DNA of 62,691 nucleotides from Chitinophagales bacterium (GTDB taxonomy: Bacteria > Bacteroidota > Bacteroidia > Chitinophagales > UBA2359): assembly GCA_020629005.1 (NCBI GenBank), contig JAHDEE010000010.1:1-62691 (forward strand), given 5' to 3'. The position numbers and the translations under genes were made by a program. Below are positions 1 through 62,691 of the stretch, piece by piece. Positions within the stretch are counted from its first letter, which is position 1; every line of letters begins with the position of its first letter. The notes below the pieces were generated by a model, which saw only the letters and a program-made list of their open reading frames with translations, was not told the origin of the DNA and ran no database searches.

Positions 1-212
1 GGAGTCTTCAACGGTCGCTGAGCGTAGTCGAAGCGCCCGTTGAAGACGGACCACGAAGAACAATATTTTCATTGCACAAGACCTTCATTAACAGCTCCGT
101 AGTCCGCCAATAACGGGCCTTTCGACTCCGCTCAAGGACCGTCATTGGCTACTGCATTAGTATGAGCAAAGTCCTTTTTCTGGCAGGCGAAATAGTTTTT
201 ACTCACTCTGGC
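1..212. repeat. Inverted-repeat block A (partner at 32302-32510)
   Basis: The reverse complement of this block is found at 32302-32510, with long identical stretches at both ends (for example 1-30 and about 108-150) and a divergent middle. It holds two stem-loops. In the first, arms 4-14 and 37-47 pair perfectly over 11 bp. In the second, arms 107-116 and 139-148 pair with one mismatch. Both loops carry a TCGACTnCGCTCA-type core (on the minus strand in the first loop), while the stem sequences differ. No coding potential is apparent. The block begins at the window edge, so it may extend further left. Confidence 0.85.
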
Positions 213-310
213 TCAGCGACCGATAAGGACTCCGGTCTTCGAGTTTTAACAAAGCACTTACACTAGATGACACACAAAAATGAACACTCCCGACTTAGGA
301 TGAAGGAACC

Positions 311-334
311 CACCAAAAACCAAAAACCAAAAAC
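311..334. repeat. CCAAAAA low-complexity tract
   Basis: A run of CCAAAAA units lies directly before the dispersed palindromic element. A longer tract of the same kind occurs at 32628-32680, also between an inverted-repeat block and a dispersed element, so the tract seems to belong to a recurring intergenic arrangement. Confidence 0.6.
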
Positions 335-560
335 TATCAGGGCATCTCCCTACGCTCACGCTGCCCTTTGGCTTCGCCAGGGCAACGCTCGCTTCGGGCC
401 GGGCTATCCGCTATTACTGGCTACTGGCAGAGGCTGTTCGGCTTATGCCAGCTACTGTCTCTCCGGCAAGCTCCGAGCCAGTATCTGGCATGCCTCACTG
501 CCTCTGCCAGCAGCCAGTACCGCTTCTATCCCTGATGCATTTGGGCTGCTCCACCTTTTA
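333..560 (+). repeat. Dispersed palindromic intergenic element, copy 1
   Basis: This copy shares GGGCTATCCGCTATTA near its left part and CCGCTTCTATCCCT near its right end with the copy at 32033-32260 in the same orientation, and is related to an inverted copy at 32697-32860. Internally, arms 416-434 and 500-518 form an 18 of 19 inverted repeat. From memory, Bacteroidota genomes carry intergenic elements with this ending style, but that resemblance was not checked. An open frame crossing it has no protein-like character and is treated as spurious. Confidence 0.75.
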
Positions 561-633
561 TATGTACCACACAGCGGGCGGCAAAGCTTGATGAGCAGTC
601 TATAACAATGGCAAGGTAATTGCTCCTGTGCAG

Positions 634-652
634 GCAGCCAATTCGTGGCTGC
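634..652 (+). other. Short hairpin in the leader of the 703 gene
   Basis: Seven perfect pairs (GCAGCCA with TGGCTGC) surround a 5-nt loop. There is no following T-run, so it is not a typical terminator. It sits about 50 nt upstream of the start codon and could be a leader structure. Function is unknown. Confidence 0.4.
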
Positions 653-702
653 TTATGTGACACCATTGGTATTCTGCTTTATTCACCAAACCACACACCA
701 TC

Positions 703-3700
703 ATGTTATATTTTGCATGGGGGAGACGTATAGCTATCGCTCCTAAGGATGCGATACCCAAACCCAAATCTGGCTTATTGACGGATTGCCACAGATTGTT
801 CGTCGCCTTGGGCCTTTTAGTTTTAATGAATGTGGGCCTGCAAGCGCAAAGCAAGATCGAAAATGATCCATCTCTGGCTGCGCTGGGTGGGACCCTGTAC
901 CTGGATCTAAACGAGAACGGAAAGCAAGACAGTGATGAACCAGGTATGAACTCCGCGTCCATAACGCTGATCAATCTTAAAACCACTGAACTGGCTTCGC
1001 TCAAGACAGATAAACAAGGTAAGTACGAGTTTCGAAATCTAAGTCCGGCTTCCTACCAGTTGCAATTCAACTGCCCAACAGGTGTTCGACCAGGACAATT
1101 AGCCACACAAAATGAGCACATTCGCCTCGCGGATGATCGCTGTGAGACCTTGCCAATTGAGCTGTCAGCTGGTGACTACCATTATAACATCAAGCTCGGA
1201 TTTATGGCAGCGCCAGTTAGTATGCTTGAAGGAACTCTGTGGAATGACAGTAATCGAAATGGAATACAAGATCCAGGTGAAGCCGGACTCACGCGTCTTC
1301 AGGTACATTTATATAATGATGCCGGAGACCTGGTACAAGAGCAACTGACAGATCAGAATGGACGGTACCGATTTGCAGGAATGAAAGAGGGCACATACCA
1401 GCTGGATTTTCCCTGGAATGTAGACTATACTTTAAACAAGAAGAAGAGAGCTCGTGATTTTGGAATAGATTTCTCTTCTAACGGAAACAAGTCCGAACCG
1501 ATCAAGGTAAAACAAGGAAAGAAAAGTCTTGACTATAGTGTAGGCCTGTATATGCAGGGCGCATCCGGTGTTAAAGGACGCATATTTAAGGACGACAATG
1601 CAAATGGCCTAATTGATACCGATGAGCAAGGTCTAAAAAATGTCCGGGTGAGCCTCTTCACCATGAAGAACGAGTTTATCAATTACAAGAATAGTGACAG
1701 CGACGGCTGCTATAGCTTCGATGATCTGATGCCAGGAAGGTATTACCTGGAGGTCTCCGCGCCCGATTCTTATAGCCTGACAGAGAGTGCCGGCTTAACT
1801 ATGGGAAGGGCCAGTAAATTTTTGGAAGCTAGTCACCAGACCCGGGTCCTGCTTTTAAATTCCGATGAGGTGCTCGAAACAGTTCACGCCGGATTTGTTG
1901 CGGCGGCGGCAATTCCTGGGAACGTGCATGGTCAGGTCTGGAACGATCTGGATCGAGATGCACAGAAGGAGACTGGCGAAGATCCTGTAAACGGTATGCA
2001 AGTACAGTTGCTCGGAGATCATGACTTCAACATGGTCGCACTAACCGATGCTACTGGAAGTTTTACATTCAATAATGTTCCGGCCGGCAATTATGTGATT
2101 CGGCTTGGGTCCTATGCAAGATCTTTTTCATCCTCGACGGCGCAACAGTTATTGCTTACATTGGAATCCGGAGCAAAGTCTTATGGCAACGACTTCGGAA
2201 TCAACATTGATATGGATCAAGCTTGCCCTCAACCAGAAGTAGTATGCGCAGATCCCTATGCACAAACGAAATACTGCCTGTCGGATGATTTTGTGCCAAA
2301 AAATTACAAATTGAAATCGGTGGATGGTATGTACGCGGGCAAGCTGGCAATCGACGGCGACCGTTGCATTTCTTATACTCCTGCAACAGGTATGATCAAT
2401 GAAAGTGAATTGGTTTACCTGAGCTTTTGCAGAGGAGGAGGTACTGACTGTGTCGAGCAATGCCTGGAATTCTTTGTTGGACAGTGCTTAACCAAGCCTG
2501 TGGCCAATGATGACAAGTTGACACTAAATTGTGGGGAAAAGGCCATTGTGGAGGTTTTGCAAAATGATACAAGACCAGAAACTGGACAATTCTTTATCAG
2601 CGACCATACACAGCCTTCAAAGGGTGATATCAATAAACTAGATAATGCCTTTCAGTATGTAGCCGCAGAGGAGTTTTCAGGTGTAGACTTCTTTACCTAT
2701 ACCTTAAGTGATGGGGCCGGCGGTTTGGACCAGGCTACAGTCATAGTGGAAATCGAAGATTGTGCGTTTGCACCTGTAGCAAATATAGATGCTGTAAAGG
2801 TGGACTGCAATGGCTCACAATCTTTCAACCCGCTAGCAAATGATTTTGATCGAAACCGAGATCGCCTTGAAATCTGCGCGCTGGCAGATCCAGAAAATGG
2901 AACCATCAGTCGTTCAGGAAATCAACTCACCTATATAGCAAAAGAAGGATTTAATGGCTTCGAGATTATCGACTATTCAGTTTGTGATCCTACTGGTAGG
3001 AAAGCCAGTTCAAAGATCAAAATAGAGGTTGGATATTGCAATGAGGCACCGCTAACGGAGAATGACTTTGCCTCTCTGGCTTGTGATCAGATAAGAGTAC
3101 AGGTACTAAAGAACGATATTGATCCTGACGGAGATGCGCTTAGTATTTGTGATTTTCAGTTGCAGGGTCCTGGCGAATTGGCTTTAGAGGACAAAGCATT
3201 TAGCTATCATGCCCCAAAGGGATACAGTGGGAAGGTATCTGTGGTCTATTATGTTTGTGATGGCAACGGCGGCCGCTCCGCAGCCACTCTTGATCTGTCC
3301 GTGGACTGCCCGCTAAATGCAAAGCAAGATCAGATGATTGTTGCCAAGGAGGATCAATTCGTCGGAACAGTCAATGCAGCGCTTCCCTTACCAGTTCTCA
3401 ACAATGATTCCTTTACTCCGCTGGCGAAAGTGGAAATCTGCGACTTCTCTGAGCCAGAGCATGGTATGTTGTTGCTGGAGGATAATCGCCTTACCTACAT
3501 TCCTGAACAGGGTTTTACAGGCGAAGACAGTTTTACTTATCTACTTTGTAGTAAATCTGGACAACAGTCGAGTGCTGAGGTATTGCTCCTGGTTAATCCA
3601 GCCGCTCCCTGTCAGGATGAACTGGATTTTTGTACAGCAATAGACCAGGCAATTTCGCTTTGTGTGGAAGTTTGCAGCTTAGGAAATATACAAACAATCA

Positions 3701-4218
3701 CTCGATATGATTCGAAGCAAAAAGCGATGATCAGCAACCGTAACCAGAGTTGTTTCATCTATAATCCTCCAGAGGGTTTCGAAGGTACCGATGACCTGGA
3801 ACTTACTGCTTGCAACGAGATGGGAGAATGTAGCAGTGTGATTGCCAAAATCGTTGTTGGGGATTGCTCCCCACTGCCGGAAAAGCTGGAGCAAAGCAAC
3901 AGTGCCATATCGGAAAATCCATATGAACAAATGTTTATTCCGGACGGTTTCTCGCCCAACGGTGACGGAGTCAATGATTTCTTTCTGGTCGAAGACTTAC
4001 TGAAACTATCTCCAAGCTCAGCAACACTAGAAGTGTTTGATGAGAATGGACAGCAGGTTTATATGGATACTGCCTTTCAGAACAGCAGTGAAGGATGGAA
4101 TGGAGAAGACTATCGTAATAACGCTCGTTTGGCCAGTGGCACTTATTTCTATGTATTACGAATTGAATCAGATGGTCTATCGACTTTGCGCAAAGGCGCC
4201 TTGCTGCTAAAATACTAA
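703..4218 (+). CDS. Secreted SdrD_B / Big_9 repeat protein with type IX (CHU_C-type) sorting domain
   Basis: This is a predicted cell-surface protein of 1171 aa. The ATG at 703 is the only good start: a hydrophobic stretch at residues 32-46 ends in LQAQ, giving a signal peptide with an unusually long n-region of about 30 residues. Four SdrD_B-like domains follow, starting near residues 60, 176, 290 and 406, each with a D.N.NG..D..E type calcium-site motif. A Cys-rich module lies at about 505-597. Four Big_9/cadherin-like domains lie at about 599-968, and a second Cys-rich module at about 969-1057. Residues 1078-1171 form a clear gliding-motility-associated / CHU_C C-terminal domain with FSPNGDGVND and a GTYFYVLRI strand, which is the family signal for type IX secretion. 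It is followed by a strong terminator. Its domain set resembles the C-terminal third of the downstream giant gene, suggesting shared ancestry. An adhesive or structural role is inferred; no catalytic motif is visible. Confidence 0.95.
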   Translation: MLYFAWGRRIAIAPKDAIPKPKSGLLTDCHRLFVALGLLVLMNVGLQAQSKIENDPSLAALGGTLYLDLNENGKQDSDEPGMNSASITLINLKTTELASLKTDKQGKYEFRNLSPASYQLQFNCPTGVRPGQLATQNEHIRLADDRCETLPIELSAGDYHYNIKLGFMAAPVSMLEGTLWNDSNRNGIQDPGEAGLTRLQVHLYNDAGDLVQEQLTDQNGRYRFAGMKEGTYQLDFPWNVDYTLNKKKRARDFGIDFSSNGNKSEPIKVKQGKKSLDYSVGLYMQGASGVKGRIFKDDNANGLIDTDEQGLKNVRVSLFTMKNEFINYKNSDSDGCYSFDDLMPGRYYLEVSAPDSYSLTESAGLTMGRASKFLEASHQTRVLLLNSDEVLETVHAGFVAAAAIPGNVHGQVWNDLDRDAQKETGEDPVNGMQVQLLGDHDFNMVALTDATGSFTFNNVPAGNYVIRLGSYARSFSSSTAQQLLLTLESGAKSYGNDFGINIDMDQACPQPEVVCADPYAQTKYCLSDDFVPKNYKLKSVDGMYAGKLAIDGDRCISYTPATGMINESELVYLSFCRGGGTDCVEQCLEFFVGQCLTKPVANDDKLTLNCGEKAIVEVLQNDTRPETGQFFISDHTQPSKGDINKLDNAFQYVAAEEFSGVDFFTYTLSDGAGGLDQATVIVEIEDCAFAPVANIDAVKVDCNGSQSFNPLANDFDRNRDRLEICALADPENGTISRSGNQLTYIAKEGFNGFEIIDYSVCDPTGRKASSKIKIEVGYCNEAPLTENDFASLACDQIRVQVLKNDIDPDGDALSICDFQLQGPGELALEDKAFSYHAPKGYSGKVSVVYYVCDGNGGRSAATLDLSVDCPLNAKQDQMIVAKEDQFVGTVNAALPLPVLNNDSFTPLAKVEICDFSEPEHGMLLLEDNRLTYIPEQGFTGEDSFTYLLCSKSGQQSSAEVLLLVNPAAPCQDELDFCTAIDQAISLCVEVCSLGNIQTITRYDSKQKAMISNRNQSCFIYNPPEGFEGTDDLELTACNEMGECSSVIAKIVVGDCSPLPEKLEQSNSAISENPYEQMFIPDGFSPNGDGVNDFFLVEDLLKLSPSSATLEVFDENGQQVYMDTAFQNSSEGWNGEDYRNNARLASGTYFYVLRIESDGLSTLRKGALLLKY

Positions 4219-4332
4219 TTGTGGCAGCAGTCTGTGCAGAAGATTTGTCTGATTTCTGGATGGGTTTTGCCCAAAAAAAAGATATAGTTATTTAAAGGAA
4301 GCCAGGCCTTCCTGGTATATAATAGATTCATT

Positions 4333-4370
4333 AAAAGCCCCTTGCTCTCTCCTGAGCAAGGGGCTTTTTT
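4333..4370 (+). terminator. Intrinsic terminator after the 703 gene
   Basis: Arm AAAAGCCCCTTGCTC (4333-4347) pairs perfectly with the right arm across a 6-nt loop, followed by a T-run at 4365-4370. It lies about 115 nt after the stop codon and separates this gene from the giant gene downstream. Confidence 0.93.
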
Positions 4371-4728
4371 CGTAGTTGCCTGATCAGAGATTTTTCAAGT
4401 CACATAAGGGACTTTTGGCAAGGATTTTGAAACATGCACATTGTTAGGAGCGAGGCTCAAGTTGGTCCACCGCCAGCTTATATGCCTTTGATACTAATAC
4501 AATCATTACCACCAAAATAAGCAGATGTTCCCATTTTCCGTACGACTCAGTACTTATGATAACAATGTATATACGCAGCGAAGTGCAGCAAAAGTCACTC
4601 CTATAACCGGAGTTGAGCCGGCATACCTCTTATGCCTCCGGTATTCTGTGTAAGGCAATTGTGAAGATTCGCGAGAAAGGCGGATGGGTTAAGATGATTG
4701 TAAATCTAAAATCACACAAATAACATTT
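4371..4728. other. Intergenic region upstream of the 7691-aa gene
   Basis: No credible gene is seen. A weak 7-bp inverted repeat (ACCGGAG and CTCCGGT) lies near 4606-4655. The 40 bases before the start codon at 4729 are A-rich and carry no Shine-Dalgarno sequence, which is usual in Bacteroidota. I could not identify a convincing promoter. Confidence 0.5.
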
Positions 4729-7700
4729 ATGGAATTAAACTCTAGACGTCCATTAATAGTTTTCTTGTGGCTATTTTGTTTGTTCTTGGTAGCTGTGCTA
4801 CCACTACAGGCAGAAGTTTGCGATGAAGAAGACTTCTTTTCGGATGAATGTGAAACAGAGGAGTTATCAATGATGCCCGTCTGCGAATGGGGGACCATCT
4901 TGACAACTAAACTCTATTGTTTCGACATGGACACACCTGAGGACCCGACGGATGATACCTGGTCTTTTGCGGTGCGTATGTTCGGAACAGACTTAGGTGA
5001 GTCGTGGTATGCCGACGATCCCCTAAACTCTACTGGGCTGGTAATGCCTGAGGTCATTTTTGGCCCCTATCTTATTGCAGATGGGAGTTTTGACTTCAGA
5101 ATTTACGATGCTACTGGTACTGGATGTGACTATCCGGATGTGCTGACGGCCAATCCGCCAGAACCTTGTTCTTCTGGTAACTACGATTTGGCACTAAGAA
5201 AGGTAGTCAACACTGCTGCTTCTTCCAGCCCTTTGGTTGCTGGTAGTACGGTAGTTTTTGACGTTATCGTGTTCAATCAAGGAACCATTGCGGCCAATGA
5301 TGTAACCATCGTGGATTACATGCCTGCGGATCTAACATTGAATGATCCAAATTGGACAGACAACGGTGACGGCACTGCCTCTTACAATGGGAGTCTTGAC
5401 ATTCCCCCAAGTGGCTCACAAACCGTTTCTGTGGCCTTCACCATTGATGCGGGGGCAACAGGACAGATCGACAACTACGCAGAGATTAGCGGATTTGGAG
5501 ATCCTCTGAATTACGGTCTGGTAGATGGAGATTCAACTCCCGATACATCGAATGATGATCCGGTTGTTGATGATTTGATCAGCTCCGGATCGCTTGATGA
5601 GGATGACCACGATATCGCCTCAATCACCCTTGCGGAGTTTGACCTGGCACTACAGAAGACGATCAATGTCGGTGGGACTGATCCTATTCTTGTGCCTGGC
5701 TGTGCTGTGCTCTTTGACATTCAGGTGATCAACCAAAGTCCTGTAGATGCAACAGGAGTAGTCATTACTGACTACATACCTGCAGGATTATCATTGAACG
5801 ATCCTAACTGGACAGACAATGGTAACGGAACAGCGACCTACAACGCTCCTATCAGCGTATCTGCCAACATGAGCGAAACGATTACGATCGCTATGGTGGT
5901 TGATCAAGGTGCTACAGGGGTGATTACCAATGCAGCAGAAATTAGTGAAGCTTTAAACATCAACGGTGATCCTGTCGAGGACATTGATTCAACTCCAGAC
6001 ACGACTAATGGCGATCCTGTGGTTGATAATGAGCTTAACAATTCAGGTGGAGATGAGGATGATCATGACATCGCGGCTATTCAGGTCGATGTATTCGACC
6101 TTGCATTAAGAAAGACGGTAAATACTGCAGCAACGGATATGCCTCTGTTGGTCGGTAGCACAGTTACCTTTAGTATTGAGGTGTTTAACCAGGGTACGGT
6201 AGAGGCTACGAATGTAGATATTGTTGACTATCCGCCAAATGGATTGACTCTCAATGACGCTAACTGGTCTGGTGGGTCTGTGTTATTCTACAACACTCCC
6301 TTAACGATTCCAGCTGGTCAGAGTCAAGTGATCGATATCACTTTCACCGTGGATGCAAACGCCACGGGAGTGCTGAACAACTATGCAGAGATATCTGATG
6401 ATGCAGATACCTTTGGTTCACCTGTGGTTGATATTGATTCTACTCCAGACACTGTAAACAGTGATGAATTGCTGGACAATGAGATCAATAATGCCAACTC
6501 AGATGAGGATGATCACGATATCGCTTCAGTTTCAATTGAGTCTTTTGACCTGGCATTGAGAAAGACAGTTGGGTCACTGACTGACAATCCATTGCTTCCA
6601 GGTGGAAACGTGCATTTTCAAATTGAGGTCTTCAATCAGGGTTCTATAGATGCAACTCAGATTGAAATCATCGATTACATTCCTCAGGGTTTGATTCTCG
6701 CTGATCCGTCATGGACCAACAATGGAAACGGTACAGCAACCTATAACCAGCTTCTTTCGATTGCTTCGGGTTCCTCGCAGGTAATTGAGATTGACTTTGT
6801 TGTAGACAGTGGATTTACAGGTCAAATCAACAATCACGCAGAGATTAGCGCTGCAGCTGACGATAACGGAGATCCGATTCAGGATCTTGACAGTACTCCT
6901 GACAGCAGCAACACGGATTCTCTGGTAGATGATGAAATCAACAATGCCTCCGGAGATGAGGATGACCATGATATCGCTACCGTCGCGGTTGCCATTTTTG
7001 ACTTGGCACTCAAGAAAGTAGTCGACTTTAGTCAAACTGATCAGCCACTAATGCCAGGTGGTTCTGTAACCTTTACGATTACAGTGATTAATCAGGGAAG
7101 TGTGGATGCAACTGCAGTAAACATTGTGGATTACATCCCAACAGGGCTGGTGATCAACGATCCAAACTGGGCCTTTGCAGGATCTGGGAAAGTGGTTTAC
7201 ACAAGTCCCTTAGACCTCGCAGCAGGTGCCAGTCAGGACATTTCAATCACCTTTAATGTGACGAATAATGCTCCGACAAACATGGAAAACTTTGCGGAGA
7301 TTTCCTCCGCAAAAGATGATGCGGGGCTCACAGCAATAGATGTGGACTCTACTCCCGATTTGAACAACAATGACCCATATGTGGATGATGTCACAAGTCC
7401 AAATCCATTGGATGAGGATGATCATGATATTGCGGAGATCAGCCTTTCTGCCTTTGACCTTGCTTTACGTAAGAGAGTTAATACGACTTTGACAGATGAT
7501 CCTCTGGTCATCGGTAGTACGGTAGTCTTTGATATTGAAGTATTCAACCAAGGCTATGTCGATGCAACAGATGTTGTAATCACCGATTATGTACCAACTG
7601 GATTGGTGCTTTCAGATCCAAACTGGTTAAACAGTGGAAGCGGAACTGTTACTTTGAACAACCCGCTGTCTGTTGCTGCAGGAACTAGCGAGACAGTAAG

Positions 7701-10700
7701 CGTAACGTTTACAGTTGATGCAGGTGCCTCAGGGGTATTGGACAACTATGCCGAGATCTCTGAAGCTTCAGGTCCATCTGGAGAAGCAGTTTCAGACATC
7801 GACTCAACACCAGATACCAATAACAATGATACATTGGTGGATGAAGAAATAGATAATGCCTCGGGTGATGAAGACGATCATGATATCGCATCAGTGGAGA
7901 TAATCGACTTCGATCTTGCATTGCGCAAGACTTTTGCTACTGCTGATTCTCCATTACAAGTTGGTGGGGCAGTAACATTTACCATTACGGTCTTTAACCA
8001 GGGTAGCATCAACGCGCGTTCAATCAGATTGGCGGATTACTTCCCGCCAGAATTGACACTCAATGATCCTAACTGGACTGACGCTGGGGGAGGAATAGCA
8101 ACGCTAAACTCCACCTTTGACCTTCCTGCAGGTGGTACTTATTCAGTAGATATCACCTTCCAGCTCAACACTGGTCTAACTGGGCCATTGGTCAACTATG
8201 CTGAGATTACTGATGCCCGAGATCCGGGAAGACTCCCTATTGCAGATATCGACTCAACGCCAGATATGGTAAACGATGATCCTCTGGTTGACGATGTGAT
8301 CAACTATGATCCAGCAGATGAAGATGATCACGACGTGGCAATAGTAGATCTCTCTTCTTTTGACCTTGCCTTGAGAAAAGTAGTAAACCCAGCTGCCACC
8401 GATAGCCCTCTGGAAACTGGTTCTAACGTTCAGTTTGTGATCCAGGTATTTAACCAGGGTACTATTAATGCAACTAACATTGAGCTTACCGACTACATCC
8501 CGGTTGGATTGACATTAAATGATGCCAATTGGACCGACAATGGTAACGGATTGGCCACCTATAATACGCCAATTTCCCTTGCTTCGGGTGCTAGCACTGA
8601 TATTATCATTGATTTCATTGTAAACGAAAATGCGACACAAACGATAGCAAATCATGCGGAGATTTCTGATGCCAGCGATGCAGATGGAAATCCGATTAAT
8701 GATATTGATTCTACTCCTGATACAAGCAACACAGACCCGTTGGTCGATAATGTGATCAGCGATAATCCTTCAGATGAGGATGATCACGACGTAGCAACTA
8801 TTAGTATTTCGGATTTTGACCTTGCATTGAGAAAGACTTTGAATACCGGCCTTACGGATGATCCTCTTGCACCAGGTAGTGCAGTGGTCTTCGATATCGA
8901 GGTCTTCAATCAGGGTTCTCTCATGGGTACTGGTATTGAGATTACTGATTATCTTCCAGCAGGACTAAATCTGAATGATGCGACCTGGACCAATAACGGA
9001 AATGGTACTGCAACTTATAATGCACCGCTGATTCTTGCACCTGGGACTTCTGAAGTGATCACTATAGAATTTATCGTAGCAACTGGAGCTGCTGGCCAAA
9101 TTGATAATTATGCGGAGATCAGCGACCACAGGAATCTTGTTGGAGATCCAATTGCGGATACAGATTCAACACCGGATTCCAACAATACAGATATGCTGGT
9201 AGATGATGAAATTGACCCAAATGCAATGGATGAAGATGATCATGATATTGCATCTGTTTCAATACTGAACTATGACCTTGCCTTAAGGAAAACAGTCAAT
9301 GCTGCAGCCACAGATAGCCCACTACTTGAAAATGGCTCTGTAACCTTTGACATTGCTGTAATCAATCAGGGCTCTGGTTTGGCAGATGGTATAGTAGTAA
9401 CGGATTACATACCAAGTGGACTATTGCTGAATGATGCGAACTGGACTAACAATGGCGATGGCACTGCTACCTATACCGGTGGACCGGCTGCCAATGGCGG
9501 TCTAACGCTAAATGGTGGTGCAACCAATACAATTTCTATCACCTTCACTGTTGCAGCTGGCTTTAGCGGCGATATTGACAACCATGCTGAGATAAGCGCA
9601 GCATCTGATAGCAATGGAAATCCAATTGCAGATGTAGATTCTACACCGGATACAATAAACTCGGATCCACTGGTGGATGACGAAGTCGATAATGCCGGAG
9701 GTGATGAAGATGACCATGATATTGCAACCATAACAGTTGACGAGTTTGACCTTGCTTTGCAAAAGACGATCAACACGGCAAGTACCGATAATCCGTTGCA
9801 GGAAGGTGGTGATGTAGTGTTCAATATCGAAGTCTTTAATCAAGGTACTATCATGGGTACAGGAATTCAGATTACAGACTATTTGCCAACTGGTTTGACC
9901 CTGGCAGACAGTGGATGGACTGATAATGGTAATGGTACAGCAAGCTACAACACTGCATTGAGCATCGCACCTGGACAAAGTCAGGTGATTACTGTAGCAA
10001 TGACTGCTGATGTCGGATTTACCGGTCAGGCTTCCAACCACGCAGAAATTAGCAATGCTGATGGACCTGCAGGAGAAACTGTGAGTGATATAGATAGTAC
10101 TCCAGACACTAGCAACACTGACACACTTGTGGACGATGAAATCAACAATGCTGGTGGTGATGAAGACGATCATGATATTGCGACAGTGAATGTAGGAGCA
10201 GCTCCGATTTATGACTTAGCTCTTATTAAGACCCTGGATGCTGCTGGTACAGACAGTCCTTTATATCCCGGTGGGACTGTAACCTGGGAAATCAGAGTAT
10301 TCAACCAGGGAACTGAAGACGCGACAGGTGTGCAGATCATTGATTATCTGCCAACTGGTCTGAGCCTTAACGATGCTTCCTGGACGGGTTCGGGTACTAC
10401 TGCAACCTATAACACTTTGTTAAGTATTGCTGCAGGACAGAGCCAAGTAATCAGCATAACAACGGTTGTAGATGCTGGTTTCGTGGGAACGCTTGATAAC
10501 TATGCAGAGATTATCGCAGGTCTAGACTCTGTAGGGGCGGCTGCAACGGATGTGGATTCAACTCCAGATACCAATAATACCGATACCCTGGTTGACAATG
10601 AAGTCAATAACGCAGGTGGTGATGAGGATGATCACGATATAGCTTCTGTGACAGTTATTGAGGAGCCAATCTTTGACCTTGCTTTGAGAAAGACGCTGGA

Positions 10701-13700
10701 TGCAGCAGGCACAAGCAGCCCGCTCTATCCAGGTGGAACAGTAACCTGGGATATCGAAGTTTTCAACCAGGGAACGGAGAATGCGACTGGCGTTCAGATC
10801 ATCGACTATCTGCCTACTGGCTTAAGTTTGAATGACGCGGCCTGGTCTGGTTCTGGATCAACCGCGACTTACAATACACTGTTGAGCATCCCAGCTGGAC
10901 AAAGCCAGGTGATCAGCATAGTGACTACTGTAGACGCAGGTTTTGTAGGTACACTTGACAACCACGCTGAGGTTAGTGCTGCCCTGGATTCGGGCGGAGG
11001 AGCTGTAACTGATATTGATTCAACTCCAGATACCAGCAATACTGATACATTGGTCGACAATGAAATCAACAATGCTGGTGGCGACGAGGATGATCACGAT
11101 ATTGCATCAGTAACGGTTATCGAAGAACCGATCTTTGACCTTGCTTTGAGAAAGACGCTGGATGCAGCAGGCACAAGCAGCCCGCTCTATCCAGGTGGAA
11201 CAGTAACCTGGGATATCGAAGTTTTCAACCAGGGAACGGAGAATGCGACTGGCGTTCAGATCATCGACTATCTGCCTACTGGCTTAAGTTTGAATGACGC
11301 GGCCTGGTCTGGTTCTGGATCAACCGCGACTTACAATACACTGTTGAGCATCCCAGCTGGACAAAGCCAGGTGATCAGCATAGTGACTACTGTAGACGCA
11401 GGTTTTGTAGGTACACTTGACAACCACGCTGAGGTTAGTGCTGCCCTGGATTCGGGCGGAGGAGCTGTAACTGATATTGATTCAACTCCAGATACCAGTA
11501 ATACTGACACATTGGTTGATAATGAAATCAACAATGCCGGTGGAGATGAGGATGATCACGATATTGCGTCAGTTACAGTGATTGAGGAGCCAATCTTCGA
11601 CCTTGCATTGAGAAAGACTTTGGATGCCGCAGGAACTAGTAGCCCACTTTATCCAGGTGGCACAGTGACTTGGGATATTGAAGTATTCAATCAAGGAACA
11701 GCCGATGCGACAGGTGTGGAAATTATTGATTATCTGCCTACTGGATTGTCTTTGAATGATGCTAACTGGTCTGGGTCTGGAAACACAGCAACCTACAATA
11801 CCCTATTGAGTATTGCAGCTGGTCAAAGCCAGGTAATCAGCATTGTAACCACTGTTGATGCCGGTTTTGTTGGTACATTGGATAACCATGCGGAGGTCAG
11901 TGCTGCTCTGGATTCAAGTGGAGGAGTTGTAACAGACATAGACTCAACTCCAGATACAAGCAATACTGACACATTGGTTGACAATGAAATCAACAATGCT
12001 GGCGGAGATGAGGATGATCATGATATTGCTTCGGTGATCGTAATTGAGGAGCCAATATTTGATCTCGCATTGAGAAAGTCATTGAATATGGCAGGCACAA
12101 GTAGCCCGCTCTATCCAGGGGGCACAGTGACCTGGGAAATCGAAGTATTCAATCAGGGTACAGCTGATGCGACAGGGGTAGAAATTATTGACTACCTGCC
12201 AACTGGTTTGTCATTGAACGATGCTAATTGGACTGGATCAGGATCTACAGCTACCTACAACACCCCATTGAGTATTTTGGCAGGGCAAAGCCAGGTAATC
12301 AGTATAGTGACTACCGTGGATGCTGGATTTGAAGGCACGCTTGATAACCATGCTGAGATTAGCGCTGCATTTGATACGGCAGGAGGTGCTGCAACAGATA
12401 TTGACTCGACTCCGGACACTAGCAACTCTGATGTGCTGATTGATGACGAAATTTTGAATGCCGGTGGAGATGAGGATGATCACGATATTGCTTCAGTGAC
12501 TGTGACAACTGAACCAATCTTTGACCTCGCATTGATCAAGACCTTGAACCTGGCAGGAAGCGATAGCCCACTTTATGCTAATGGTACAGCAACCTGGGAA
12601 ATCCGAATCTTCAATCAAGGGACTATCGATGCAACTGGTGTAGAAATCGTTGATTACCTGCCAACTGGTCTGAGTCTAAATGATGCTGGCTGGACAGCTG
12701 CAGGTTCCACGGCGACCTACAACACTCTTTTGAATATTCCAGTTGGGCAAAGCGAGACTATTACAATTGTAACCACTGTTGATGCTGGTTTTGTTGGAAC
12801 ATTAGATAACCATGCTGAGATTAGTGCCGATTTAGATGGAGATGGAAATCCGGTTACGGATGTTGACTCAACTCCTGATACAGAAAACCTTGATCCGGTT
12901 GTTGACAATGAAGTTCAGAATGCTGGCGGAGATGAAGATGATCATGATATTGCAACAGTGACGGTTGAAGAGTTGATGATCTTTGATCTTGCTTTGAGAA
13001 AGACATTGAATACTGCAGGCACAAGCAGCCCGCTTTACGCTGGTGGTACGGTTACCTGGGATATCGAAGTATTCAATCAGGGAACAGAGGATGCAACAGC
13101 GATTGAAATAATCGACTATCTACCTACTGGTCTTAGCTTGAATGATGCGGCCTGGACAGGTTCAGGCACGACTGCAACCTACAATACTTTGTTGAGTATT
13201 GCATCTGGACAAAGTCAGGTGATAAGCATAGTAACCACAGTCGATGCAGGCTTCGTAGGAACACTTGACAATCATGCGGAAATCAGTGCAGGCCTTGATT
13301 CTGCTGGTGGTGCAGCTACGGATGTAGATTCGACACCTGATGTCAGTAATACGGATACATTAGTTGATGATGAGATCAACAATGCAGGTGGTGATGAAGA
13401 CGATCATGATATTGCTTCTGTAACAGTGGAGGAAGAGCCAATCTTTGACCTTGCTTTGAGAAAGACCTTGAATGCCGGAGGAACAAACAGCCCGCTTTAC
13501 GCTGGAGGTACTGTTACCTGGGATATCGAAGTATTCAATCAGGGAACTGAAGATGCGACCGCAATTGAAATCATCGATTACCTTCCAACCGGACTAAGTC
13601 TGAATGATGCGGCCTGGACCGGATCTGGTACAACTGCGACTTACAATACCTTGTTGAACATTGCAGCTGGTCAAAGCCAGGTAATCAGCATAGTGACAAC

Positions 13701-16700
13701 AGTGGATGCCGGTTTTGCCGGAACATTGGATAACCATGCAGAGGTAAGTGCTGGACTCGATTCAGCCGGAGGAGCAGCAACAGACACTGATTCGACACCT
13801 GATACTAGTAACACTGATCCATTGGTAGATGATGAAATCAACAATGCAGGCGGTGATGAAGATGATCATGACGTAGCCTCTGTAACGGTCGAAGCGATTC
13901 CACCGACACCAATCTTTGACCTTGCTCTGAGAAAGACCTTGAATACCGGAGGAACAAACAGCCCGCTTTATGCTGGAGGTACTGTTACCTGGGATATCGA
14001 AGTATTCAATCAGGGAACCGAAGATGCGACCGCGATTGAAATCATCGATTACCTTCCAACCGGACTAAGTCTGAATGATGCGGCCTGGACCGGATCTGGT
14101 ACAACTGCGACTTACAATACCTTGTTGAACATTGCAGCTGGTCAAAGCCAGGTAATCAGCATAGTGACAACAGTGGATGCCGGTTTTGCCGGAACATTGG
14201 ATAACCATGCAGAGGTAAGTGCTGGACTCGATTCAGCCGGAGGAGCAGCAACAGACACTGATTCGACACCTGATACTAGTAACACTGATCCATTGGTAGA
14301 TGATGAAATCAACAATGCAGGCGGTGATGAAGATGATCATGACGTAGCCTCTGTAACGGTCGAAGCGATTCCACCGACACCAATCTTTGACCTTGCTCTG
14401 AGAAAGACCTTGAATACCGGAGGAACAAACAGCCCGCTTTATGCTGGAGGTACTGTTACCTGGGATATCGAAGTATTCAATCAGGGAACCGAAGATGCGA
14501 CCGCGATTGAAATCATCGATTACCTTCCAACCGGACTAAGTCTGAATGATGCGGCCTGGACCGGATCTGGTACAACTGCGACTTACAATACCTTGTTGAA
14601 CATTGCAGCTGGTCAAAGCCAGGTAATCAGCATAGTGACAACAGTGGATGCCGGTTTTGCCGGAACATTGGATAACCATGCCGAGGTAAGTGCTGCGCTG
14701 GATTCGAATGGAGGAGCCGCTACAGATGTTGACTCTACACCGGATACAGTGAACACAGATGTTGTTGTAGACGATGAGTTGCAAAATGCCGGAGGTGATG
14801 AAGACGATCACGACCTTGCAACGGTAACAGTGGAAGTCGAGCCAATCTTTGACCTCGCATTGAGAAAGACGCTAAATACTGCTGGAACAAACAATCCGTT
14901 GTATGCTGGTGGAACCGTAACCTGGGACATCGAAGTGTTCAATCAGGGAACTGAAGATGCGACTGCTATTGAAATCATCGACTACCTTCCAACTGGACTG
15001 AGCTTGAACGATGCAGCCTGGACTGCAACTGGTAGCACTGCGACCTACAATACTTTGTTGAGCATTGCAGCTGGTCAAAGCCAGGTGATCAGCATTGTGA
15101 CAATAGTTGATGCAGGATTTAGCGGAACTTTGGACAACCATGCTGAGGTTAGCGCTGCACTTGATTCAGGTGGCGGAGCAGCCACTGATGTTGATTCAAG
15201 CCCGGATACGAACAATACAGATTCACTAGTTGATGATGAAATCAATAATGCTGGTGGAGATGAAGATGATCACGATGTTGAATCCGTAGTGGTAGAAGAA
15301 ATTCCGCCGACTCCGATTTTTGACCTCGCTTTGAGAAAAACAGTTAATGCTGCAGGTACAGACAGTCCTTTGTATGCAGGTGGAACCATAGTCTACGATA
15401 TCGAAGTCTTCAACCAGGGAACTGAAGACGCTACTGCGATTGAGATTACGGACTATATACCGACGGGATTGGTCTTGAATGATGCGGGATGGACCCTTTC
15501 TGGAACTTCTGCAACATACAATACAGCCTTGAGTTTACCTGCTGGACAAAGTACAGTAGTGACCATAGAATTTACGGTTGCTGCTGGCACAGTCGGAACG
15601 CTGGACAACCATGCAGAGGTGAGCGCTGCTTCAGATAGCAACGGTGATCCTGCATCGGATGTTGATTCAACTCCTGATGGAACAAACAATGATTCATTAG
15701 TAGATGATGAAATCCTGAATGCCGGAGGCGATGAAGATGACCATGATATAGAATCAGTTACAATAGGCGAGGTCCCACCAACCGTGATTGACCTTGCTTT
15801 GAGAAAGAGACTTAGTGGAACGACTGCTAGCCCAATCTATGAAGGCCAGACAGTGACTTACGAGATTGAAGTATTCAATCAGGGAACAGAAGACGCAACA
15901 GGGATACAGGTTGTGGATTATATGCCTACGGGGCTGACTTTGTCAGATGCAAACTGGACTGCTTCAGGGTCCACTGCCACTTTCGACACTCCACTATCAA
16001 TACAGGCTGGGCAATCTCAAATGATTACCATCAGCTTTATTGTAGATGCAGGAACAGTAGGCACAATTTCTAATCTTGCGGAGATTAGCGCGGCAAATGA
16101 TGCAGCAGGTAATCCTGCCACAGATGCCGACTCTACCCCGGACACTACCAATGACGATGATCTTGTTGATGATGCAATTTTCCCAACCAGTGGAGATGAG
16201 GATGATCACGATATTGCCGATATAGTTGTCGAGGTAGAGCCTGATCCGGTTATTGACCTGGCACTTCGGAAGACAGTAGACGCGGTGCAGTCAAGCAATC
16301 CGATTCTACAGGGAAGTACAGTTGTTTTTGCCATCGAAGTATTCAACCAGGGTTCAGAGGATGCAACAGGTATAGAAGTAACTGACTATCTGCCAGGTGG
16401 ACTAAGTCTGGCTGACACAGATTGGACTGAGAATGCAAATGGTACAGCTACTTACAATACACTTCTAAGTGTTCCTGCGGGACAATCGCTGACGATTTTT
16501 GTGAGCTTTACAGTTGATCAAGGCACATTAGGCTCCGTTGATAATCACGCTGAAATTAGTGATGCACTGGATGCAGACGGCAATCCTACAACAGATATCG
16601 ATTCAACTCCAGACAGCACTAATGATGATCCAACAGTGGATGATAATATCGCGGATATCGCTGGCGACGAAGATGATCACGATGTTGCTACTGTCGTAAT

Positions 16701-19700
16701 AGAAGCAGATCCGCCAGCTCCGCTGTTTGATCTTGCTCTCCTAAAGACAGTGAATTCCGTCATGTCAGATAGTCCATTACAAGCTGGAAACACGGTGGTA
16801 TATGATATTGAAGTAATCAATCAGGGTGAAGCAGATGCATTTAATGTGATGCTAGTGGATTATCTCCCATCCGAGTTGATTCTTAATGACATTAACTGGA
16901 CCAACAATGGAGATGGAACAGCTACTTACTCCAGTGGAATTGATGTAGCTGCAGGATCTTCTCAAACCGTTCAGATTGCCTTTGAGATATCTCTGCTGGC
17001 TTCCGGAACTGTGGAGAACTTCGCGGAAATCGCTTCGGCAGAAGACTCAGCAGGAGCAAATCCTGTTGATAATGATTCTACTCCTGATACGCTCAATGAT
17101 GATCCTGTTGTGGACGACGTGGTTGATGGTACAAATGGAGATGAGGATGATCATGATGTAGCCACTTTTGTTGTGGAAACCTTCGACCTTGCCTTGCGTA
17201 AGAGTGTCAACAGTGCTTTCACTGATGATCCACTATTGCCTGGCGGAGATTTAACCTTCAATATCGAAGTATTCAATCAGGGAGATGTAGATGCAACAAA
17301 TATTGCGGTTATCGATTACATTCCCGGAGGAGTAGAATTGGTTGATCCAAACTGGACACTTGATGCCAATGGAAATGCTTCGTACAACAATTTGTTGAGC
17401 ATTGCAGCTGGTCAATCGCAAGTAATCACGATTTCTTTCGAAGTCGAGAATGGATATACAGGACCAATTGTCAACTTTGCGGAAATTTCCGATGCAGATG
17501 GACCAAATGGTGAGCCTGTGAACGATGAAGATTCAACTCCGGATACTCAAAACGACGATCCAGTGGTGAATGATGAAATTGATCCAAATCCGGATGATGA
17601 GGATGATCATGACCGAGCGACAGTAAATGTTTCTCAGTTCGATTTGGCACTACAAAAGAGAGTAAATGAGATTGGAACGGATAGTCCTTTAATGGTTGGC
17701 GCTACCGTTGTTTTCGAAATAGAAGTTTACAACCAGGGAATCCTGGATGCGACAAACATCTCAGTTGTAGATTATATCCCCGCCGGACTAACACTTAATG
17801 ATGCAGGTTGGTCACAGACAGGCAATGTGGCGACTTACAATACCACCCTGGATGTTGCCAGCGGTGCTTCAGAAATTATTACGATTCAGTTTACAGTGGC
17901 TAGTGGAGCTCCTGAAACTATTGTGAATGCAGCAGAGATCAGCGATGATGCTGGTCCTGGAGGAGTAGATATTATTGATGATGATTCAACTCCAGATGAT
18001 ATTAATGGTGATGCGGTTGTAGATGATGAATTGGATCCGGATATGGGGGATGAAGACGATCACGATATTGCAACAATCGCAATTGGCGTGTTTGACCTTG
18101 CTTTGATCAAAACTGTTGCTTCAGTTTCTGACACTCCTCTAATTCCAGGAGTCAGCACAGTAACCTACGAGATAGAGGTGATCAATCAGGGTACCATTGA
18201 CGCATATAACATTCAGCTTGCCGACTACCTGCCAGCTGGCTTGAGCCTCAATGATGCCGGATGGACTAGCATGAATTCGACTGCAAACTACGACACCTTG
18301 ATAGATGTACCTGCTGGTACTTCTCAAACGGTTACGATTGTCTGTGATGTCAATGAAGGATTCTTCGGAGACATTGTTAACTCAGCAGAAATTACTGCTG
18401 CTACTGACAGTGGAGGGAATGCAGTTGTCGATATTGACTCAACACCGGATACAGATAACACGGATCCTGTGATCGACGATGTTGTGAACTCAACGAATGG
18501 TGCGGACGAGGATGATCACGATATAGCAGTTATTTCCACTGTTGCTCCTACTGCTTCAATTGAAATTGAAAAGTGGACGAACGGTGCTGATGCAGATTCT
18601 CCAGCTGGTGCGGATGTGCCAGTCATCAATGAGGGTGGCACAGTTACCTGGACCTATACTGTTGTGAATACCGGAACTCTGGATTTGGCAAATGTTATTG
18701 TGACAGATGATTTGGAAGGTGCTGTGTGTACAATCGCGCTGTTACCTGCCGGAGAGTCGGATGTATGTATATTGACAGGAACAGCTGGTGCCGGAGCCTA
18801 CCAAAATCTGGGATCTGTAATTGGTGTTCCAGTTGATGAGAATGGTAATCCTGCAACCGGTCCTGATGGAAGCTTGCTTCCTCCGGTAGAAGATGAAGAT
18901 CCATCAAACTACATCGGTGTTGAAGAGGGAGTGGCGTCTATTGTTATCGAGAAATCGACAAATAATGTCGATGCTGACAACCCTAACGGAACTGATGTGC
19001 CTCAGATCATGGTTGGCGATCAGGTAACCTGGGAGTATGTCGTGACCAACACAGGTACCTTGGATTTGGTCAACGTTGTAGTGACGGATGACCAGGAAGG
19101 TCAGATTTGTGTTCTTCCTTCATTGCCAGTAGGCGAAAGTGCAAGCTGTAATTTCGTTGGTGTGGCGACACTCGGAGATTACGCAAATCTAGCAACCGTA
19201 GTCGCAGATCCTGTTGATGAAAACGGCGATCCGGCAACAGATGCTAATGGTGATCCAATACCTTCACCGAGTGACGAAGATCCTTCTCACTACACAGGAG
19301 TCGACGATCCAGTGGCCGGAATTGTGGTGGAAAAAACCACTAACGGTGCTGACGCAGATTCACCAGTTGGAGCTGATGTGCCTGTTGTATTTGCAGGGGA
19401 GATGGTAACCTGGCAATACACTGTAACTAATACTGGTACAGTCGACCTCGCGAACGTTACCGTAGTGGATGACATGGAAGGACAAATTTGTGATATTGCC
19501 CTCTTGCCCGCAGGAGGAGTAGCAACTTGCAACTTCAGTGGAATTGCCGGAGTTGGTCTTTATGCCAATGTAGCGACAGTTACTGGTGATCCAATTGATG
19601 AAAACGGCGATCCAGCTGTGGATAGCAACGGTGATCCGATTCCTGATCCAACAGACGAAGATCCTTCCCACTACCAGGGTGAGGAAGTGCCTCAGGTTGG

Positions 19701-22700
19701 TTTCGATCTAGAGAAGTTCACAAACGGAGCAGATGCAGATGCTGCAACTGATTCAGATGTGCCAGTTCTGGGAATCGGAGAAACAGTGACCTGGCAATAT
19801 GTTGTAACAAACAGTGGAACCACTGATCTTGCTAATGTGACCATTATTGATGATATGGAAGGTCAGGTTTGTGTCATTCCTTTGTTGCCTGCTGGGTCTA
19901 ACTCAGTTTGTGAACTACAGGGAGTTGCCGATTCAGGCTTGTACTCAAACCTTGCAACAGCTACTGGTGAACCTGTTGATGGAAATGGTAATCCTGCTAC
20001 TGATCCTTCAGGCAATCCTCTTCCTGACGCTCAGGATGAAGATCCTTCGCACTACATCGGAGAGGATGATGCGGTAGCATCAATTGTAGTAGAAAAGTCT
20101 ACAAATGGTGTTGATGCTGACTTGGCATCCGATCCTTCGATTCCAGTAATCATGGAAGGCGACGAAGTTAGCTGGACTTACGAGGTTACCAATACAGGTA
20201 ATGTTGATCTGGCCAACGTTGAAGTAATCGATGACATCGAAGGTATGATTTGCACCATTCAGTTGCTACCTGCTGGCATGTCTAGCACCTGCAATCACAG
20301 CGATGTTGCTCAACTCGGTGACTATGTCAATGTTGCAGTAGCTACCGGTACTCCGGTCGACGAGAATGGAGACCCTGTACTCGATGAAAATGGAAATCCA
20401 CTTCCGGAAGTAAGTGATGATGATCCTTCACATTACACCGGTGTTGATGAACCAGTAACTTCAATCGATATCGAAAAGTACACTAATGGATTTGATGCTG
20501 ACGATGTGAATACTGACATCATTCCACAGATACAGGACGGTGGACTGGTTAGTTGGGAATATGTGGTTGTAAACACAGGTACGGTTGATCTTGTAGATGT
20601 ACAAGTGAACGATGACAAGGAAGGTCTGATTTGTGTTCTTGCCAGCTTACCTGCTGGTGAATCTGCAAGCTGTAATCATACTGGAGTAGCTGCTGCTGGT
20701 CCATATGGAAACATCGGATCTGTAGTTGGTGATCCGGTAGACGAGAATGGCAACCCTGCGGTGGATGCAAATGGCGACCCGCTTCCATCACCTACTGATG
20801 AAGATCCATCTAACTACGTAGGTACTGTTGTTGGAATTGCTGATATCAGCCTTGAAAAGTCAACCAATGGAATGGACGCGGATAACATTAGCGACAGCGA
20901 TGTGCCGCTGATCAATCAGGGTGGTCAGGTGATCTGGCAATACCTGGTTACCAATACCGGAACGCTTGACCTTGTAAACATAGAAGTCGTAGATGATATG
21001 GAAGGTCCGATTTGCACGCTACCATTCCTGCCAGCAGGTACAAGTAGCACCTGCAGCTACAGTGGGACTGCGATCAACGGAGACTATAGCAACCTGGGTA
21101 CTGTAACCGGTGACCCGGTCGATGAAAATGGTGATCCTGCAACTGACGCTGATGGCAATCTATTACCGGAAGTATCAGATGATGATCCATCAAACTACAT
21201 TGGTGTTCCAGTTCAGATTGCTTCCATTGACATCGAGAAGTCAACAAATGGAGCGGATGCAGATAGTGCCTTTGGCTCCGATGTGCCTCAACTGATGATT
21301 GGTGATCAAGTGACATGGGAGTATGTAGTAACCAACACTGGTTCCCTTGATCTTGCAAACGTACAAGTGGTAGATGATGTAGAAGGTCAGGTTTGTACAA
21401 TTGCATTTTTGCCTGCTGGAGCAGATGCAGTTTGTGATCTTGTTGGTGTTGCCGGCAATGGTCTGTACGAGAATGTGGGTACTGCAACTGGTGAACCAGT
21501 CGATGAGAATGGTGATCCAGCGGTTGACGCTAATGGTGATCCTCTAGGTGACGTGTCTGATCAGGATACTTCGCATTATAGCGGCTCAGACGATCCTGTT
21601 GCCAGCATTGATGTTGAGAAGTACACCAACGGAATTGATGCTGATTCTGCTTCTGATCCTGCTGTACCACAAATCGCAGAAGGCGAGCAAGTAACCTGGT
21701 CTTATGTGGTCACTAACAATGGTACAGTTGACCTGGCAAATGTAACTGTGGTGGATGATGTGGAAGGTGCAATCTGTACTATTCCATTCCTTCCTGCTGG
21801 AATCAGTACCACTTGTAGTATGATAGGAATCGCAGGGTCTAGTCCTTACGAAAACCTTGCAATCGCTACTGGAGATCCAGTTGACGAAAATGGTAACCCA
21901 GCCACAGATGCCAATGGAAATCCACTTCCTGATCCGGAAGATACGGACTACTCACATTATGAAGGAGTTCCAGAAGGAACTGCATCCATAGAAGTAGAGA
22001 AGAGAACCAACGGTGCGGATGCAGATTTCCCTGCGGGCCTTGATGTTCCGGCAATTCAGGTCGGTGATCAGGTTACCTGGGACTATTTTGTGACGAACAC
22101 TGGTACACTTGACTTGGCGAACGTAGAAGTGGTTGATAATATGGAGGGAGCTGTTTGTACGATTCCTTTGCTTGCCGCTGGTGAAACAGCAAGTTGCACG
22201 CTAAACGGAATCGCAGGAGATGGCTTGTACACCAACATAGCTACTGTAACGGGTGATCCTGTTGACGAAAATGGTGATCCGGCTGTCGACGGTTCTGGAG
22301 ATCCGATTCCAAGCCCGGAAGATGAAGATCCTTCGAGCTATATCGGTCAGACAGATGAGATCATGAACAGCCTGGGTGACTATGTCTGGTATGATGAAAA
22401 TGAGGATGGTCTGCAGGGATCAGATGAAACAGGTCTGGAGGGAATCACCGTGATTCTTTATACTGCCAGTGGAATGCCTATCGATGTGACCATCACTGAT
22501 CAGGATGGATACTACATCTTTACTGATCTACAAGATGGCTCCTATTACGTACACTTCCAGACTCCTGTAGGCTATGAATTGACAGACGCCAACATGGGTA
22601 ATGATGAGTTCGATAGTGATGCAGATGCTGTTGATGGAAACAGTGACATCGTATTCCTGAGCGGGGGACAAAATGATCCATCTCTAGACGCTGGTGTAAT

Positions 22701-25700
22701 TGATGAAGAAGTAATTATCTCGCAAGAGCCAGTTACACTGGAATGCAATGGTTCTACGAGCCTCTGCACCGAGCCGATTACCACTTTGGAGATTTGTCTG
22801 GATGGTCTATCTGCTGATGATCAAATCATGGAAGTAAATGTTGTGTTCGAATGCAGTCTGAACCTTGATGGTGACTGTGTCTACTATACGCCACTTCCTG
22901 GTTTCGAAAACGTGACAGAAACAATGGTGATTACAGTTTGTAATCCAATTACGCTAGTCTGTCAGGAATACTGCTATGAAATCACCGTTGGCTGTACAGA
23001 TCCTGTGGAAGCCCTTGATGATGTGTTTACAGCTAGCTGTGAAGACCAGGTACTTGATGTGCTGGCGAACGATTCTGATCCTGCGGGAGAAACACTCAGC
23101 ATTTGTGATTATGATCAGCCATACAATGGCACAGTGATCCTTGTAGGAGGTCAATTGATCTATAGTGCATACGAAGAGTTTATTGGATATGACGTATTCA
23201 ATTATACTGTTTGTAATGAAAGCGGAGAAGAGGCTACTGCAACTGTTGTGATCGACGTTGATTGCTACGAAATTGAGGAGCCTACCGCTATTGATGATGT
23301 GATCAGCACACTTTGCACCGAGCCAGTCAGCATTCAGGTTTTGTCCAATGACATCAGTCCAGCAGGCACAGCTCTTACGATCTGTTCTGTAGCACAGCCT
23401 TTGAATGGTACGACTACTTTTGCAAACGGTGTAGTGCTCTACACACCTTTGTATGGATTTACCGGATTCGATTCTTTCGAATACACGATCTGTACAGAAG
23501 ATGGTGTGGGATCAACTGCTACTGTAGTAGTAGATGTAGATTGTGAGGACATTGAAGAGCCGGAAGCAGCCAATGACACTGCTATGACCGAATGTGGCGA
23601 GTCAATAACTGTACAGGTGCTCTCAAATGATTATAACCCTACTGCAACTCCATTGAGTGTTTGTTCTGTAAGTCAACCATTGAACGGTACCACTGTACTT
23701 TCAGGTTCGAATGTAGTCTACACTCCAAATGCGAATTTCAGTGGATTTGATTCATTTACTTATGAGCTTTGCGATCAAGACGGAGTAGGCTCTACAGCGA
23801 CTGTAACGGTGGCTGTCGATTGCCTGGAACCACAGGAGCCATTGGCAGTGGGTGACATTGCTTCAACCAACTGTGACGAATCAGTTACAATTGATGTTCT
23901 TAGCAATGATCTGAGCCAATCTGGTGCTGCACTGAGCATTTGTTCTGTAGGGCAACCTCTGAACGGAATGGCAACACAATCAGGAGGTACCATCATCTAC
24001 ACGCCAAATGCAGACTTCAATGGATTTGATACTTTCACCTACACGCTTTGTAGTGAAAACGGAATCGGATCTACCACCTCTGTTACAATTGCTGTGGAGT
24101 GTGTTGAACCTGAAGAACCAGAGCAGCCAGTCGCTGTGAATGACATTGCATACGCAAATTGCGGTGAACCAGTAACTGTTTCTGTTCTTACTAACGACCT
24201 GAATCCAAATGCAACAGCATTGACGATTTGTTCACTAGGACAGTCTATGAACGGTACAACGACGCTATCCGGAAACTCGATCATCTACACTCCGAATCCA
24301 ACCTTCAGCGGATTTGATTCATTTACCTACACACTTTGTGGTCAAAACGGTATTGGATCTACAGCTACTGTTACAGTTGCAGTTGATTGTGATGAGCCCG
24401 AAGAGCCCGAAGATCCTATGGCAATGAATGACATTGCTTCGGCGACGTGCTCGGAGCCGGTTACCATCTCAGTGCTAGCCAATGATCTGAATCCAACGAA
24501 TGCAGCTTTGACCATTTGTTCAGTAGGACAAGCATTCAATGGTGTAGCATCACTATCTGGCAGCAGCATAGTGTACACTCCAAATGCAGACTTCAATGGA
24601 TTTGATAGCTTCACTTATACCCTCTGTGGCGTAAATGGTGCTGGATCTACGGCAACCGTAACGGTAGCTGTGGATTGTGAAGAGCCTCAGGAGCCAACCG
24701 CTCTAAATGACTCCGCATCGACTAACTGTGGTAATCCAGTGACGATTTCAGTACTGTCTAATGATTTGAATCCATCAGGAATTAATTTGACGATTTGTGC
24801 TGTAGGTCAGACCTTCAATGGTACGGCTGTACTCTCTGGTGGAAATGTAATTTACACCCCGAATGCAGGCTTCAGCGGATTTGACAGCTTTACTTACACA
24901 CTTTGTGGAAGCAATGGAAACGGATCTACTGCAACAGTAACCGTAGCCGTAGATTGTGTGCAGCCTCAAGAGCCTACAGCTCTGAATGATTCTGCAACAA
25001 CCAGCTGTACTAATCCAGTTACTGTATCGGTACTGTCTAATGATTTGAATCCAGGTGGGGCAAACTTGACAATCTGCTCAGTAGGACAGGCCTTCAATGG
25101 ATCTGCCGTGATCTCTGGTTCCAATGTGATCTATACACCTAACACTGGCTTTAGCGGCTTTGATACCTTCACCTACACCCTTTGTGGAACGAATGGCACT
25201 GGGTCAACAGCCACAGTTACTGTAGCAGTTGATTGTGTAGGGCCACAAGAGCCGACAGCTCTAAACGACTCTGCGTCTACTAATTGCACGAATCCAGTTA
25301 CGATATCAGTTCTTTCGAATGATCTGAATCCTGGTGGAGCTAATCTGACGATCTGCTCTGTAGGACAGGCCTTCAATGGATCTGCTGTGATCTCTGGATC
25401 TAATGTGATTTACACACCGAACGCTGGCTTCAGCGGATTCGATAGCTTCACTTACACACTTTGTGGAAGCAATGGAAACGGATCTACAGCTACTGTTACG
25501 GTATCAGTCGATTGTGTGCAGCCCCAGGAGCCAACAGCTCTGAACGATTCTGCTTCAACCAACTGCACAAATCCGGTTACGGTAGCCGTGTTGGCTAATG
25601 ATCAGAACCCTACTGGTATGAACCTAAGCATCTGCTCTGTAGGTACTGCCTACAATGGTACTGCGGTGATTTCAGGTAGTAATGTGATTTATACGCCTAA

Positions 25701-27804
25701 CGCCGGCTTCAGCGGATTCGATAGCTTTACTTACACGCTTTGCGGCGCAAGTGGTGCCGGATCAACTGCAACAGTTACCGTATCTGTCGACTGTGTAGCG
25801 CCTCAACAGCCTACCCCAGTAAACGACAATGCAACAACTAATTGTGGAAATCCGGTTACGATCGCTGTATTAGCCAATGATATCAATCCGGGAGGAACTC
25901 CATTGTCGATCTGTGCTGTAGGCTCAGCTTACAACGGTTCGGCTGTTCAGTCGGGATCGAACATTATCTATACACCGAATGCTAACTTCAATGGAACAGA
26001 TAGCTTCACCTACAGCATCTGCGGCACCAATGGCAACCTGCTGACTGCGACAGTATCTGTTGTAGTTAACTGCGTACAACCTACTGATCCGGTTCCTAAC
26101 GATGATTTCGCGACTGCAAATTGTCAGGAGACCATTACAGTACAGGTACTGGCTAATGACAGTAATCCATCAGGAGGAGCTTTGGCCATTTGTTCAATAG
26201 GACCTGCTACTAACGGTGCAGCCTATCTACAAGGTCAGGCGATTCAGTACACTGCAAATCCTGGATTCACAGGTACTGATACTTTCACCTACGGATTATG
26301 CGGGCAAAACGGTGCTACTACGACTGCTACAGTTACAGTGACCGTAAACTGCGTTCAGCAGCCGCAGAACCCAATCGTGTCCAATGATGTAGCACAAACA
26401 AGTTGTGATTCACCAGTAACAGTACAAGTACTGTCTAATGATGTGAATCCAACCGGTACTGCGCTTAACATCTGTGGGCTGGGAGTGCCAAACAATGGTA
26501 CGGTCTCTCAACTGGGAACAGTGGTTGTCTATACACCTAACAATGGCTTCAGTGGAACGGATAGCTTCTCCTACTCTGCCTGTAATGAGTTTGGTGTACC
26601 TGTCAACGGAACAGTTACGGTTCAAGTAGCTTCATGTGAATGTAACAATGCAGATATCAATGTATGCACTTACCCAATGACACCAGTACTGGTTTGTCCT
26701 GAGTTCTGTGCACTGGATAACTTCAACATTGTGAGTGCAACAACCTCCTTTGATTGTGGATTGTTTATCCTCCCTGATAACTGCATCCGATACACACCAG
26801 TACCATCATTCATCGGCACCGACCAGATCCTGGTTTCTGCTTGTGATAATATGGGCAACTGCGATGATGTACTGATTATTGTTGAAGTGGGTGACTGTGA
26901 TGGCAATACGCCTCCGGTTGCAACCACTGACTATGCTTCTGCTCAAGGTGGACCAGTAACAATCTCGGTACTTAGTAATGATACAGACGAAGATGCTGAC
27001 CAACTTAGCGTATGTGGTTTCTTTACCGCTGCGAATGGTCAGGTACTTCAGAACGGAAACAGCTTTATCTACACTCCAAACGATGGCTTCTACGGAACGG
27101 ATTACTTTACCTACACTGTTTGTGATGGTTATGGTGGAGAAGCCTCCGCATTGGTGGAGATTCTTGTTGAAGCTCCGATCATTATCGATACTTGCATACC
27201 CGAAATGCATGCTTGTACCGAAGTAATGACCCCAATTCAGGTTTGTGTGGAGTTCTGTGATATCGCAGGGCCTGTGGACATTTCAAACGTACAGACATTG
27301 TTCAACTGTAGTCTGCAAGGGCTGGAGAACAATTGCTTTACCTACACACCGCTACCTGGATTTGATGGAGATGAAGTTATGGAAGTGACTGGTTGTAATC
27401 TGTCTGGCCAATGCGCCGTGACTACAGTCTACATGGCTGTAGGCAACTGTGGTGTCGGTGGCCTGGAAACTGATGACAACGTGCTCGATACTGGTAAGAG
27501 TCCTCAAGTGGAAACACAATCAGCAGTTCTCTGGGCACCCCAGGGACTTCAGTTGCGCAACCACTGGGACAATGTCTTGCCCGATAATGATGAATGGATT
27601 AATGTAACATTATTGCTCTTTGACGAACTAGGTAGAGAAGTGTTCAGAGATGAAAATGCACTGGAGAAAGTGTCAGGAATTGAGTTCTATAACTACGAAA
27701 TGCTTGCAGGCATCCGTAATACCTCAGCCTACTACTTCTATACAGTTGCAACTTCTAAATTCCATGTCGAGGAGAAATCCGGGACAGTTGGTGTCATGAG
27801 GTAA
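4729..27804 (+). CDS. Giant secreted repeat protein, 7691 aa (DUF11, SdrD_B and Big_9 mosaic)
   Basis: This is a predicted surface or extracellular filamentous protein. The signal peptide covers residues 1-29 (hydrophobic LIVFLWLFCLFLVAVLPLQA). A unique Cys-containing segment lies at about 30-150. Residues 152 to about 4608 contain 29 DUF11-type repeats of about 152 aa, each opening with (F/Y/I)DLAL.K and closing with DSTPD...DEDDHD. Ten repeats of 127 aa of a second DUF11-like class (EK.TNG.DAD...TNTGT.DL) cover about 4609-5878. One SdrD_B domain lies at about 5880-5991, a Cys-rich module at about 5993-6089, and 13 Big_9-like domains of about 90 aa at 6090-7301. Then come a Cys-rich module, one more Big_9 and a further Cys-rich module. 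The last ~110 residues look like a degenerate CHU_C-type sorting domain (LFDELGREVF and a YYFYTVAT strand) without the PNGDG.ND motif. Adhesin, stalk or matrix function is inferred. Repeats 13-14 and 19-21 are nearly identical in DNA. Confidence 0.95.
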   Translation: MELNSRRPLIVFLWLFCLFLVAVLPLQAEVCDEEDFFSDECETEELSMMPVCEWGTILTTKLYCFDMDTPEDPTDDTWSFAVRMFGTDLGESWYADDPLNSTGLVMPEVIFGPYLIADGSFDFRIYDATGTGCDYPDVLTANPPEPCSSGNYDLALRKVVNTAASSSPLVAGSTVVFDVIVFNQGTIAANDVTIVDYMPADLTLNDPNWTDNGDGTASYNGSLDIPPSGSQTVSVAFTIDAGATGQIDNYAEISGFGDPLNYGLVDGDSTPDTSNDDPVVDDLISSGSLDEDDHDIASITLAEFDLALQKTINVGGTDPILVPGCAVLFDIQVINQSPVDATGVVITDYIPAGLSLNDPNWTDNGNGTATYNAPISVSANMSETITIAMVVDQGATGVITNAAEISEALNINGDPVEDIDSTPDTTNGDPVVDNELNNSGGDEDDHDIAAIQVDVFDLALRKTVNTAATDMPLLVGSTVTFSIEVFNQGTVEATNVDIVDYPPNGLTLNDANWSGGSVLFYNTPLTIPAGQSQVIDITFTVDANATGVLNNYAEISDDADTFGSPVVDIDSTPDTVNSDELLDNEINNANSDEDDHDIASVSIESFDLALRKTVGSLTDNPLLPGGNVHFQIEVFNQGSIDATQIEIIDYIPQGLILADPSWTNNGNGTATYNQLLSIASGSSQVIEIDFVVDSGFTGQINNHAEISAAADDNGDPIQDLDSTPDSSNTDSLVDDEINNASGDEDDHDIATVAVAIFDLALKKVVDFSQTDQPLMPGGSVTFTITVINQGSVDATAVNIVDYIPTGLVINDPNWAFAGSGKVVYTSPLDLAAGASQDISITFNVTNNAPTNMENFAEISSAKDDAGLTAIDVDSTPDLNNNDPYVDDVTSPNPLDEDDHDIAEISLSAFDLALRKRVNTTLTDDPLVIGSTVVFDIEVFNQGYVDATDVVITDYVPTGLVLSDPNWLNSGSGTVTLNNPLSVAAGTSETVSVTFTVDAGASGVLDNYAEISEASGPSGEAVSDIDSTPDTNNNDTLVDEEIDNASGDEDDHDIASVEIIDFDLALRKTFATADSPLQVGGAVTFTITVFNQGSINARSIRLADYFPPELTLNDPNWTDAGGGIATLNSTFDLPAGGTYSVDITFQLNTGLTGPLVNYAEITDARDPGRLPIADIDSTPDMVNDDPLVDDVINYDPADEDDHDVAIVDLSSFDLALRKVVNPAATDSPLETGSNVQFVIQVFNQGTINATNIELTDYIPVGLTLNDANWTDNGNGLATYNTPISLASGASTDIIIDFIVNENATQTIANHAEISDASDADGNPINDIDSTPDTSNTDPLVDNVISDNPSDEDDHDVATISISDFDLALRKTLNTGLTDDPLAPGSAVVFDIEVFNQGSLMGTGIEITDYLPAGLNLNDATWTNNGNGTATYNAPLILAPGTSEVITIEFIVATGAAGQIDNYAEISDHRNLVGDPIADTDSTPDSNNTDMLVDDEIDPNAMDEDDHDIASVSILNYDLALRKTVNAAATDSPLLENGSVTFDIAVINQGSGLADGIVVTDYIPSGLLLNDANWTNNGDGTATYTGGPAANGGLTLNGGATNTISITFTVAAGFSGDIDNHAEISAASDSNGNPIADVDSTPDTINSDPLVDDEVDNAGGDEDDHDIATITVDEFDLALQKTINTASTDNPLQEGGDVVFNIEVFNQGTIMGTGIQITDYLPTGLTLADSGWTDNGNGTASYNTALSIAPGQSQVITVAMTADVGFTGQASNHAEISNADGPAGETVSDIDSTPDTSNTDTLVDDEINNAGGDEDDHDIATVNVGAAPIYDLALIKTLDAAGTDSPLYPGGTVTWEIRVFNQGTEDATGVQIIDYLPTGLSLNDASWTGSGTTATYNTLLSIAAGQSQVISITTVVDAGFVGTLDNYAEIIAGLDSVGAAATDVDSTPDTNNTDTLVDNEVNNAGGDEDDHDIASVTVIEEPIFDLALRKTLDAAGTSSPLYPGGTVTWDIEVFNQGTENATGVQIIDYLPTGLSLNDAAWSGSGSTATYNTLLSIPAGQSQVISIVTTVDAGFVGTLDNHAEVSAALDSGGGAVTDIDSTPDTSNTDTLVDNEINNAGGDEDDHDIASVTVIEEPIFDLALRKTLDAAGTSSPLYPGGTVTWDIEVFNQGTENATGVQIIDYLPTGLSLNDAAWSGSGSTATYNTLLSIPAGQSQVISIVTTVDAGFVGTLDNHAEVSAALDSGGGAVTDIDSTPDTSNTDTLVDNEINNAGGDEDDHDIASVTVIEEPIFDLALRKTLDAAGTSSPLYPGGTVTWDIEVFNQGTADATGVEIIDYLPTGLSLNDANWSGSGNTATYNTLLSIAAGQSQVISIVTTVDAGFVGTLDNHAEVSAALDSSGGVVTDIDSTPDTSNTDTLVDNEINNAGGDEDDHDIASVIVIEEPIFDLALRKSLNMAGTSSPLYPGGTVTWEIEVFNQGTADATGVEIIDYLPTGLSLNDANWTGSGSTATYNTPLSILAGQSQVISIVTTVDAGFEGTLDNHAEISAAFDTAGGAATDIDSTPDTSNSDVLIDDEILNAGGDEDDHDIASVTVTTEPIFDLALIKTLNLAGSDSPLYANGTATWEIRIFNQGTIDATGVEIVDYLPTGLSLNDAGWTAAGSTATYNTLLNIPVGQSETITIVTTVDAGFVGTLDNHAEISADLDGDGNPVTDVDSTPDTENLDPVVDNEVQNAGGDEDDHDIATVTVEELMIFDLALRKTLNTAGTSSPLYAGGTVTWDIEVFNQGTEDATAIEIIDYLPTGLSLNDAAWTGSGTTATYNTLLSIASGQSQVISIVTTVDAGFVGTLDNHAEISAGLDSAGGAATDVDSTPDVSNTDTLVDDEINNAGGDEDDHDIASVTVEEEPIFDLALRKTLNAGGTNSPLYAGGTVTWDIEVFNQGTEDATAIEIIDYLPTGLSLNDAAWTGSGTTATYNTLLNIAAGQSQVISIVTTVDAGFAGTLDNHAEVSAGLDSAGGAATDTDSTPDTSNTDPLVDDEINNAGGDEDDHDVASVTVEAIPPTPIFDLALRKTLNTGGTNSPLYAGGTVTWDIEVFNQGTEDATAIEIIDYLPTGLSLNDAAWTGSGTTATYNTLLNIAAGQSQVISIVTTVDAGFAGTLDNHAEVSAGLDSAGGAATDTDSTPDTSNTDPLVDDEINNAGGDEDDHDVASVTVEAIPPTPIFDLALRKTLNTGGTNSPLYAGGTVTWDIEVFNQGTEDATAIEIIDYLPTGLSLNDAAWTGSGTTATYNTLLNIAAGQSQVISIVTTVDAGFAGTLDNHAEVSAALDSNGGAATDVDSTPDTVNTDVVVDDELQNAGGDEDDHDLATVTVEVEPIFDLALRKTLNTAGTNNPLYAGGTVTWDIEVFNQGTEDATAIEIIDYLPTGLSLNDAAWTATGSTATYNTLLSIAAGQSQVISIVTIVDAGFSGTLDNHAEVSAALDSGGGAATDVDSSPDTNNTDSLVDDEINNAGGDEDDHDVESVVVEEIPPTPIFDLALRKTVNAAGTDSPLYAGGTIVYDIEVFNQGTEDATAIEITDYIPTGLVLNDAGWTLSGTSATYNTALSLPAGQSTVVTIEFTVAAGTVGTLDNHAEVSAASDSNGDPASDVDSTPDGTNNDSLVDDEILNAGGDEDDHDIESVTIGEVPPTVIDLALRKRLSGTTASPIYEGQTVTYEIEVFNQGTEDATGIQVVDYMPTGLTLSDANWTASGSTATFDTPLSIQAGQSQMITISFIVDAGTVGTISNLAEISAANDAAGNPATDADSTPDTTNDDDLVDDAIFPTSGDEDDHDIADIVVEVEPDPVIDLALRKTVDAVQSSNPILQGSTVVFAIEVFNQGSEDATGIEVTDYLPGGLSLADTDWTENANGTATYNTLLSVPAGQSLTIFVSFTVDQGTLGSVDNHAEISDALDADGNPTTDIDSTPDSTNDDPTVDDNIADIAGDEDDHDVATVVIEADPPAPLFDLALLKTVNSVMSDSPLQAGNTVVYDIEVINQGEADAFNVMLVDYLPSELILNDINWTNNGDGTATYSSGIDVAAGSSQTVQIAFEISLLASGTVENFAEIASAEDSAGANPVDNDSTPDTLNDDPVVDDVVDGTNGDEDDHDVATFVVETFDLALRKSVNSAFTDDPLLPGGDLTFNIEVFNQGDVDATNIAVIDYIPGGVELVDPNWTLDANGNASYNNLLSIAAGQSQVITISFEVENGYTGPIVNFAEISDADGPNGEPVNDEDSTPDTQNDDPVVNDEIDPNPDDEDDHDRATVNVSQFDLALQKRVNEIGTDSPLMVGATVVFEIEVYNQGILDATNISVVDYIPAGLTLNDAGWSQTGNVATYNTTLDVASGASEIITIQFTVASGAPETIVNAAEISDDAGPGGVDIIDDDSTPDDINGDAVVDDELDPDMGDEDDHDIATIAIGVFDLALIKTVASVSDTPLIPGVSTVTYEIEVINQGTIDAYNIQLADYLPAGLSLNDAGWTSMNSTANYDTLIDVPAGTSQTVTIVCDVNEGFFGDIVNSAEITAATDSGGNAVVDIDSTPDTDNTDPVIDDVVNSTNGADEDDHDIAVISTVAPTASIEIEKWTNGADADSPAGADVPVINEGGTVTWTYTVVNTGTLDLANVIVTDDLEGAVCTIALLPAGESDVCILTGTAGAGAYQNLGSVIGVPVDENGNPATGPDGSLLPPVEDEDPSNYIGVEEGVASIVIEKSTNNVDADNPNGTDVPQIMVGDQVTWEYVVTNTGTLDLVNVVVTDDQEGQICVLPSLPVGESASCNFVGVATLGDYANLATVVADPVDENGDPATDANGDPIPSPSDEDPSHYTGVDDPVAGIVVEKTTNGADADSPVGADVPVVFAGEMVTWQYTVTNTGTVDLANVTVVDDMEGQICDIALLPAGGVATCNFSGIAGVGLYANVATVTGDPIDENGDPAVDSNGDPIPDPTDEDPSHYQGEEVPQVGFDLEKFTNGADADAATDSDVPVLGIGETVTWQYVVTNSGTTDLANVTIIDDMEGQVCVIPLLPAGSNSVCELQGVADSGLYSNLATATGEPVDGNGNPATDPSGNPLPDAQDEDPSHYIGEDDAVASIVVEKSTNGVDADLASDPSIPVIMEGDEVSWTYEVTNTGNVDLANVEVIDDIEGMICTIQLLPAGMSSTCNHSDVAQLGDYVNVAVATGTPVDENGDPVLDENGNPLPEVSDDDPSHYTGVDEPVTSIDIEKYTNGFDADDVNTDIIPQIQDGGLVSWEYVVVNTGTVDLVDVQVNDDKEGLICVLASLPAGESASCNHTGVAAAGPYGNIGSVVGDPVDENGNPAVDANGDPLPSPTDEDPSNYVGTVVGIADISLEKSTNGMDADNISDSDVPLINQGGQVIWQYLVTNTGTLDLVNIEVVDDMEGPICTLPFLPAGTSSTCSYSGTAINGDYSNLGTVTGDPVDENGDPATDADGNLLPEVSDDDPSNYIGVPVQIASIDIEKSTNGADADSAFGSDVPQLMIGDQVTWEYVVTNTGSLDLANVQVVDDVEGQVCTIAFLPAGADAVCDLVGVAGNGLYENVGTATGEPVDENGDPAVDANGDPLGDVSDQDTSHYSGSDDPVASIDVEKYTNGIDADSASDPAVPQIAEGEQVTWSYVVTNNGTVDLANVTVVDDVEGAICTIPFLPAGISTTCSMIGIAGSSPYENLAIATGDPVDENGNPATDANGNPLPDPEDTDYSHYEGVPEGTASIEVEKRTNGADADFPAGLDVPAIQVGDQVTWDYFVTNTGTLDLANVEVVDNMEGAVCTIPLLAAGETASCTLNGIAGDGLYTNIATVTGDPVDENGDPAVDGSGDPIPSPEDEDPSSYIGQTDEIMNSLGDYVWYDENEDGLQGSDETGLEGITVILYTASGMPIDVTITDQDGYYIFTDLQDGSYYVHFQTPVGYELTDANMGNDEFDSDADAVDGNSDIVFLSGGQNDPSLDAGVIDEEVIISQEPVTLECNGSTSLCTEPITTLEICLDGLSADDQIMEVNVVFECSLNLDGDCVYYTPLPGFENVTETMVITVCNPITLVCQEYCYEITVGCTDPVEALDDVFTASCEDQVLDVLANDSDPAGETLSICDYDQPYNGTVILVGGQLIYSAYEEFIGYDVFNYTVCNESGEEATATVVIDVDCYEIEEPTAIDDVISTLCTEPVSIQVLSNDISPAGTALTICSVAQPLNGTTTFANGVVLYTPLYGFTGFDSFEYTICTEDGVGSTATVVVDVDCEDIEEPEAANDTAMTECGESITVQVLSNDYNPTATPLSVCSVSQPLNGTTVLSGSNVVYTPNANFSGFDSFTYELCDQDGVGSTATVTVAVDCLEPQEPLAVGDIASTNCDESVTIDVLSNDLSQSGAALSICSVGQPLNGMATQSGGTIIYTPNADFNGFDTFTYTLCSENGIGSTTSVTIAVECVEPEEPEQPVAVNDIAYANCGEPVTVSVLTNDLNPNATALTICSLGQSMNGTTTLSGNSIIYTPNPTFSGFDSFTYTLCGQNGIGSTATVTVAVDCDEPEEPEDPMAMNDIASATCSEPVTISVLANDLNPTNAALTICSVGQAFNGVASLSGSSIVYTPNADFNGFDSFTYTLCGVNGAGSTATVTVAVDCEEPQEPTALNDSASTNCGNPVTISVLSNDLNPSGINLTICAVGQTFNGTAVLSGGNVIYTPNAGFSGFDSFTYTLCGSNGNGSTATVTVAVDCVQPQEPTALNDSATTSCTNPVTVSVLSNDLNPGGANLTICSVGQAFNGSAVISGSNVIYTPNTGFSGFDTFTYTLCGTNGTGSTATVTVAVDCVGPQEPTALNDSASTNCTNPVTISVLSNDLNPGGANLTICSVGQAFNGSAVISGSNVIYTPNAGFSGFDSFTYTLCGSNGNGSTATVTVSVDCVQPQEPTALNDSASTNCTNPVTVAVLANDQNPTGMNLSICSVGTAYNGTAVISGSNVIYTPNAGFSGFDSFTYTLCGASGAGSTATVTVSVDCVAPQQPTPVNDNATTNCGNPVTIAVLANDINPGGTPLSICAVGSAYNGSAVQSGSNIIYTPNANFNGTDSFTYSICGTNGNLLTATVSVVVNCVQPTDPVPNDDFATANCQETITVQVLANDSNPSGGALAICSIGPATNGAAYLQGQAIQYTANPGFTGTDTFTYGLCGQNGATTTATVTVTVNCVQQPQNPIVSNDVAQTSCDSPVTVQVLSNDVNPTGTALNICGLGVPNNGTVSQLGTVVVYTPNNGFSGTDSFSYSACNEFGVPVNGTVTVQVASCECNNADINVCTYPMTPVLVCPEFCALDNFNIVSATTSFDCGLFILPDNCIRYTPVPSFIGTDQILVSACDNMGNCDDVLIIVEVGDCDGNTPPVATTDYASAQGGPVTISVLSNDTDEDADQLSVCGFFTAANGQVLQNGNSFIYTPNDGFYGTDYFTYTVCDGYGGEASALVEILVEAPIIIDTCIPEMHACTEVMTPIQVCVEFCDIAGPVDISNVQTLFNCSLQGLENNCFTYTPLPGFDGDEVMEVTGCNLSGQCAVTTVYMAVGNCGVGGLETDDNVLDTGKSPQVETQSAVLWAPQGLQLRNHWDNVLPDNDEWINVTLLLFDELGREVFRDENALEKVSGIEFYNYEMLAGIRNTSAYYFYTVATSKFHVEEKSGTVGVMR
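10669..11498 (+). repeat. Near-perfect tandem DNA duplication of one DUF11 unit (462-bp period)
   Basis: Bases 10669-11036 read identically at 11131-11498, that is 368 bp with no difference at an offset of 462 bp, and the next unit at 11596 is still very similar. Perfect identity including third codon positions points to a recent duplication or gene conversion inside the giant gene. Confidence 0.88.
13564..14681 (+). repeat. Perfect tandem DNA duplication of DUF11 units (471-bp period)
   Basis: Bases 13564-14210 read identically at 14035-14681, an uninterrupted match of about 647 bp at an offset of 471 bp. The match is longer than the period, so three consecutive units are involved. The next difference on the right is A at 14211 against C at 14682. 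Confidence 0.9.
18553..22362 (+). repeat. Array of 10 DUF11-like repeats of a second class (381-bp period)
   Basis: There are ten in-frame units of about 127 aa. Each has an I.(V/I)EK.TNG.DAD opening, a W.Y.V.NTGT.DL strand, two Cys around the (G).(I/V)C......(L).AG segment, a VDENG(N/D)PA stretch and a closing DEDPS(H/N)Y. They are clearly different from the FDLAL class that precedes them. Confidence 0.9.
22996..26635 (+). repeat. Array of 13 Big_9/cadherin-like repeats
   Basis: These are in-frame units of about 90 aa (279 bp in the most regular part). Each has VLSNDLNP-like, Y(T)PN..F.G.D.FTY and a final VDC motif, the hallmark pattern of Big_9 / VCBS-like Ig domains. A 14th unit lies at about 26908-27178 after a Cys-rich module. 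Units starting near 24691, 24970 and 25249 are the most alike. Confidence 0.88.
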
Positions 27805-27825
27805 TAATGTATTGGTTATTTGGCT

Positions 27826-27862
27826 TCCCCCCGTTGCTCCTTGCAGCGGGGGGATTTTTTTT
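27826..27862 (+). terminator. Intrinsic terminator after the 7691-aa gene
   Basis: A GC-rich stem (27826-27837 with 27843-27854, one G-T pair) is followed by eight T residues. It lies about 20 nt after the stop codon. Confidence 0.93.
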
Positions 27863-28277
27863 GCTCCTTAGTGTTCCAATAACTTTGCTTGGCAAGGTTA
27901 TTGAAACATATTCAGCGTGTTTGCGCAGGGCTTAACCACCTGGACACAAAAAAAGGTTGGACCACTTGTGGGGAGTGACCCAACCAACAGGATAGATAAA
28001 AACCTAACCTTAATGCAAAAACTGAGTAAATATAGTAATTATCTGCACCAAACAATGACTAAAACTCATTCGTGTAGAGCTTTAGCTATGACGGCTCGCA
28101 TAATGTTTTGATTCTTCCTGTCTTTGTTTCAACTCAAACACTTTTTCGATCTTTTTGGAACGGATTTTGAACTATAAGAGCAGTACGGAGTTGGCTTCAC
28201 CCCAGCCCGTGTCAAAACAACTATCACACTATCATTAAGCGCTCAAAGAATCCAAAATTTGCTTAATGGTGGGATTG
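27863..28277. other. Intergenic region between the 7691-aa gene and the first DUF11 paralogue
   Basis: No convincing protein gene is seen. An imperfect hairpin has outer arms GGTTGG (27955-27960) and CCAACC (27980-27985). Inside it, the 15-mer CACTTGTGGGGAGTG (27963-27977) recurs exactly at 37253-37267, upstream of the other giant gene. A small open frame of 64 codons overlaps it but has no recognisable features. Confidence 0.45.
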
Positions 28278-28316
28278 GAAAGCCCTTCGCCACTAGTTGG
28301 TGGGGGCTTTCTTTCA
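28278..28316 (+). terminator. Terminator-like hairpin in the leader of the 28404 gene
   Basis: GAAAGCCC (28278-28285) pairs with GGGCTTTC (28304-28311), with further CCAC/GTGG pairing inside, followed by a T-rich stretch. It sits about 90 nt before the start codon and more than 400 nt after the previous gene's own terminator. It could end a small RNA or act as a leader attenuator. The T-run is interrupted, so confidence is moderate. Confidence 0.5.
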
Positions 28317-28403
28317 TTCACCATTGAAGTAAAAGATTGAAGGGAACATAGCTAAATAACTATCACTTCTAGTGGTTCCCAGCCACCTGTCATTTTGACG
28401 CTT

Positions 28404-31400
28404 ATGAAACACATTTTAACCCTTGTACTTTTACTCGTACTGGGTTCTCTTGCTGCTCATGCGCAGCTGGACATAACCAAGTCCGTAAATTTCACTACAA
28501 CACAAACGGGGGTGTGGATAGACTACACCCTACAATATGCATGTCCGAGCACAACAACCAATTGTACCGGGGTGCAAATTGTCGATGCACTGCCTCCAGA
28601 GATGGAATACCTGGCAGCTCTCGGATCTGTGCATACTACTGGTCATACCTATGACCCGGTTAATCATACCGTGACTTTCGACTTTATTGACCCATTGTTA
28701 GCAGGCTCGACGGGCCAGGTGAGAATTAGAGTCAGGTTTCCCAATGGGCCTACACCAAATGGAACGGTTGCTACAAATACGGCCGTTATATCCGGCACCA
28801 ATGCCGCATCCGTAACATCGAATGAGGTGTCGACCACTGCTACTGCGGAAGACAGAATGGATGTCAGCAAGTATACGGTTGTGGAGGGACCGGTAGATGG
28901 AATAACCACCTGGCAAGTAAGAATTTGTAATGAATGTCAGAACTGTACCTCCAATGGTGTTCTGGAGCCTTCGTCTACTGTCACTATTGTGGATCAGCTT
29001 CCTCCCGGAGCAGTATATGTTGAGTCTACTAACGGCGGGGTTTACAATGCCACTAATCATACTGTGACCTGGACTATTGCACCTGACTTATTAGAAGGTG
29101 GAGAATGTGTCTGGAGGCGTGTCTCAGCAACCTTGCCCAGTTCCAGTTTCAGTCAAGGAGATCTGGTGCATAATGAGGCTGATGTTACCTATACACTCTA
29201 TGGGGAGCCAACAGTCTCACTCACGCCTGGCTATGATCATAATATACCTGGCTCTAATCCACTGATCTCATCCTGGAAAACCGATGACGTAACGGATAGA
29301 TACCCAGGAATGCAGGGAGACTACGAAATTGAGTTCGAAATCACAGGTAACGAAGATGTGTCCGGTTTGTGCATCGTTGACATGTTGCCAGAAGGGTTAA
29401 GGGTACGTGGACTCAATACCGGAAAGTTCTATTACGGAGGGATTTATACTCCTCTCAATATAACTGTGGAGTATCAAACCGACCTGAATCCCACATGGAC
29501 ACTAGCAGGAACTTATGCTGTAGACGATGATGCCTTTGTCAATTTCCTTGATGGGTCGATTCCTACCGGAGATTATGTGGATGCTGTCCGATTGTGTTTT
29601 ACAGGAGGCGATGTTCCTGCAGGTTTTGATGATTATGAACCAATCAATATTGTTTACGATGTACTGGATGATGCCCCGATTGGCGTAGCAACCAATTGTG
29701 TTACCGTAACTGAAACTGGCCCACTAACTTATCCCTTAGCAGGTTCGCCATGTGATGATACTAACATCGTTGCACTGGCTACTGGTACCATACCAGATCC
29801 CAACAAATATGAAGTAGAAACTGGCGATGACTTCTTGCATGGAGATATCGTGACCTGGCAAATTACCGTTAAAAACGGAAGTTCAACTTCGACCCCTGCC
29901 AGCAATCCTGTACTTTATGATTTGTTGCCTATATACCTCGAGTATGTGCCAGGCTCATGGGTCAAAACAGGACAGAGTGCCGGCGCAATTGATGCACCAC
30001 TTCCCACCTTTACGTCTATTCCAAACTATAATGGAACAGGTAGAACCTTACTCATCTGGGAATGGGAAAACTATGACCTGCAACCAGGTGAGCTTATCAA
30101 TATCGAGTATGACGTTGAGGTGCTCAACACCGCCATTGGAGGCTACAACCTCGTGGAAAATATAGTATACCAAACCAGCGATAACACCGAGAATCAATGT
30201 TGGGGTTCCAACCAAGACCCGGATATATATGATCTTGATGGAGACGGCAATACAACTGAACTACTCTGCGGTGATGTTGGAAACTTTACCGTAGAATTGA
30301 TCCCTGCCCTGGACTCGGAAAAACTCGTCAAAGGACAGTTGGATACACAATGGACCAAATATCCGGACTCCGGACTTACCACCCCTGGTGGATTGGCAGA
30401 TTACACACTCGATGTATGCAATACCGGTACAGTTCCTATGACTGATATCGTCTTGATCGACATACTCCCGCATCTTGGGGATGCAGGGGTCATTGACCTT
30501 TCTCCAAGGGATACCGAATGGGAACCTGTGCTTGCAGGTCCGGTAACCGCACCAGCAGGTGTCACCGTTTACTATAGTACAGAAAAGAATCCGTGTAGGT
30601 CGGCCGAAGGCATAGAGCCGACAGGGCCACCGGGCTGTACTGCTCCTAACTGGACCACAGCTCCGCCAAATCCAATTACCTCGGTATCATCATTGAAATT
30701 TGATTTTGGTACCATCGTCGTCAATCCCGGAGAATGTCTTAATCTGTTCTGGGAAATGAGAGCACCAGTTAATGCGCCTACCAATGGCGAAATCGCATGG
30801 AACTCCTTCGGTTATATTGCGAATGATACCTACGGAAATCCAGTGCTGCCTTCAGAGCCTATCAAAGTGGGTATAGCCATTGAACCAATCGATCCGGCTG
30901 CGCACGGTGACTTCGTTTGGAATGACCTCGATCAGGATGGCATCCAAGATCCAGGAGAACCCGGTATTCCGGCGGTTAATGTGGCTATCTATCAGGACAA
31001 TGGAGACGGTATTGCAGATCCGAATACTGATAATTATGTCAACTTTACCGTAACAGATAACACAGGACACTTTATATTTCCCAACTTACCCGCAGGCGAT
31101 TACTTCCTGGTGTTTACTCCACCGGCTGGTATGACCCCATCACCCACAGGTGTTGGTAATGATAATACAATTGATTCGGATGGTACGATCACGGGTATCG
31201 TTTCGCTGGCAGCCAATGATGTCGATCTTACCTGCGACCTCGGACTCTTTGCTATGACTTCCTGCGATGTCTTGATCAGCAACGTGGTCGTAAGTCCTTG
31301 TTCTTACAATTCGTCTACCGGTCAAAGCTCGGTTGAAGTAAACGTATATGTTGATTGGGCAAACGCTGTCAATGGAAACATCCTGGTGGATATAAACGGC

Positions 31401-31925
31401 GGATCTCCTCAAACAATCGATATCGTGAATGGAGCTACTAATCCGTCCTTGGTCCAGTTTATCATGCCGGCAGACGGGTCTTCCAGCAATTTGGTCACAG
31501 CTCAGTTCGAAGCTTTGAGCTCTTGCTCGGATACAGAGTTTTACAGTGCTCCGGTATCTTGTGCTCCCTTTACCTGCTCCCTTTCGATAACGGATGTAGA
31601 TGTGGGGCCATGTACCTACGATGCAAGTAACGGATTAAGTTCTGCTTTCGTAGATGTAGAGGTCACCTGGGACTTTGAGCCTTCCGGTGAACTGATTGAG
31701 ATTGTGCTGGATGGTCAAACCATGACAGTAAATCCAGCAACAAGCAGCTCACCAGAAACAGTGAGATTCTTTGTTGTGCCAAACGGATCATTGGGCAATC
31801 CAATCACGGCACAGTTCGAGACCACCAACTCTTGTGGAGATACAGATGACTACAATTCCCCAATACCATGCGATCCTGGTTGCCCAAATGGAGATTGCAT
31901 CAACATTAGCGTGGGAAGTGATTAA
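28404..31925 (+). CDS. Secreted DUF11 / SdrD_B repeat protein, paralogue 1
   Basis: I chose ATG 28404 rather than the in-frame TTG at 28395, because MKHILTLVLLLVLGSLAAHA is a textbook signal peptide cut before QLDITKSV; this gives 1173 aa. About five DUF11-like domains cover residues 21-820 (opening LDITKSV, then DVSKYTV, LISSWKTD, PNKYEVE and SEKLVKGQ), each with a VD.LPP.. or DILP-type strand. An SdrD_B domain lies at about 833-948 (DFVWNDLDQDGIQDPGEPG). The C-terminus (about 953-1165) holds two Cys-containing units homologous to the 93-aa repeat of the gene at 38191. No CHU_C or Por-type sorting domain is visible at the end (GDCINISVGSD), so the export and anchoring route is unclear. The gene at 33175 encodes a close paralogue. 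A structural surface role is inferred. Confidence 0.94.
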   Translation: MKHILTLVLLLVLGSLAAHAQLDITKSVNFTTTQTGVWIDYTLQYACPSTTTNCTGVQIVDALPPEMEYLAALGSVHTTGHTYDPVNHTVTFDFIDPLLAGSTGQVRIRVRFPNGPTPNGTVATNTAVISGTNAASVTSNEVSTTATAEDRMDVSKYTVVEGPVDGITTWQVRICNECQNCTSNGVLEPSSTVTIVDQLPPGAVYVESTNGGVYNATNHTVTWTIAPDLLEGGECVWRRVSATLPSSSFSQGDLVHNEADVTYTLYGEPTVSLTPGYDHNIPGSNPLISSWKTDDVTDRYPGMQGDYEIEFEITGNEDVSGLCIVDMLPEGLRVRGLNTGKFYYGGIYTPLNITVEYQTDLNPTWTLAGTYAVDDDAFVNFLDGSIPTGDYVDAVRLCFTGGDVPAGFDDYEPINIVYDVLDDAPIGVATNCVTVTETGPLTYPLAGSPCDDTNIVALATGTIPDPNKYEVETGDDFLHGDIVTWQITVKNGSSTSTPASNPVLYDLLPIYLEYVPGSWVKTGQSAGAIDAPLPTFTSIPNYNGTGRTLLIWEWENYDLQPGELINIEYDVEVLNTAIGGYNLVENIVYQTSDNTENQCWGSNQDPDIYDLDGDGNTTELLCGDVGNFTVELIPALDSEKLVKGQLDTQWTKYPDSGLTTPGGLADYTLDVCNTGTVPMTDIVLIDILPHLGDAGVIDLSPRDTEWEPVLAGPVTAPAGVTVYYSTEKNPCRSAEGIEPTGPPGCTAPNWTTAPPNPITSVSSLKFDFGTIVVNPGECLNLFWEMRAPVNAPTNGEIAWNSFGYIANDTYGNPVLPSEPIKVGIAIEPIDPAAHGDFVWNDLDQDGIQDPGEPGIPAVNVAIYQDNGDGIADPNTDNYVNFTVTDNTGHFIFPNLPAGDYFLVFTPPAGMTPSPTGVGNDNTIDSDGTITGIVSLAANDVDLTCDLGLFAMTSCDVLISNVVVSPCSYNSSTGQSSVEVNVYVDWANAVNGNILVDINGGSPQTIDIVNGATNPSLVQFIMPADGSSSNLVTAQFEALSSCSDTEFYSAPVSCAPFTCSLSITDVDVGPCTYDASNGLSSAFVDVEVTWDFEPSGELIEIVLDGQTMTVNPATSSSPETVRFFVVPNGSLGNPITAQFETTNSCGDTDDYNSPIPCDPGCPNGDCINISVGSD

Positions 31926-31971
31926 CCATGAACAATAGATAAGAAAAGTAGATAGTAGAATTTTCGGCAAA

Positions 31972-32032
31972 CGGCTATTGGAGCTGCTCTTACGTTTAGC
32001 AAGAGTATGCTTCAATAGCTGTTGCTTTTTTT
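31972..32032 (+). terminator. Intrinsic terminator after the 28404 gene
   Basis: A long imperfect hairpin (GGCTATTGGAGC with GCTTCAATAGCT, plus inner GCTCTT/AAGAGT pairing) ends in seven T residues at 32026-32032, about 50 nt downstream of the stop codon. Confidence 0.75.
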
Positions 32033-32260
32033 GGGCGTGCCCCTTGGTTTCTCCTAAGCAAGCAAAAGTAGCTCGGCATCTTAAAATCATCTCCTTGCTT
32101 AGGAGAAACCAAGGGTCGGGCTATCCGCTATTATTCACCTTGTGCAGGCCGCTTCGGCTTATGCCTGCTGTGGTCTCTCCGCAGGCTCCGAGCCCCCATC
32201 AGTCATGCCTCAGTCGTCCTGCCCGGCGGCTCATACCGCTTCTATCCCTCACGCGTGAAT
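32033..32260 (+). repeat. Dispersed palindromic intergenic element, copy 2
   Basis: The element starts with a perfect 22-bp inverted repeat (32041-32062 with 32094-32115, 31-nt loop). It continues with GGGCTATCCGCTATTATT and ends with ACCGCTTCTATCCCTCACGC, matching copy 1 at 333-560. The middle part is variable between copies. No protein-like frame is seen. Confidence 0.78.
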
Positions 32261-32301
32261 GATACGGGATATGAGATTTTGGCTACTGCCCGGCGTGACG
32301 T

Positions 32302-32510
32302 CAGACTGAGCAAGAACCATTTCGCCTGCCTGAAAAAGGACTTTGCGCATATTAATGCAGTAGCCAATGACGGTCCTTGAGCGGAGCCGAAAGGCCCGTT
32401 ATTGGCGGGCTACGTAGCTGGCAATAAACAGAATATACATCAGAACACGATACTTTGTGGTCCGTCTTCAACGGGCGACCCGACTACGCTCAGCGACCGT
32501 TGAAGACTCC
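32302..32510. repeat. Inverted-repeat block B (partner at 1-212)
   Basis: The reverse complement reads like block A over about 210 bp, including both stem-loops with their compensating arms. The two blocks are in opposite orientation and about 32.1 kb apart, with genes 1-3 between them. Confidence 0.85.
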
Positions 32511-32627
32511 AAATTGGGTTTTTACTCACTCTCACGTCCCGTCGCGCCGACAGCTTGGTTGGTCGTAAGTCTCTATTGTGGAGGTCTGGGTCTCAGTCTG
32601 CCCCAAACAAGCCTGACCACCCACCCA

Positions 32628-32692
32628 TATCCCAAACCTCAAACCCCAAAACCAAAAACCAAAAACCAAAAACCCAAACCCCCACGTACCAA
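32628..32692. repeat. CCAAAAA low-complexity tract
   Basis: Runs of CCCAAAACC and CCAAAAA units lie between block B and the inverted copy of the dispersed element. It matches the tract at 311-334. Confidence 0.65.
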
Positions 32693-32696
32693 AGTG

Positions 32697-32860
32697 CTCG
32701 CAAAATAGCCCCGGGTGCAGCGGTATGAGCCGCCCAGCTGCGCCAGTGACTGCCAGGCCCATGGTGGCTCGCCCTCAAGGCGAGACGGCAGGGGCCCGGC
32801 AGGAACAAGCAGATGGGTGGTGAATAATAGCGGAACACGGGTAGCCCGGTAACGCGACGA
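32697..32860 (-). repeat. Dispersed palindromic intergenic element, copy 3 (inverted)
   Basis: On the minus strand this reads CCGCTATTATTCACC, then a variable GC-rich middle, then GGCGGCTCATACCGCT, matching copy 2. It is the most diverged of the three copies and its right end differs. Confidence 0.65.
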
Positions 32861-33174
32861 ATAAAGATTCGCTTCTGAATATTAATAAAAGTTTTGTTCA
32901 TGGAAAGTAATTTGCATTTCTGAACTGTACAGTGTAGTAGAATAAGCAGGACACTTTGACGAAAATTGACCAGGTTACAGTCGTACCAAAAAATTAGTAT
33001 CTGCCTGATATATGACGACTTAGAATATAACAAAGTGTGCTTCTGAATAGTGGCCGGATTGTTGACTTTTCTGGGTGCGGGATGCTCTGTCATTGTTTGA
33101 AAAAAGAGGAGCATTTGGAGGAAAATACCCCTTTTATCGTTCTTCCGTCCGCAACTTAATATCAGAACTTATCT
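32861..33174. other. Leader region of the 33175 gene
   Basis: AT-rich sequence with no credible gene. A minus-strand frame that crosses it also runs through the repeats and is not protein-like. No Shine-Dalgarno sequence precedes the ATG at 33175, and no promoter could be assigned with confidence. Confidence 0.4.
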
Positions 33175-36100
33175 ATGAAAAAACTCTTACTCAGTAGTAT
33201 TTTTCTGCTGTTTAGTATGTATCTCAGTGCCCAGCTGGACATCACTAAATCAGTAGACCGAACGACGGCACAATGCGGCCTTTCTTTTACTTATACCTTG
33301 CAGTATGCTTGTCCAAGTACCACAACTAATTGCGAGGGAGTAACAATCGTTGATGCCTTACCTCCGGAGGTTGAATATTTGTCAAGTGTGGGAAGTACAC
33401 ATACAATTTCGGAGACTTATGATCCTGTGACACATGAAGTAACATTTGATTTTATTGAGCCGCTACCGGCGGGTTCAACAGGCGAGGTGAAAATTACAGT
33501 GCGTTTCCCAAACGGGAGTACGCCCAACGGAACTGTGGCTACAAATACAGCGACGATTGATGCAACCAATGCAGCTCCAGTAGTCAGCAATGAAGTAAGT
33601 ACAACTGCCTCAGCGGTCGATCGGATGATTATTAGTAAAGCTGTAGATGTGGAGGGAACGATAGATGGTAATACGAGTTACTACGTTCAGATTTGTAATG
33701 GGCAGTCTGGCGTCACGACTTCAGGAAGTCTGTTTCCAACTGGGGATGTGGTAATTGTCGATCAGTTGCCGCCTGGGTCAGTTTATGATTCGTCGACACA
33801 TAACGGGGTTTACAATGCGACCAACCATACGATTACCTGGACCTTCCCTGCTACTGATTTTGGTTTGGGGGATTGTCAATGGCCGAAGGTAACGGTGGTG
33901 TTTCCGTCCGGTACTTTTAATGTCGGCGATACAGTTACGAATTCTGCCGACTATAGTTACACACCCATCGGTGAGCCTGTGCAAACGGGTACAGTAACGG
34001 CGACCAGCACCATTCCGGGTGCTACCCCGCTTTATACTTTAAACAAGATGAGCTATGCAACTTTGGCATATCCCGGAGAAACGGGAACCTACTTTATGAA
34101 TGTAGCGAATGATGGGAATGTAGATGTTTCGGATCTCTGTATAGAGGATTATGCCCCTGCCGGACTGGAGTTTACAGGACTTCGTCCGGGAGCTTATTAT
34201 TTTGCCGGACCTCCGGCGAATATCGTGTTGACGGTTGACTATCAGACCAACCTAAATTCTACCTGGACTACGGAGCCAAATGGTCCCTACACAGATGATG
34301 ATCATGGTTATGTTGGTTTTAGCAGTTTGTTGGGATCTGGAGAATACGTAACTGCCGTTCGAATTTGTTTTGGGCCTGATGCTGTTCCGGCTGGATACGC
34401 AACTTATGACGATATTGAAATCTACTATCGGGTTCGGGACGATGCCCCCGCTGGAATTGCGACTAACTGTATCGATATTTCGGAGACGAGTCCTGAGACA
34501 TTTGCCATTCAGGGTGATCCTTGCCATGACATTGAAATTCTGGAATCTCTTTCAGGTGCATTGGTAGATCCCGAAAAGTACATCGTGGATTGGCAGCCTT
34601 CTTATCAGCCCGGTGATATTGTAACCTTCAATGTAACATTGGGCAACCATATTGCATCTGCAGATGCTTTGCAGAATCCGACACTGGTAGATCTTCTTCC
34701 AATATATTTTGATTATGTGCCTGGTTCCTGGTATGTGAATAACAGCAATGTCAGCGGGCCAGCCCCGACTCCGGCTTTTACGGAAACAACTAATTACAAT
34801 AGTACTGGTCAGACTCTGCTGGAGTGGTCTTTGAACGGATATAATCTGTTGCCTGGTGAGGACATTGATATAAGATTTGACGTAGAGATTTTGAACACCG
34901 TCATTGCACCTGCATTCGAAAATGGAGTGCACATCACCGGTGATAATATTAATAACGTATGTTATGAAACACTTGTGGTTGACAGCAAGGATGTAGATAA
35001 GGATGGCGATACAACGGAGCAAATATGTTGTGCTATAACTTCTGGAACCGTTTCTTCCATTCCTTCTCTGGAATCGGAGAAATTGGTAAAAGGGCAGTTG
35101 GATACTCAGTGGACCAAATATCCAGATTCTGGATTGACCACTCCTGGTGGACTAGCGGATTATACCCTTGAGGTTTGTAATACCGGAACCGTGCCTATGA
35201 CGGATATTGTGGTTTTGGACATACTGCCGCATATTGGAGATGCGGGTGTGATTGACTTATCTCCCAGAAATACACAATGGGAGCCAGTGCTGGCTGGGCC
35301 GGTTACCGCTCCTTCTGGAGTGACTGTATATTATAGTACCGAAAAGAATCCTTGTAGATCCGCTGAAGGTTTGGTGCCCTCTGGTCCCACGGGATGTGCT
35401 GCTCCAAATTGGACGACTGCGCCGCCAAATCCTATTACCTCTGTATCTTCTTTGAAGTTTGATTTTGGTACAATGGTGGTAAATCCCGGAGAGTGTTTGG
35501 ACCTGATGTGGGAAATGAGAGCGCCGGTAGATGCGCCAACGAACGGGGAGATTGCCTGGAACTCGTTTGGTTACATTGCAAATACAGTTGATGGCGATCC
35601 GGTGCTTCCTTCGGAGCCTATTAAGGTAGGAATTGCCATCGAACCCATAGATCCTGCTGCTCATGGAGACTTCGTTTGGAACGATTTGAATCAGGATGGT
35701 ATTCAGGATCCGGGAGAGCCCGGTATCCCTGGGGTAAATGTGGCCATCTATCAGGATAATGGAGATGGCAATGCGGACCCAAATACAGACACTTATGTGA
35801 ACTTTACGGTAACTGATAACACGGGACATTTCATATTTCCCAATTTGCCAGCAGGTGATTACTTCCTGGTCTTTACTCAGCCGGCTGGTATGACACCTTC
35901 GCCTACAGGTGTCGGAAATGACAATACGATTGACTCTGATGGTCTTATTACTGGAATTGTATCTCTGGCCGCACTGGATGTTGATTTGACTTGCGATTTA
36001 GGATTGTATTCGGTTAGCTCTTGTGATGTGTTGATTAGCAATATTGTGGTTAGTCCTTGTTCGTACAATACAGTAACGGGGCAGAGCACAGTGGAAGTAA

Positions 36101-36687
36101 ATGTATATGTCGATTGGGCAAATGCTCCTTCAGGACAAGATATCAATGTAAGTATCAATGGTGGTACCAGCCAATCGATCAACGTAAGTGGAGGCGCCTC
36201 GAACCCTGCATTGGTACAGTTTACTATGCCAGCGGATGGTAGTTCGAATAATCTGGTAATGGCCAGTTTTTCTTCCACGACCTCTTGCGGTGATACACAA
36301 ACTTACAGTGCACCGGTTTCCTGTGCGCCCTTTACTTGTTCGCTTCAGATTACGGATGTAGATGTTGGACCTTGTACTTATGATGCCAATAGTGGAACGA
36401 GTACCGCTTTTGTTGATGTGGAAGTTACCTGGTCTTATGCTCCGTCCGGGGAGATGATTGAGGTCATGCTGGATGGTCAAACGATGACTGTAAATCCTGC
36501 AACGGAAAGTTCACCTTCAACCGTTCGCTTCTTTATTACTCCGGACAGTTCTCTGAACAATCCGATTAGTGCAGAATTTGAAACGAGCACAAGCTGTGCT
36601 GATACAGATGATTATAATTCGCCTTCTCCCTGTAGTCCTGGTTGTCCAAATTCGGATTGCGTGGTGATTCGGGCTGTGGCGAATTAA
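33175..36687 (+). CDS. Secreted DUF11 / SdrD_B repeat protein, paralogue 2
   Basis: This is a 1170-aa paralogue of the 28404 product with the same layout. The signal peptide is MKKLLLSSIFLLFSMYLSA, cut before QLDITKSV. About five DUF11-like domains cover residues 20-817, an SdrD_B domain about 829-944 (DFVWNDLNQDGIQDPGEPG), and two C-terminal Cys-containing units about 949-1160 related to the 93-aa repeat of the next gene. Residues about 632-944 are almost identical to the paralogue, although the DNA differs at many third positions; the N-terminal two thirds differ much more. This indicates an older duplication with the core under purifying selection. No type IX sorting domain is seen at the end (CVVIRAVAN). 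The gene has its own terminators and lies upstream of the giant gene that amplifies its terminal repeat. Function beyond a surface structural role cannot be assigned. Confidence 0.94.
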   Translation: MKKLLLSSIFLLFSMYLSAQLDITKSVDRTTAQCGLSFTYTLQYACPSTTTNCEGVTIVDALPPEVEYLSSVGSTHTISETYDPVTHEVTFDFIEPLPAGSTGEVKITVRFPNGSTPNGTVATNTATIDATNAAPVVSNEVSTTASAVDRMIISKAVDVEGTIDGNTSYYVQICNGQSGVTTSGSLFPTGDVVIVDQLPPGSVYDSSTHNGVYNATNHTITWTFPATDFGLGDCQWPKVTVVFPSGTFNVGDTVTNSADYSYTPIGEPVQTGTVTATSTIPGATPLYTLNKMSYATLAYPGETGTYFMNVANDGNVDVSDLCIEDYAPAGLEFTGLRPGAYYFAGPPANIVLTVDYQTNLNSTWTTEPNGPYTDDDHGYVGFSSLLGSGEYVTAVRICFGPDAVPAGYATYDDIEIYYRVRDDAPAGIATNCIDISETSPETFAIQGDPCHDIEILESLSGALVDPEKYIVDWQPSYQPGDIVTFNVTLGNHIASADALQNPTLVDLLPIYFDYVPGSWYVNNSNVSGPAPTPAFTETTNYNSTGQTLLEWSLNGYNLLPGEDIDIRFDVEILNTVIAPAFENGVHITGDNINNVCYETLVVDSKDVDKDGDTTEQICCAITSGTVSSIPSLESEKLVKGQLDTQWTKYPDSGLTTPGGLADYTLEVCNTGTVPMTDIVVLDILPHIGDAGVIDLSPRNTQWEPVLAGPVTAPSGVTVYYSTEKNPCRSAEGLVPSGPTGCAAPNWTTAPPNPITSVSSLKFDFGTMVVNPGECLDLMWEMRAPVDAPTNGEIAWNSFGYIANTVDGDPVLPSEPIKVGIAIEPIDPAAHGDFVWNDLNQDGIQDPGEPGIPGVNVAIYQDNGDGNADPNTDTYVNFTVTDNTGHFIFPNLPAGDYFLVFTQPAGMTPSPTGVGNDNTIDSDGLITGIVSLAALDVDLTCDLGLYSVSSCDVLISNIVVSPCSYNTVTGQSTVEVNVYVDWANAPSGQDINVSINGGTSQSINVSGGASNPALVQFTMPADGSSNNLVMASFSSTTSCGDTQTYSAPVSCAPFTCSLQITDVDVGPCTYDANSGTSTAFVDVEVTWSYAPSGEMIEVMLDGQTMTVNPATESSPSTVRFFITPDSSLNNPISAEFETSTSCADTDDYNSPSPCSPGCPNSDCVVIRAVAN

Positions 36688-36779
36688 GTTTGACTTAGTA
36701 GCTGTTCTGGAAAGCTGATTATATACTGTGCCTGGTTCTGCGTTAGGACTTGGCATAAAGACGATAATTTTTGATGCGA

Positions 36780-36806
36780 AAGCCCTTCGATTTGAAAAGG
36801 GCTTAA
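36780..36806 (+). terminator. Small hairpin terminator after the 33175 gene
   Basis: AAGCCCTT (36780-36787) pairs with AAGGGCTT (36797-36804). The T-run is only weak, so this may be a partial terminator backed up by the stronger one 60 nt further on. Confidence 0.5.
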
Positions 36807-36863
36807 TTGCAAGCTTCTGCGGGAATGTTAATTCCTCTAACAATGTAAGAATCAATGGATGAT

Positions 36864-36905
36864 GGGGGCTGAGTAGCTACAATAGCTATTCAGCCCCCCT
36901 TTTTT
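36864..36905 (+). terminator. Strong intrinsic terminator after the 33175 gene
   Basis: A 15-bp stem (36864-36878 with 36884-36898, one G-T pair) and a short loop are followed by T residues at 36900-36905. Confidence 0.92.
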
Positions 36906-37953
36906 GTTGACGCCATTTTTTATAGCAGCTGGCTAGCAGGAATTGGCAATCGTCTTGCAGCAAAATTTGCCCAAAATGGCTGTGAAACTTACACAAATTG
37001 GCCAAATGAAAGGGCAATTATCGCAGAATAATCAGCTTTTTTGGTGAAGCTAATTCTTGCTTGGTATTGGGTTTAAAGTGTTGATATAGAGCGTCTTGTG
37101 TGATTAAATTGTCTATAGTTGGGGGGTGTGTTTACAGCTCTGGGATCGGATTTTAGCACAAAGAGCGTAAATACATGTCATTGGCAGAATTATTGAATAC
37201 TGAAGAATGGATTTATTCCACGCGCGAAAAAGGCTCTTAGAGTCGTCTGTATCACTTGTGGGGAGTGTGCAGGCCAGTAAGGATGAAATAATTTTCTTGT
37301 CTACCATTATGTAATCCGGCGATCCGATTGCCGTGATTTACCGCCACGGTCACTATGCCGGGCCATCTCCTTTTCTGACCTCTTTTTCCCTTCCAGAAAA
37401 TTCACAGACAGCTGTAAAGTCTTGATCATTACTGATTTAGCTGCTTCGGCAGTTCCCCATATGTACAGGATATTTTCTTACGATTAAGTCCTTGAATATG
37501 AATGAATTGATAAAGATAGTTACCCTACTAACCAAACAGCTTCTGCAAGCGTTTTTGACTGCCCACAGTCACAGCGCAGCATTGGCGACTCCCAGACTCA
37601 GTCCGGGAGTTCTAGTGGTGGCTAATGACCTATATAAAATGCAGCCATGGAGTGCTGCCAACGGTTTGAGCTTTGCTTCGGCAATGAGGACCGCAAATAA
37701 GACTTTACCCACCGTTTATGCATTTCAGCATACGGGGAGAATTCGACTTCCAGATAAGATATTGCCTGATCGCATTCGCGATCCGATTGGATTCAACAGA
37801 GCCAGCGATTACTTCGATGATGCCTAGTTCGGCACTGAGGTATGGACGAATAAGAGAGAAACTGAAACAATTTAAATCAAGCGGTGTGGGGCCGCAAGCC
37901 AAACAGGAAATACAAGATGACAAGCAACCAAAAAATGCATAAACTAAATAGGA
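36906..37953. other. Intergenic region upstream of the second giant gene
   Basis: Just over 1 kb without a convincing gene. It contains the 15-mer CACTTGTGGGGAGTG at 37253-37267 (also at 27963-27977), a 7-bp inverted repeat TTTTCTG/CAGAAAA near 37371-37415, and ACTCCC/GGGAGT pairing near 37590-37612. Open frames of 111 codons (37492-37827) and 74 codons (37718-37942) overlap each other and a minus-strand frame; none has a recognisable motif. Confidence 0.4.
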
Positions 37954-37990
37954 CAGCAACCGGCGATTCCGGGATTGCTGCTGCTTTTTT
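37954..37990 (+). terminator. Terminator-like hairpin about 200 nt before the 38191 gene
   Basis: CAGCAACCGG (37954-37963) pairs with CCGGGATTGCTG (37969-37980) with a small bulge, followed by a run of six T residues. It could end a small upstream transcript or act as a leader terminator for the giant gene. The A-rich 70 bases after it lead directly into the start codon. Confidence 0.5.
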
Positions 37991-38190
37991 GGTGTCTGAT
38001 ACTCCTTGGTCTTTGTCTGCTAAGCCTACGATGTGGATACATTATCCTTCTGCTAATGCCCAAGACAATGTCCCCAAACAAAATCTAATCAGCAATGGAT
38101 TCTCCTATGCTAAGAGACCATCACAGGTTTCGAAAAAAAGAAGAAATAAAAAAAGAAAATAAACTATTAGACGACTTTAAAAGCATATTT

Positions 38191-41100
38191 ATGAGGAAAA
38201 TTTACACACTTTGGAAGACGGGTGTAGACCCATCTCCCAAAATTGTCCCACTGGGCCGCAGCCCCTTGCACTTCAAAAGCATTTTGCTTTTGCTGGTGTC
38301 TGTGCTGTTTATGGCCCTGCCTGCCGCAAGCTTGCAGGCGCAGTGGTGCCCCGGCAATTTGCTCACCAACGGCAGTTTTGAAACAGGCAGTGTATCTGGA
38401 TGGACTGTCTGTTCTGGTATTGTAACCAATGTTCCGGAGCAGAATAACTTTGCGACACAAGGTACCTGGATGAATGCCGTGTATGGTGACGTTGCCACTA
38501 ACAATGAAGGCTGTATCTATCAGGACATCAATGTTACTGCTGGTGATATTTACACCTTGCAAGTTGATGCAGGTGTCCACGATGTTTCAGGACAGTATAT
38601 TGGTTTGGAGTTTTTTGATGCCTCCAACAATCTAATGTCCACCGAAACAACCTATATCACTAATGATGTAGGGTCGGCGACCAGCAGTGGTGGTTTGGAG
38701 CCTTTTAGTGTTCAAGGCATTGCTCCAAATGGAGCTAGCTATGTTCGGGTAACACTATCTGGTGTTGCTAATCAGACCGGCGCCAAGTTTGACGCTGCTT
38801 GTCTGACGGCTGCAAATTGTGACAATACAACCTTTCAGGTGTGCCCGGAGCAGAATGAGACAGTGTCTCTTTCTTTGGATAATACCTATTCCGCTTATCA
38901 GTGGAATTTGAATGGTGCACCAATACCTGGAGCGACCTTGTCAACTTATGTTGCAGGTACACCGGGTGTGTACACTGTGTCTGTCGATGATGCAGATGGT
39001 TGTCCTCATATATCTTGTTGTCCAATTACACTGGAAGAAGCCTGCTTTGACCTTGCACTGACCAAGGTTCTTGCATTTGGGCAGTCAGCCTCTGTGGCTC
39101 CAGGCGATCCAGTGACCTTTACAGTAGAGGTGATCAATCAGGGAAGCATTGCGGCTGATAACATCAGTCTCATTGATTACTATCCTGCTGATTTGATACT
39201 GAACGACAGCAATTGGTCAGGAAATCCAGCCACGACTACCCTTTCGGTGGCTAATGGGGGCCTTGCAAATGGTGGCCTGCAACCGGGTAATTCGATTTCA
39301 GTCGATATTACCTTTCAAGTAGATCCGAATGCAACCACTAGTGGAAGTATCACAAACTGGTCGGAGATCAGCGGTGCTACTGATGCTACTGGGGCAGCTG
39401 CTACCGACATTGATTCTACGCCTGATACAATTCAAAGTAACGATACTTTTTCCTCGGATAACTCAACCTCAGGGGATGGAAATAATGGTGGTGACGAAGA
39501 TGATCATGACCCTGCCTCTGTTTCCCTGGGTGTTCCTTGTAGCTTGACAATTACGAATGTTACTCCAGGGTCATGTGATCCGGCCACTAATACTTACAGT
39601 CTCACTGTTAACGTGTCTTATAGTAGTGATCCCGGCGGCTTGATCAATGTAAATGGCTCTACTTTTCCTTCTGATGGAAGTGGTAGTCAGTCCTTTACTA
39701 TCAACAACCTGGCTGCCAATGGTCAAACCAATGTGCCGGTCAGTGCTTACTTTGTTGCTGACCCTACTTGTTTTGATGATGACGTCTATAATGCTCCGGC
39801 AGATTGTGCTCCAATTTGTACCCTGTCAATTGTTTCTGCTAATCCAGGAACTTGTGATCCTGCGACAAACACTTACAGTCTTGACGTCACCGTCAATTAC
39901 TCTAATGATCCTGGAGGATTGATCGATATTAATGGTCAGACCTTTGCGTCAAATGGAAGCGGAAACCAAACCTTTACGTTAACTGGTTTGGTAGCTAACG
40001 GAGCTACGAATCTACCGGTCAATGCCTTTTTCGCCTCTGATGCGAATTGCTTTGATACATTTTCGTATAACGCTCCTGCCGATTGTTCCCTCAACTGTAC
40101 TTTAAGTATTGTAAGTGCGACACCAGGATCTTGTGATCCTGCAACGAATACCTACACTTTGAATGTTACAGTTAGCTATTCGGATGATCCTGGCGGCATT
40201 ATCAATATCAATGGTTCGACATTCCCATCTGACGGATCCGGCAATGAAACCTTCAGCATTCCGAACCTACCTGCAAATGGAAGTACAGGACTTTCTGTCA
40301 ATGCCTTCTTTGTTTCTGATCCGAATTGCTTTGATACGGGTTCCTACAATGCGCCTGCGGATTGTACACCGATTTGTAGCCTAAGTATAACCAATATCGT
40401 GGAGGGGCCTTGTGATCCTGCTACGAATACTTTTGATGTTGCCGTGACTGTTAGTTATACAAACAGCCCCGGTGGTTTGATAGACATAAATGGAAACTTC
40501 TTCGCTTCGAATGGAAGCGGAAACCAAACATTCACCCTCACTGGTCTGCCATCTGATGGTTCTGCGGGAAATGCTTTGAATGCCTTCTTTGTTGATGACT
40601 CTGCTTGTAGAGATAATGGTACTTATGACGCACCTGCTGACTGTACCCCGATTTGCTCCTTGATTATACAGACGGTTGCGCCAGGTCCTTGTGATCCAGT
40701 GACCAATGAACATAGCCTGGATGTAACTGTAAATGTATCGGATGGTGCTGGCTCCTTGATATTTATCAATGGACAGTTCTTCCCCTATACTGGAGACGGA
40801 GTACATACCTATACGCTAACTGGATTAGCTTCTACTGGAACAGGTAATATTCCTGTCGAGGCCTTTTTCGTAGATGATCCAAATTGTGGAGACATCTCTT
40901 CCTATAACTCACCTGCGAACTGTATTCCTTGTAATCTCGATATTTCTGCAGTAACTGCAGGCGCTTGTGATCCAGTGACCAATACTTTCGATTTGACAGT
41001 CGTGGTTACCTATGAAAATGATCCCGGTGGTAATATCGATGTAAATGGTCAGACATTCGCTTCGGATGGGAGTGGTTCTCAGGTAATAACTTTGAGTAAT

Positions 41101-44100
41101 TTACCTGCCAATGGTTCTGTGGGGAATCAGATTGATGCCCACTTTGTAAATGAGCCTGGTTGTGCCGCGATTGATTTCTATAATGCACCTCCGGAATGTA
41201 TCCCTTGTGTACTTAGCAATATCACAGCTACGCCTGGTACTTGTGATCCTGCAACCAATACATATGACCTGACAGTTTCAATCACCTACAATAATGATCC
41301 AGGTGGTTTGATTGACGTGAATGGAACCTTCTTCACTTCAGATGGGAGTGGCAGCCAAACATTCACGATTCCAGATTTGACTGCAGACGGTTCTACTGCG
41401 AATCCTGTTTCTGTGTATTTTGTTGATGCACCAAGTTGCAGTGCTAATACTACTTATAATGCACCTGCAGATTGTACACCGATTTGTAATCTTACGATCA
41501 GTGCCGTTACAGAACGTGTCTGTGATCCGGAAACAAACACATTCGATGTGGATGTTACGATTACTTATGTAAATGATCCGGGAGGCTTGATTGATATCAA
41601 CGGCCAGTTCTTTGCTTCAAATGGAAGTGGCAATCAAACCTTCACTTTATCTGGTTTGCCTGCTAATGGAAGTACAGGCAACCCTATAACAGCGTATTTC
41701 CTTGATGATCCTGCTTGTATAGATTCAGGTGTCTTCGACGCTCCGCCGTCTTGTACGCCAATCTGTAGCTTCACTATCGCGAGTGCTGCGCCTACACCGT
41801 GTGATCCTGAAACAAACACCTACGATTTGATCGTAACTGTTTCATATACAAATGATCCAGGTGGCTTGATCGATTTGAATGGTAACCTCTTCGCTTCAAA
41901 TGGTACCGGAAGTCAAACCTTCATGATTGAAGATTTGCCATCTGATGGATCAACTGGAAATGCAGTAAATGGATTCTTCGTGGACGATCCTGGATGTGCC
42001 GACAATACAACTTACAATGCACCAGCTGATTGTACGCCAATTTGTAATTTGACAATCTCAGGTATTACTCCGGGGCCTTGTGATCCGGAAACTAACACTT
42101 TTGACTTGTCTGTACAGGTTAGTTATACAAATAGTCCTGGTGGCTTGATAGACATCAACGGAAATTTGTTTGCTTCCGATGGCAGTGGCAGCCAGACCTT
42201 GGTTTTGTCTGGATTGACAGCCGATGGTTCTACAGGTAATGCGATCAATGCGTTCTTTGTAGACGATCCGGGATGTTCGAATTCCTCGACTTATACGGCT
42301 CCGGCCAACTGTGAGCCAGTATGTAATATCAACATCACAGGAGTTACTCCTGGTGCTTGTGATCCTAATACAAACACTTACTCGCTTACAGTTGATGTAA
42401 CCTACTCGGATGACCCTGGAGGCTTGATAGATATTAACGGTAATCAATTTGCTTCAGATGGCTCAGGAAGCCAGTCGTATACAATTTCTGGTCTGCCTGC
42501 TGATGGCAGTACGGCAAATGTTGTTACTGCTTATTTCATAGATGATTCTGCTTGTAATGATGTTGCAAACTATGACGCTCCAACGGATTGTACACCAGTT
42601 TGTAATATGTTTATCTCAGCAGTTCAGGATGGTCCTTGTGATCCTGCTACTAATACCTTCAATCTGGATGTAACGATCACATATTCAAATGATCCTGGAG
42701 GGCTTGTTGACATCAACGGTCAACTATTTGCTGTCAATGGCAGCGGCCTTCAGACTTTTACATTAACAAATCTACCAGCAGATGGAAGCATTGGAAATCC
42801 TTTGGATGCCTTCTTTGTGAATGACCCTGCATGTTCTGATAATCGATTCTACGACGCTGCTGCGGATTGTACTCCTTGTTCGATGGAGATTCTATTTGTT
42901 GCTCCAGGTGATTGTGATCCTGTTACAAATACATATCCACTTACAGTAGCAGTATCCTATTCTGACCAACCTGCCGGCGATATTGATATCAACGGCCAGC
43001 TATTTACACCAGGCGGTTCAGGAAGTGATACTTTCGTACTGAATGGCTTGAATGCAGATGGTTCTGCCGGGAATCTTGTTACGGCCATGTTCGTCAACGA
43101 AATCGGTTGTCAGGATACAGATGCGTACAATGCGCCTCAAGCTTGTACACCTTGTAGTCTGTCTGTTGCCAATGTTGTACCTGGTCCATGTGATCCGGAC
43201 ACCAACACCTTCTCTGTAGATGTTACAGTGACTTACACTGACGATCCAGGAGGCCTGATTTCAGTTAATACAGAACTGTTCCCAAGCAATGGTACTGGTA
43301 ATCAAACCTTCACACTTACTGGATTAACAGCCGATGGTTCGACTGCAAATCCAGTAGATGTATTCTTTGTAAATGATCCTAGTTGTGGTGATACAGGAAG
43401 CTATAATGCTCCAGCAGATTGTACTCCTGTCTGTGACTTGTTAATTGCAACGCTAACTCCAGGTCCATGTGATCCTAATACAGACACTTTTGATTTGGAA
43501 GTAAATGTGACCTATTCAAATGATCCTGGTGGACTCATTGATATCAATGGAATGTTCTTCTCCTCAAATGGAAGTGGAAATCAAACATTTGTGATTCCAA
43601 ATCAGCCTGCCGATGGTACTGCTGGTATTCCAATTGTTGCCTACTTTGTCAATGATCCATTATGTACACATTTGGAGAGATACGATGCTCCTGAAAGCTG
43701 TGCACCGGTGTGTGACATAACTATTTCTACGATTGTTCCTGGACCTTGTGATCCTGAAACTAATACCTTTAGTTATGACGTTACGGTTACCTATGTGGAT
43801 GATCCAGGAGGACTGATAGACATCAATGGATCTTTCTATGCGTCAAACGGTTCTGGAAATCAAACATTCACAATTTTCAATCAGGTTGCTGACGGCTCAG
43901 TTGGGAATGTGGTCAATGCATTTTTTGTTGATCAGCCTGGCTGCTCTGATACTGGAACCTATGATGCTCCTGCGGATTGTACTCCTGTTTGTGATTTCAC
44001 TATTGTATCTGTTACACCTGGTCCTTGTGATCCGGATACAAACACTTATGACGTTGCAGTGGAGGTTAGTTATGCAAATGGTCCGGGAGGACTTATTGAT

Positions 44101-47100
44101 ATAAACGGACAGTTCTTTTCGTCCAACGGTACAGGATCTCAAACATTTACCTTGGCTGCCTTACCAGCCGATGGCTCAACAGCCAATGCGGTAAATGCCT
44201 TCTTTGTCGATGATCCGGGATGTAGTGATCTTGGTTCTTTTGACGCACCAGCCGAATGTACGCCAGTTTGTAATCTGAGTATTTCAAATGTGGCACCTGG
44301 TGCCTGTAATCCGGAAGATGATACTTTTGAGTTGGTCGTAACGCTGACCTACAGCAATGGTCCTGGAGGTCTTTTCGATCTTAATGGTCAGCTGTTTGGT
44401 GTGAATGGTACAGGCACTCAAACGGTTATTGTTACTGGTATTCCTGCTGATGGAAGTACCGGAAACACCTTGGAAGCATTCTTCGTGAATGATCCGGCTT
44501 GTAATGATGCTGCAGCTTACGATGCACCAGATCCTTGTAACTTCGATCTCGCCCTAACAAAGGTTCTTTCCACGGGTCAACCTGCAACGGTGAACCCTGG
44601 TGATGATGTGACGTTCACTATTACCGTCTTCAATCAGGGATCAATTCCTGCACAGGATGTACTAATCACTGATTATATACCTTCTGGGTGGACGCTAAAT
44701 GACAGCAACTGGAACCTTGCTGGCTCAACAGCAACTAACACTATTACCTCAGTAATTCCTGTAGGTGGAAATGCTACTGTTGATATCACCTTGACTGCAG
44801 GTAGTGCACCAGGTGACTTCTTGAATTTTGCTGAGATAACAAGTGCAAATGATACAAATGGAACACCTCAGGGAGATGTAGATTCAACTCCGGACAATAA
44901 TGCTGGTAATGACGGCCCATATGAGGACAATGAGACCAACAACAGTAACGGAGATGAAGATGATCATGATCCTGCTGGAGTCACCGTAAACGAAATCTGT
45001 AATTTGACAATCGTTGCGGTTAATCCTGGTCTTTGTGATCCAGAAACCAATACCTATGATGTTTCGATTGAAGTGAGCTATTCAGGTGACCAAGGAGGAT
45101 TGTTGGATATCAATGGTCAGTTCTTTGCTACTAACGGAACTGGGAACCAGACCTTTGTCTTGGCAGGTTTGCCTGCAGATGGTTCAACTGCCAATGCAAT
45201 CAACGCCTTCTTTGTTGATGATGCGGCTTGTGCTGCAAATGATAGCTTTAATGCGCCGGCAGATTGTACACCTATTTGTGATCTGACAATCGCTGCGATA
45301 ACTCCGGGTCCTTGTGATCCAGCTACCAATACTTATGATGTTGTAGTTGATGTAACCTACACAAACAGTCCTGGTGGTCTTCTGGATATCAACGGACAGC
45401 TATTTGCTTCTGATGGATCGGGAGCACAATCAATTACATTGGCTGGATTTACCGCGGATGGTTCTCTAGGAAATGCAGTAAATGCCTTCTTTGTGGAATC
45501 CCCAGGATGCTTCGATTCCGGAAGCTTTGACGCTCCTGCGGACTGTACTCCAGTATGTAGTTTGCAAATTGCTGCCTTGGTTCCTGGTCCATGTGATCCT
45601 ACAACGAATACCTACGATCTCAATGTTACTGTTACCTACGTCAACGATCCGGGAGGCCTGATCGATGTGAACGGTAACTTCTTCGCTTCAGACGGAACAG
45701 GTTCACAAACCTTTACTTTGCCTGGGTTGATTGCAGATGGTACTGCTGGTATTCCGGTTAACGCATTCTTTGTGGATGATCCTTCATGTATTCAACTTGA
45801 CCGTTATGATGCACCAGTGGATTGTACGCCAATTTGCGATATGACTATAGCTTCTATTGCGCCGGGAGCTTGTGATCCTACAACTAATACTTACACTATA
45901 GATGTAACGGTAACTTACAACAATGGCCCTGGTGGTCTTATTGATGTCAACGGTGAGCTGTTTGCATCTGATGGTTCTGGAAATGAGACCTTTACCCTAT
46001 CTGGATTATCCGCTAACGGTAGCACTGCTAATCCTCTTGATGCATTCTTCGTTGATGACACAGCATGTGCTGCCTCGTCCACGTTTGACGCACCGGTGGA
46101 TTGTTCTCCATGTGACCTTCAAGTGATCAATGTTTCTGAAGGCCCATGTGATCCGGTAACTAATACTTTCTCCTTGTCTGTCACATTCGAATATGAGAAC
46201 GATCCAGGTGGAACTATTGACATTGACGGTCAAACTTTCCCGGTTGATGGAAGTGGTCAACAGACTGTTAGCGTTACTGGTTTCCCTTCTGATGGAAGTA
46301 CAGGTAACCAACTGACTGCTTTCTTTACCAATGCAACAGGATGTGAGGATTTACTATTTTATGATGCCCCTGAGGCATGTATCCCCTGTGCGATGACAAT
46401 CTTGTCTGCTACGCCAGGTCCATGTGATCCAGCGACAAATACTTTTGATCTTAGTGTTACTGTATCTTATACTGATTCTCCAGGCGGTTTGATTGATGTC
46501 AATGGAGAACTGTTCGCCTCTAACGGAACCGGCTCTGAAACCTTTGTACTGGAGAATCTGCCAGCAGATGGTTCGACTTCAAACGGAGTTGCTGCCTTCT
46601 TCATAAATGATCCTGGTTGTATCGACAATGATCTTTATGATTCACCTGCTGATTGTACTCCGATTTGTGATTTGGTATTTACCTCAGTAGTTCCTGGTAC
46701 TTGCGACCCTGAGACAAACACATACGATCTAACGATTAATGTAACCTACACAAATGATCCTGGTGGTATGATAGATATCAACGGCCAGTTCTTTGCTGCA
46801 GATGGAACAGGATCGCAAAGCCTTGTAATTTCAGGCCTGACTGCCAATGGTAGTGTAGCGAATGTAGTTACAGGATTCTTTGTTGACGATCCTTCATGTA
46901 TGGCCTCTGATAGTTATAATGCTCCAGCGGACTGTACGCCAATCTGTGATTTGGTTGTAGATTCTGTTGTTCCAGGACCCTGTGATCCTGATACCAACAC
47001 GTTTGACGTTGATATTACGATATCGTATACAAATGATCCAGGAGGAATGATCGATGTCAATGGTCAATTCTTCTCTTCAAACGGCTCGGGGAGTCAGACA

Positions 47101-50100
47101 TTTACCTTAAGCGGTTTGACTGCTGATGGATCAACTGCAAACGCTGTGAATGTATTCTTTGTAGATGCACCTGCATGTTTTGATTTAGGAAGTTATGATG
47201 CACCGGCAGATTGTACTCCAATTTGTGATTTGACTGTGGATGCGGTAACGCCGGGTCCTTGTGATCCAAACACAAACACTTTTGATGTGGATGTAATTGT
47301 TACATACAATAACAGCCCTGGAGGATTGATTGATGTAAATGGACAGTTCTTTGCTTCAGATGGTTCTGGAAGCCAGACCTTCACCTTGAGTGGATTGGCT
47401 GCTGATGGATCTACGGGTAATGGGGTAAACGCATTCTTCGTGGATGATCCAGCATGTTTTGCTTCAGGCACCTTCGACGCACCAGCTGGCTGTACTCCGA
47501 TTTGCTCGATGACGATTGCAACTGTAACACCGGGTCCTTGTGATCCTGATTCAGATACTTTTGATCTCTTTGTTACAGTCAATTATACAAATGATCCTGG
47601 CGGTACAATAGACCTAAATGGATTCATGTTCTCAAGTAATGGATCTGGTAGTCAGACTTTCACACTCAGCGGTTTACCTGCCGACGGAAGCACGGCGAAC
47701 CCATTGGAAGCGTTCTTCGTCAATGATCCAGCATGTGGAGCCAGTGAAGTATATGACGCTCCGAATGCATGTAACTTTGACCTTGCCCTGATTAAAGTGC
47801 TTGCCATTGGTGAGCCTTCAGTCTTAAATCCTGGAGATGATGTCACATTTACAATCTCTGTGTTTAATCAGGGTACAGTAGATGCCGCAAACGTAGTGGT
47901 GACAGATTACATTCCTGCTGGATTTACACTCAATGACACCGATTGGACGGGAGGTGCAACTACAGCTAGCTACAATGTTCCAGGTACAATCCCGGCTGGT
48001 GGTTTTGTGCAGGTTGACATCACCTTGACAGCTGGTACAATCCTGGGAGATACTGCAAATTTTGCGGAGGTTTCTGCAGCTACGGATGGCAACGGAAATC
48101 CGGTGACGGATGTTGATTCGACACCAGATACTGACCCTGGAAATGATGGGCCATACGATGACAATGAAACTTCGAATAATAACTCGGATGAAGATGACCA
48201 CGATCCCGAATTTGTGACAGTCGAAGGGGTTTGTGATCTAACGATCACTGCACTGATTCCTGGTCCTTGTGATCCGGAAACGAATACCTATTCACTGGAT
48301 ATTCAAATAACTTACAGCAATAGTCCTGGAGGTTTGATCTCTATCGATGGTAATCTCTTCGCTAGTGACGGGTCGGGCAATGAGACCTTTACCATTGAAG
48401 ACTTGCCAGCAAACGGTTCCTTGGCGAATCAGGTTTCAGCCTTTTTTGTGAGTGAGTCAATATGTGCAGATAGCGGAACTTACGATGCTCCTGAAGGTTG
48501 TTCACCGGTTTGTGCCCTTGCAATTTCTGAAGTGGCTTTCAAACCTTGTGACCCGGATAATGATACTTTTGATTTGATGGTAACTGTTACCTATTCAAAT
48601 TCTCCTGGAGGGCTTATCGCTCTGAATGGGACAATGTATCCGGCTGATGGTTCTGGCTCTCAGGTATTTCTGATCAGCGGTCTGGATGCTGATGGTTCAA
48701 CTGGGAATCCGCTCTCAGTCTTCTTCGTAGGGGATAACACCTGTGCTGATGCAACTACCTATGACTCACCTCAACCATGTAATTTTGACCTTGCGCTAAC
48801 CAAGGTCTTAGCTGCGGGTCAGGATACAAACGTAGTTCCTGGCGAAGATGTAGTTTATACTATCTATGTAACGAATCAGGGAACCGTAGACGCTCAGAAT
48901 ATTGAAATTGTCGATTATCTACCTTCCGGCTTTACTTTGAATGATCCGGCCTGGACAGACAACTTTAATGGTACAGCTAGTTACACCATTGGTGGTCTTC
49001 TGCCAGCTGGAACAACTACTAGCGTAGATATCACAGTATCTGCCGGTCCAAATGTGGGAGACTTCTTGAACTTTGGTGAGGTAGTTACAGCTGATGATCC
49101 AACAGGTAATCCTGCAGTAGATGTGGACTCAAATCCGGACAATGATCCAAACAATGATGGACCATATCAGGACGATGTTACTGATAATTCGCTGGGTGAT
49201 GAGGATGATCACGATCCGGCTGAGGTAACAGTTGATGAGACGCCAGTATTTGACTTGGCTCTTGCCAAGAAGCTTGCAACCGGTCAAAGTGCGACTGTAG
49301 TACCTGGTGATGATGTTACCTTTACTATCACAGTTTATAATCAAGGAAATGCAACTGCTTACGGAGTTCAGGTTACTGATTATATCCCAACAGGATTCAC
49401 ACTTAATGATGGAAGCTGGAACGAATTGACGAATAGTACAGCAACTTATAATGTGCCTAATGCAATCAATCCTGGTTCATTTGCAACTGTAGATATTACA
49501 TTGACTGTTTCTGCAAATGCGCAGCCAGGTGATCTAGTAAATTATGCGGAGATATCATTTGCTGATGACGACACTGATGCAGGAAATGGAACTCCAACTG
49601 ATGTAGATAGTACTCCTGATTCGAATGCTTCCAACGATGTTGGGGGTACACCGAATACCAATGAGGATAATCATATTGAGGATGATGCCGCGGATACCAA
49701 TGGTGATGGTATCAGAGATGAGGATGATCATGATCCAGCTCTGGTTACAGTTGTTTTTGTGGATTTGGAATTGACAAAACAGGTTTGCGAGATCGACGGT
49801 ATCACACCAGCATCTGTAGTTAACCTTGGTGATCAGGTCATCTACAAGATCACTGTAGAAAACAGGACCTTAGCTCCCGATTCAGTCAATATAGATGCGA
49901 CTAATGTACAAGTGTTTGACAACTTGCCTGGTCAGGTTAGTTATGTCACCAGCACCGCTTCACAGGGAAGTTATGCGAATGGATCAGGCGTCTGGAACGT
50001 CGGGACGCTTGTAAATGGAGAAACTGAAACCTTAGAAATTACCGTTACAGTTGATCAACCAGGTGACATATTCAATACTGCTCAGGTAAGTTCCGCTGAC

Positions 50101-53100
50101 CAGCCGGATATTGATAGTGTTCCAAACAACAATGTGGAATCCGAAGATGATCAGGAAACTGTTCCACTTACTGGAGTTGTTGTTGATTTAGCTCTTGATA
50201 AATCAGTAGTACCAGCTGCTGGAGGATCGATTTTAGACCTTGAGCTCGGTGATGATATTATTTACACTATTCAGGTCTGCAATGAAGGAGATTATGACGC
50301 TACTGGCGTTGAAGTAACGGATGTGCTTCCTCCAGGGTTAATCTACGTCAGCAATGATCAGGCAGCTGCTTTTGTTGATCCTACAATCACCTGGACAATT
50401 GGTGGTTTAGCAACAGGACAATGTGTTGCCTTGGAAATTGTTGCTACAATTGATGACACTGAACCGATTGTCAATAGCGCTGAGATCACTGCTACTGACC
50501 AACCTGATGTTGATAGTGAACCAGATAATGATGATCCAACGGAAGATGATCAGGATGAGGTAGTAGTAGATGTTGATGTTCCGCCAGTGGCTGATATCTC
50601 TGTATTTAAGGATGCAAATCCAAGCGAGGTGTTTGTTGGCGAGCAATTGACCTTCTCGATTGAGTTGAACAATTCAGGTCCAAACCTCGCAGATAGTTTG
50701 GTTGTTGAGGAAATTCTTCCAACTGGATTGAACTACGTAAGTCATATAGTTACCAAGGGAGCTTACGATCCGGCAACCGGATTGTGGATCGTCGGAAATG
50801 CTGCTTTGTCTCCTGGCGAAAGTGAATTCTTGTATATCGTAGTAGAAGTGACCGCTCCAGGTCCCTTCGAAAACATTGCTGAATTGGTTTACAGCGATGT
50901 TCCTGATGTAGATTCAACTCCCGACAATGAGGATCCTGACGAAGACGATCAGGATAATGAGATTGTTGGAGGTATTCTCGTGGATTTGGAACTTCAAAAG
51001 ACAGGTCCAGCTCCCGGTATAGTTAATGTAGGTGACTTGTACACTTATACTTTGACGCTCTACAACAACCCGAATGCCGGTGCTAGTCCAAGTGATGCAA
51101 CAGGCGTTGTCGTGTTTGATAACTTGCCTTCTGGCGTTAGCTGGGTAAGTGATCTTCCATCACAAGGAACTTATAGTTATACTACTGGACAGTGGCAAGT
51201 CGGTACCCTTGCAAATGGGGCTACTGCAACACTGGATATTACAGTAATGGTTGATCAGCCAGGTGCTATTCTCAATACCGCTCAGGTAAGTGAGCAGGAT
51301 CAACCAGACTATGATAGTATTCCAAATGATGATGATGCAGACGATGACGAAGACGACAATGAACCATTTGAAGATGATGAAACTAATCATCCGATTGAAG
51401 GAGTACAAGTGGACTTGTCACTACAAAAGACGGTAGATGAAACGCAAGTAAATCTGGGTGACCAGGTAACCTTTACATTGACGGTCAATAATGATGGTCC
51501 AAACGACGCAACTAACATCGAAGTAACTGATGAATTACCAGCAGGTTTGACATTCGTGTCCGCAAGCGATCCTAGTTACAATCCTTCAGCCGGAGATAAT
51601 GTTTGGAATATCCCAGGGCCTCTGGCAATGGGTGCTACTGCTACTTTGGATATCGTGGTTACGGTCGAAGGCGTCGGTCCATATGTAAATGAAGCGGAAA
51701 TTACCGGGGCTGATCAGCCTGATTCTGATAGTACACCGGACAATGATGATCCTACCGAGGATGATCAAGATGATGTTGTAGTTGGCGGTACTTATATTGA
51801 CCTTGAGCTCTTCAAAGAAGTAAATGTTGAAGAGGTGAATGTAGGTGATCAGATAGAATTTGTGATTACAGTTGAAAATAACGGACCGGAAATCGCAACC
51901 AATGTAGAAGTAACAGATTATCTTCCAACCTGTATGACTCTAATGCAGGCAAACCCAACAAATGGAGTTTACGATGCTGCCACAGGAGTTTGGAGTCTAC
52001 CAGAGATCTTTGTAGGTGAACAAGAGGAATTGGTTCTGACTGTTACAGTTGACCAGCCTGGAAGTTGCATCAACGTAGCAGAAATCACTTCAGTTGATCA
52101 GGTTGATTTTGATTCAACTCCAAATAATGATGATGGAGATCAAAGTGAAGATGATGAGGATAATGAAGAGGTAATTGCGAAAGTAGTAGATCTGGAACTT
52201 ACAAAAGACCATGATGCCGCTGCTATCGTCTATGAAGGCGATCAATTTACTTATACTGTTACGGTATGGAACAACCCTAATGCCGGCGCAACAGCATTTG
52301 ATGCTACAGGGGTTCAGGTAACAGATGAGCTACCTGCTGGTGTGACATTCATAAGTGCCAATCCTAGCAGCGGGTCTTACAATCCAAGCTCAGGACTTTG
52401 GATTATTGGCAATTTGCCAAGTGATGCGACTGCTACACTGGATATAACAGTAGTAGTAGATGGCTCCGTGTCTGGTACAATTGATAATATTGCGGAGGTT
52501 ATTGCTCAGGATCAGCCGGATATTGATTCTGAACCAGACAATGACGACGGTGATCAGAGCGAAGATGATGAGGATCCTGAACCGATTGAGGTTGGTGATA
52601 CCGTAATCGATTTGTCAGTTGTCAAATCAATCGCAGGAGGGCTTACTTCTGTAAATGTTGGTGATCAGGTAACCTATGTTATTCAGGTTGATAACAATGC
52701 CACTGCTATGGCTGGAATATCGACGGCGACAGGTGTGACAGTGTTTGATCAGCTACCAGGTGAAGTGACTTATATCTCTCATACTCAGACTTCAGGCTCT
52801 TATAGTCCGGGGACAGGTATTTGGGTTGTAGGTTCTTTGGCAGACGGAGAATCTCAGACTTTGGAGATAACTGTGGAAGTCAATGCTGCCGGTACTTTTG
52901 ACAACATTACTCAAGTATTGACTGCTGATCAGGAAGATGTTGATTCCGATCCAAATAATGATGATGGTGATCAGAGTGAAGATGATGAAGATATCGTTCC
53001 TTTGGAAGCCGTACAGATAGATTTGGAGCTTAGCAAATCTGTTAGCTCTACTCAAGTCAATTTGGGAGATGTTGTGACATTTACCTTGTTGGTTGAAAAC

Positions 53101-56100
53101 CTCGGTCCTAGCGATGCGACCGGAGTTGCTGTGTCGGACTATCTACCAGTAGATTTGATCAACCCTACGAATATCAGCAATGGTGGAACTGCTTCGGGAT
53201 CAACGATCAATTGGTCTGGACTCAGCATCCCGAACGGTGGAAGTGTTTCCTTGACTTTCGATGCAACTGTCAACACTGACGCTACTACTACTAACGTTGC
53301 TGAAGTGACGGCTGCTGATCAACCAGACGTTGACAGTATGCCTGATAATGATGATGGAAATCAGGACGAAGACGATGAAGACAATGTTAGCGTAAACGGT
53401 ATTGCAGTAGACCTGGAACTAACCAAAGAGGCAGATGCTACCGTATATAATGTTGATGGCACTATCACTTACACATTGATCGTGGAGAACAATGGTCCAG
53501 CGGATGCTACAAATATTGAAGTTACCGACATTCTACCTGCGGAAGTGACCTACGTTTCATCTGATCCAAGTGATGGAGCAACCTATGATCCTGTGACAGG
53601 AATCTGGTATCTACCTGAAATCTTTGCAGGCGAAATCGAATTCCTAAACATTACAGTAACTGCCGATCAGCCTGGTACCATTGTAAATGGTGCTGAGATT
53701 ACTGCTGTTGATCAGACAGATCTCGACAGCACCCCTGACAATGACGTGCCTACTGAAGATGATCAAGATGAAGTTGTGGTGGTTACAGAGGCCATAGACC
53801 TGGAGGTTGTAAAACTTGTGGATGGAGTAAATCTTCAGAATGTGGAGGTTGGCGATCAGGTGACCTATACCATTGAGGTGTCAAACAATCCTAACGCTTT
53901 GCCGGATCTTTCTGATGCAACTGGAGTTGTAGTTCTGGATAATCTGCCAAGCGGACTGGTTGTAATCAGCAACACAGCTACTATGGGTACCTACAATGTT
54001 CAAACCGGAGAATGGTTTGTCGGTACTCTGCCGAACGGAGTATCGCAAACCTTAACCATCGTGGCTCAGGTAACTGGAAGCGGAACAATCAATAATATTG
54101 CTCAGGTTTCTGCGGCTGATCAGCCGGATATTGATAGCGATCCAAGCAACGATGATGGAGATCAAAGTGAAGATGATGAAGACAATGCAGTCATAGAAAG
54201 TACAAACATTGTTGATCTGGCACTGACGAAAGTAGTCGATGCAGCAAGTGTACAGCTAGGACAGCCATTTACATTTACGATCACCTTAGAGAACCAAGGG
54301 CCAAATGATGCAACAGGTGTTCAGGTATTTGACCAATTGCCGGCCAACCTTACCTTCATCAATTCTAACACAAGTCTTGGCTACTATAGCGCCGGGACAG
54401 GTGAATGGTTTGTTGGATTTATGGCAAATGGACAAGTCGAGACACTCGAGATCACAGTAATTGCAAATGAGCCAGGTGACTACACTAACATTGCTGAAGT
54501 AGTTGCAGCTGATCAGGACGATATTGATAGCACACCTGGAAACGATGATGGAGACCAAAGCGAAGATGATGAAGATAGCGCGCAGGTTAGCGTGACTCAG
54601 GAGATTGACCTTCAGCTTGACAAGTCGGTTAATTTTGATCAGGTTAGCTTGAATGATGTTGTAACCTTTACAATCACATTGGTTAACAATGGTCCAGATG
54701 ACGCTACAGGCGTTACAGTTCTGGATGAGCTTCCAGCAGGACTTCAGTATGTTAATTCTGATGGTAACTATAATCCTGCTACCGGAATTTGGTACGTGGG
54801 TAATGTGCCAAACGGAGCAATCATCTCTCTTGACATAGAAGCACTGGTTACAGACATCACACTGGGGCCAATTACAAATATTGCAGAAGTTGAATCGCAT
54901 AACGAAAATGATGTTGATAGCACACCAGGCGATAATGATGGTGATGCAAATGTTTCTGATTTTGACGACGAAGATGATGAAACAATTTATCCTCAATCAG
55001 AGGAAATCGATATTGCATTGACTAAAACTGCTAATGCTTCACAAGTTGCAGTTGGCGACCAGTTCACCTATACTATTACAGTGGTGAATCTTGGCCCTGA
55101 TAATGCAACGTCGGTAAGTGTTTACGATGAATTGCCTCCTGGACTTCAGTTTGTAGGATCTAACGGAAACTATGACCCTGTTACAGGAATCTGGTATATA
55201 GGGGATCTAAATGTAAATGCTCAGGCTAATTTGGATATAGATGTGGCAGTTTCAAGTATCTCTGGCCCTATCACCAACATTGCTGAGGTGGAAACGCATG
55301 ATCAGCAGGACATTGATAGTACACCAGGTGATAATGATGGAGATGCGAATGTAGCAGACTTTGATGATGAAGACGATGTCACAGTATTGCCGGCAGATGA
55401 ACCGGTTGTTGATTTGGAGCTTACTAAGACTGCAAACGTTACCAATGTCGCTGTTGGAGATGTATTTACCTATACAATAACTGTGGTCAACAATGGACCT
55501 GACGATGCGACTGGACTAAGCGTTTTGGATGAGCTTCCTGCAAGTCTTTCATATGTTGACTCTGATGGAAATTACGATCCAAATACCAATATCTGGTTCA
55601 TCGGAGACCTTCCTGCAGGATACGTGCAGAGCTTGGATATCGAAGTGCAGGTACTGGATGCGTCAGTAGCCATTACCAACATTGCTGAGGTTGAGGGGCA
55701 TAATGAAACAGATGTTGATAGTACGCCTGGTGATAATGATGGAGATCCTAACGTTTCTGACTTTGATGACGAAGACGATGCGACTGTATTCCCAGAGGCG
55801 GATCCTGTTGTTGATCTAACGCTTACAAAGTCAGTTAACGCTACACAAGTAGGGGTTGGAGACCAGTTTACCTACTCAATTTCTGTTACCAATGAGGGAC
55901 CAGATGATGCTACTGGAGTTAGCGTGTGGGATGATTTGCCAGCTGGACTAACTTATGTCACTACTAGTGGGAATTTCGATTCAGCGACCGGTATCTGGTT
56001 TATCGGTGACTTGGCAAGTGGGGCCACTACTTCACTCGACATTGTTGTGGAGGTTGCAAGTATCAATGGTCCTATTACCAATATTGCTGAAATTGAAACT

Positions 56101-59100
56101 ACTAATGAAAACGATAGTGATAGCACTCCCGGTGACAATGATGGAAATGCAGATGTAACTGATTTTGATGACGAAGATGATGCAGTAGTATATCCTGTTG
56201 ACGATCCGGTAGTTGACCTTGAGTTGACAAAGACTGCTAATGCCACCACTGGTGGTGTAGGGGATGTATTCACATACACCGTCACCGTTGAAAACCTAGG
56301 TCCTGATCCTGCGACTTCAGTTACTGTCTTTGATGAGTTGCCAGCAGGTTTGGCTTATCTGGACTCTGACGGTAACTACAACCCTGGAACAGGGCTATGG
56401 TATATCGGGGACATTGCAGTTGGAGAGTTTGTTTCTCTTGATATTGAAGTGCTGATTACTGATATCAGTTCTCCTATTGTTAATATCGCCGAAGTTGAAA
56501 GTGCAAATGAGACAGATGTTGATAGTACTCCTGGAGACAATGATGGGTCCACGAATGTTGATGACTTCGATGATGAAGATGATTGGGTTATCGATCCACC
56601 TTTAGCACCTCAAGTGGATATTGAGTTGACCAAGGTAGCTAATGCCTCACAGGTGGAAGCTGGAGATGTGTTTACATACACACTTACAGTGTCTAATGCT
56701 GGTCCGGATGATGCAACTGCTGTAAGTGTGCTGGATAACCTACCTGGTGGTTTCCAATACATCAGTTCAAATGGAAATTACAATCCGAACAATGGAATTT
56801 GGACAATCGGAGACCTGGCAGCAGGTAATTCTGCTTCGATTGATATTACCGTGCAGGTTGTTACTATCTCTGGACCGCTGTCAAACATTGCGGAAGTTGA
56901 AACGACCGCTGAGGGAGACATTGATAGTACTCCGGGTGACAATGATGGAAGTGATATAGTAGATGACTTTGATGATGAAGATGAAGCTACTGTATATCCA
57001 GTTGATCAACCGGTGATAGATCTTGAATTGTCTAAGACCGTAAGTGCGGGACAAGTAGATATTGGTGAGGTCTTTACCTACACAATTGAGGTGGTGAACA
57101 TGGGACCTGATAATGCTACCGGAGTAAGTGTTTATGATGAACTTCCTGCGGGACTGCAGTATGTTGGTTCCGATGGAAACTACAGCCCTGCAACCGGAAT
57201 TTGGTTTATCGGTGATCTGCCAGTTGGAGCAACGACAACTCTTGATATTGATGTACAAGTACTTGATATCACTGGGCCTCTAACGAACATTGCTGAGGTA
57301 GAAGGTGCGAATGAAGATGACTCTGATAGCACACCTGGCGACAATGATGGTAATTCAAACGTTTCAGATTTTGATGATGAGGATGATGCCACAGTCTACC
57401 CAGTTGATCAACCAGTTATTGACCTTGAACTTACAAAGGCGGTAAATGCAACGCAAGTAGGAGTAGGTGATCAATTTACTTACACAATCACTGTGACGAA
57501 CCAAGGTCCTGACGATGCGACAAATGTGAGCGTTTATGATGAATTACCTGTGGGACTACAATTCGTAGGAACTAACGGAAATTATAATGCAAGTTCGGGA
57601 ATCTGGTTCATTGGAAACCTCTCTGCTGGCGCCTCGGCCAATCTGGATATTACAGTGAATGTGTTGTCCATTACTGATCCAATTACAAACATAGCGGAGG
57701 TAGAGTCTGCTAACGAGGATGATATTGACAGCACGCCTGGAGATAACAATGGAAACGCTGATGTAAGCGACTTTGATGATGAAGATGATGCAATCGTTTA
57801 TCCTGAAGATGAACCTATGGTTGATCTTGATCTTGTGAAGACGGCCAGCGTTATAACCGCGGGAGTCGGTGATACTTTCACGTATACCATAACTGTTTCA
57901 AATTCAGGTCCTGATATGGCTACTGGTGTGAGTGTATATGACGAACTCCCTTCCGAACTTCAGTATGTGGGTTCCGATGGAAATTATGATCCTTCATCTG
58001 GTATATGGTTCATTGGGGACCTTGCACCTGGTGCTACAATTACATTGGATATTGATGTGCTGGTTTTGGCTTTGTCTGGAAACTTGACGAATATTGCAGA
58101 GATTGAAACCACTAATGAGCAAGACGTTGACAGCACACCTGGAGATAATAATGGCGATCCCGACGTAGCAGACTTTGATGATGAAGATGATGCAGTGGTA
58201 TCTCCTGAAGATGCTCCTCAAGTTGATCTGGATTTGGATAAGATTTCAAATGCAAGTCAGGTCGCGGCAGGTGATGTGTTTACCTACACAGTAACAGTGA
58301 GCAATCAAGGGCCGGATGATGCGAGCGGTGTTTCCGTTTTGGACGAATTGCCAACAGGACTTCAGTACGTTGACTCAGATGGTAACTATAATCCTGCAAC
58401 TAGCATTTGGTACATTGGTGATATCGCTGCTGGAGCAACTATATCTCTCGATATCGAGGTTTTAGTAATTGATATCACAGATCCAATTACCAATATTGCT
58501 GAGATTGAAACAACAAACGAAGCTGATGTTGATAGCACCCCAGGAGACAATGATGGTAATCCTGATGTGTCAGATTTTGATGATGAAGATGATGATACTG
58601 TATTCCCGGTTGATGAGCCGGTTGTAGATCTGCAATTGGTGAAAACTGCGAATGCGACCCAGGTTGCGAACGGAGATACTTTTACCTATACCATTACTGT
58701 GAACAACCAAGGACCAGATGATGCAACTGGCGTATCCGTGCAAGATGACATTCCGGTTGGGCTGCAATATGTTGGTACCAACGGAAACTACGATGCTGCG
58801 ACTGGTATCTGGTATATTGGAGATCTTGCTGCTGGTGCAACGATAAGTCTTGATATTGATGTGTTGGTCGTTGACATTACAACAACAATTACGAACATTG
58901 CTGAAATTGAAACTACAACAGAAAATGATTCCGATAGTACTCCTGGAGATAACGATGGGGATCTAAATGTTGGGGACTTTGACGATGAAGATTCCGCAGA
59001 GGTATTCCCTGCAGATGAGCCTGTTGTTGACCTGACCCTAAACAAGTCGGCTAACGTAACACAGGTTGCGGTGGGAGATCAGTTTACCTATACAATTACT

Positions 59101-62100
59101 GTTAGAAATCTTGGCCCCGATGATGCTACAAACCTTAGCGTTTTGGATGAACTTCCTGGCGGATTGCAGTATGTAGGCTCAGATGGCAACTACGATCCAA
59201 ATACGGGATTGTGGTTTATTGGAGATCTGCCGAATGGTGGGATTGTGACACTTGATATTGATGTCGAAGTGCTATCGATCTCTACAGATATAACGAATAT
59301 TGCTGAGATTGAAAGCCACAATGAACAAGACGTAGATTCGACCCCTGGAGACAACGACGGAAGCTTTGATGTCTCGGATTTTGACGATGAAGATGATGCT
59401 GTGGTGATTCCTGTGGATGCCCCTGTGGTTGATATTGCATTGACTAAAACAGTAAATGCAACCCAAGTTGATGTGGGAGACCAGTTCTCATATACGATCA
59501 CCGTTGAGAATCAAGGTCCTGATGATGCAACCGATGTAAGCGTCTTTGACCAGCTTCCTCCAGGATTGCAGTTCATCGGCACAAATGGTAATTATGATCC
59601 TTCCAGTGGAATTTGGAGCATCGGCGATCTTGCCTTTGGCCAGACTGAGTCCATTTCGATTCTTGTTGAAGTAGTCTCCATCACCGGTCCTATTACTAAC
59701 ATAGCAGAAGTAGAGACTACTGCGGAGGCTGACTCTGATAGTACTCCTGGAGACAATGATGGAGATTCAAATGTCACTGACTTTGATGATGAGGATGATG
59801 CAGTTGTCTTCCCTGTGGATGATCCAATGATCGATCTTGATCTCACAAAGACAGCTAATGAGCAGATTGTTTCCAACGGAGATATCTTTAGCTATACCCT
59901 CACTGTTACCAACCAGGGGCCTGATGATGCAACTGGTGTTTCGGTATGGGATGAATTGCCGACTGGCCTACAGTACGTTGATTCCGATGGAAACTATGAT
60001 CCGAATACTGGTATTTGGTATATTGGAAATCTTCCTGCCGGTGCGATCATCTCATTGGACATCGAAGTACTTGTAACGGATATTACCGGTGATATTATCA
60101 ATATTGCTGAAATTGAAAGCGCTAATGAAGATGATGTAGACAGTACCCCGGGAGATAATGATGGGGATACCAATGTTACTGACTTTGATGACGAAGATGA
60201 CGCGATAGTCCAACCAGGTACCGTTGCGATTGATTTGGAGTTGGATAAATCAGTTACTAATAGTCAGGCTTCTGTAGGTGATGTTGTTACATACACCATC
60301 ACGGTATCCAATCTCGGTCCGGATGATGCAACCGGAGTTCGAGTATTGGATGAACTACCTCCGGGTCTTCAATACCTCGGTTCCGATGGCAACTATAGCC
60401 CGACATCTGGAATATGGTACATTGGTGATATTGATGTTGGAGCTTCGGCATCATTGGATATTGATGTTCTGGTAACTGATATCTCATCAGCAATAACCAA
60501 CATTGCAGAGGTTGAAGGTGCGAACGAAACTGATATCGATAGTACACCAGGCGATAACAACAATGATCCACTAGTAACCGATTACGATGATGAAGATGAC
60601 GCAGTGATTGATCCTGTCATAGAACAGGTAGATATTGAACTCACAAAGACTGTGAATGCAACGGAGGTTGGAGTTGGCGATACTTATACTTACACATTGA
60701 CAGTGGTAAATCAGGGCCCAAATACTGCAACAGGAGTGACTGTTCTTGATGAATTGCCATCTGAACTAACTTATCTCGGAGCAAGTGGTAACTATGATCC
60801 TAGCACAGGAATTTGGTATATCGGGACATTGACACCAAATGAGTCAACCAGTATCGATATCGATGTTGTTGTCGATGCCATTAATGGTCCGATCCAAAAT
60901 ATTGCTGAGGTTGAAACAACGAATGAAAATGATATTGATAGTACACCTGGAGATAATGATGGAGACATTGTAGTATCTGACTTTGATGACGAGGATGATG
61001 CAGTTGTTACTCCAGTTGATCCTGCAATGATTGATCTTTCACTGACTAAGGTTGCAAATGAAACTGAGGTCGCAGTTGGTCAAACATTCACATATACTAT
61101 CACCGTACAGAATGCGGGACCAGACCCAGCCACAGGTGTAAGTGTGCTCGAAATTCTACCAGGTGGTCTTACTTATGTAAGCTCTAATGGAAGCTATAGT
61201 CCTAATACGGGTATTTGGTACATCGGAGATGTTGCAGTAGGTCAGTCGGTTGCACTAGATATCGAGGTAGTAGTAAACGCGATCACTGACCCAATTACGA
61301 ATTTCGCAGAAGTCGTAACCGCTAATGAGGAGGACGTAGATAGTGTACCTGACGACAGAATCAGTACTCAGGATGACTATGATGAAGCAACGATCACTCC
61401 TACACCAGATCCTGTGATTGATCTTGATTTGGTCAAGACTGCTTCCAGTTCTGTAGTAGCAGTTGGTGATGTGTTTACTTACACGCTAGCTCTGAGCAAT
61501 GCAGGGCCTGATGATGCGACTGGCGTCACAGTTTGGGATGAACTTCCTGCAGGTTTGCAATATGTTGGTTCTGACGGAAATTACAATCCTACTACAGGGA
61601 TTTGGTTTGTTGGATTCTTACAGAGCGGAGCTTCTGCTAATCTTGACATTGATGTCTTAGTAACTGATATTACAGGACCTATTACAAATATTGCAGAAGT
61701 TGAAACTGCAAATGAAGATGACCTGGACAGTACTCCAGGGGATAACGATGGAGATGCTAACGTTGGGGATTTTGACGACGAAGATGATGCAGTAGTTACA
61801 CCTGTTGATCCCGATATGGTAGATATAGAATTGACGAAAACAGCAAATGTTAGTGCAATCGGTTTAGGTGATCAATTTACCTACACCATCACCGTTGCGA
61901 ACAGTGGTCCTGATGCTGCAACTGGTGTTAGCGTGCTTGACCAACTTCCAGCTGGATTGAGCTATGTAAGTTCGACTGGCTCATATAGCCCGACAAGTGG
62001 AATTTGGTTCGTTGGTGATTTGGCGGTTGGTCAAAATGCCGCGATTGACATTACCGTGATGGTGACTGATATCTCAGCTCCAATCACCAATATGGCACAA

Positions 62101-62691
62101 GTGCAGACAACCGTTGAAACTGACATCGATAGTACTCCAGGAAACAGCGATGCAACGGAAGATGATCAGGACGAGGTCACCTTGACACCTGATCAAATTC
62201 TTATAGATCTGGAGTTGAGCAAGACTGTTAATGATTCAGAGGTGTCTGTTGGTGATGTGATCATCTACACTTTGGAGCTTAGCAATGCTGGCCCAAGTGA
62301 AGCAACTGGTGTTAGTGTTCTTGACATTTTGCCTCCTGAGCTACAGTATCTAGGTACCAATGGAAACTATAATCCAGCCTCTGGGATTTGGTTTATTGGC
62401 GACCTGGCTGCGGGTGCTACTACAAGCTTGGATATTAATGCTCAAGTGCTATCAATTGCGACGGATATTACTAATATCGCAGAAGTGGAAACTGCTAATG
62501 AAGACGATGTCGATAGTACACCAGGCGATAATAACGGAGATGCGAATGTTGGTGATTTTGATGATGAAGATGATGCTGTCATTACTCCAGCGGCCGAACC
62601 GCAGGTTGATATTGAACTAGAAAAGACAGCCAATGCAACCCTAGTAGGAGAAGGCTCTGTATTTACTTACACGATCACTGCGACCAATCAG
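38191..62691 (+). CDS. Giant secreted repeat protein, at least 8167 aa, 3' end beyond the window
   Basis: One open frame runs from ATG 38191 to the last base (8167 codons, no stop), so the protein is incomplete here. The signal peptide has a long n-region (about 31 residues) and a hydrophobic core SILLLLVSVLFMALPAASLQA, cut before QW at about residue 49. Residues about 57-210 (NLLTNGSFETGSVSGW start) look like a jelly-roll carbohydrate-binding-like domain, and about 211-285 like an Ig/PKD-like domain. A long FDLAL-type DUF11 starts at 287. Then come 18 Cys-containing repeats of 93 aa (450-2115), a DUF11, 10 more repeats (2270-3193), a DUF11, 2 more repeats (3348-3529) and two long DUF11 modules. 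From about 3857 on there are about 33 shorter DUF11 repeats of about 134 aa, closing with STPGDNDG and FDDEDD motifs. No catalytic motif is visible. A very long adhesin or stalk is inferred; whether it ends in a sorting domain cannot be seen. Confidence 0.95.
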   Translation, partial: MRKIYTLWKTGVDPSPKIVPLGRSPLHFKSILLLLVSVLFMALPAASLQAQWCPGNLLTNGSFETGSVSGWTVCSGIVTNVPEQNNFATQGTWMNAVYGDVATNNEGCIYQDINVTAGDIYTLQVDAGVHDVSGQYIGLEFFDASNNLMSTETTYITNDVGSATSSGGLEPFSVQGIAPNGASYVRVTLSGVANQTGAKFDAACLTAANCDNTTFQVCPEQNETVSLSLDNTYSAYQWNLNGAPIPGATLSTYVAGTPGVYTVSVDDADGCPHISCCPITLEEACFDLALTKVLAFGQSASVAPGDPVTFTVEVINQGSIAADNISLIDYYPADLILNDSNWSGNPATTTLSVANGGLANGGLQPGNSISVDITFQVDPNATTSGSITNWSEISGATDATGAAATDIDSTPDTIQSNDTFSSDNSTSGDGNNGGDEDDHDPASVSLGVPCSLTITNVTPGSCDPATNTYSLTVNVSYSSDPGGLINVNGSTFPSDGSGSQSFTINNLAANGQTNVPVSAYFVADPTCFDDDVYNAPADCAPICTLSIVSANPGTCDPATNTYSLDVTVNYSNDPGGLIDINGQTFASNGSGNQTFTLTGLVANGATNLPVNAFFASDANCFDTFSYNAPADCSLNCTLSIVSATPGSCDPATNTYTLNVTVSYSDDPGGIININGSTFPSDGSGNETFSIPNLPANGSTGLSVNAFFVSDPNCFDTGSYNAPADCTPICSLSITNIVEGPCDPATNTFDVAVTVSYTNSPGGLIDINGNFFASNGSGNQTFTLTGLPSDGSAGNALNAFFVDDSACRDNGTYDAPADCTPICSLIIQTVAPGPCDPVTNEHSLDVTVNVSDGAGSLIFINGQFFPYTGDGVHTYTLTGLASTGTGNIPVEAFFVDDPNCGDISSYNSPANCIPCNLDISAVTAGACDPVTNTFDLTVVVTYENDPGGNIDVNGQTFASDGSGSQVITLSNLPANGSVGNQIDAHFVNEPGCAAIDFYNAPPECIPCVLSNITATPGTCDPATNTYDLTVSITYNNDPGGLIDVNGTFFTSDGSGSQTFTIPDLTADGSTANPVSVYFVDAPSCSANTTYNAPADCTPICNLTISAVTERVCDPETNTFDVDVTITYVNDPGGLIDINGQFFASNGSGNQTFTLSGLPANGSTGNPITAYFLDDPACIDSGVFDAPPSCTPICSFTIASAAPTPCDPETNTYDLIVTVSYTNDPGGLIDLNGNLFASNGTGSQTFMIEDLPSDGSTGNAVNGFFVDDPGCADNTTYNAPADCTPICNLTISGITPGPCDPETNTFDLSVQVSYTNSPGGLIDINGNLFASDGSGSQTLVLSGLTADGSTGNAINAFFVDDPGCSNSSTYTAPANCEPVCNINITGVTPGACDPNTNTYSLTVDVTYSDDPGGLIDINGNQFASDGSGSQSYTISGLPADGSTANVVTAYFIDDSACNDVANYDAPTDCTPVCNMFISAVQDGPCDPATNTFNLDVTITYSNDPGGLVDINGQLFAVNGSGLQTFTLTNLPADGSIGNPLDAFFVNDPACSDNRFYDAAADCTPCSMEILFVAPGDCDPVTNTYPLTVAVSYSDQPAGDIDINGQLFTPGGSGSDTFVLNGLNADGSAGNLVTAMFVNEIGCQDTDAYNAPQACTPCSLSVANVVPGPCDPDTNTFSVDVTVTYTDDPGGLISVNTELFPSNGTGNQTFTLTGLTADGSTANPVDVFFVNDPSCGDTGSYNAPADCTPVCDLLIATLTPGPCDPNTDTFDLEVNVTYSNDPGGLIDINGMFFSSNGSGNQTFVIPNQPADGTAGIPIVAYFVNDPLCTHLERYDAPESCAPVCDITISTIVPGPCDPETNTFSYDVTVTYVDDPGGLIDINGSFYASNGSGNQTFTIFNQVADGSVGNVVNAFFVDQPGCSDTGTYDAPADCTPVCDFTIVSVTPGPCDPDTNTYDVAVEVSYANGPGGLIDINGQFFSSNGTGSQTFTLAALPADGSTANAVNAFFVDDPGCSDLGSFDAPAECTPVCNLSISNVAPGACNPEDDTFELVVTLTYSNGPGGLFDLNGQLFGVNGTGTQTVIVTGIPADGSTGNTLEAFFVNDPACNDAAAYDAPDPCNFDLALTKVLSTGQPATVNPGDDVTFTITVFNQGSIPAQDVLITDYIPSGWTLNDSNWNLAGSTATNTITSVIPVGGNATVDITLTAGSAPGDFLNFAEITSANDTNGTPQGDVDSTPDNNAGNDGPYEDNETNNSNGDEDDHDPAGVTVNEICNLTIVAVNPGLCDPETNTYDVSIEVSYSGDQGGLLDINGQFFATNGTGNQTFVLAGLPADGSTANAINAFFVDDAACAANDSFNAPADCTPICDLTIAAITPGPCDPATNTYDVVVDVTYTNSPGGLLDINGQLFASDGSGAQSITLAGFTADGSLGNAVNAFFVESPGCFDSGSFDAPADCTPVCSLQIAALVPGPCDPTTNTYDLNVTVTYVNDPGGLIDVNGNFFASDGTGSQTFTLPGLIADGTAGIPVNAFFVDDPSCIQLDRYDAPVDCTPICDMTIASIAPGACDPTTNTYTIDVTVTYNNGPGGLIDVNGELFASDGSGNETFTLSGLSANGSTANPLDAFFVDDTACAASSTFDAPVDCSPCDLQVINVSEGPCDPVTNTFSLSVTFEYENDPGGTIDIDGQTFPVDGSGQQTVSVTGFPSDGSTGNQLTAFFTNATGCEDLLFYDAPEACIPCAMTILSATPGPCDPATNTFDLSVTVSYTDSPGGLIDVNGELFASNGTGSETFVLENLPADGSTSNGVAAFFINDPGCIDNDLYDSPADCTPICDLVFTSVVPGTCDPETNTYDLTINVTYTNDPGGMIDINGQFFAADGTGSQSLVISGLTANGSVANVVTGFFVDDPSCMASDSYNAPADCTPICDLVVDSVVPGPCDPDTNTFDVDITISYTNDPGGMIDVNGQFFSSNGSGSQTFTLSGLTADGSTANAVNVFFVDAPACFDLGSYDAPADCTPICDLTVDAVTPGPCDPNTNTFDVDVIVTYNNSPGGLIDVNGQFFASDGSGSQTFTLSGLAADGSTGNGVNAFFVDDPACFASGTFDAPAGCTPICSMTIATVTPGPCDPDSDTFDLFVTVNYTNDPGGTIDLNGFMFSSNGSGSQTFTLSGLPADGSTANPLEAFFVNDPACGASEVYDAPNACNFDLALIKVLAIGEPSVLNPGDDVTFTISVFNQGTVDAANVVVTDYIPAGFTLNDTDWTGGATTASYNVPGTIPAGGFVQVDITLTAGTILGDTANFAEVSAATDGNGNPVTDVDSTPDTDPGNDGPYDDNETSNNNSDEDDHDPEFVTVEGVCDLTITALIPGPCDPETNTYSLDIQITYSNSPGGLISIDGNLFASDGSGNETFTIEDLPANGSLANQVSAFFVSESICADSGTYDAPEGCSPVCALAISEVAFKPCDPDNDTFDLMVTVTYSNSPGGLIALNGTMYPADGSGSQVFLISGLDADGSTGNPLSVFFVGDNTCADATTYDSPQPCNFDLALTKVLAAGQDTNVVPGEDVVYTIYVTNQGTVDAQNIEIVDYLPSGFTLNDPAWTDNFNGTASYTIGGLLPAGTTTSVDITVSAGPNVGDFLNFGEVVTADDPTGNPAVDVDSNPDNDPNNDGPYQDDVTDNSLGDEDDHDPAEVTVDETPVFDLALAKKLATGQSATVVPGDDVTFTITVYNQGNATAYGVQVTDYIPTGFTLNDGSWNELTNSTATYNVPNAINPGSFATVDITLTVSANAQPGDLVNYAEISFADDDTDAGNGTPTDVDSTPDSNASNDVGGTPNTNEDNHIEDDAADTNGDGIRDEDDHDPALVTVVFVDLELTKQVCEIDGITPASVVNLGDQVIYKITVENRTLAPDSVNIDATNVQVFDNLPGQVSYVTSTASQGSYANGSGVWNVGTLVNGETETLEITVTVDQPGDIFNTAQVSSADQPDIDSVPNNNVESEDDQETVPLTGVVVDLALDKSVVPAAGGSILDLELGDDIIYTIQVCNEGDYDATGVEVTDVLPPGLIYVSNDQAAAFVDPTITWTIGGLATGQCVALEIVATIDDTEPIVNSAEITATDQPDVDSEPDNDDPTEDDQDEVVVDVDVPPVADISVFKDANPSEVFVGEQLTFSIELNNSGPNLADSLVVEEILPTGLNYVSHIVTKGAYDPATGLWIVGNAALSPGESEFLYIVVEVTAPGPFENIAELVYSDVPDVDSTPDNEDPDEDDQDNEIVGGILVDLELQKTGPAPGIVNVGDLYTYTLTLYNNPNAGASPSDATGVVVFDNLPSGVSWVSDLPSQGTYSYTTGQWQVGTLANGATATLDITVMVDQPGAILNTAQVSEQDQPDYDSIPNDDDADDDEDDNEPFEDDETNHPIEGVQVDLSLQKTVDETQVNLGDQVTFTLTVNNDGPNDATNIEVTDELPAGLTFVSASDPSYNPSAGDNVWNIPGPLAMGATATLDIVVTVEGVGPYVNEAEITGADQPDSDSTPDNDDPTEDDQDDVVVGGTYIDLELFKEVNVEEVNVGDQIEFVITVENNGPEIATNVEVTDYLPTCMTLMQANPTNGVYDAATGVWSLPEIFVGEQEELVLTVTVDQPGSCINVAEITSVDQVDFDSTPNNDDGDQSEDDEDNEEVIAKVVDLELTKDHDAAAIVYEGDQFTYTVTVWNNPNAGATAFDATGVQVTDELPAGVTFISANPSSGSYNPSSGLWIIGNLPSDATATLDITVVVDGSVSGTIDNIAEVIAQDQPDIDSEPDNDDGDQSEDDEDPEPIEVGDTVIDLSVVKSIAGGLTSVNVGDQVTYVIQVDNNATAMAGISTATGVTVFDQLPGEVTYISHTQTSGSYSPGTGIWVVGSLADGESQTLEITVEVNAAGTFDNITQVLTADQEDVDSDPNNDDGDQSEDDEDIVPLEAVQIDLELSKSVSSTQVNLGDVVTFTLLVENLGPSDATGVAVSDYLPVDLINPTNISNGGTASGSTINWSGLSIPNGGSVSLTFDATVNTDATTTNVAEVTAADQPDVDSMPDNDDGNQDEDDEDNVSVNGIAVDLELTKEADATVYNVDGTITYTLIVENNGPADATNIEVTDILPAEVTYVSSDPSDGATYDPVTGIWYLPEIFAGEIEFLNITVTADQPGTIVNGAEITAVDQTDLDSTPDNDVPTEDDQDEVVVVTEAIDLEVVKLVDGVNLQNVEVGDQVTYTIEVSNNPNALPDLSDATGVVVLDNLPSGLVVISNTATMGTYNVQTGEWFVGTLPNGVSQTLTIVAQVTGSGTINNIAQVSAADQPDIDSDPSNDDGDQSEDDEDNAVIESTNIVDLALTKVVDAASVQLGQPFTFTITLENQGPNDATGVQVFDQLPANLTFINSNTSLGYYSAGTGEWFVGFMANGQVETLEITVIANEPGDYTNIAEVVAADQDDIDSTPGNDDGDQSEDDEDSAQVSVTQEIDLQLDKSVNFDQVSLNDVVTFTITLVNNGPDDATGVTVLDELPAGLQYVNSDGNYNPATGIWYVGNVPNGAIISLDIEALVTDITLGPITNIAEVESHNENDVDSTPGDNDGDANVSDFDDEDDETIYPQSEEIDIALTKTANASQVAVGDQFTYTITVVNLGPDNATSVSVYDELPPGLQFVGSNGNYDPVTGIWYIGDLNVNAQANLDIDVAVSSISGPITNIAEVETHDQQDIDSTPGDNDGDANVADFDDEDDVTVLPADEPVVDLELTKTANVTNVAVGDVFTYTITVVNNGPDDATGLSVLDELPASLSYVDSDGNYDPNTNIWFIGDLPAGYVQSLDIEVQVLDASVAITNIAEVEGHNETDVDSTPGDNDGDPNVSDFDDEDDATVFPEADPVVDLTLTKSVNATQVGVGDQFTYSISVTNEGPDDATGVSVWDDLPAGLTYVTTSGNFDSATGIWFIGDLASGATTSLDIVVEVASINGPITNIAEIETTNENDSDSTPGDNDGNADVTDFDDEDDAVVYPVDDPVVDLELTKTANATTGGVGDVFTYTVTVENLGPDPATSVTVFDELPAGLAYLDSDGNYNPGTGLWYIGDIAVGEFVSLDIEVLITDISSPIVNIAEVESANETDVDSTPGDNDGSTNVDDFDDEDDWVIDPPLAPQVDIELTKVANASQVEAGDVFTYTLTVSNAGPDDATAVSVLDNLPGGFQYISSNGNYNPNNGIWTIGDLAAGNSASIDITVQVVTISGPLSNIAEVETTAEGDIDSTPGDNDGSDIVDDFDDEDEATVYPVDQPVIDLELSKTVSAGQVDIGEVFTYTIEVVNMGPDNATGVSVYDELPAGLQYVGSDGNYSPATGIWFIGDLPVGATTTLDIDVQVLDITGPLTNIAEVEGANEDDSDSTPGDNDGNSNVSDFDDEDDATVYPVDQPVIDLELTKAVNATQVGVGDQFTYTITVTNQGPDDATNVSVYDELPVGLQFVGTNGNYNASSGIWFIGNLSAGASANLDITVNVLSITDPITNIAEVESANEDDIDSTPGDNNGNADVSDFDDEDDAIVYPEDEPMVDLDLVKTASVITAGVGDTFTYTITVSNSGPDMATGVSVYDELPSELQYVGSDGNYDPSSGIWFIGDLAPGATITLDIDVLVLALSGNLTNIAEIETTNEQDVDSTPGDNNGDPDVADFDDEDDAVVSPEDAPQVDLDLDKISNASQVAAGDVFTYTVTVSNQGPDDASGVSVLDELPTGLQYVDSDGNYNPATSIWYIGDIAAGATISLDIEVLVIDITDPITNIAEIETTNEADVDSTPGDNDGNPDVSDFDDEDDDTVFPVDEPVVDLQLVKTANATQVANGDTFTYTITVNNQGPDDATGVSVQDDIPVGLQYVGTNGNYDAATGIWYIGDLAAGATISLDIDVLVVDITTTITNIAEIETTTENDSDSTPGDNDGDLNVGDFDDEDSAEVFPADEPVVDLTLNKSANVTQVAVGDQFTYTITVRNLGPDDATNLSVLDELPGGLQYVGSDGNYDPNTGLWFIGDLPNGGIVTLDIDVEVLSISTDITNIAEIESHNEQDVDSTPGDNDGSFDVSDFDDEDDAVVIPVDAPVVDIALTKTVNATQVDVGDQFSYTITVENQGPDDATDVSVFDQLPPGLQFIGTNGNYDPSSGIWSIGDLAFGQTESISILVEVVSITGPITNIAEVETTAEADSDSTPGDNDGDSNVTDFDDEDDAVVFPVDDPMIDLDLTKTANEQIVSNGDIFSYTLTVTNQGPDDATGVSVWDELPTGLQYVDSDGNYDPNTGIWYIGNLPAGAIISLDIEVLVTDITGDIINIAEIESANEDDVDSTPGDNDGDTNVTDFDDEDDAIVQPGTVAIDLELDKSVTNSQASVGDVVTYTITVSNLGPDDATGVRVLDELPPGLQYLGSDGNYSPTSGIWYIGDIDVGASASLDIDVLVTDISSAITNIAEVEGANETDIDSTPGDNNNDPLVTDYDDEDDAVIDPVIEQVDIELTKTVNATEVGVGDTYTYTLTVVNQGPNTATGVTVLDELPSELTYLGASGNYDPSTGIWYIGTLTPNESTSIDIDVVVDAINGPIQNIAEVETTNENDIDSTPGDNDGDIVVSDFDDEDDAVVTPVDPAMIDLSLTKVANETEVAVGQTFTYTITVQNAGPDPATGVSVLEILPGGLTYVSSNGSYSPNTGIWYIGDVAVGQSVALDIEVVVNAITDPITNFAEVVTANEEDVDSVPDDRISTQDDYDEATITPTPDPVIDLDLVKTASSSVVAVGDVFTYTLALSNAGPDDATGVTVWDELPAGLQYVGSDGNYNPTTGIWFVGFLQSGASANLDIDVLVTDITGPITNIAEVETANEDDLDSTPGDNDGDANVGDFDDEDDAVVTPVDPDMVDIELTKTANVSAIGLGDQFTYTITVANSGPDAATGVSVLDQLPAGLSYVSSTGSYSPTSGIWFVGDLAVGQNAAIDITVMVTDISAPITNMAQVQTTVETDIDSTPGNSDATEDDQDEVTLTPDQILIDLELSKTVNDSEVSVGDVIIYTLELSNAGPSEATGVSVLDILPPELQYLGTNGNYNPASGIWFIGDLAAGATTSLDINAQVLSIATDITNIAEVETANEDDVDSTPGDNNGDANVGDFDDEDDAVITPAAEPQVDIELEKTANATLVGEGSVFTYTITATNQ
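39538..44535 (+). repeat. 18 copies of a 93-aa Cys-containing repeat (279-bp period)
   Basis: Units start at 39538, 39817, 40096, 40375, 40654, 40930, 41206, 41485, 41764, 42043, 42322, 42601, 42877, 43153, 43432, 43711, 43990 and 44269. The spacing is 279 bp, or 276 where one codon is missing after the final DC of the unit; the last unit is 267. Each unit has an opening Cys, a PG.CDP.TNT(Y/F) motif, NDPGGLIDINGQ, a DGSG.QTFTL strand, a G.PADGST segment, AFFVDDP.C, and YDAPADC. That is four Cys per unit. I do not recognise it as a named family. Confidence 0.93.
44998..47769 (+). repeat. 10 copies of the 93-aa Cys-containing repeat
   Basis: Units start at 44998, 45277, 45556, 45835, 46111, 46387, 46666, 46945, 47224 and 47503, with the last unit again 267 bp. 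The array lies between two long FDLAL-type DUF11 modules (44539-44997 and 47773-48231) of equal length. Confidence 0.93.
48232..48777 (+). repeat. 2 copies of the 93-aa Cys-containing repeat
   Basis: Units start at 48232 and 48511, the second being 267 bp like the last unit of each larger array. The CNFDLAL junction to the following DUF11 module is the same as at 44536 and 47770. Confidence 0.92.
49759..62691 (+). repeat. About 33 tandem short DUF11 repeats, continuing past the window
   Basis: In-frame units open with (V/I)D(L/I).L.K at about 49759, 50182, 50585 and so on; from about 54600 the period is close to 402 bp (134 aa). Each has DQFTYTITV-like, N.GPDDAT, LDELP.GL.YV, NYDP.TGIWYIG and NIAEVE strands and an acidic end such as STPGDNDG....DFDDEDD. 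Early units are more diverse, including some with different acidic ends. The last unit is cut by the window edge. Confidence 0.92.

Follow-up and report, generated by a model that had tools for sequence, protein, structure and literature searches.

The unit of 90 amino acids and four cysteines that recurs 30 times within a giant open reading frame of the DNA analysed here (hereafter the window: 62,691 nucleotides from a Chitinophagales bacterium) is a real extracellular domain family, uncatalogued in the Pfam and NCBIfam libraries tested and recurrent in Bacteroidota. The family itself is solid; the interesting part is a probable double disulfide clamp. The reading that we favour as a whole is that of an Ig/FnIII-like family of Bacteroidota, each unit of which would be closed by two internal disulfides, and which would build a load-bearing stalk of beads clamped by two different chemistries; we give it a probability of about 0.6.

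The giant secreted-protein gene lies on the + strand at 38095–62691, where 8199 codons without a stop run off the contig; its product therefore counts at least 8199 aa, and its C-terminus, including any sorting signal of its own, falls beyond the contig end. A hydrophobic stretch near aa 62–83 resembles, by eye, a signal peptide. The original prediction had counted 30 copies of the repeat in blocks of 18, 10 and 2, and all of them are indeed found in this one frame, between 39538 and 48780. A first DUF11 (CLIPPER) domain at 39049–39537 (PF01345, 40 bits; its start placed from the triad count) precedes the blocks. Block 1 (18 units, 39538–44538), block 2 (10 units, 44998–47772) and block 3 (2 units, 48232–48780), delimited by unit alignment and profile, are each followed by DUF11, and a single DUF11 domain separates neighbouring blocks: at 44545–44997 (PF01345, 55 bits; start again from the triad count) between blocks 1 and 2, and at 47779–48231 (recognised by its position and its K-D-N triad) between blocks 2 and 3. 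From 48787 to 62691 follow about 35 consecutive DUF11 domains, a number estimated from 33 DUF11 stretches and the triad count, and the series continues beyond the contig end. All these features are on the + strand; no binding domain was identified in the giant protein. The window holds two giant DUF11 genes, this one (38095–62691, >8199 aa) and another at 4729–27804 (7691 aa). The latter contains, at 10099–15288, a tandem array of 11 copies of 462 bp with 80% matches, which looks younger than the array of 90-aa units.

All 30 units have the same length of exactly 90 aa, C1 being the first residue and C90 the last. The predicted repeat is thus real, but what had been taken as a unit of 93 aa is a unit of 90 aa plus a linker of 2–3 aa, and the period is not strictly 279 bp: of the 27 within-block junctions, 21 have a spacing of 279 bp, with a linker of three residues (usually TPI or TPV), and the other 6 one of 276 bp, with a linker of two. 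A proline is present in nearly every linker. Nine columns are invariant in 30/30 units (C1, C13, C78, C90, P15, G47, G49, G62 and F72), so that the four cysteines, first described as near-invariant, are fully invariant here. A higher-order repeat of seven units, prompted by the intervals at which the short linkers recur, was rejected, since in block 1 the mean identity at offset 7 (0.567) compares with 0.52–0.58 at the other offsets, which is at most weak support.

Outside these columns the units have diverged widely. Their mean identity is 56% in amino acids and 60% in DNA (range 48–71%), and the array is absent from the output of Tandem Repeats Finder; the “amplified” repeat of the prediction is therefore a genuine array, but an old and diversified one. 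With this amino-acid identity and a dN/dS of about 0.19 among units, obtained from pairs with usable dS (pairwise dS lies near 2 and in many cases is saturated, and 184 of the 435 pairs, undefined or saturated, were left out), the array is not a recent DNA amplification, and its units are under purifying selection. As no two copies exceed 71% DNA identity, an assembly artefact behind the array is unlikely. Chance resemblance is excluded as well: the profile built from the units scores all 30 of them at E 5.3e-35 or better, and copies from other genomes, absent from that profile, reach E 9.5e-35.

No named family accounts for the unit. Pfam-A (2025) was scanned with three-unit fragments, with all 30 units and with diverse relatives (sets of 37 and 49), and NCBIfam (2026) with three-unit fragments and the 37 relatives; among these fragments, units and relatives no family of either library matches reproducibly, as the original prediction had supposed. 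The unit is also, as proposed for DUF11, SdrD_B, Big_9 and PKD, distinct from several named domains. DUF11 (PF01345) is listed for 0/30 units and 0/49 diverse relatives, with a profile–profile probability of at most 0.2, and the units have no conserved Lys column, hence not the Lys-Asp-Asn isopeptide triad of DUF11; SdrD_B, Big_9, PKD and the SprB repeat do not appear among the matches when units and relatives are scanned against the whole of Pfam-A. The few matches that did appear were set aside. The autochaperone family AC_1 (PF18883) reaches 27.9 bits against a gathering score of 27.1 in one three-unit fragment; we rejected it because it is not reproduced across units and relatives (4/30 single units, best E 0.0029; 0/49 relatives). 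Sequence matches in the PDB to Kelch and designed SAKe propellers, with E values down to 1e-13, are summed over many repeats, and the top ones have per-stretch E values above 10. In the metalloprotease WP_309942201.1 of Aureibacter tunicatorum, Pfam finds GEVED and a T9SS tail, with 13 unit copies between them; within these copies Dicty_CAD passes the cut-off by repeat summing and Bile_Hydr_Trans stays below threshold, and both, not being reproduced in relatives, are taken as chance.

The fold is less novel than the sequence. AlphaFold2, run with sequences of the window and of relatives, gives a pLDDT of 95.6 and a pTM of 0.82 for a single unit, and a pLDDT of 95.2 with a pTM of 0.61 for three tandem units. 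The confidence of both models agrees with the proposal of an independently folding unit; the stiff rod that had been imagined is not borne out, since a tandem pTM of only 0.61 leaves the relative orientations of the units uncertain. The predicted strands are A (2–10), B (19–29), C (35–38), C' (41–44), E (49–59), F (66–72) and G (75–84), and the model is solidly that of a seven-strand all-beta sandwich of the Ig/FnIII type. By VIA-align the closest solved folds are FnIII and GH2 sandwich domains (rmsd 2–3 over roughly 70–87 residues, <20% identity) together with HAP2/fusexin domains, at a Z of about 8 that may reflect only a common arrangement. A Foldseek search of the single unit against the PDB gave no match at E 0.001, which does not imply a new fold, and a viral structure library gave no match at the same value. 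The solved FnIII-, GH2- and fusexin-type matches make the predicted fold class an ordinary one; what is unnamed is the sequence family and its cysteine pattern.

The unit is no peculiarity of the giant protein, as might have been believed from the window's main array. In the source genome the profile matches 43 places at E 1 or better, among them two pairs of divergent copies found by profile search on the + strand of the window: at 31263–31871, the C-terminus of a DUF11 and SdrD_B protein (ORF 28395–31925), and at 36022–36633, the C-terminus of its paralogue (ORF 33175–36687). These two ORFs (1176 and 1170 aa) are closely similar tandem paralogues located directly upstream of the giant gene. 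With the source genome counted, the unit is present in 19/20 genomes examined of the same family and in at least 9/395 genomes sampled from the phylum, the latter count being a lower bound because only a small number of candidates was scored in each genome. When 84,980 species genomes were scanned with a pattern, 41 loci came up, all in groups labelled Bacteroidota (Chitinophagales, Saprospiraceae, Flavobacteriales, Crocinitomicaceae, Cyclobacteriaceae, Rudanella, Fibrella and others). A phage or viral origin was rejected, the phage records and IMG/VR containing no match to the unit.

This distribution bears on what the unit does. It occurs singly or in tandem, from 1 to 37 profile matches per ORF, with very different partners (metalloprotease, SdrD_B, Big_9), and the single occurrences, which load bearing does not explain, speak against a purely mechanical role. 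Occurrence both singly and in tandem, beside such different partners, would suit a module binding a glycan or a protein, multiplied for avidity and only stabilised by its disulfides, an idea to which a low-score fold match to CBM31 also lends something; but no binding family of Pfam matches the unit, and its fold matches point to nothing more specific than a generic sandwich. We regard such a module as improbable. The wide range of copy numbers would equally be expected of protease-resistant spacers, weakly constrained in number and having no specific mechanical function. Against spacers stand the dN/dS given above and the preservation of length and cysteines over deep divergence, although these bear on the fold and not directly on force; we hold spacers to be no better a candidate than a binding module.

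How the cysteines pair was approached through a survey of 273 copies from many genomes, in which one assignment of C1 absence was corrected by hand. None of the 273 copies lacks C2, and only 4 lack C4, for the most part where an end is truncated. A joint loss of C1 and C3 is seen in 4 copies, which belong to only two proteins (one of Aureibacter, one of a Bacteroidia MAG); this association gives a Fisher p of about 4e-5, for copies that are not fully independent, and no other pair of cysteines is significantly linked. Among the 16 copies without C1, 12 retain C3, which indicates that the C1/C3 pair is not strictly obligate. Over 58 loci the C1–C2 spacing correlates with the C3–C4 spacing (Spearman 0.57), as would be expected of adjacent strands A and G that are bridged at both ends. 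Finally, an orthologous pair (L012 and L049) devoid of a normally placed C1 has an extra cysteine at the end of strand B, which in an FnIII-like topology would be at the same pole as C1.

Isolated copies bear on whether the disulfides run inside or between units, a choice that the original prediction had left undecided: 53/64 of them have all four cysteines, and the bonds are for this reason probably internal to each unit. A link from C90 to C1 of the next unit across the 2–3 residue linker, making a head-to-tail stiff rod, is favoured by the 3–4 residues that part these cysteines at 27/27 within-block junctions, but those neighbourless copies, the array ends that keep their cysteines (C1 in 38/40 first copies, C4 in 37/40 last copies) and the loss of C1 in company with C3 and not with C4 make it the least probable of the alternatives. 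Taken with the paired losses, the spacing correlation, the placement of the extra cysteines and the predicted topology, the isolated copies favour the pairing C1–C3 (C1–C78) and C2–C4 (C13–C90) as the likely one; the positions of the cysteines in the predicted strands and the paired losses support a putative cross-link between the first and last strands. Eight relatives possess six cysteines, the additional pair being located where strand C ends and strand F starts; these two places are presumably neighbours in FnIII topology. In the loci of this six-cysteine subfamily (L099, L101, L105, L109) the position of the pair would suit a bridge between strands C and F.

On the intra-unit pairing, C1–C78 would join the start of strand A to the start of strand G at the N-terminal pole, and C13–C90 the end of strand A to the domain's own end at the C-terminal pole. 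The only covalent routes through a unit would then be the segments 1–13 and 78–90, each about 12 residues long and running in parallel, and residues 13–78 would stay outside the covalent load path. A unit pulled in this way could lengthen very little, and the chain would bear load without unravelling.

The neighbouring domains offer a second kind of clamp. Work of 2025 established that DUF11 is a stalk domain of fibrillar adhesins closed by an isopeptide bond and gave it the new name CLIPPER; its Lys-Asp-Asn triad is visible in the crystal structure (PMC12617251). In the DUF11 units of the giant protein (n=38, one of them cut by the window end) the Lys is found in 38/38, the Asp in 35/38 and the Asn in 37/38; judged by eye on one unit, the Lys–Asp spacing is near the crystal-structure value and the Asp–Asn spacing somewhat shorter. 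Almost all DUF11 units of this gene, the second of the two giant genes along the window, thus including the run at 48787–62691, keep the triad. With the triad retained in DUF11 and a clamp proposed for the 90-aa unit, the protein resembles a string of clamped beads of two chemistries, in which 30 disulfide beads would alternate in blocks with isopeptide-type DUF11/CLIPPER beads. It would form a long surface stalk of the fibrillar-adhesin type, keeping a functional part at a distance from the cell in the face of load or proteases. That the unit is a Bacteroidota-wide stalk domain with a natural double-disulfide mechanical lock, and yields an almost inextensible tether when mixed with isopeptide-locked DUF11, we put forward tentatively, at somewhat less than even odds.

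The surface location, the export by T9SS and the load bearing of the giant protein are suggested by its own domains, by T9SS domains on two other carriers of the unit and by the presence of SprA and CHU_C in the genome. These two carriers end in Por_Secre_tail (Aureibacter) and CHU_C (Crocinitomicaceae), and the source genome encodes SprA, 60 CHU_C matches and a VKOR-family protein. The latter, L122, is the only match to this family in the genome, a membrane protein of 506 aa whose C-terminal segment carries CxxC, and may be a disulfide-forming oxidase or a partner of peptide export. We also observed that large proteins end in a short cysteine motif, approximately C-x(1-4)-C-P-x(2-3)-C-x(1-2)-hydrophobic-x-hydrophobic, with few residues after it. 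It lies in the window at 31872–31925 and 36634–36687, forms the C-termini in L022, L038, L040, L042, L079, L102 and L111, and recurs in Rudanella, Fibrella and Chitinophagales, which stand far apart within Bacteroidota; possibly it is a C-terminal signal for sorting or anchoring that has gone unrecognised.

For annotation, the unit fills a stretch left blank in many surface proteins of Bacteroidota—the single Aureibacter metalloprotease has 13 copies, other giant ORFs more than 30—and would give a new domain entry. Among solved structures its nearest likenesses by VIA-align, the FnIII and GH2 sandwich domains, share the fold and differ in sequence, with identity below 20%. DUF11/CLIPPER, which adjoins the unit here, is likewise an Ig-like extracellular domain, internally cross-linked and arrayed in tandem in giant surface proteins (PMC12617251); however, its bond is a Lys–Asn isopeptide whereas the unit has four invariant cysteines and no conserved Lys, and neither Pfam scan nor profile comparison relates the two in sequence.

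The mechanical parallels are found in Gram-positive bacteria. In the ester-bond domains of Cpe0147 and the pilin domains of Spy0128, a covalent bond between the first and last strands removes the body of the domain from the load path, as proposed for the unit, and a disulfide engineered at the ester-bond site of the C1 domain of Cpe0147 can lock this domain against pulling (PMC8382745); on the other hand their natural bonds are ester or isopeptide, and they are not relatives of the unit in the sequence searches run. The giant adhesin of Mobiluncus mulieris, with 51 Ig-like domains covalently cross-linked by more than one chemistry, resembles the mixed chain proposed here, but its main bonds are ester and isopeptide and its disulfide joins strands 2 and 5 within a domain (PMC10619420). 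If the disulfide lock is true, the unit would be the natural counterpart both of the isopeptide and ester locks of Gram-positive adhesins and of the engineered disulfide lock.
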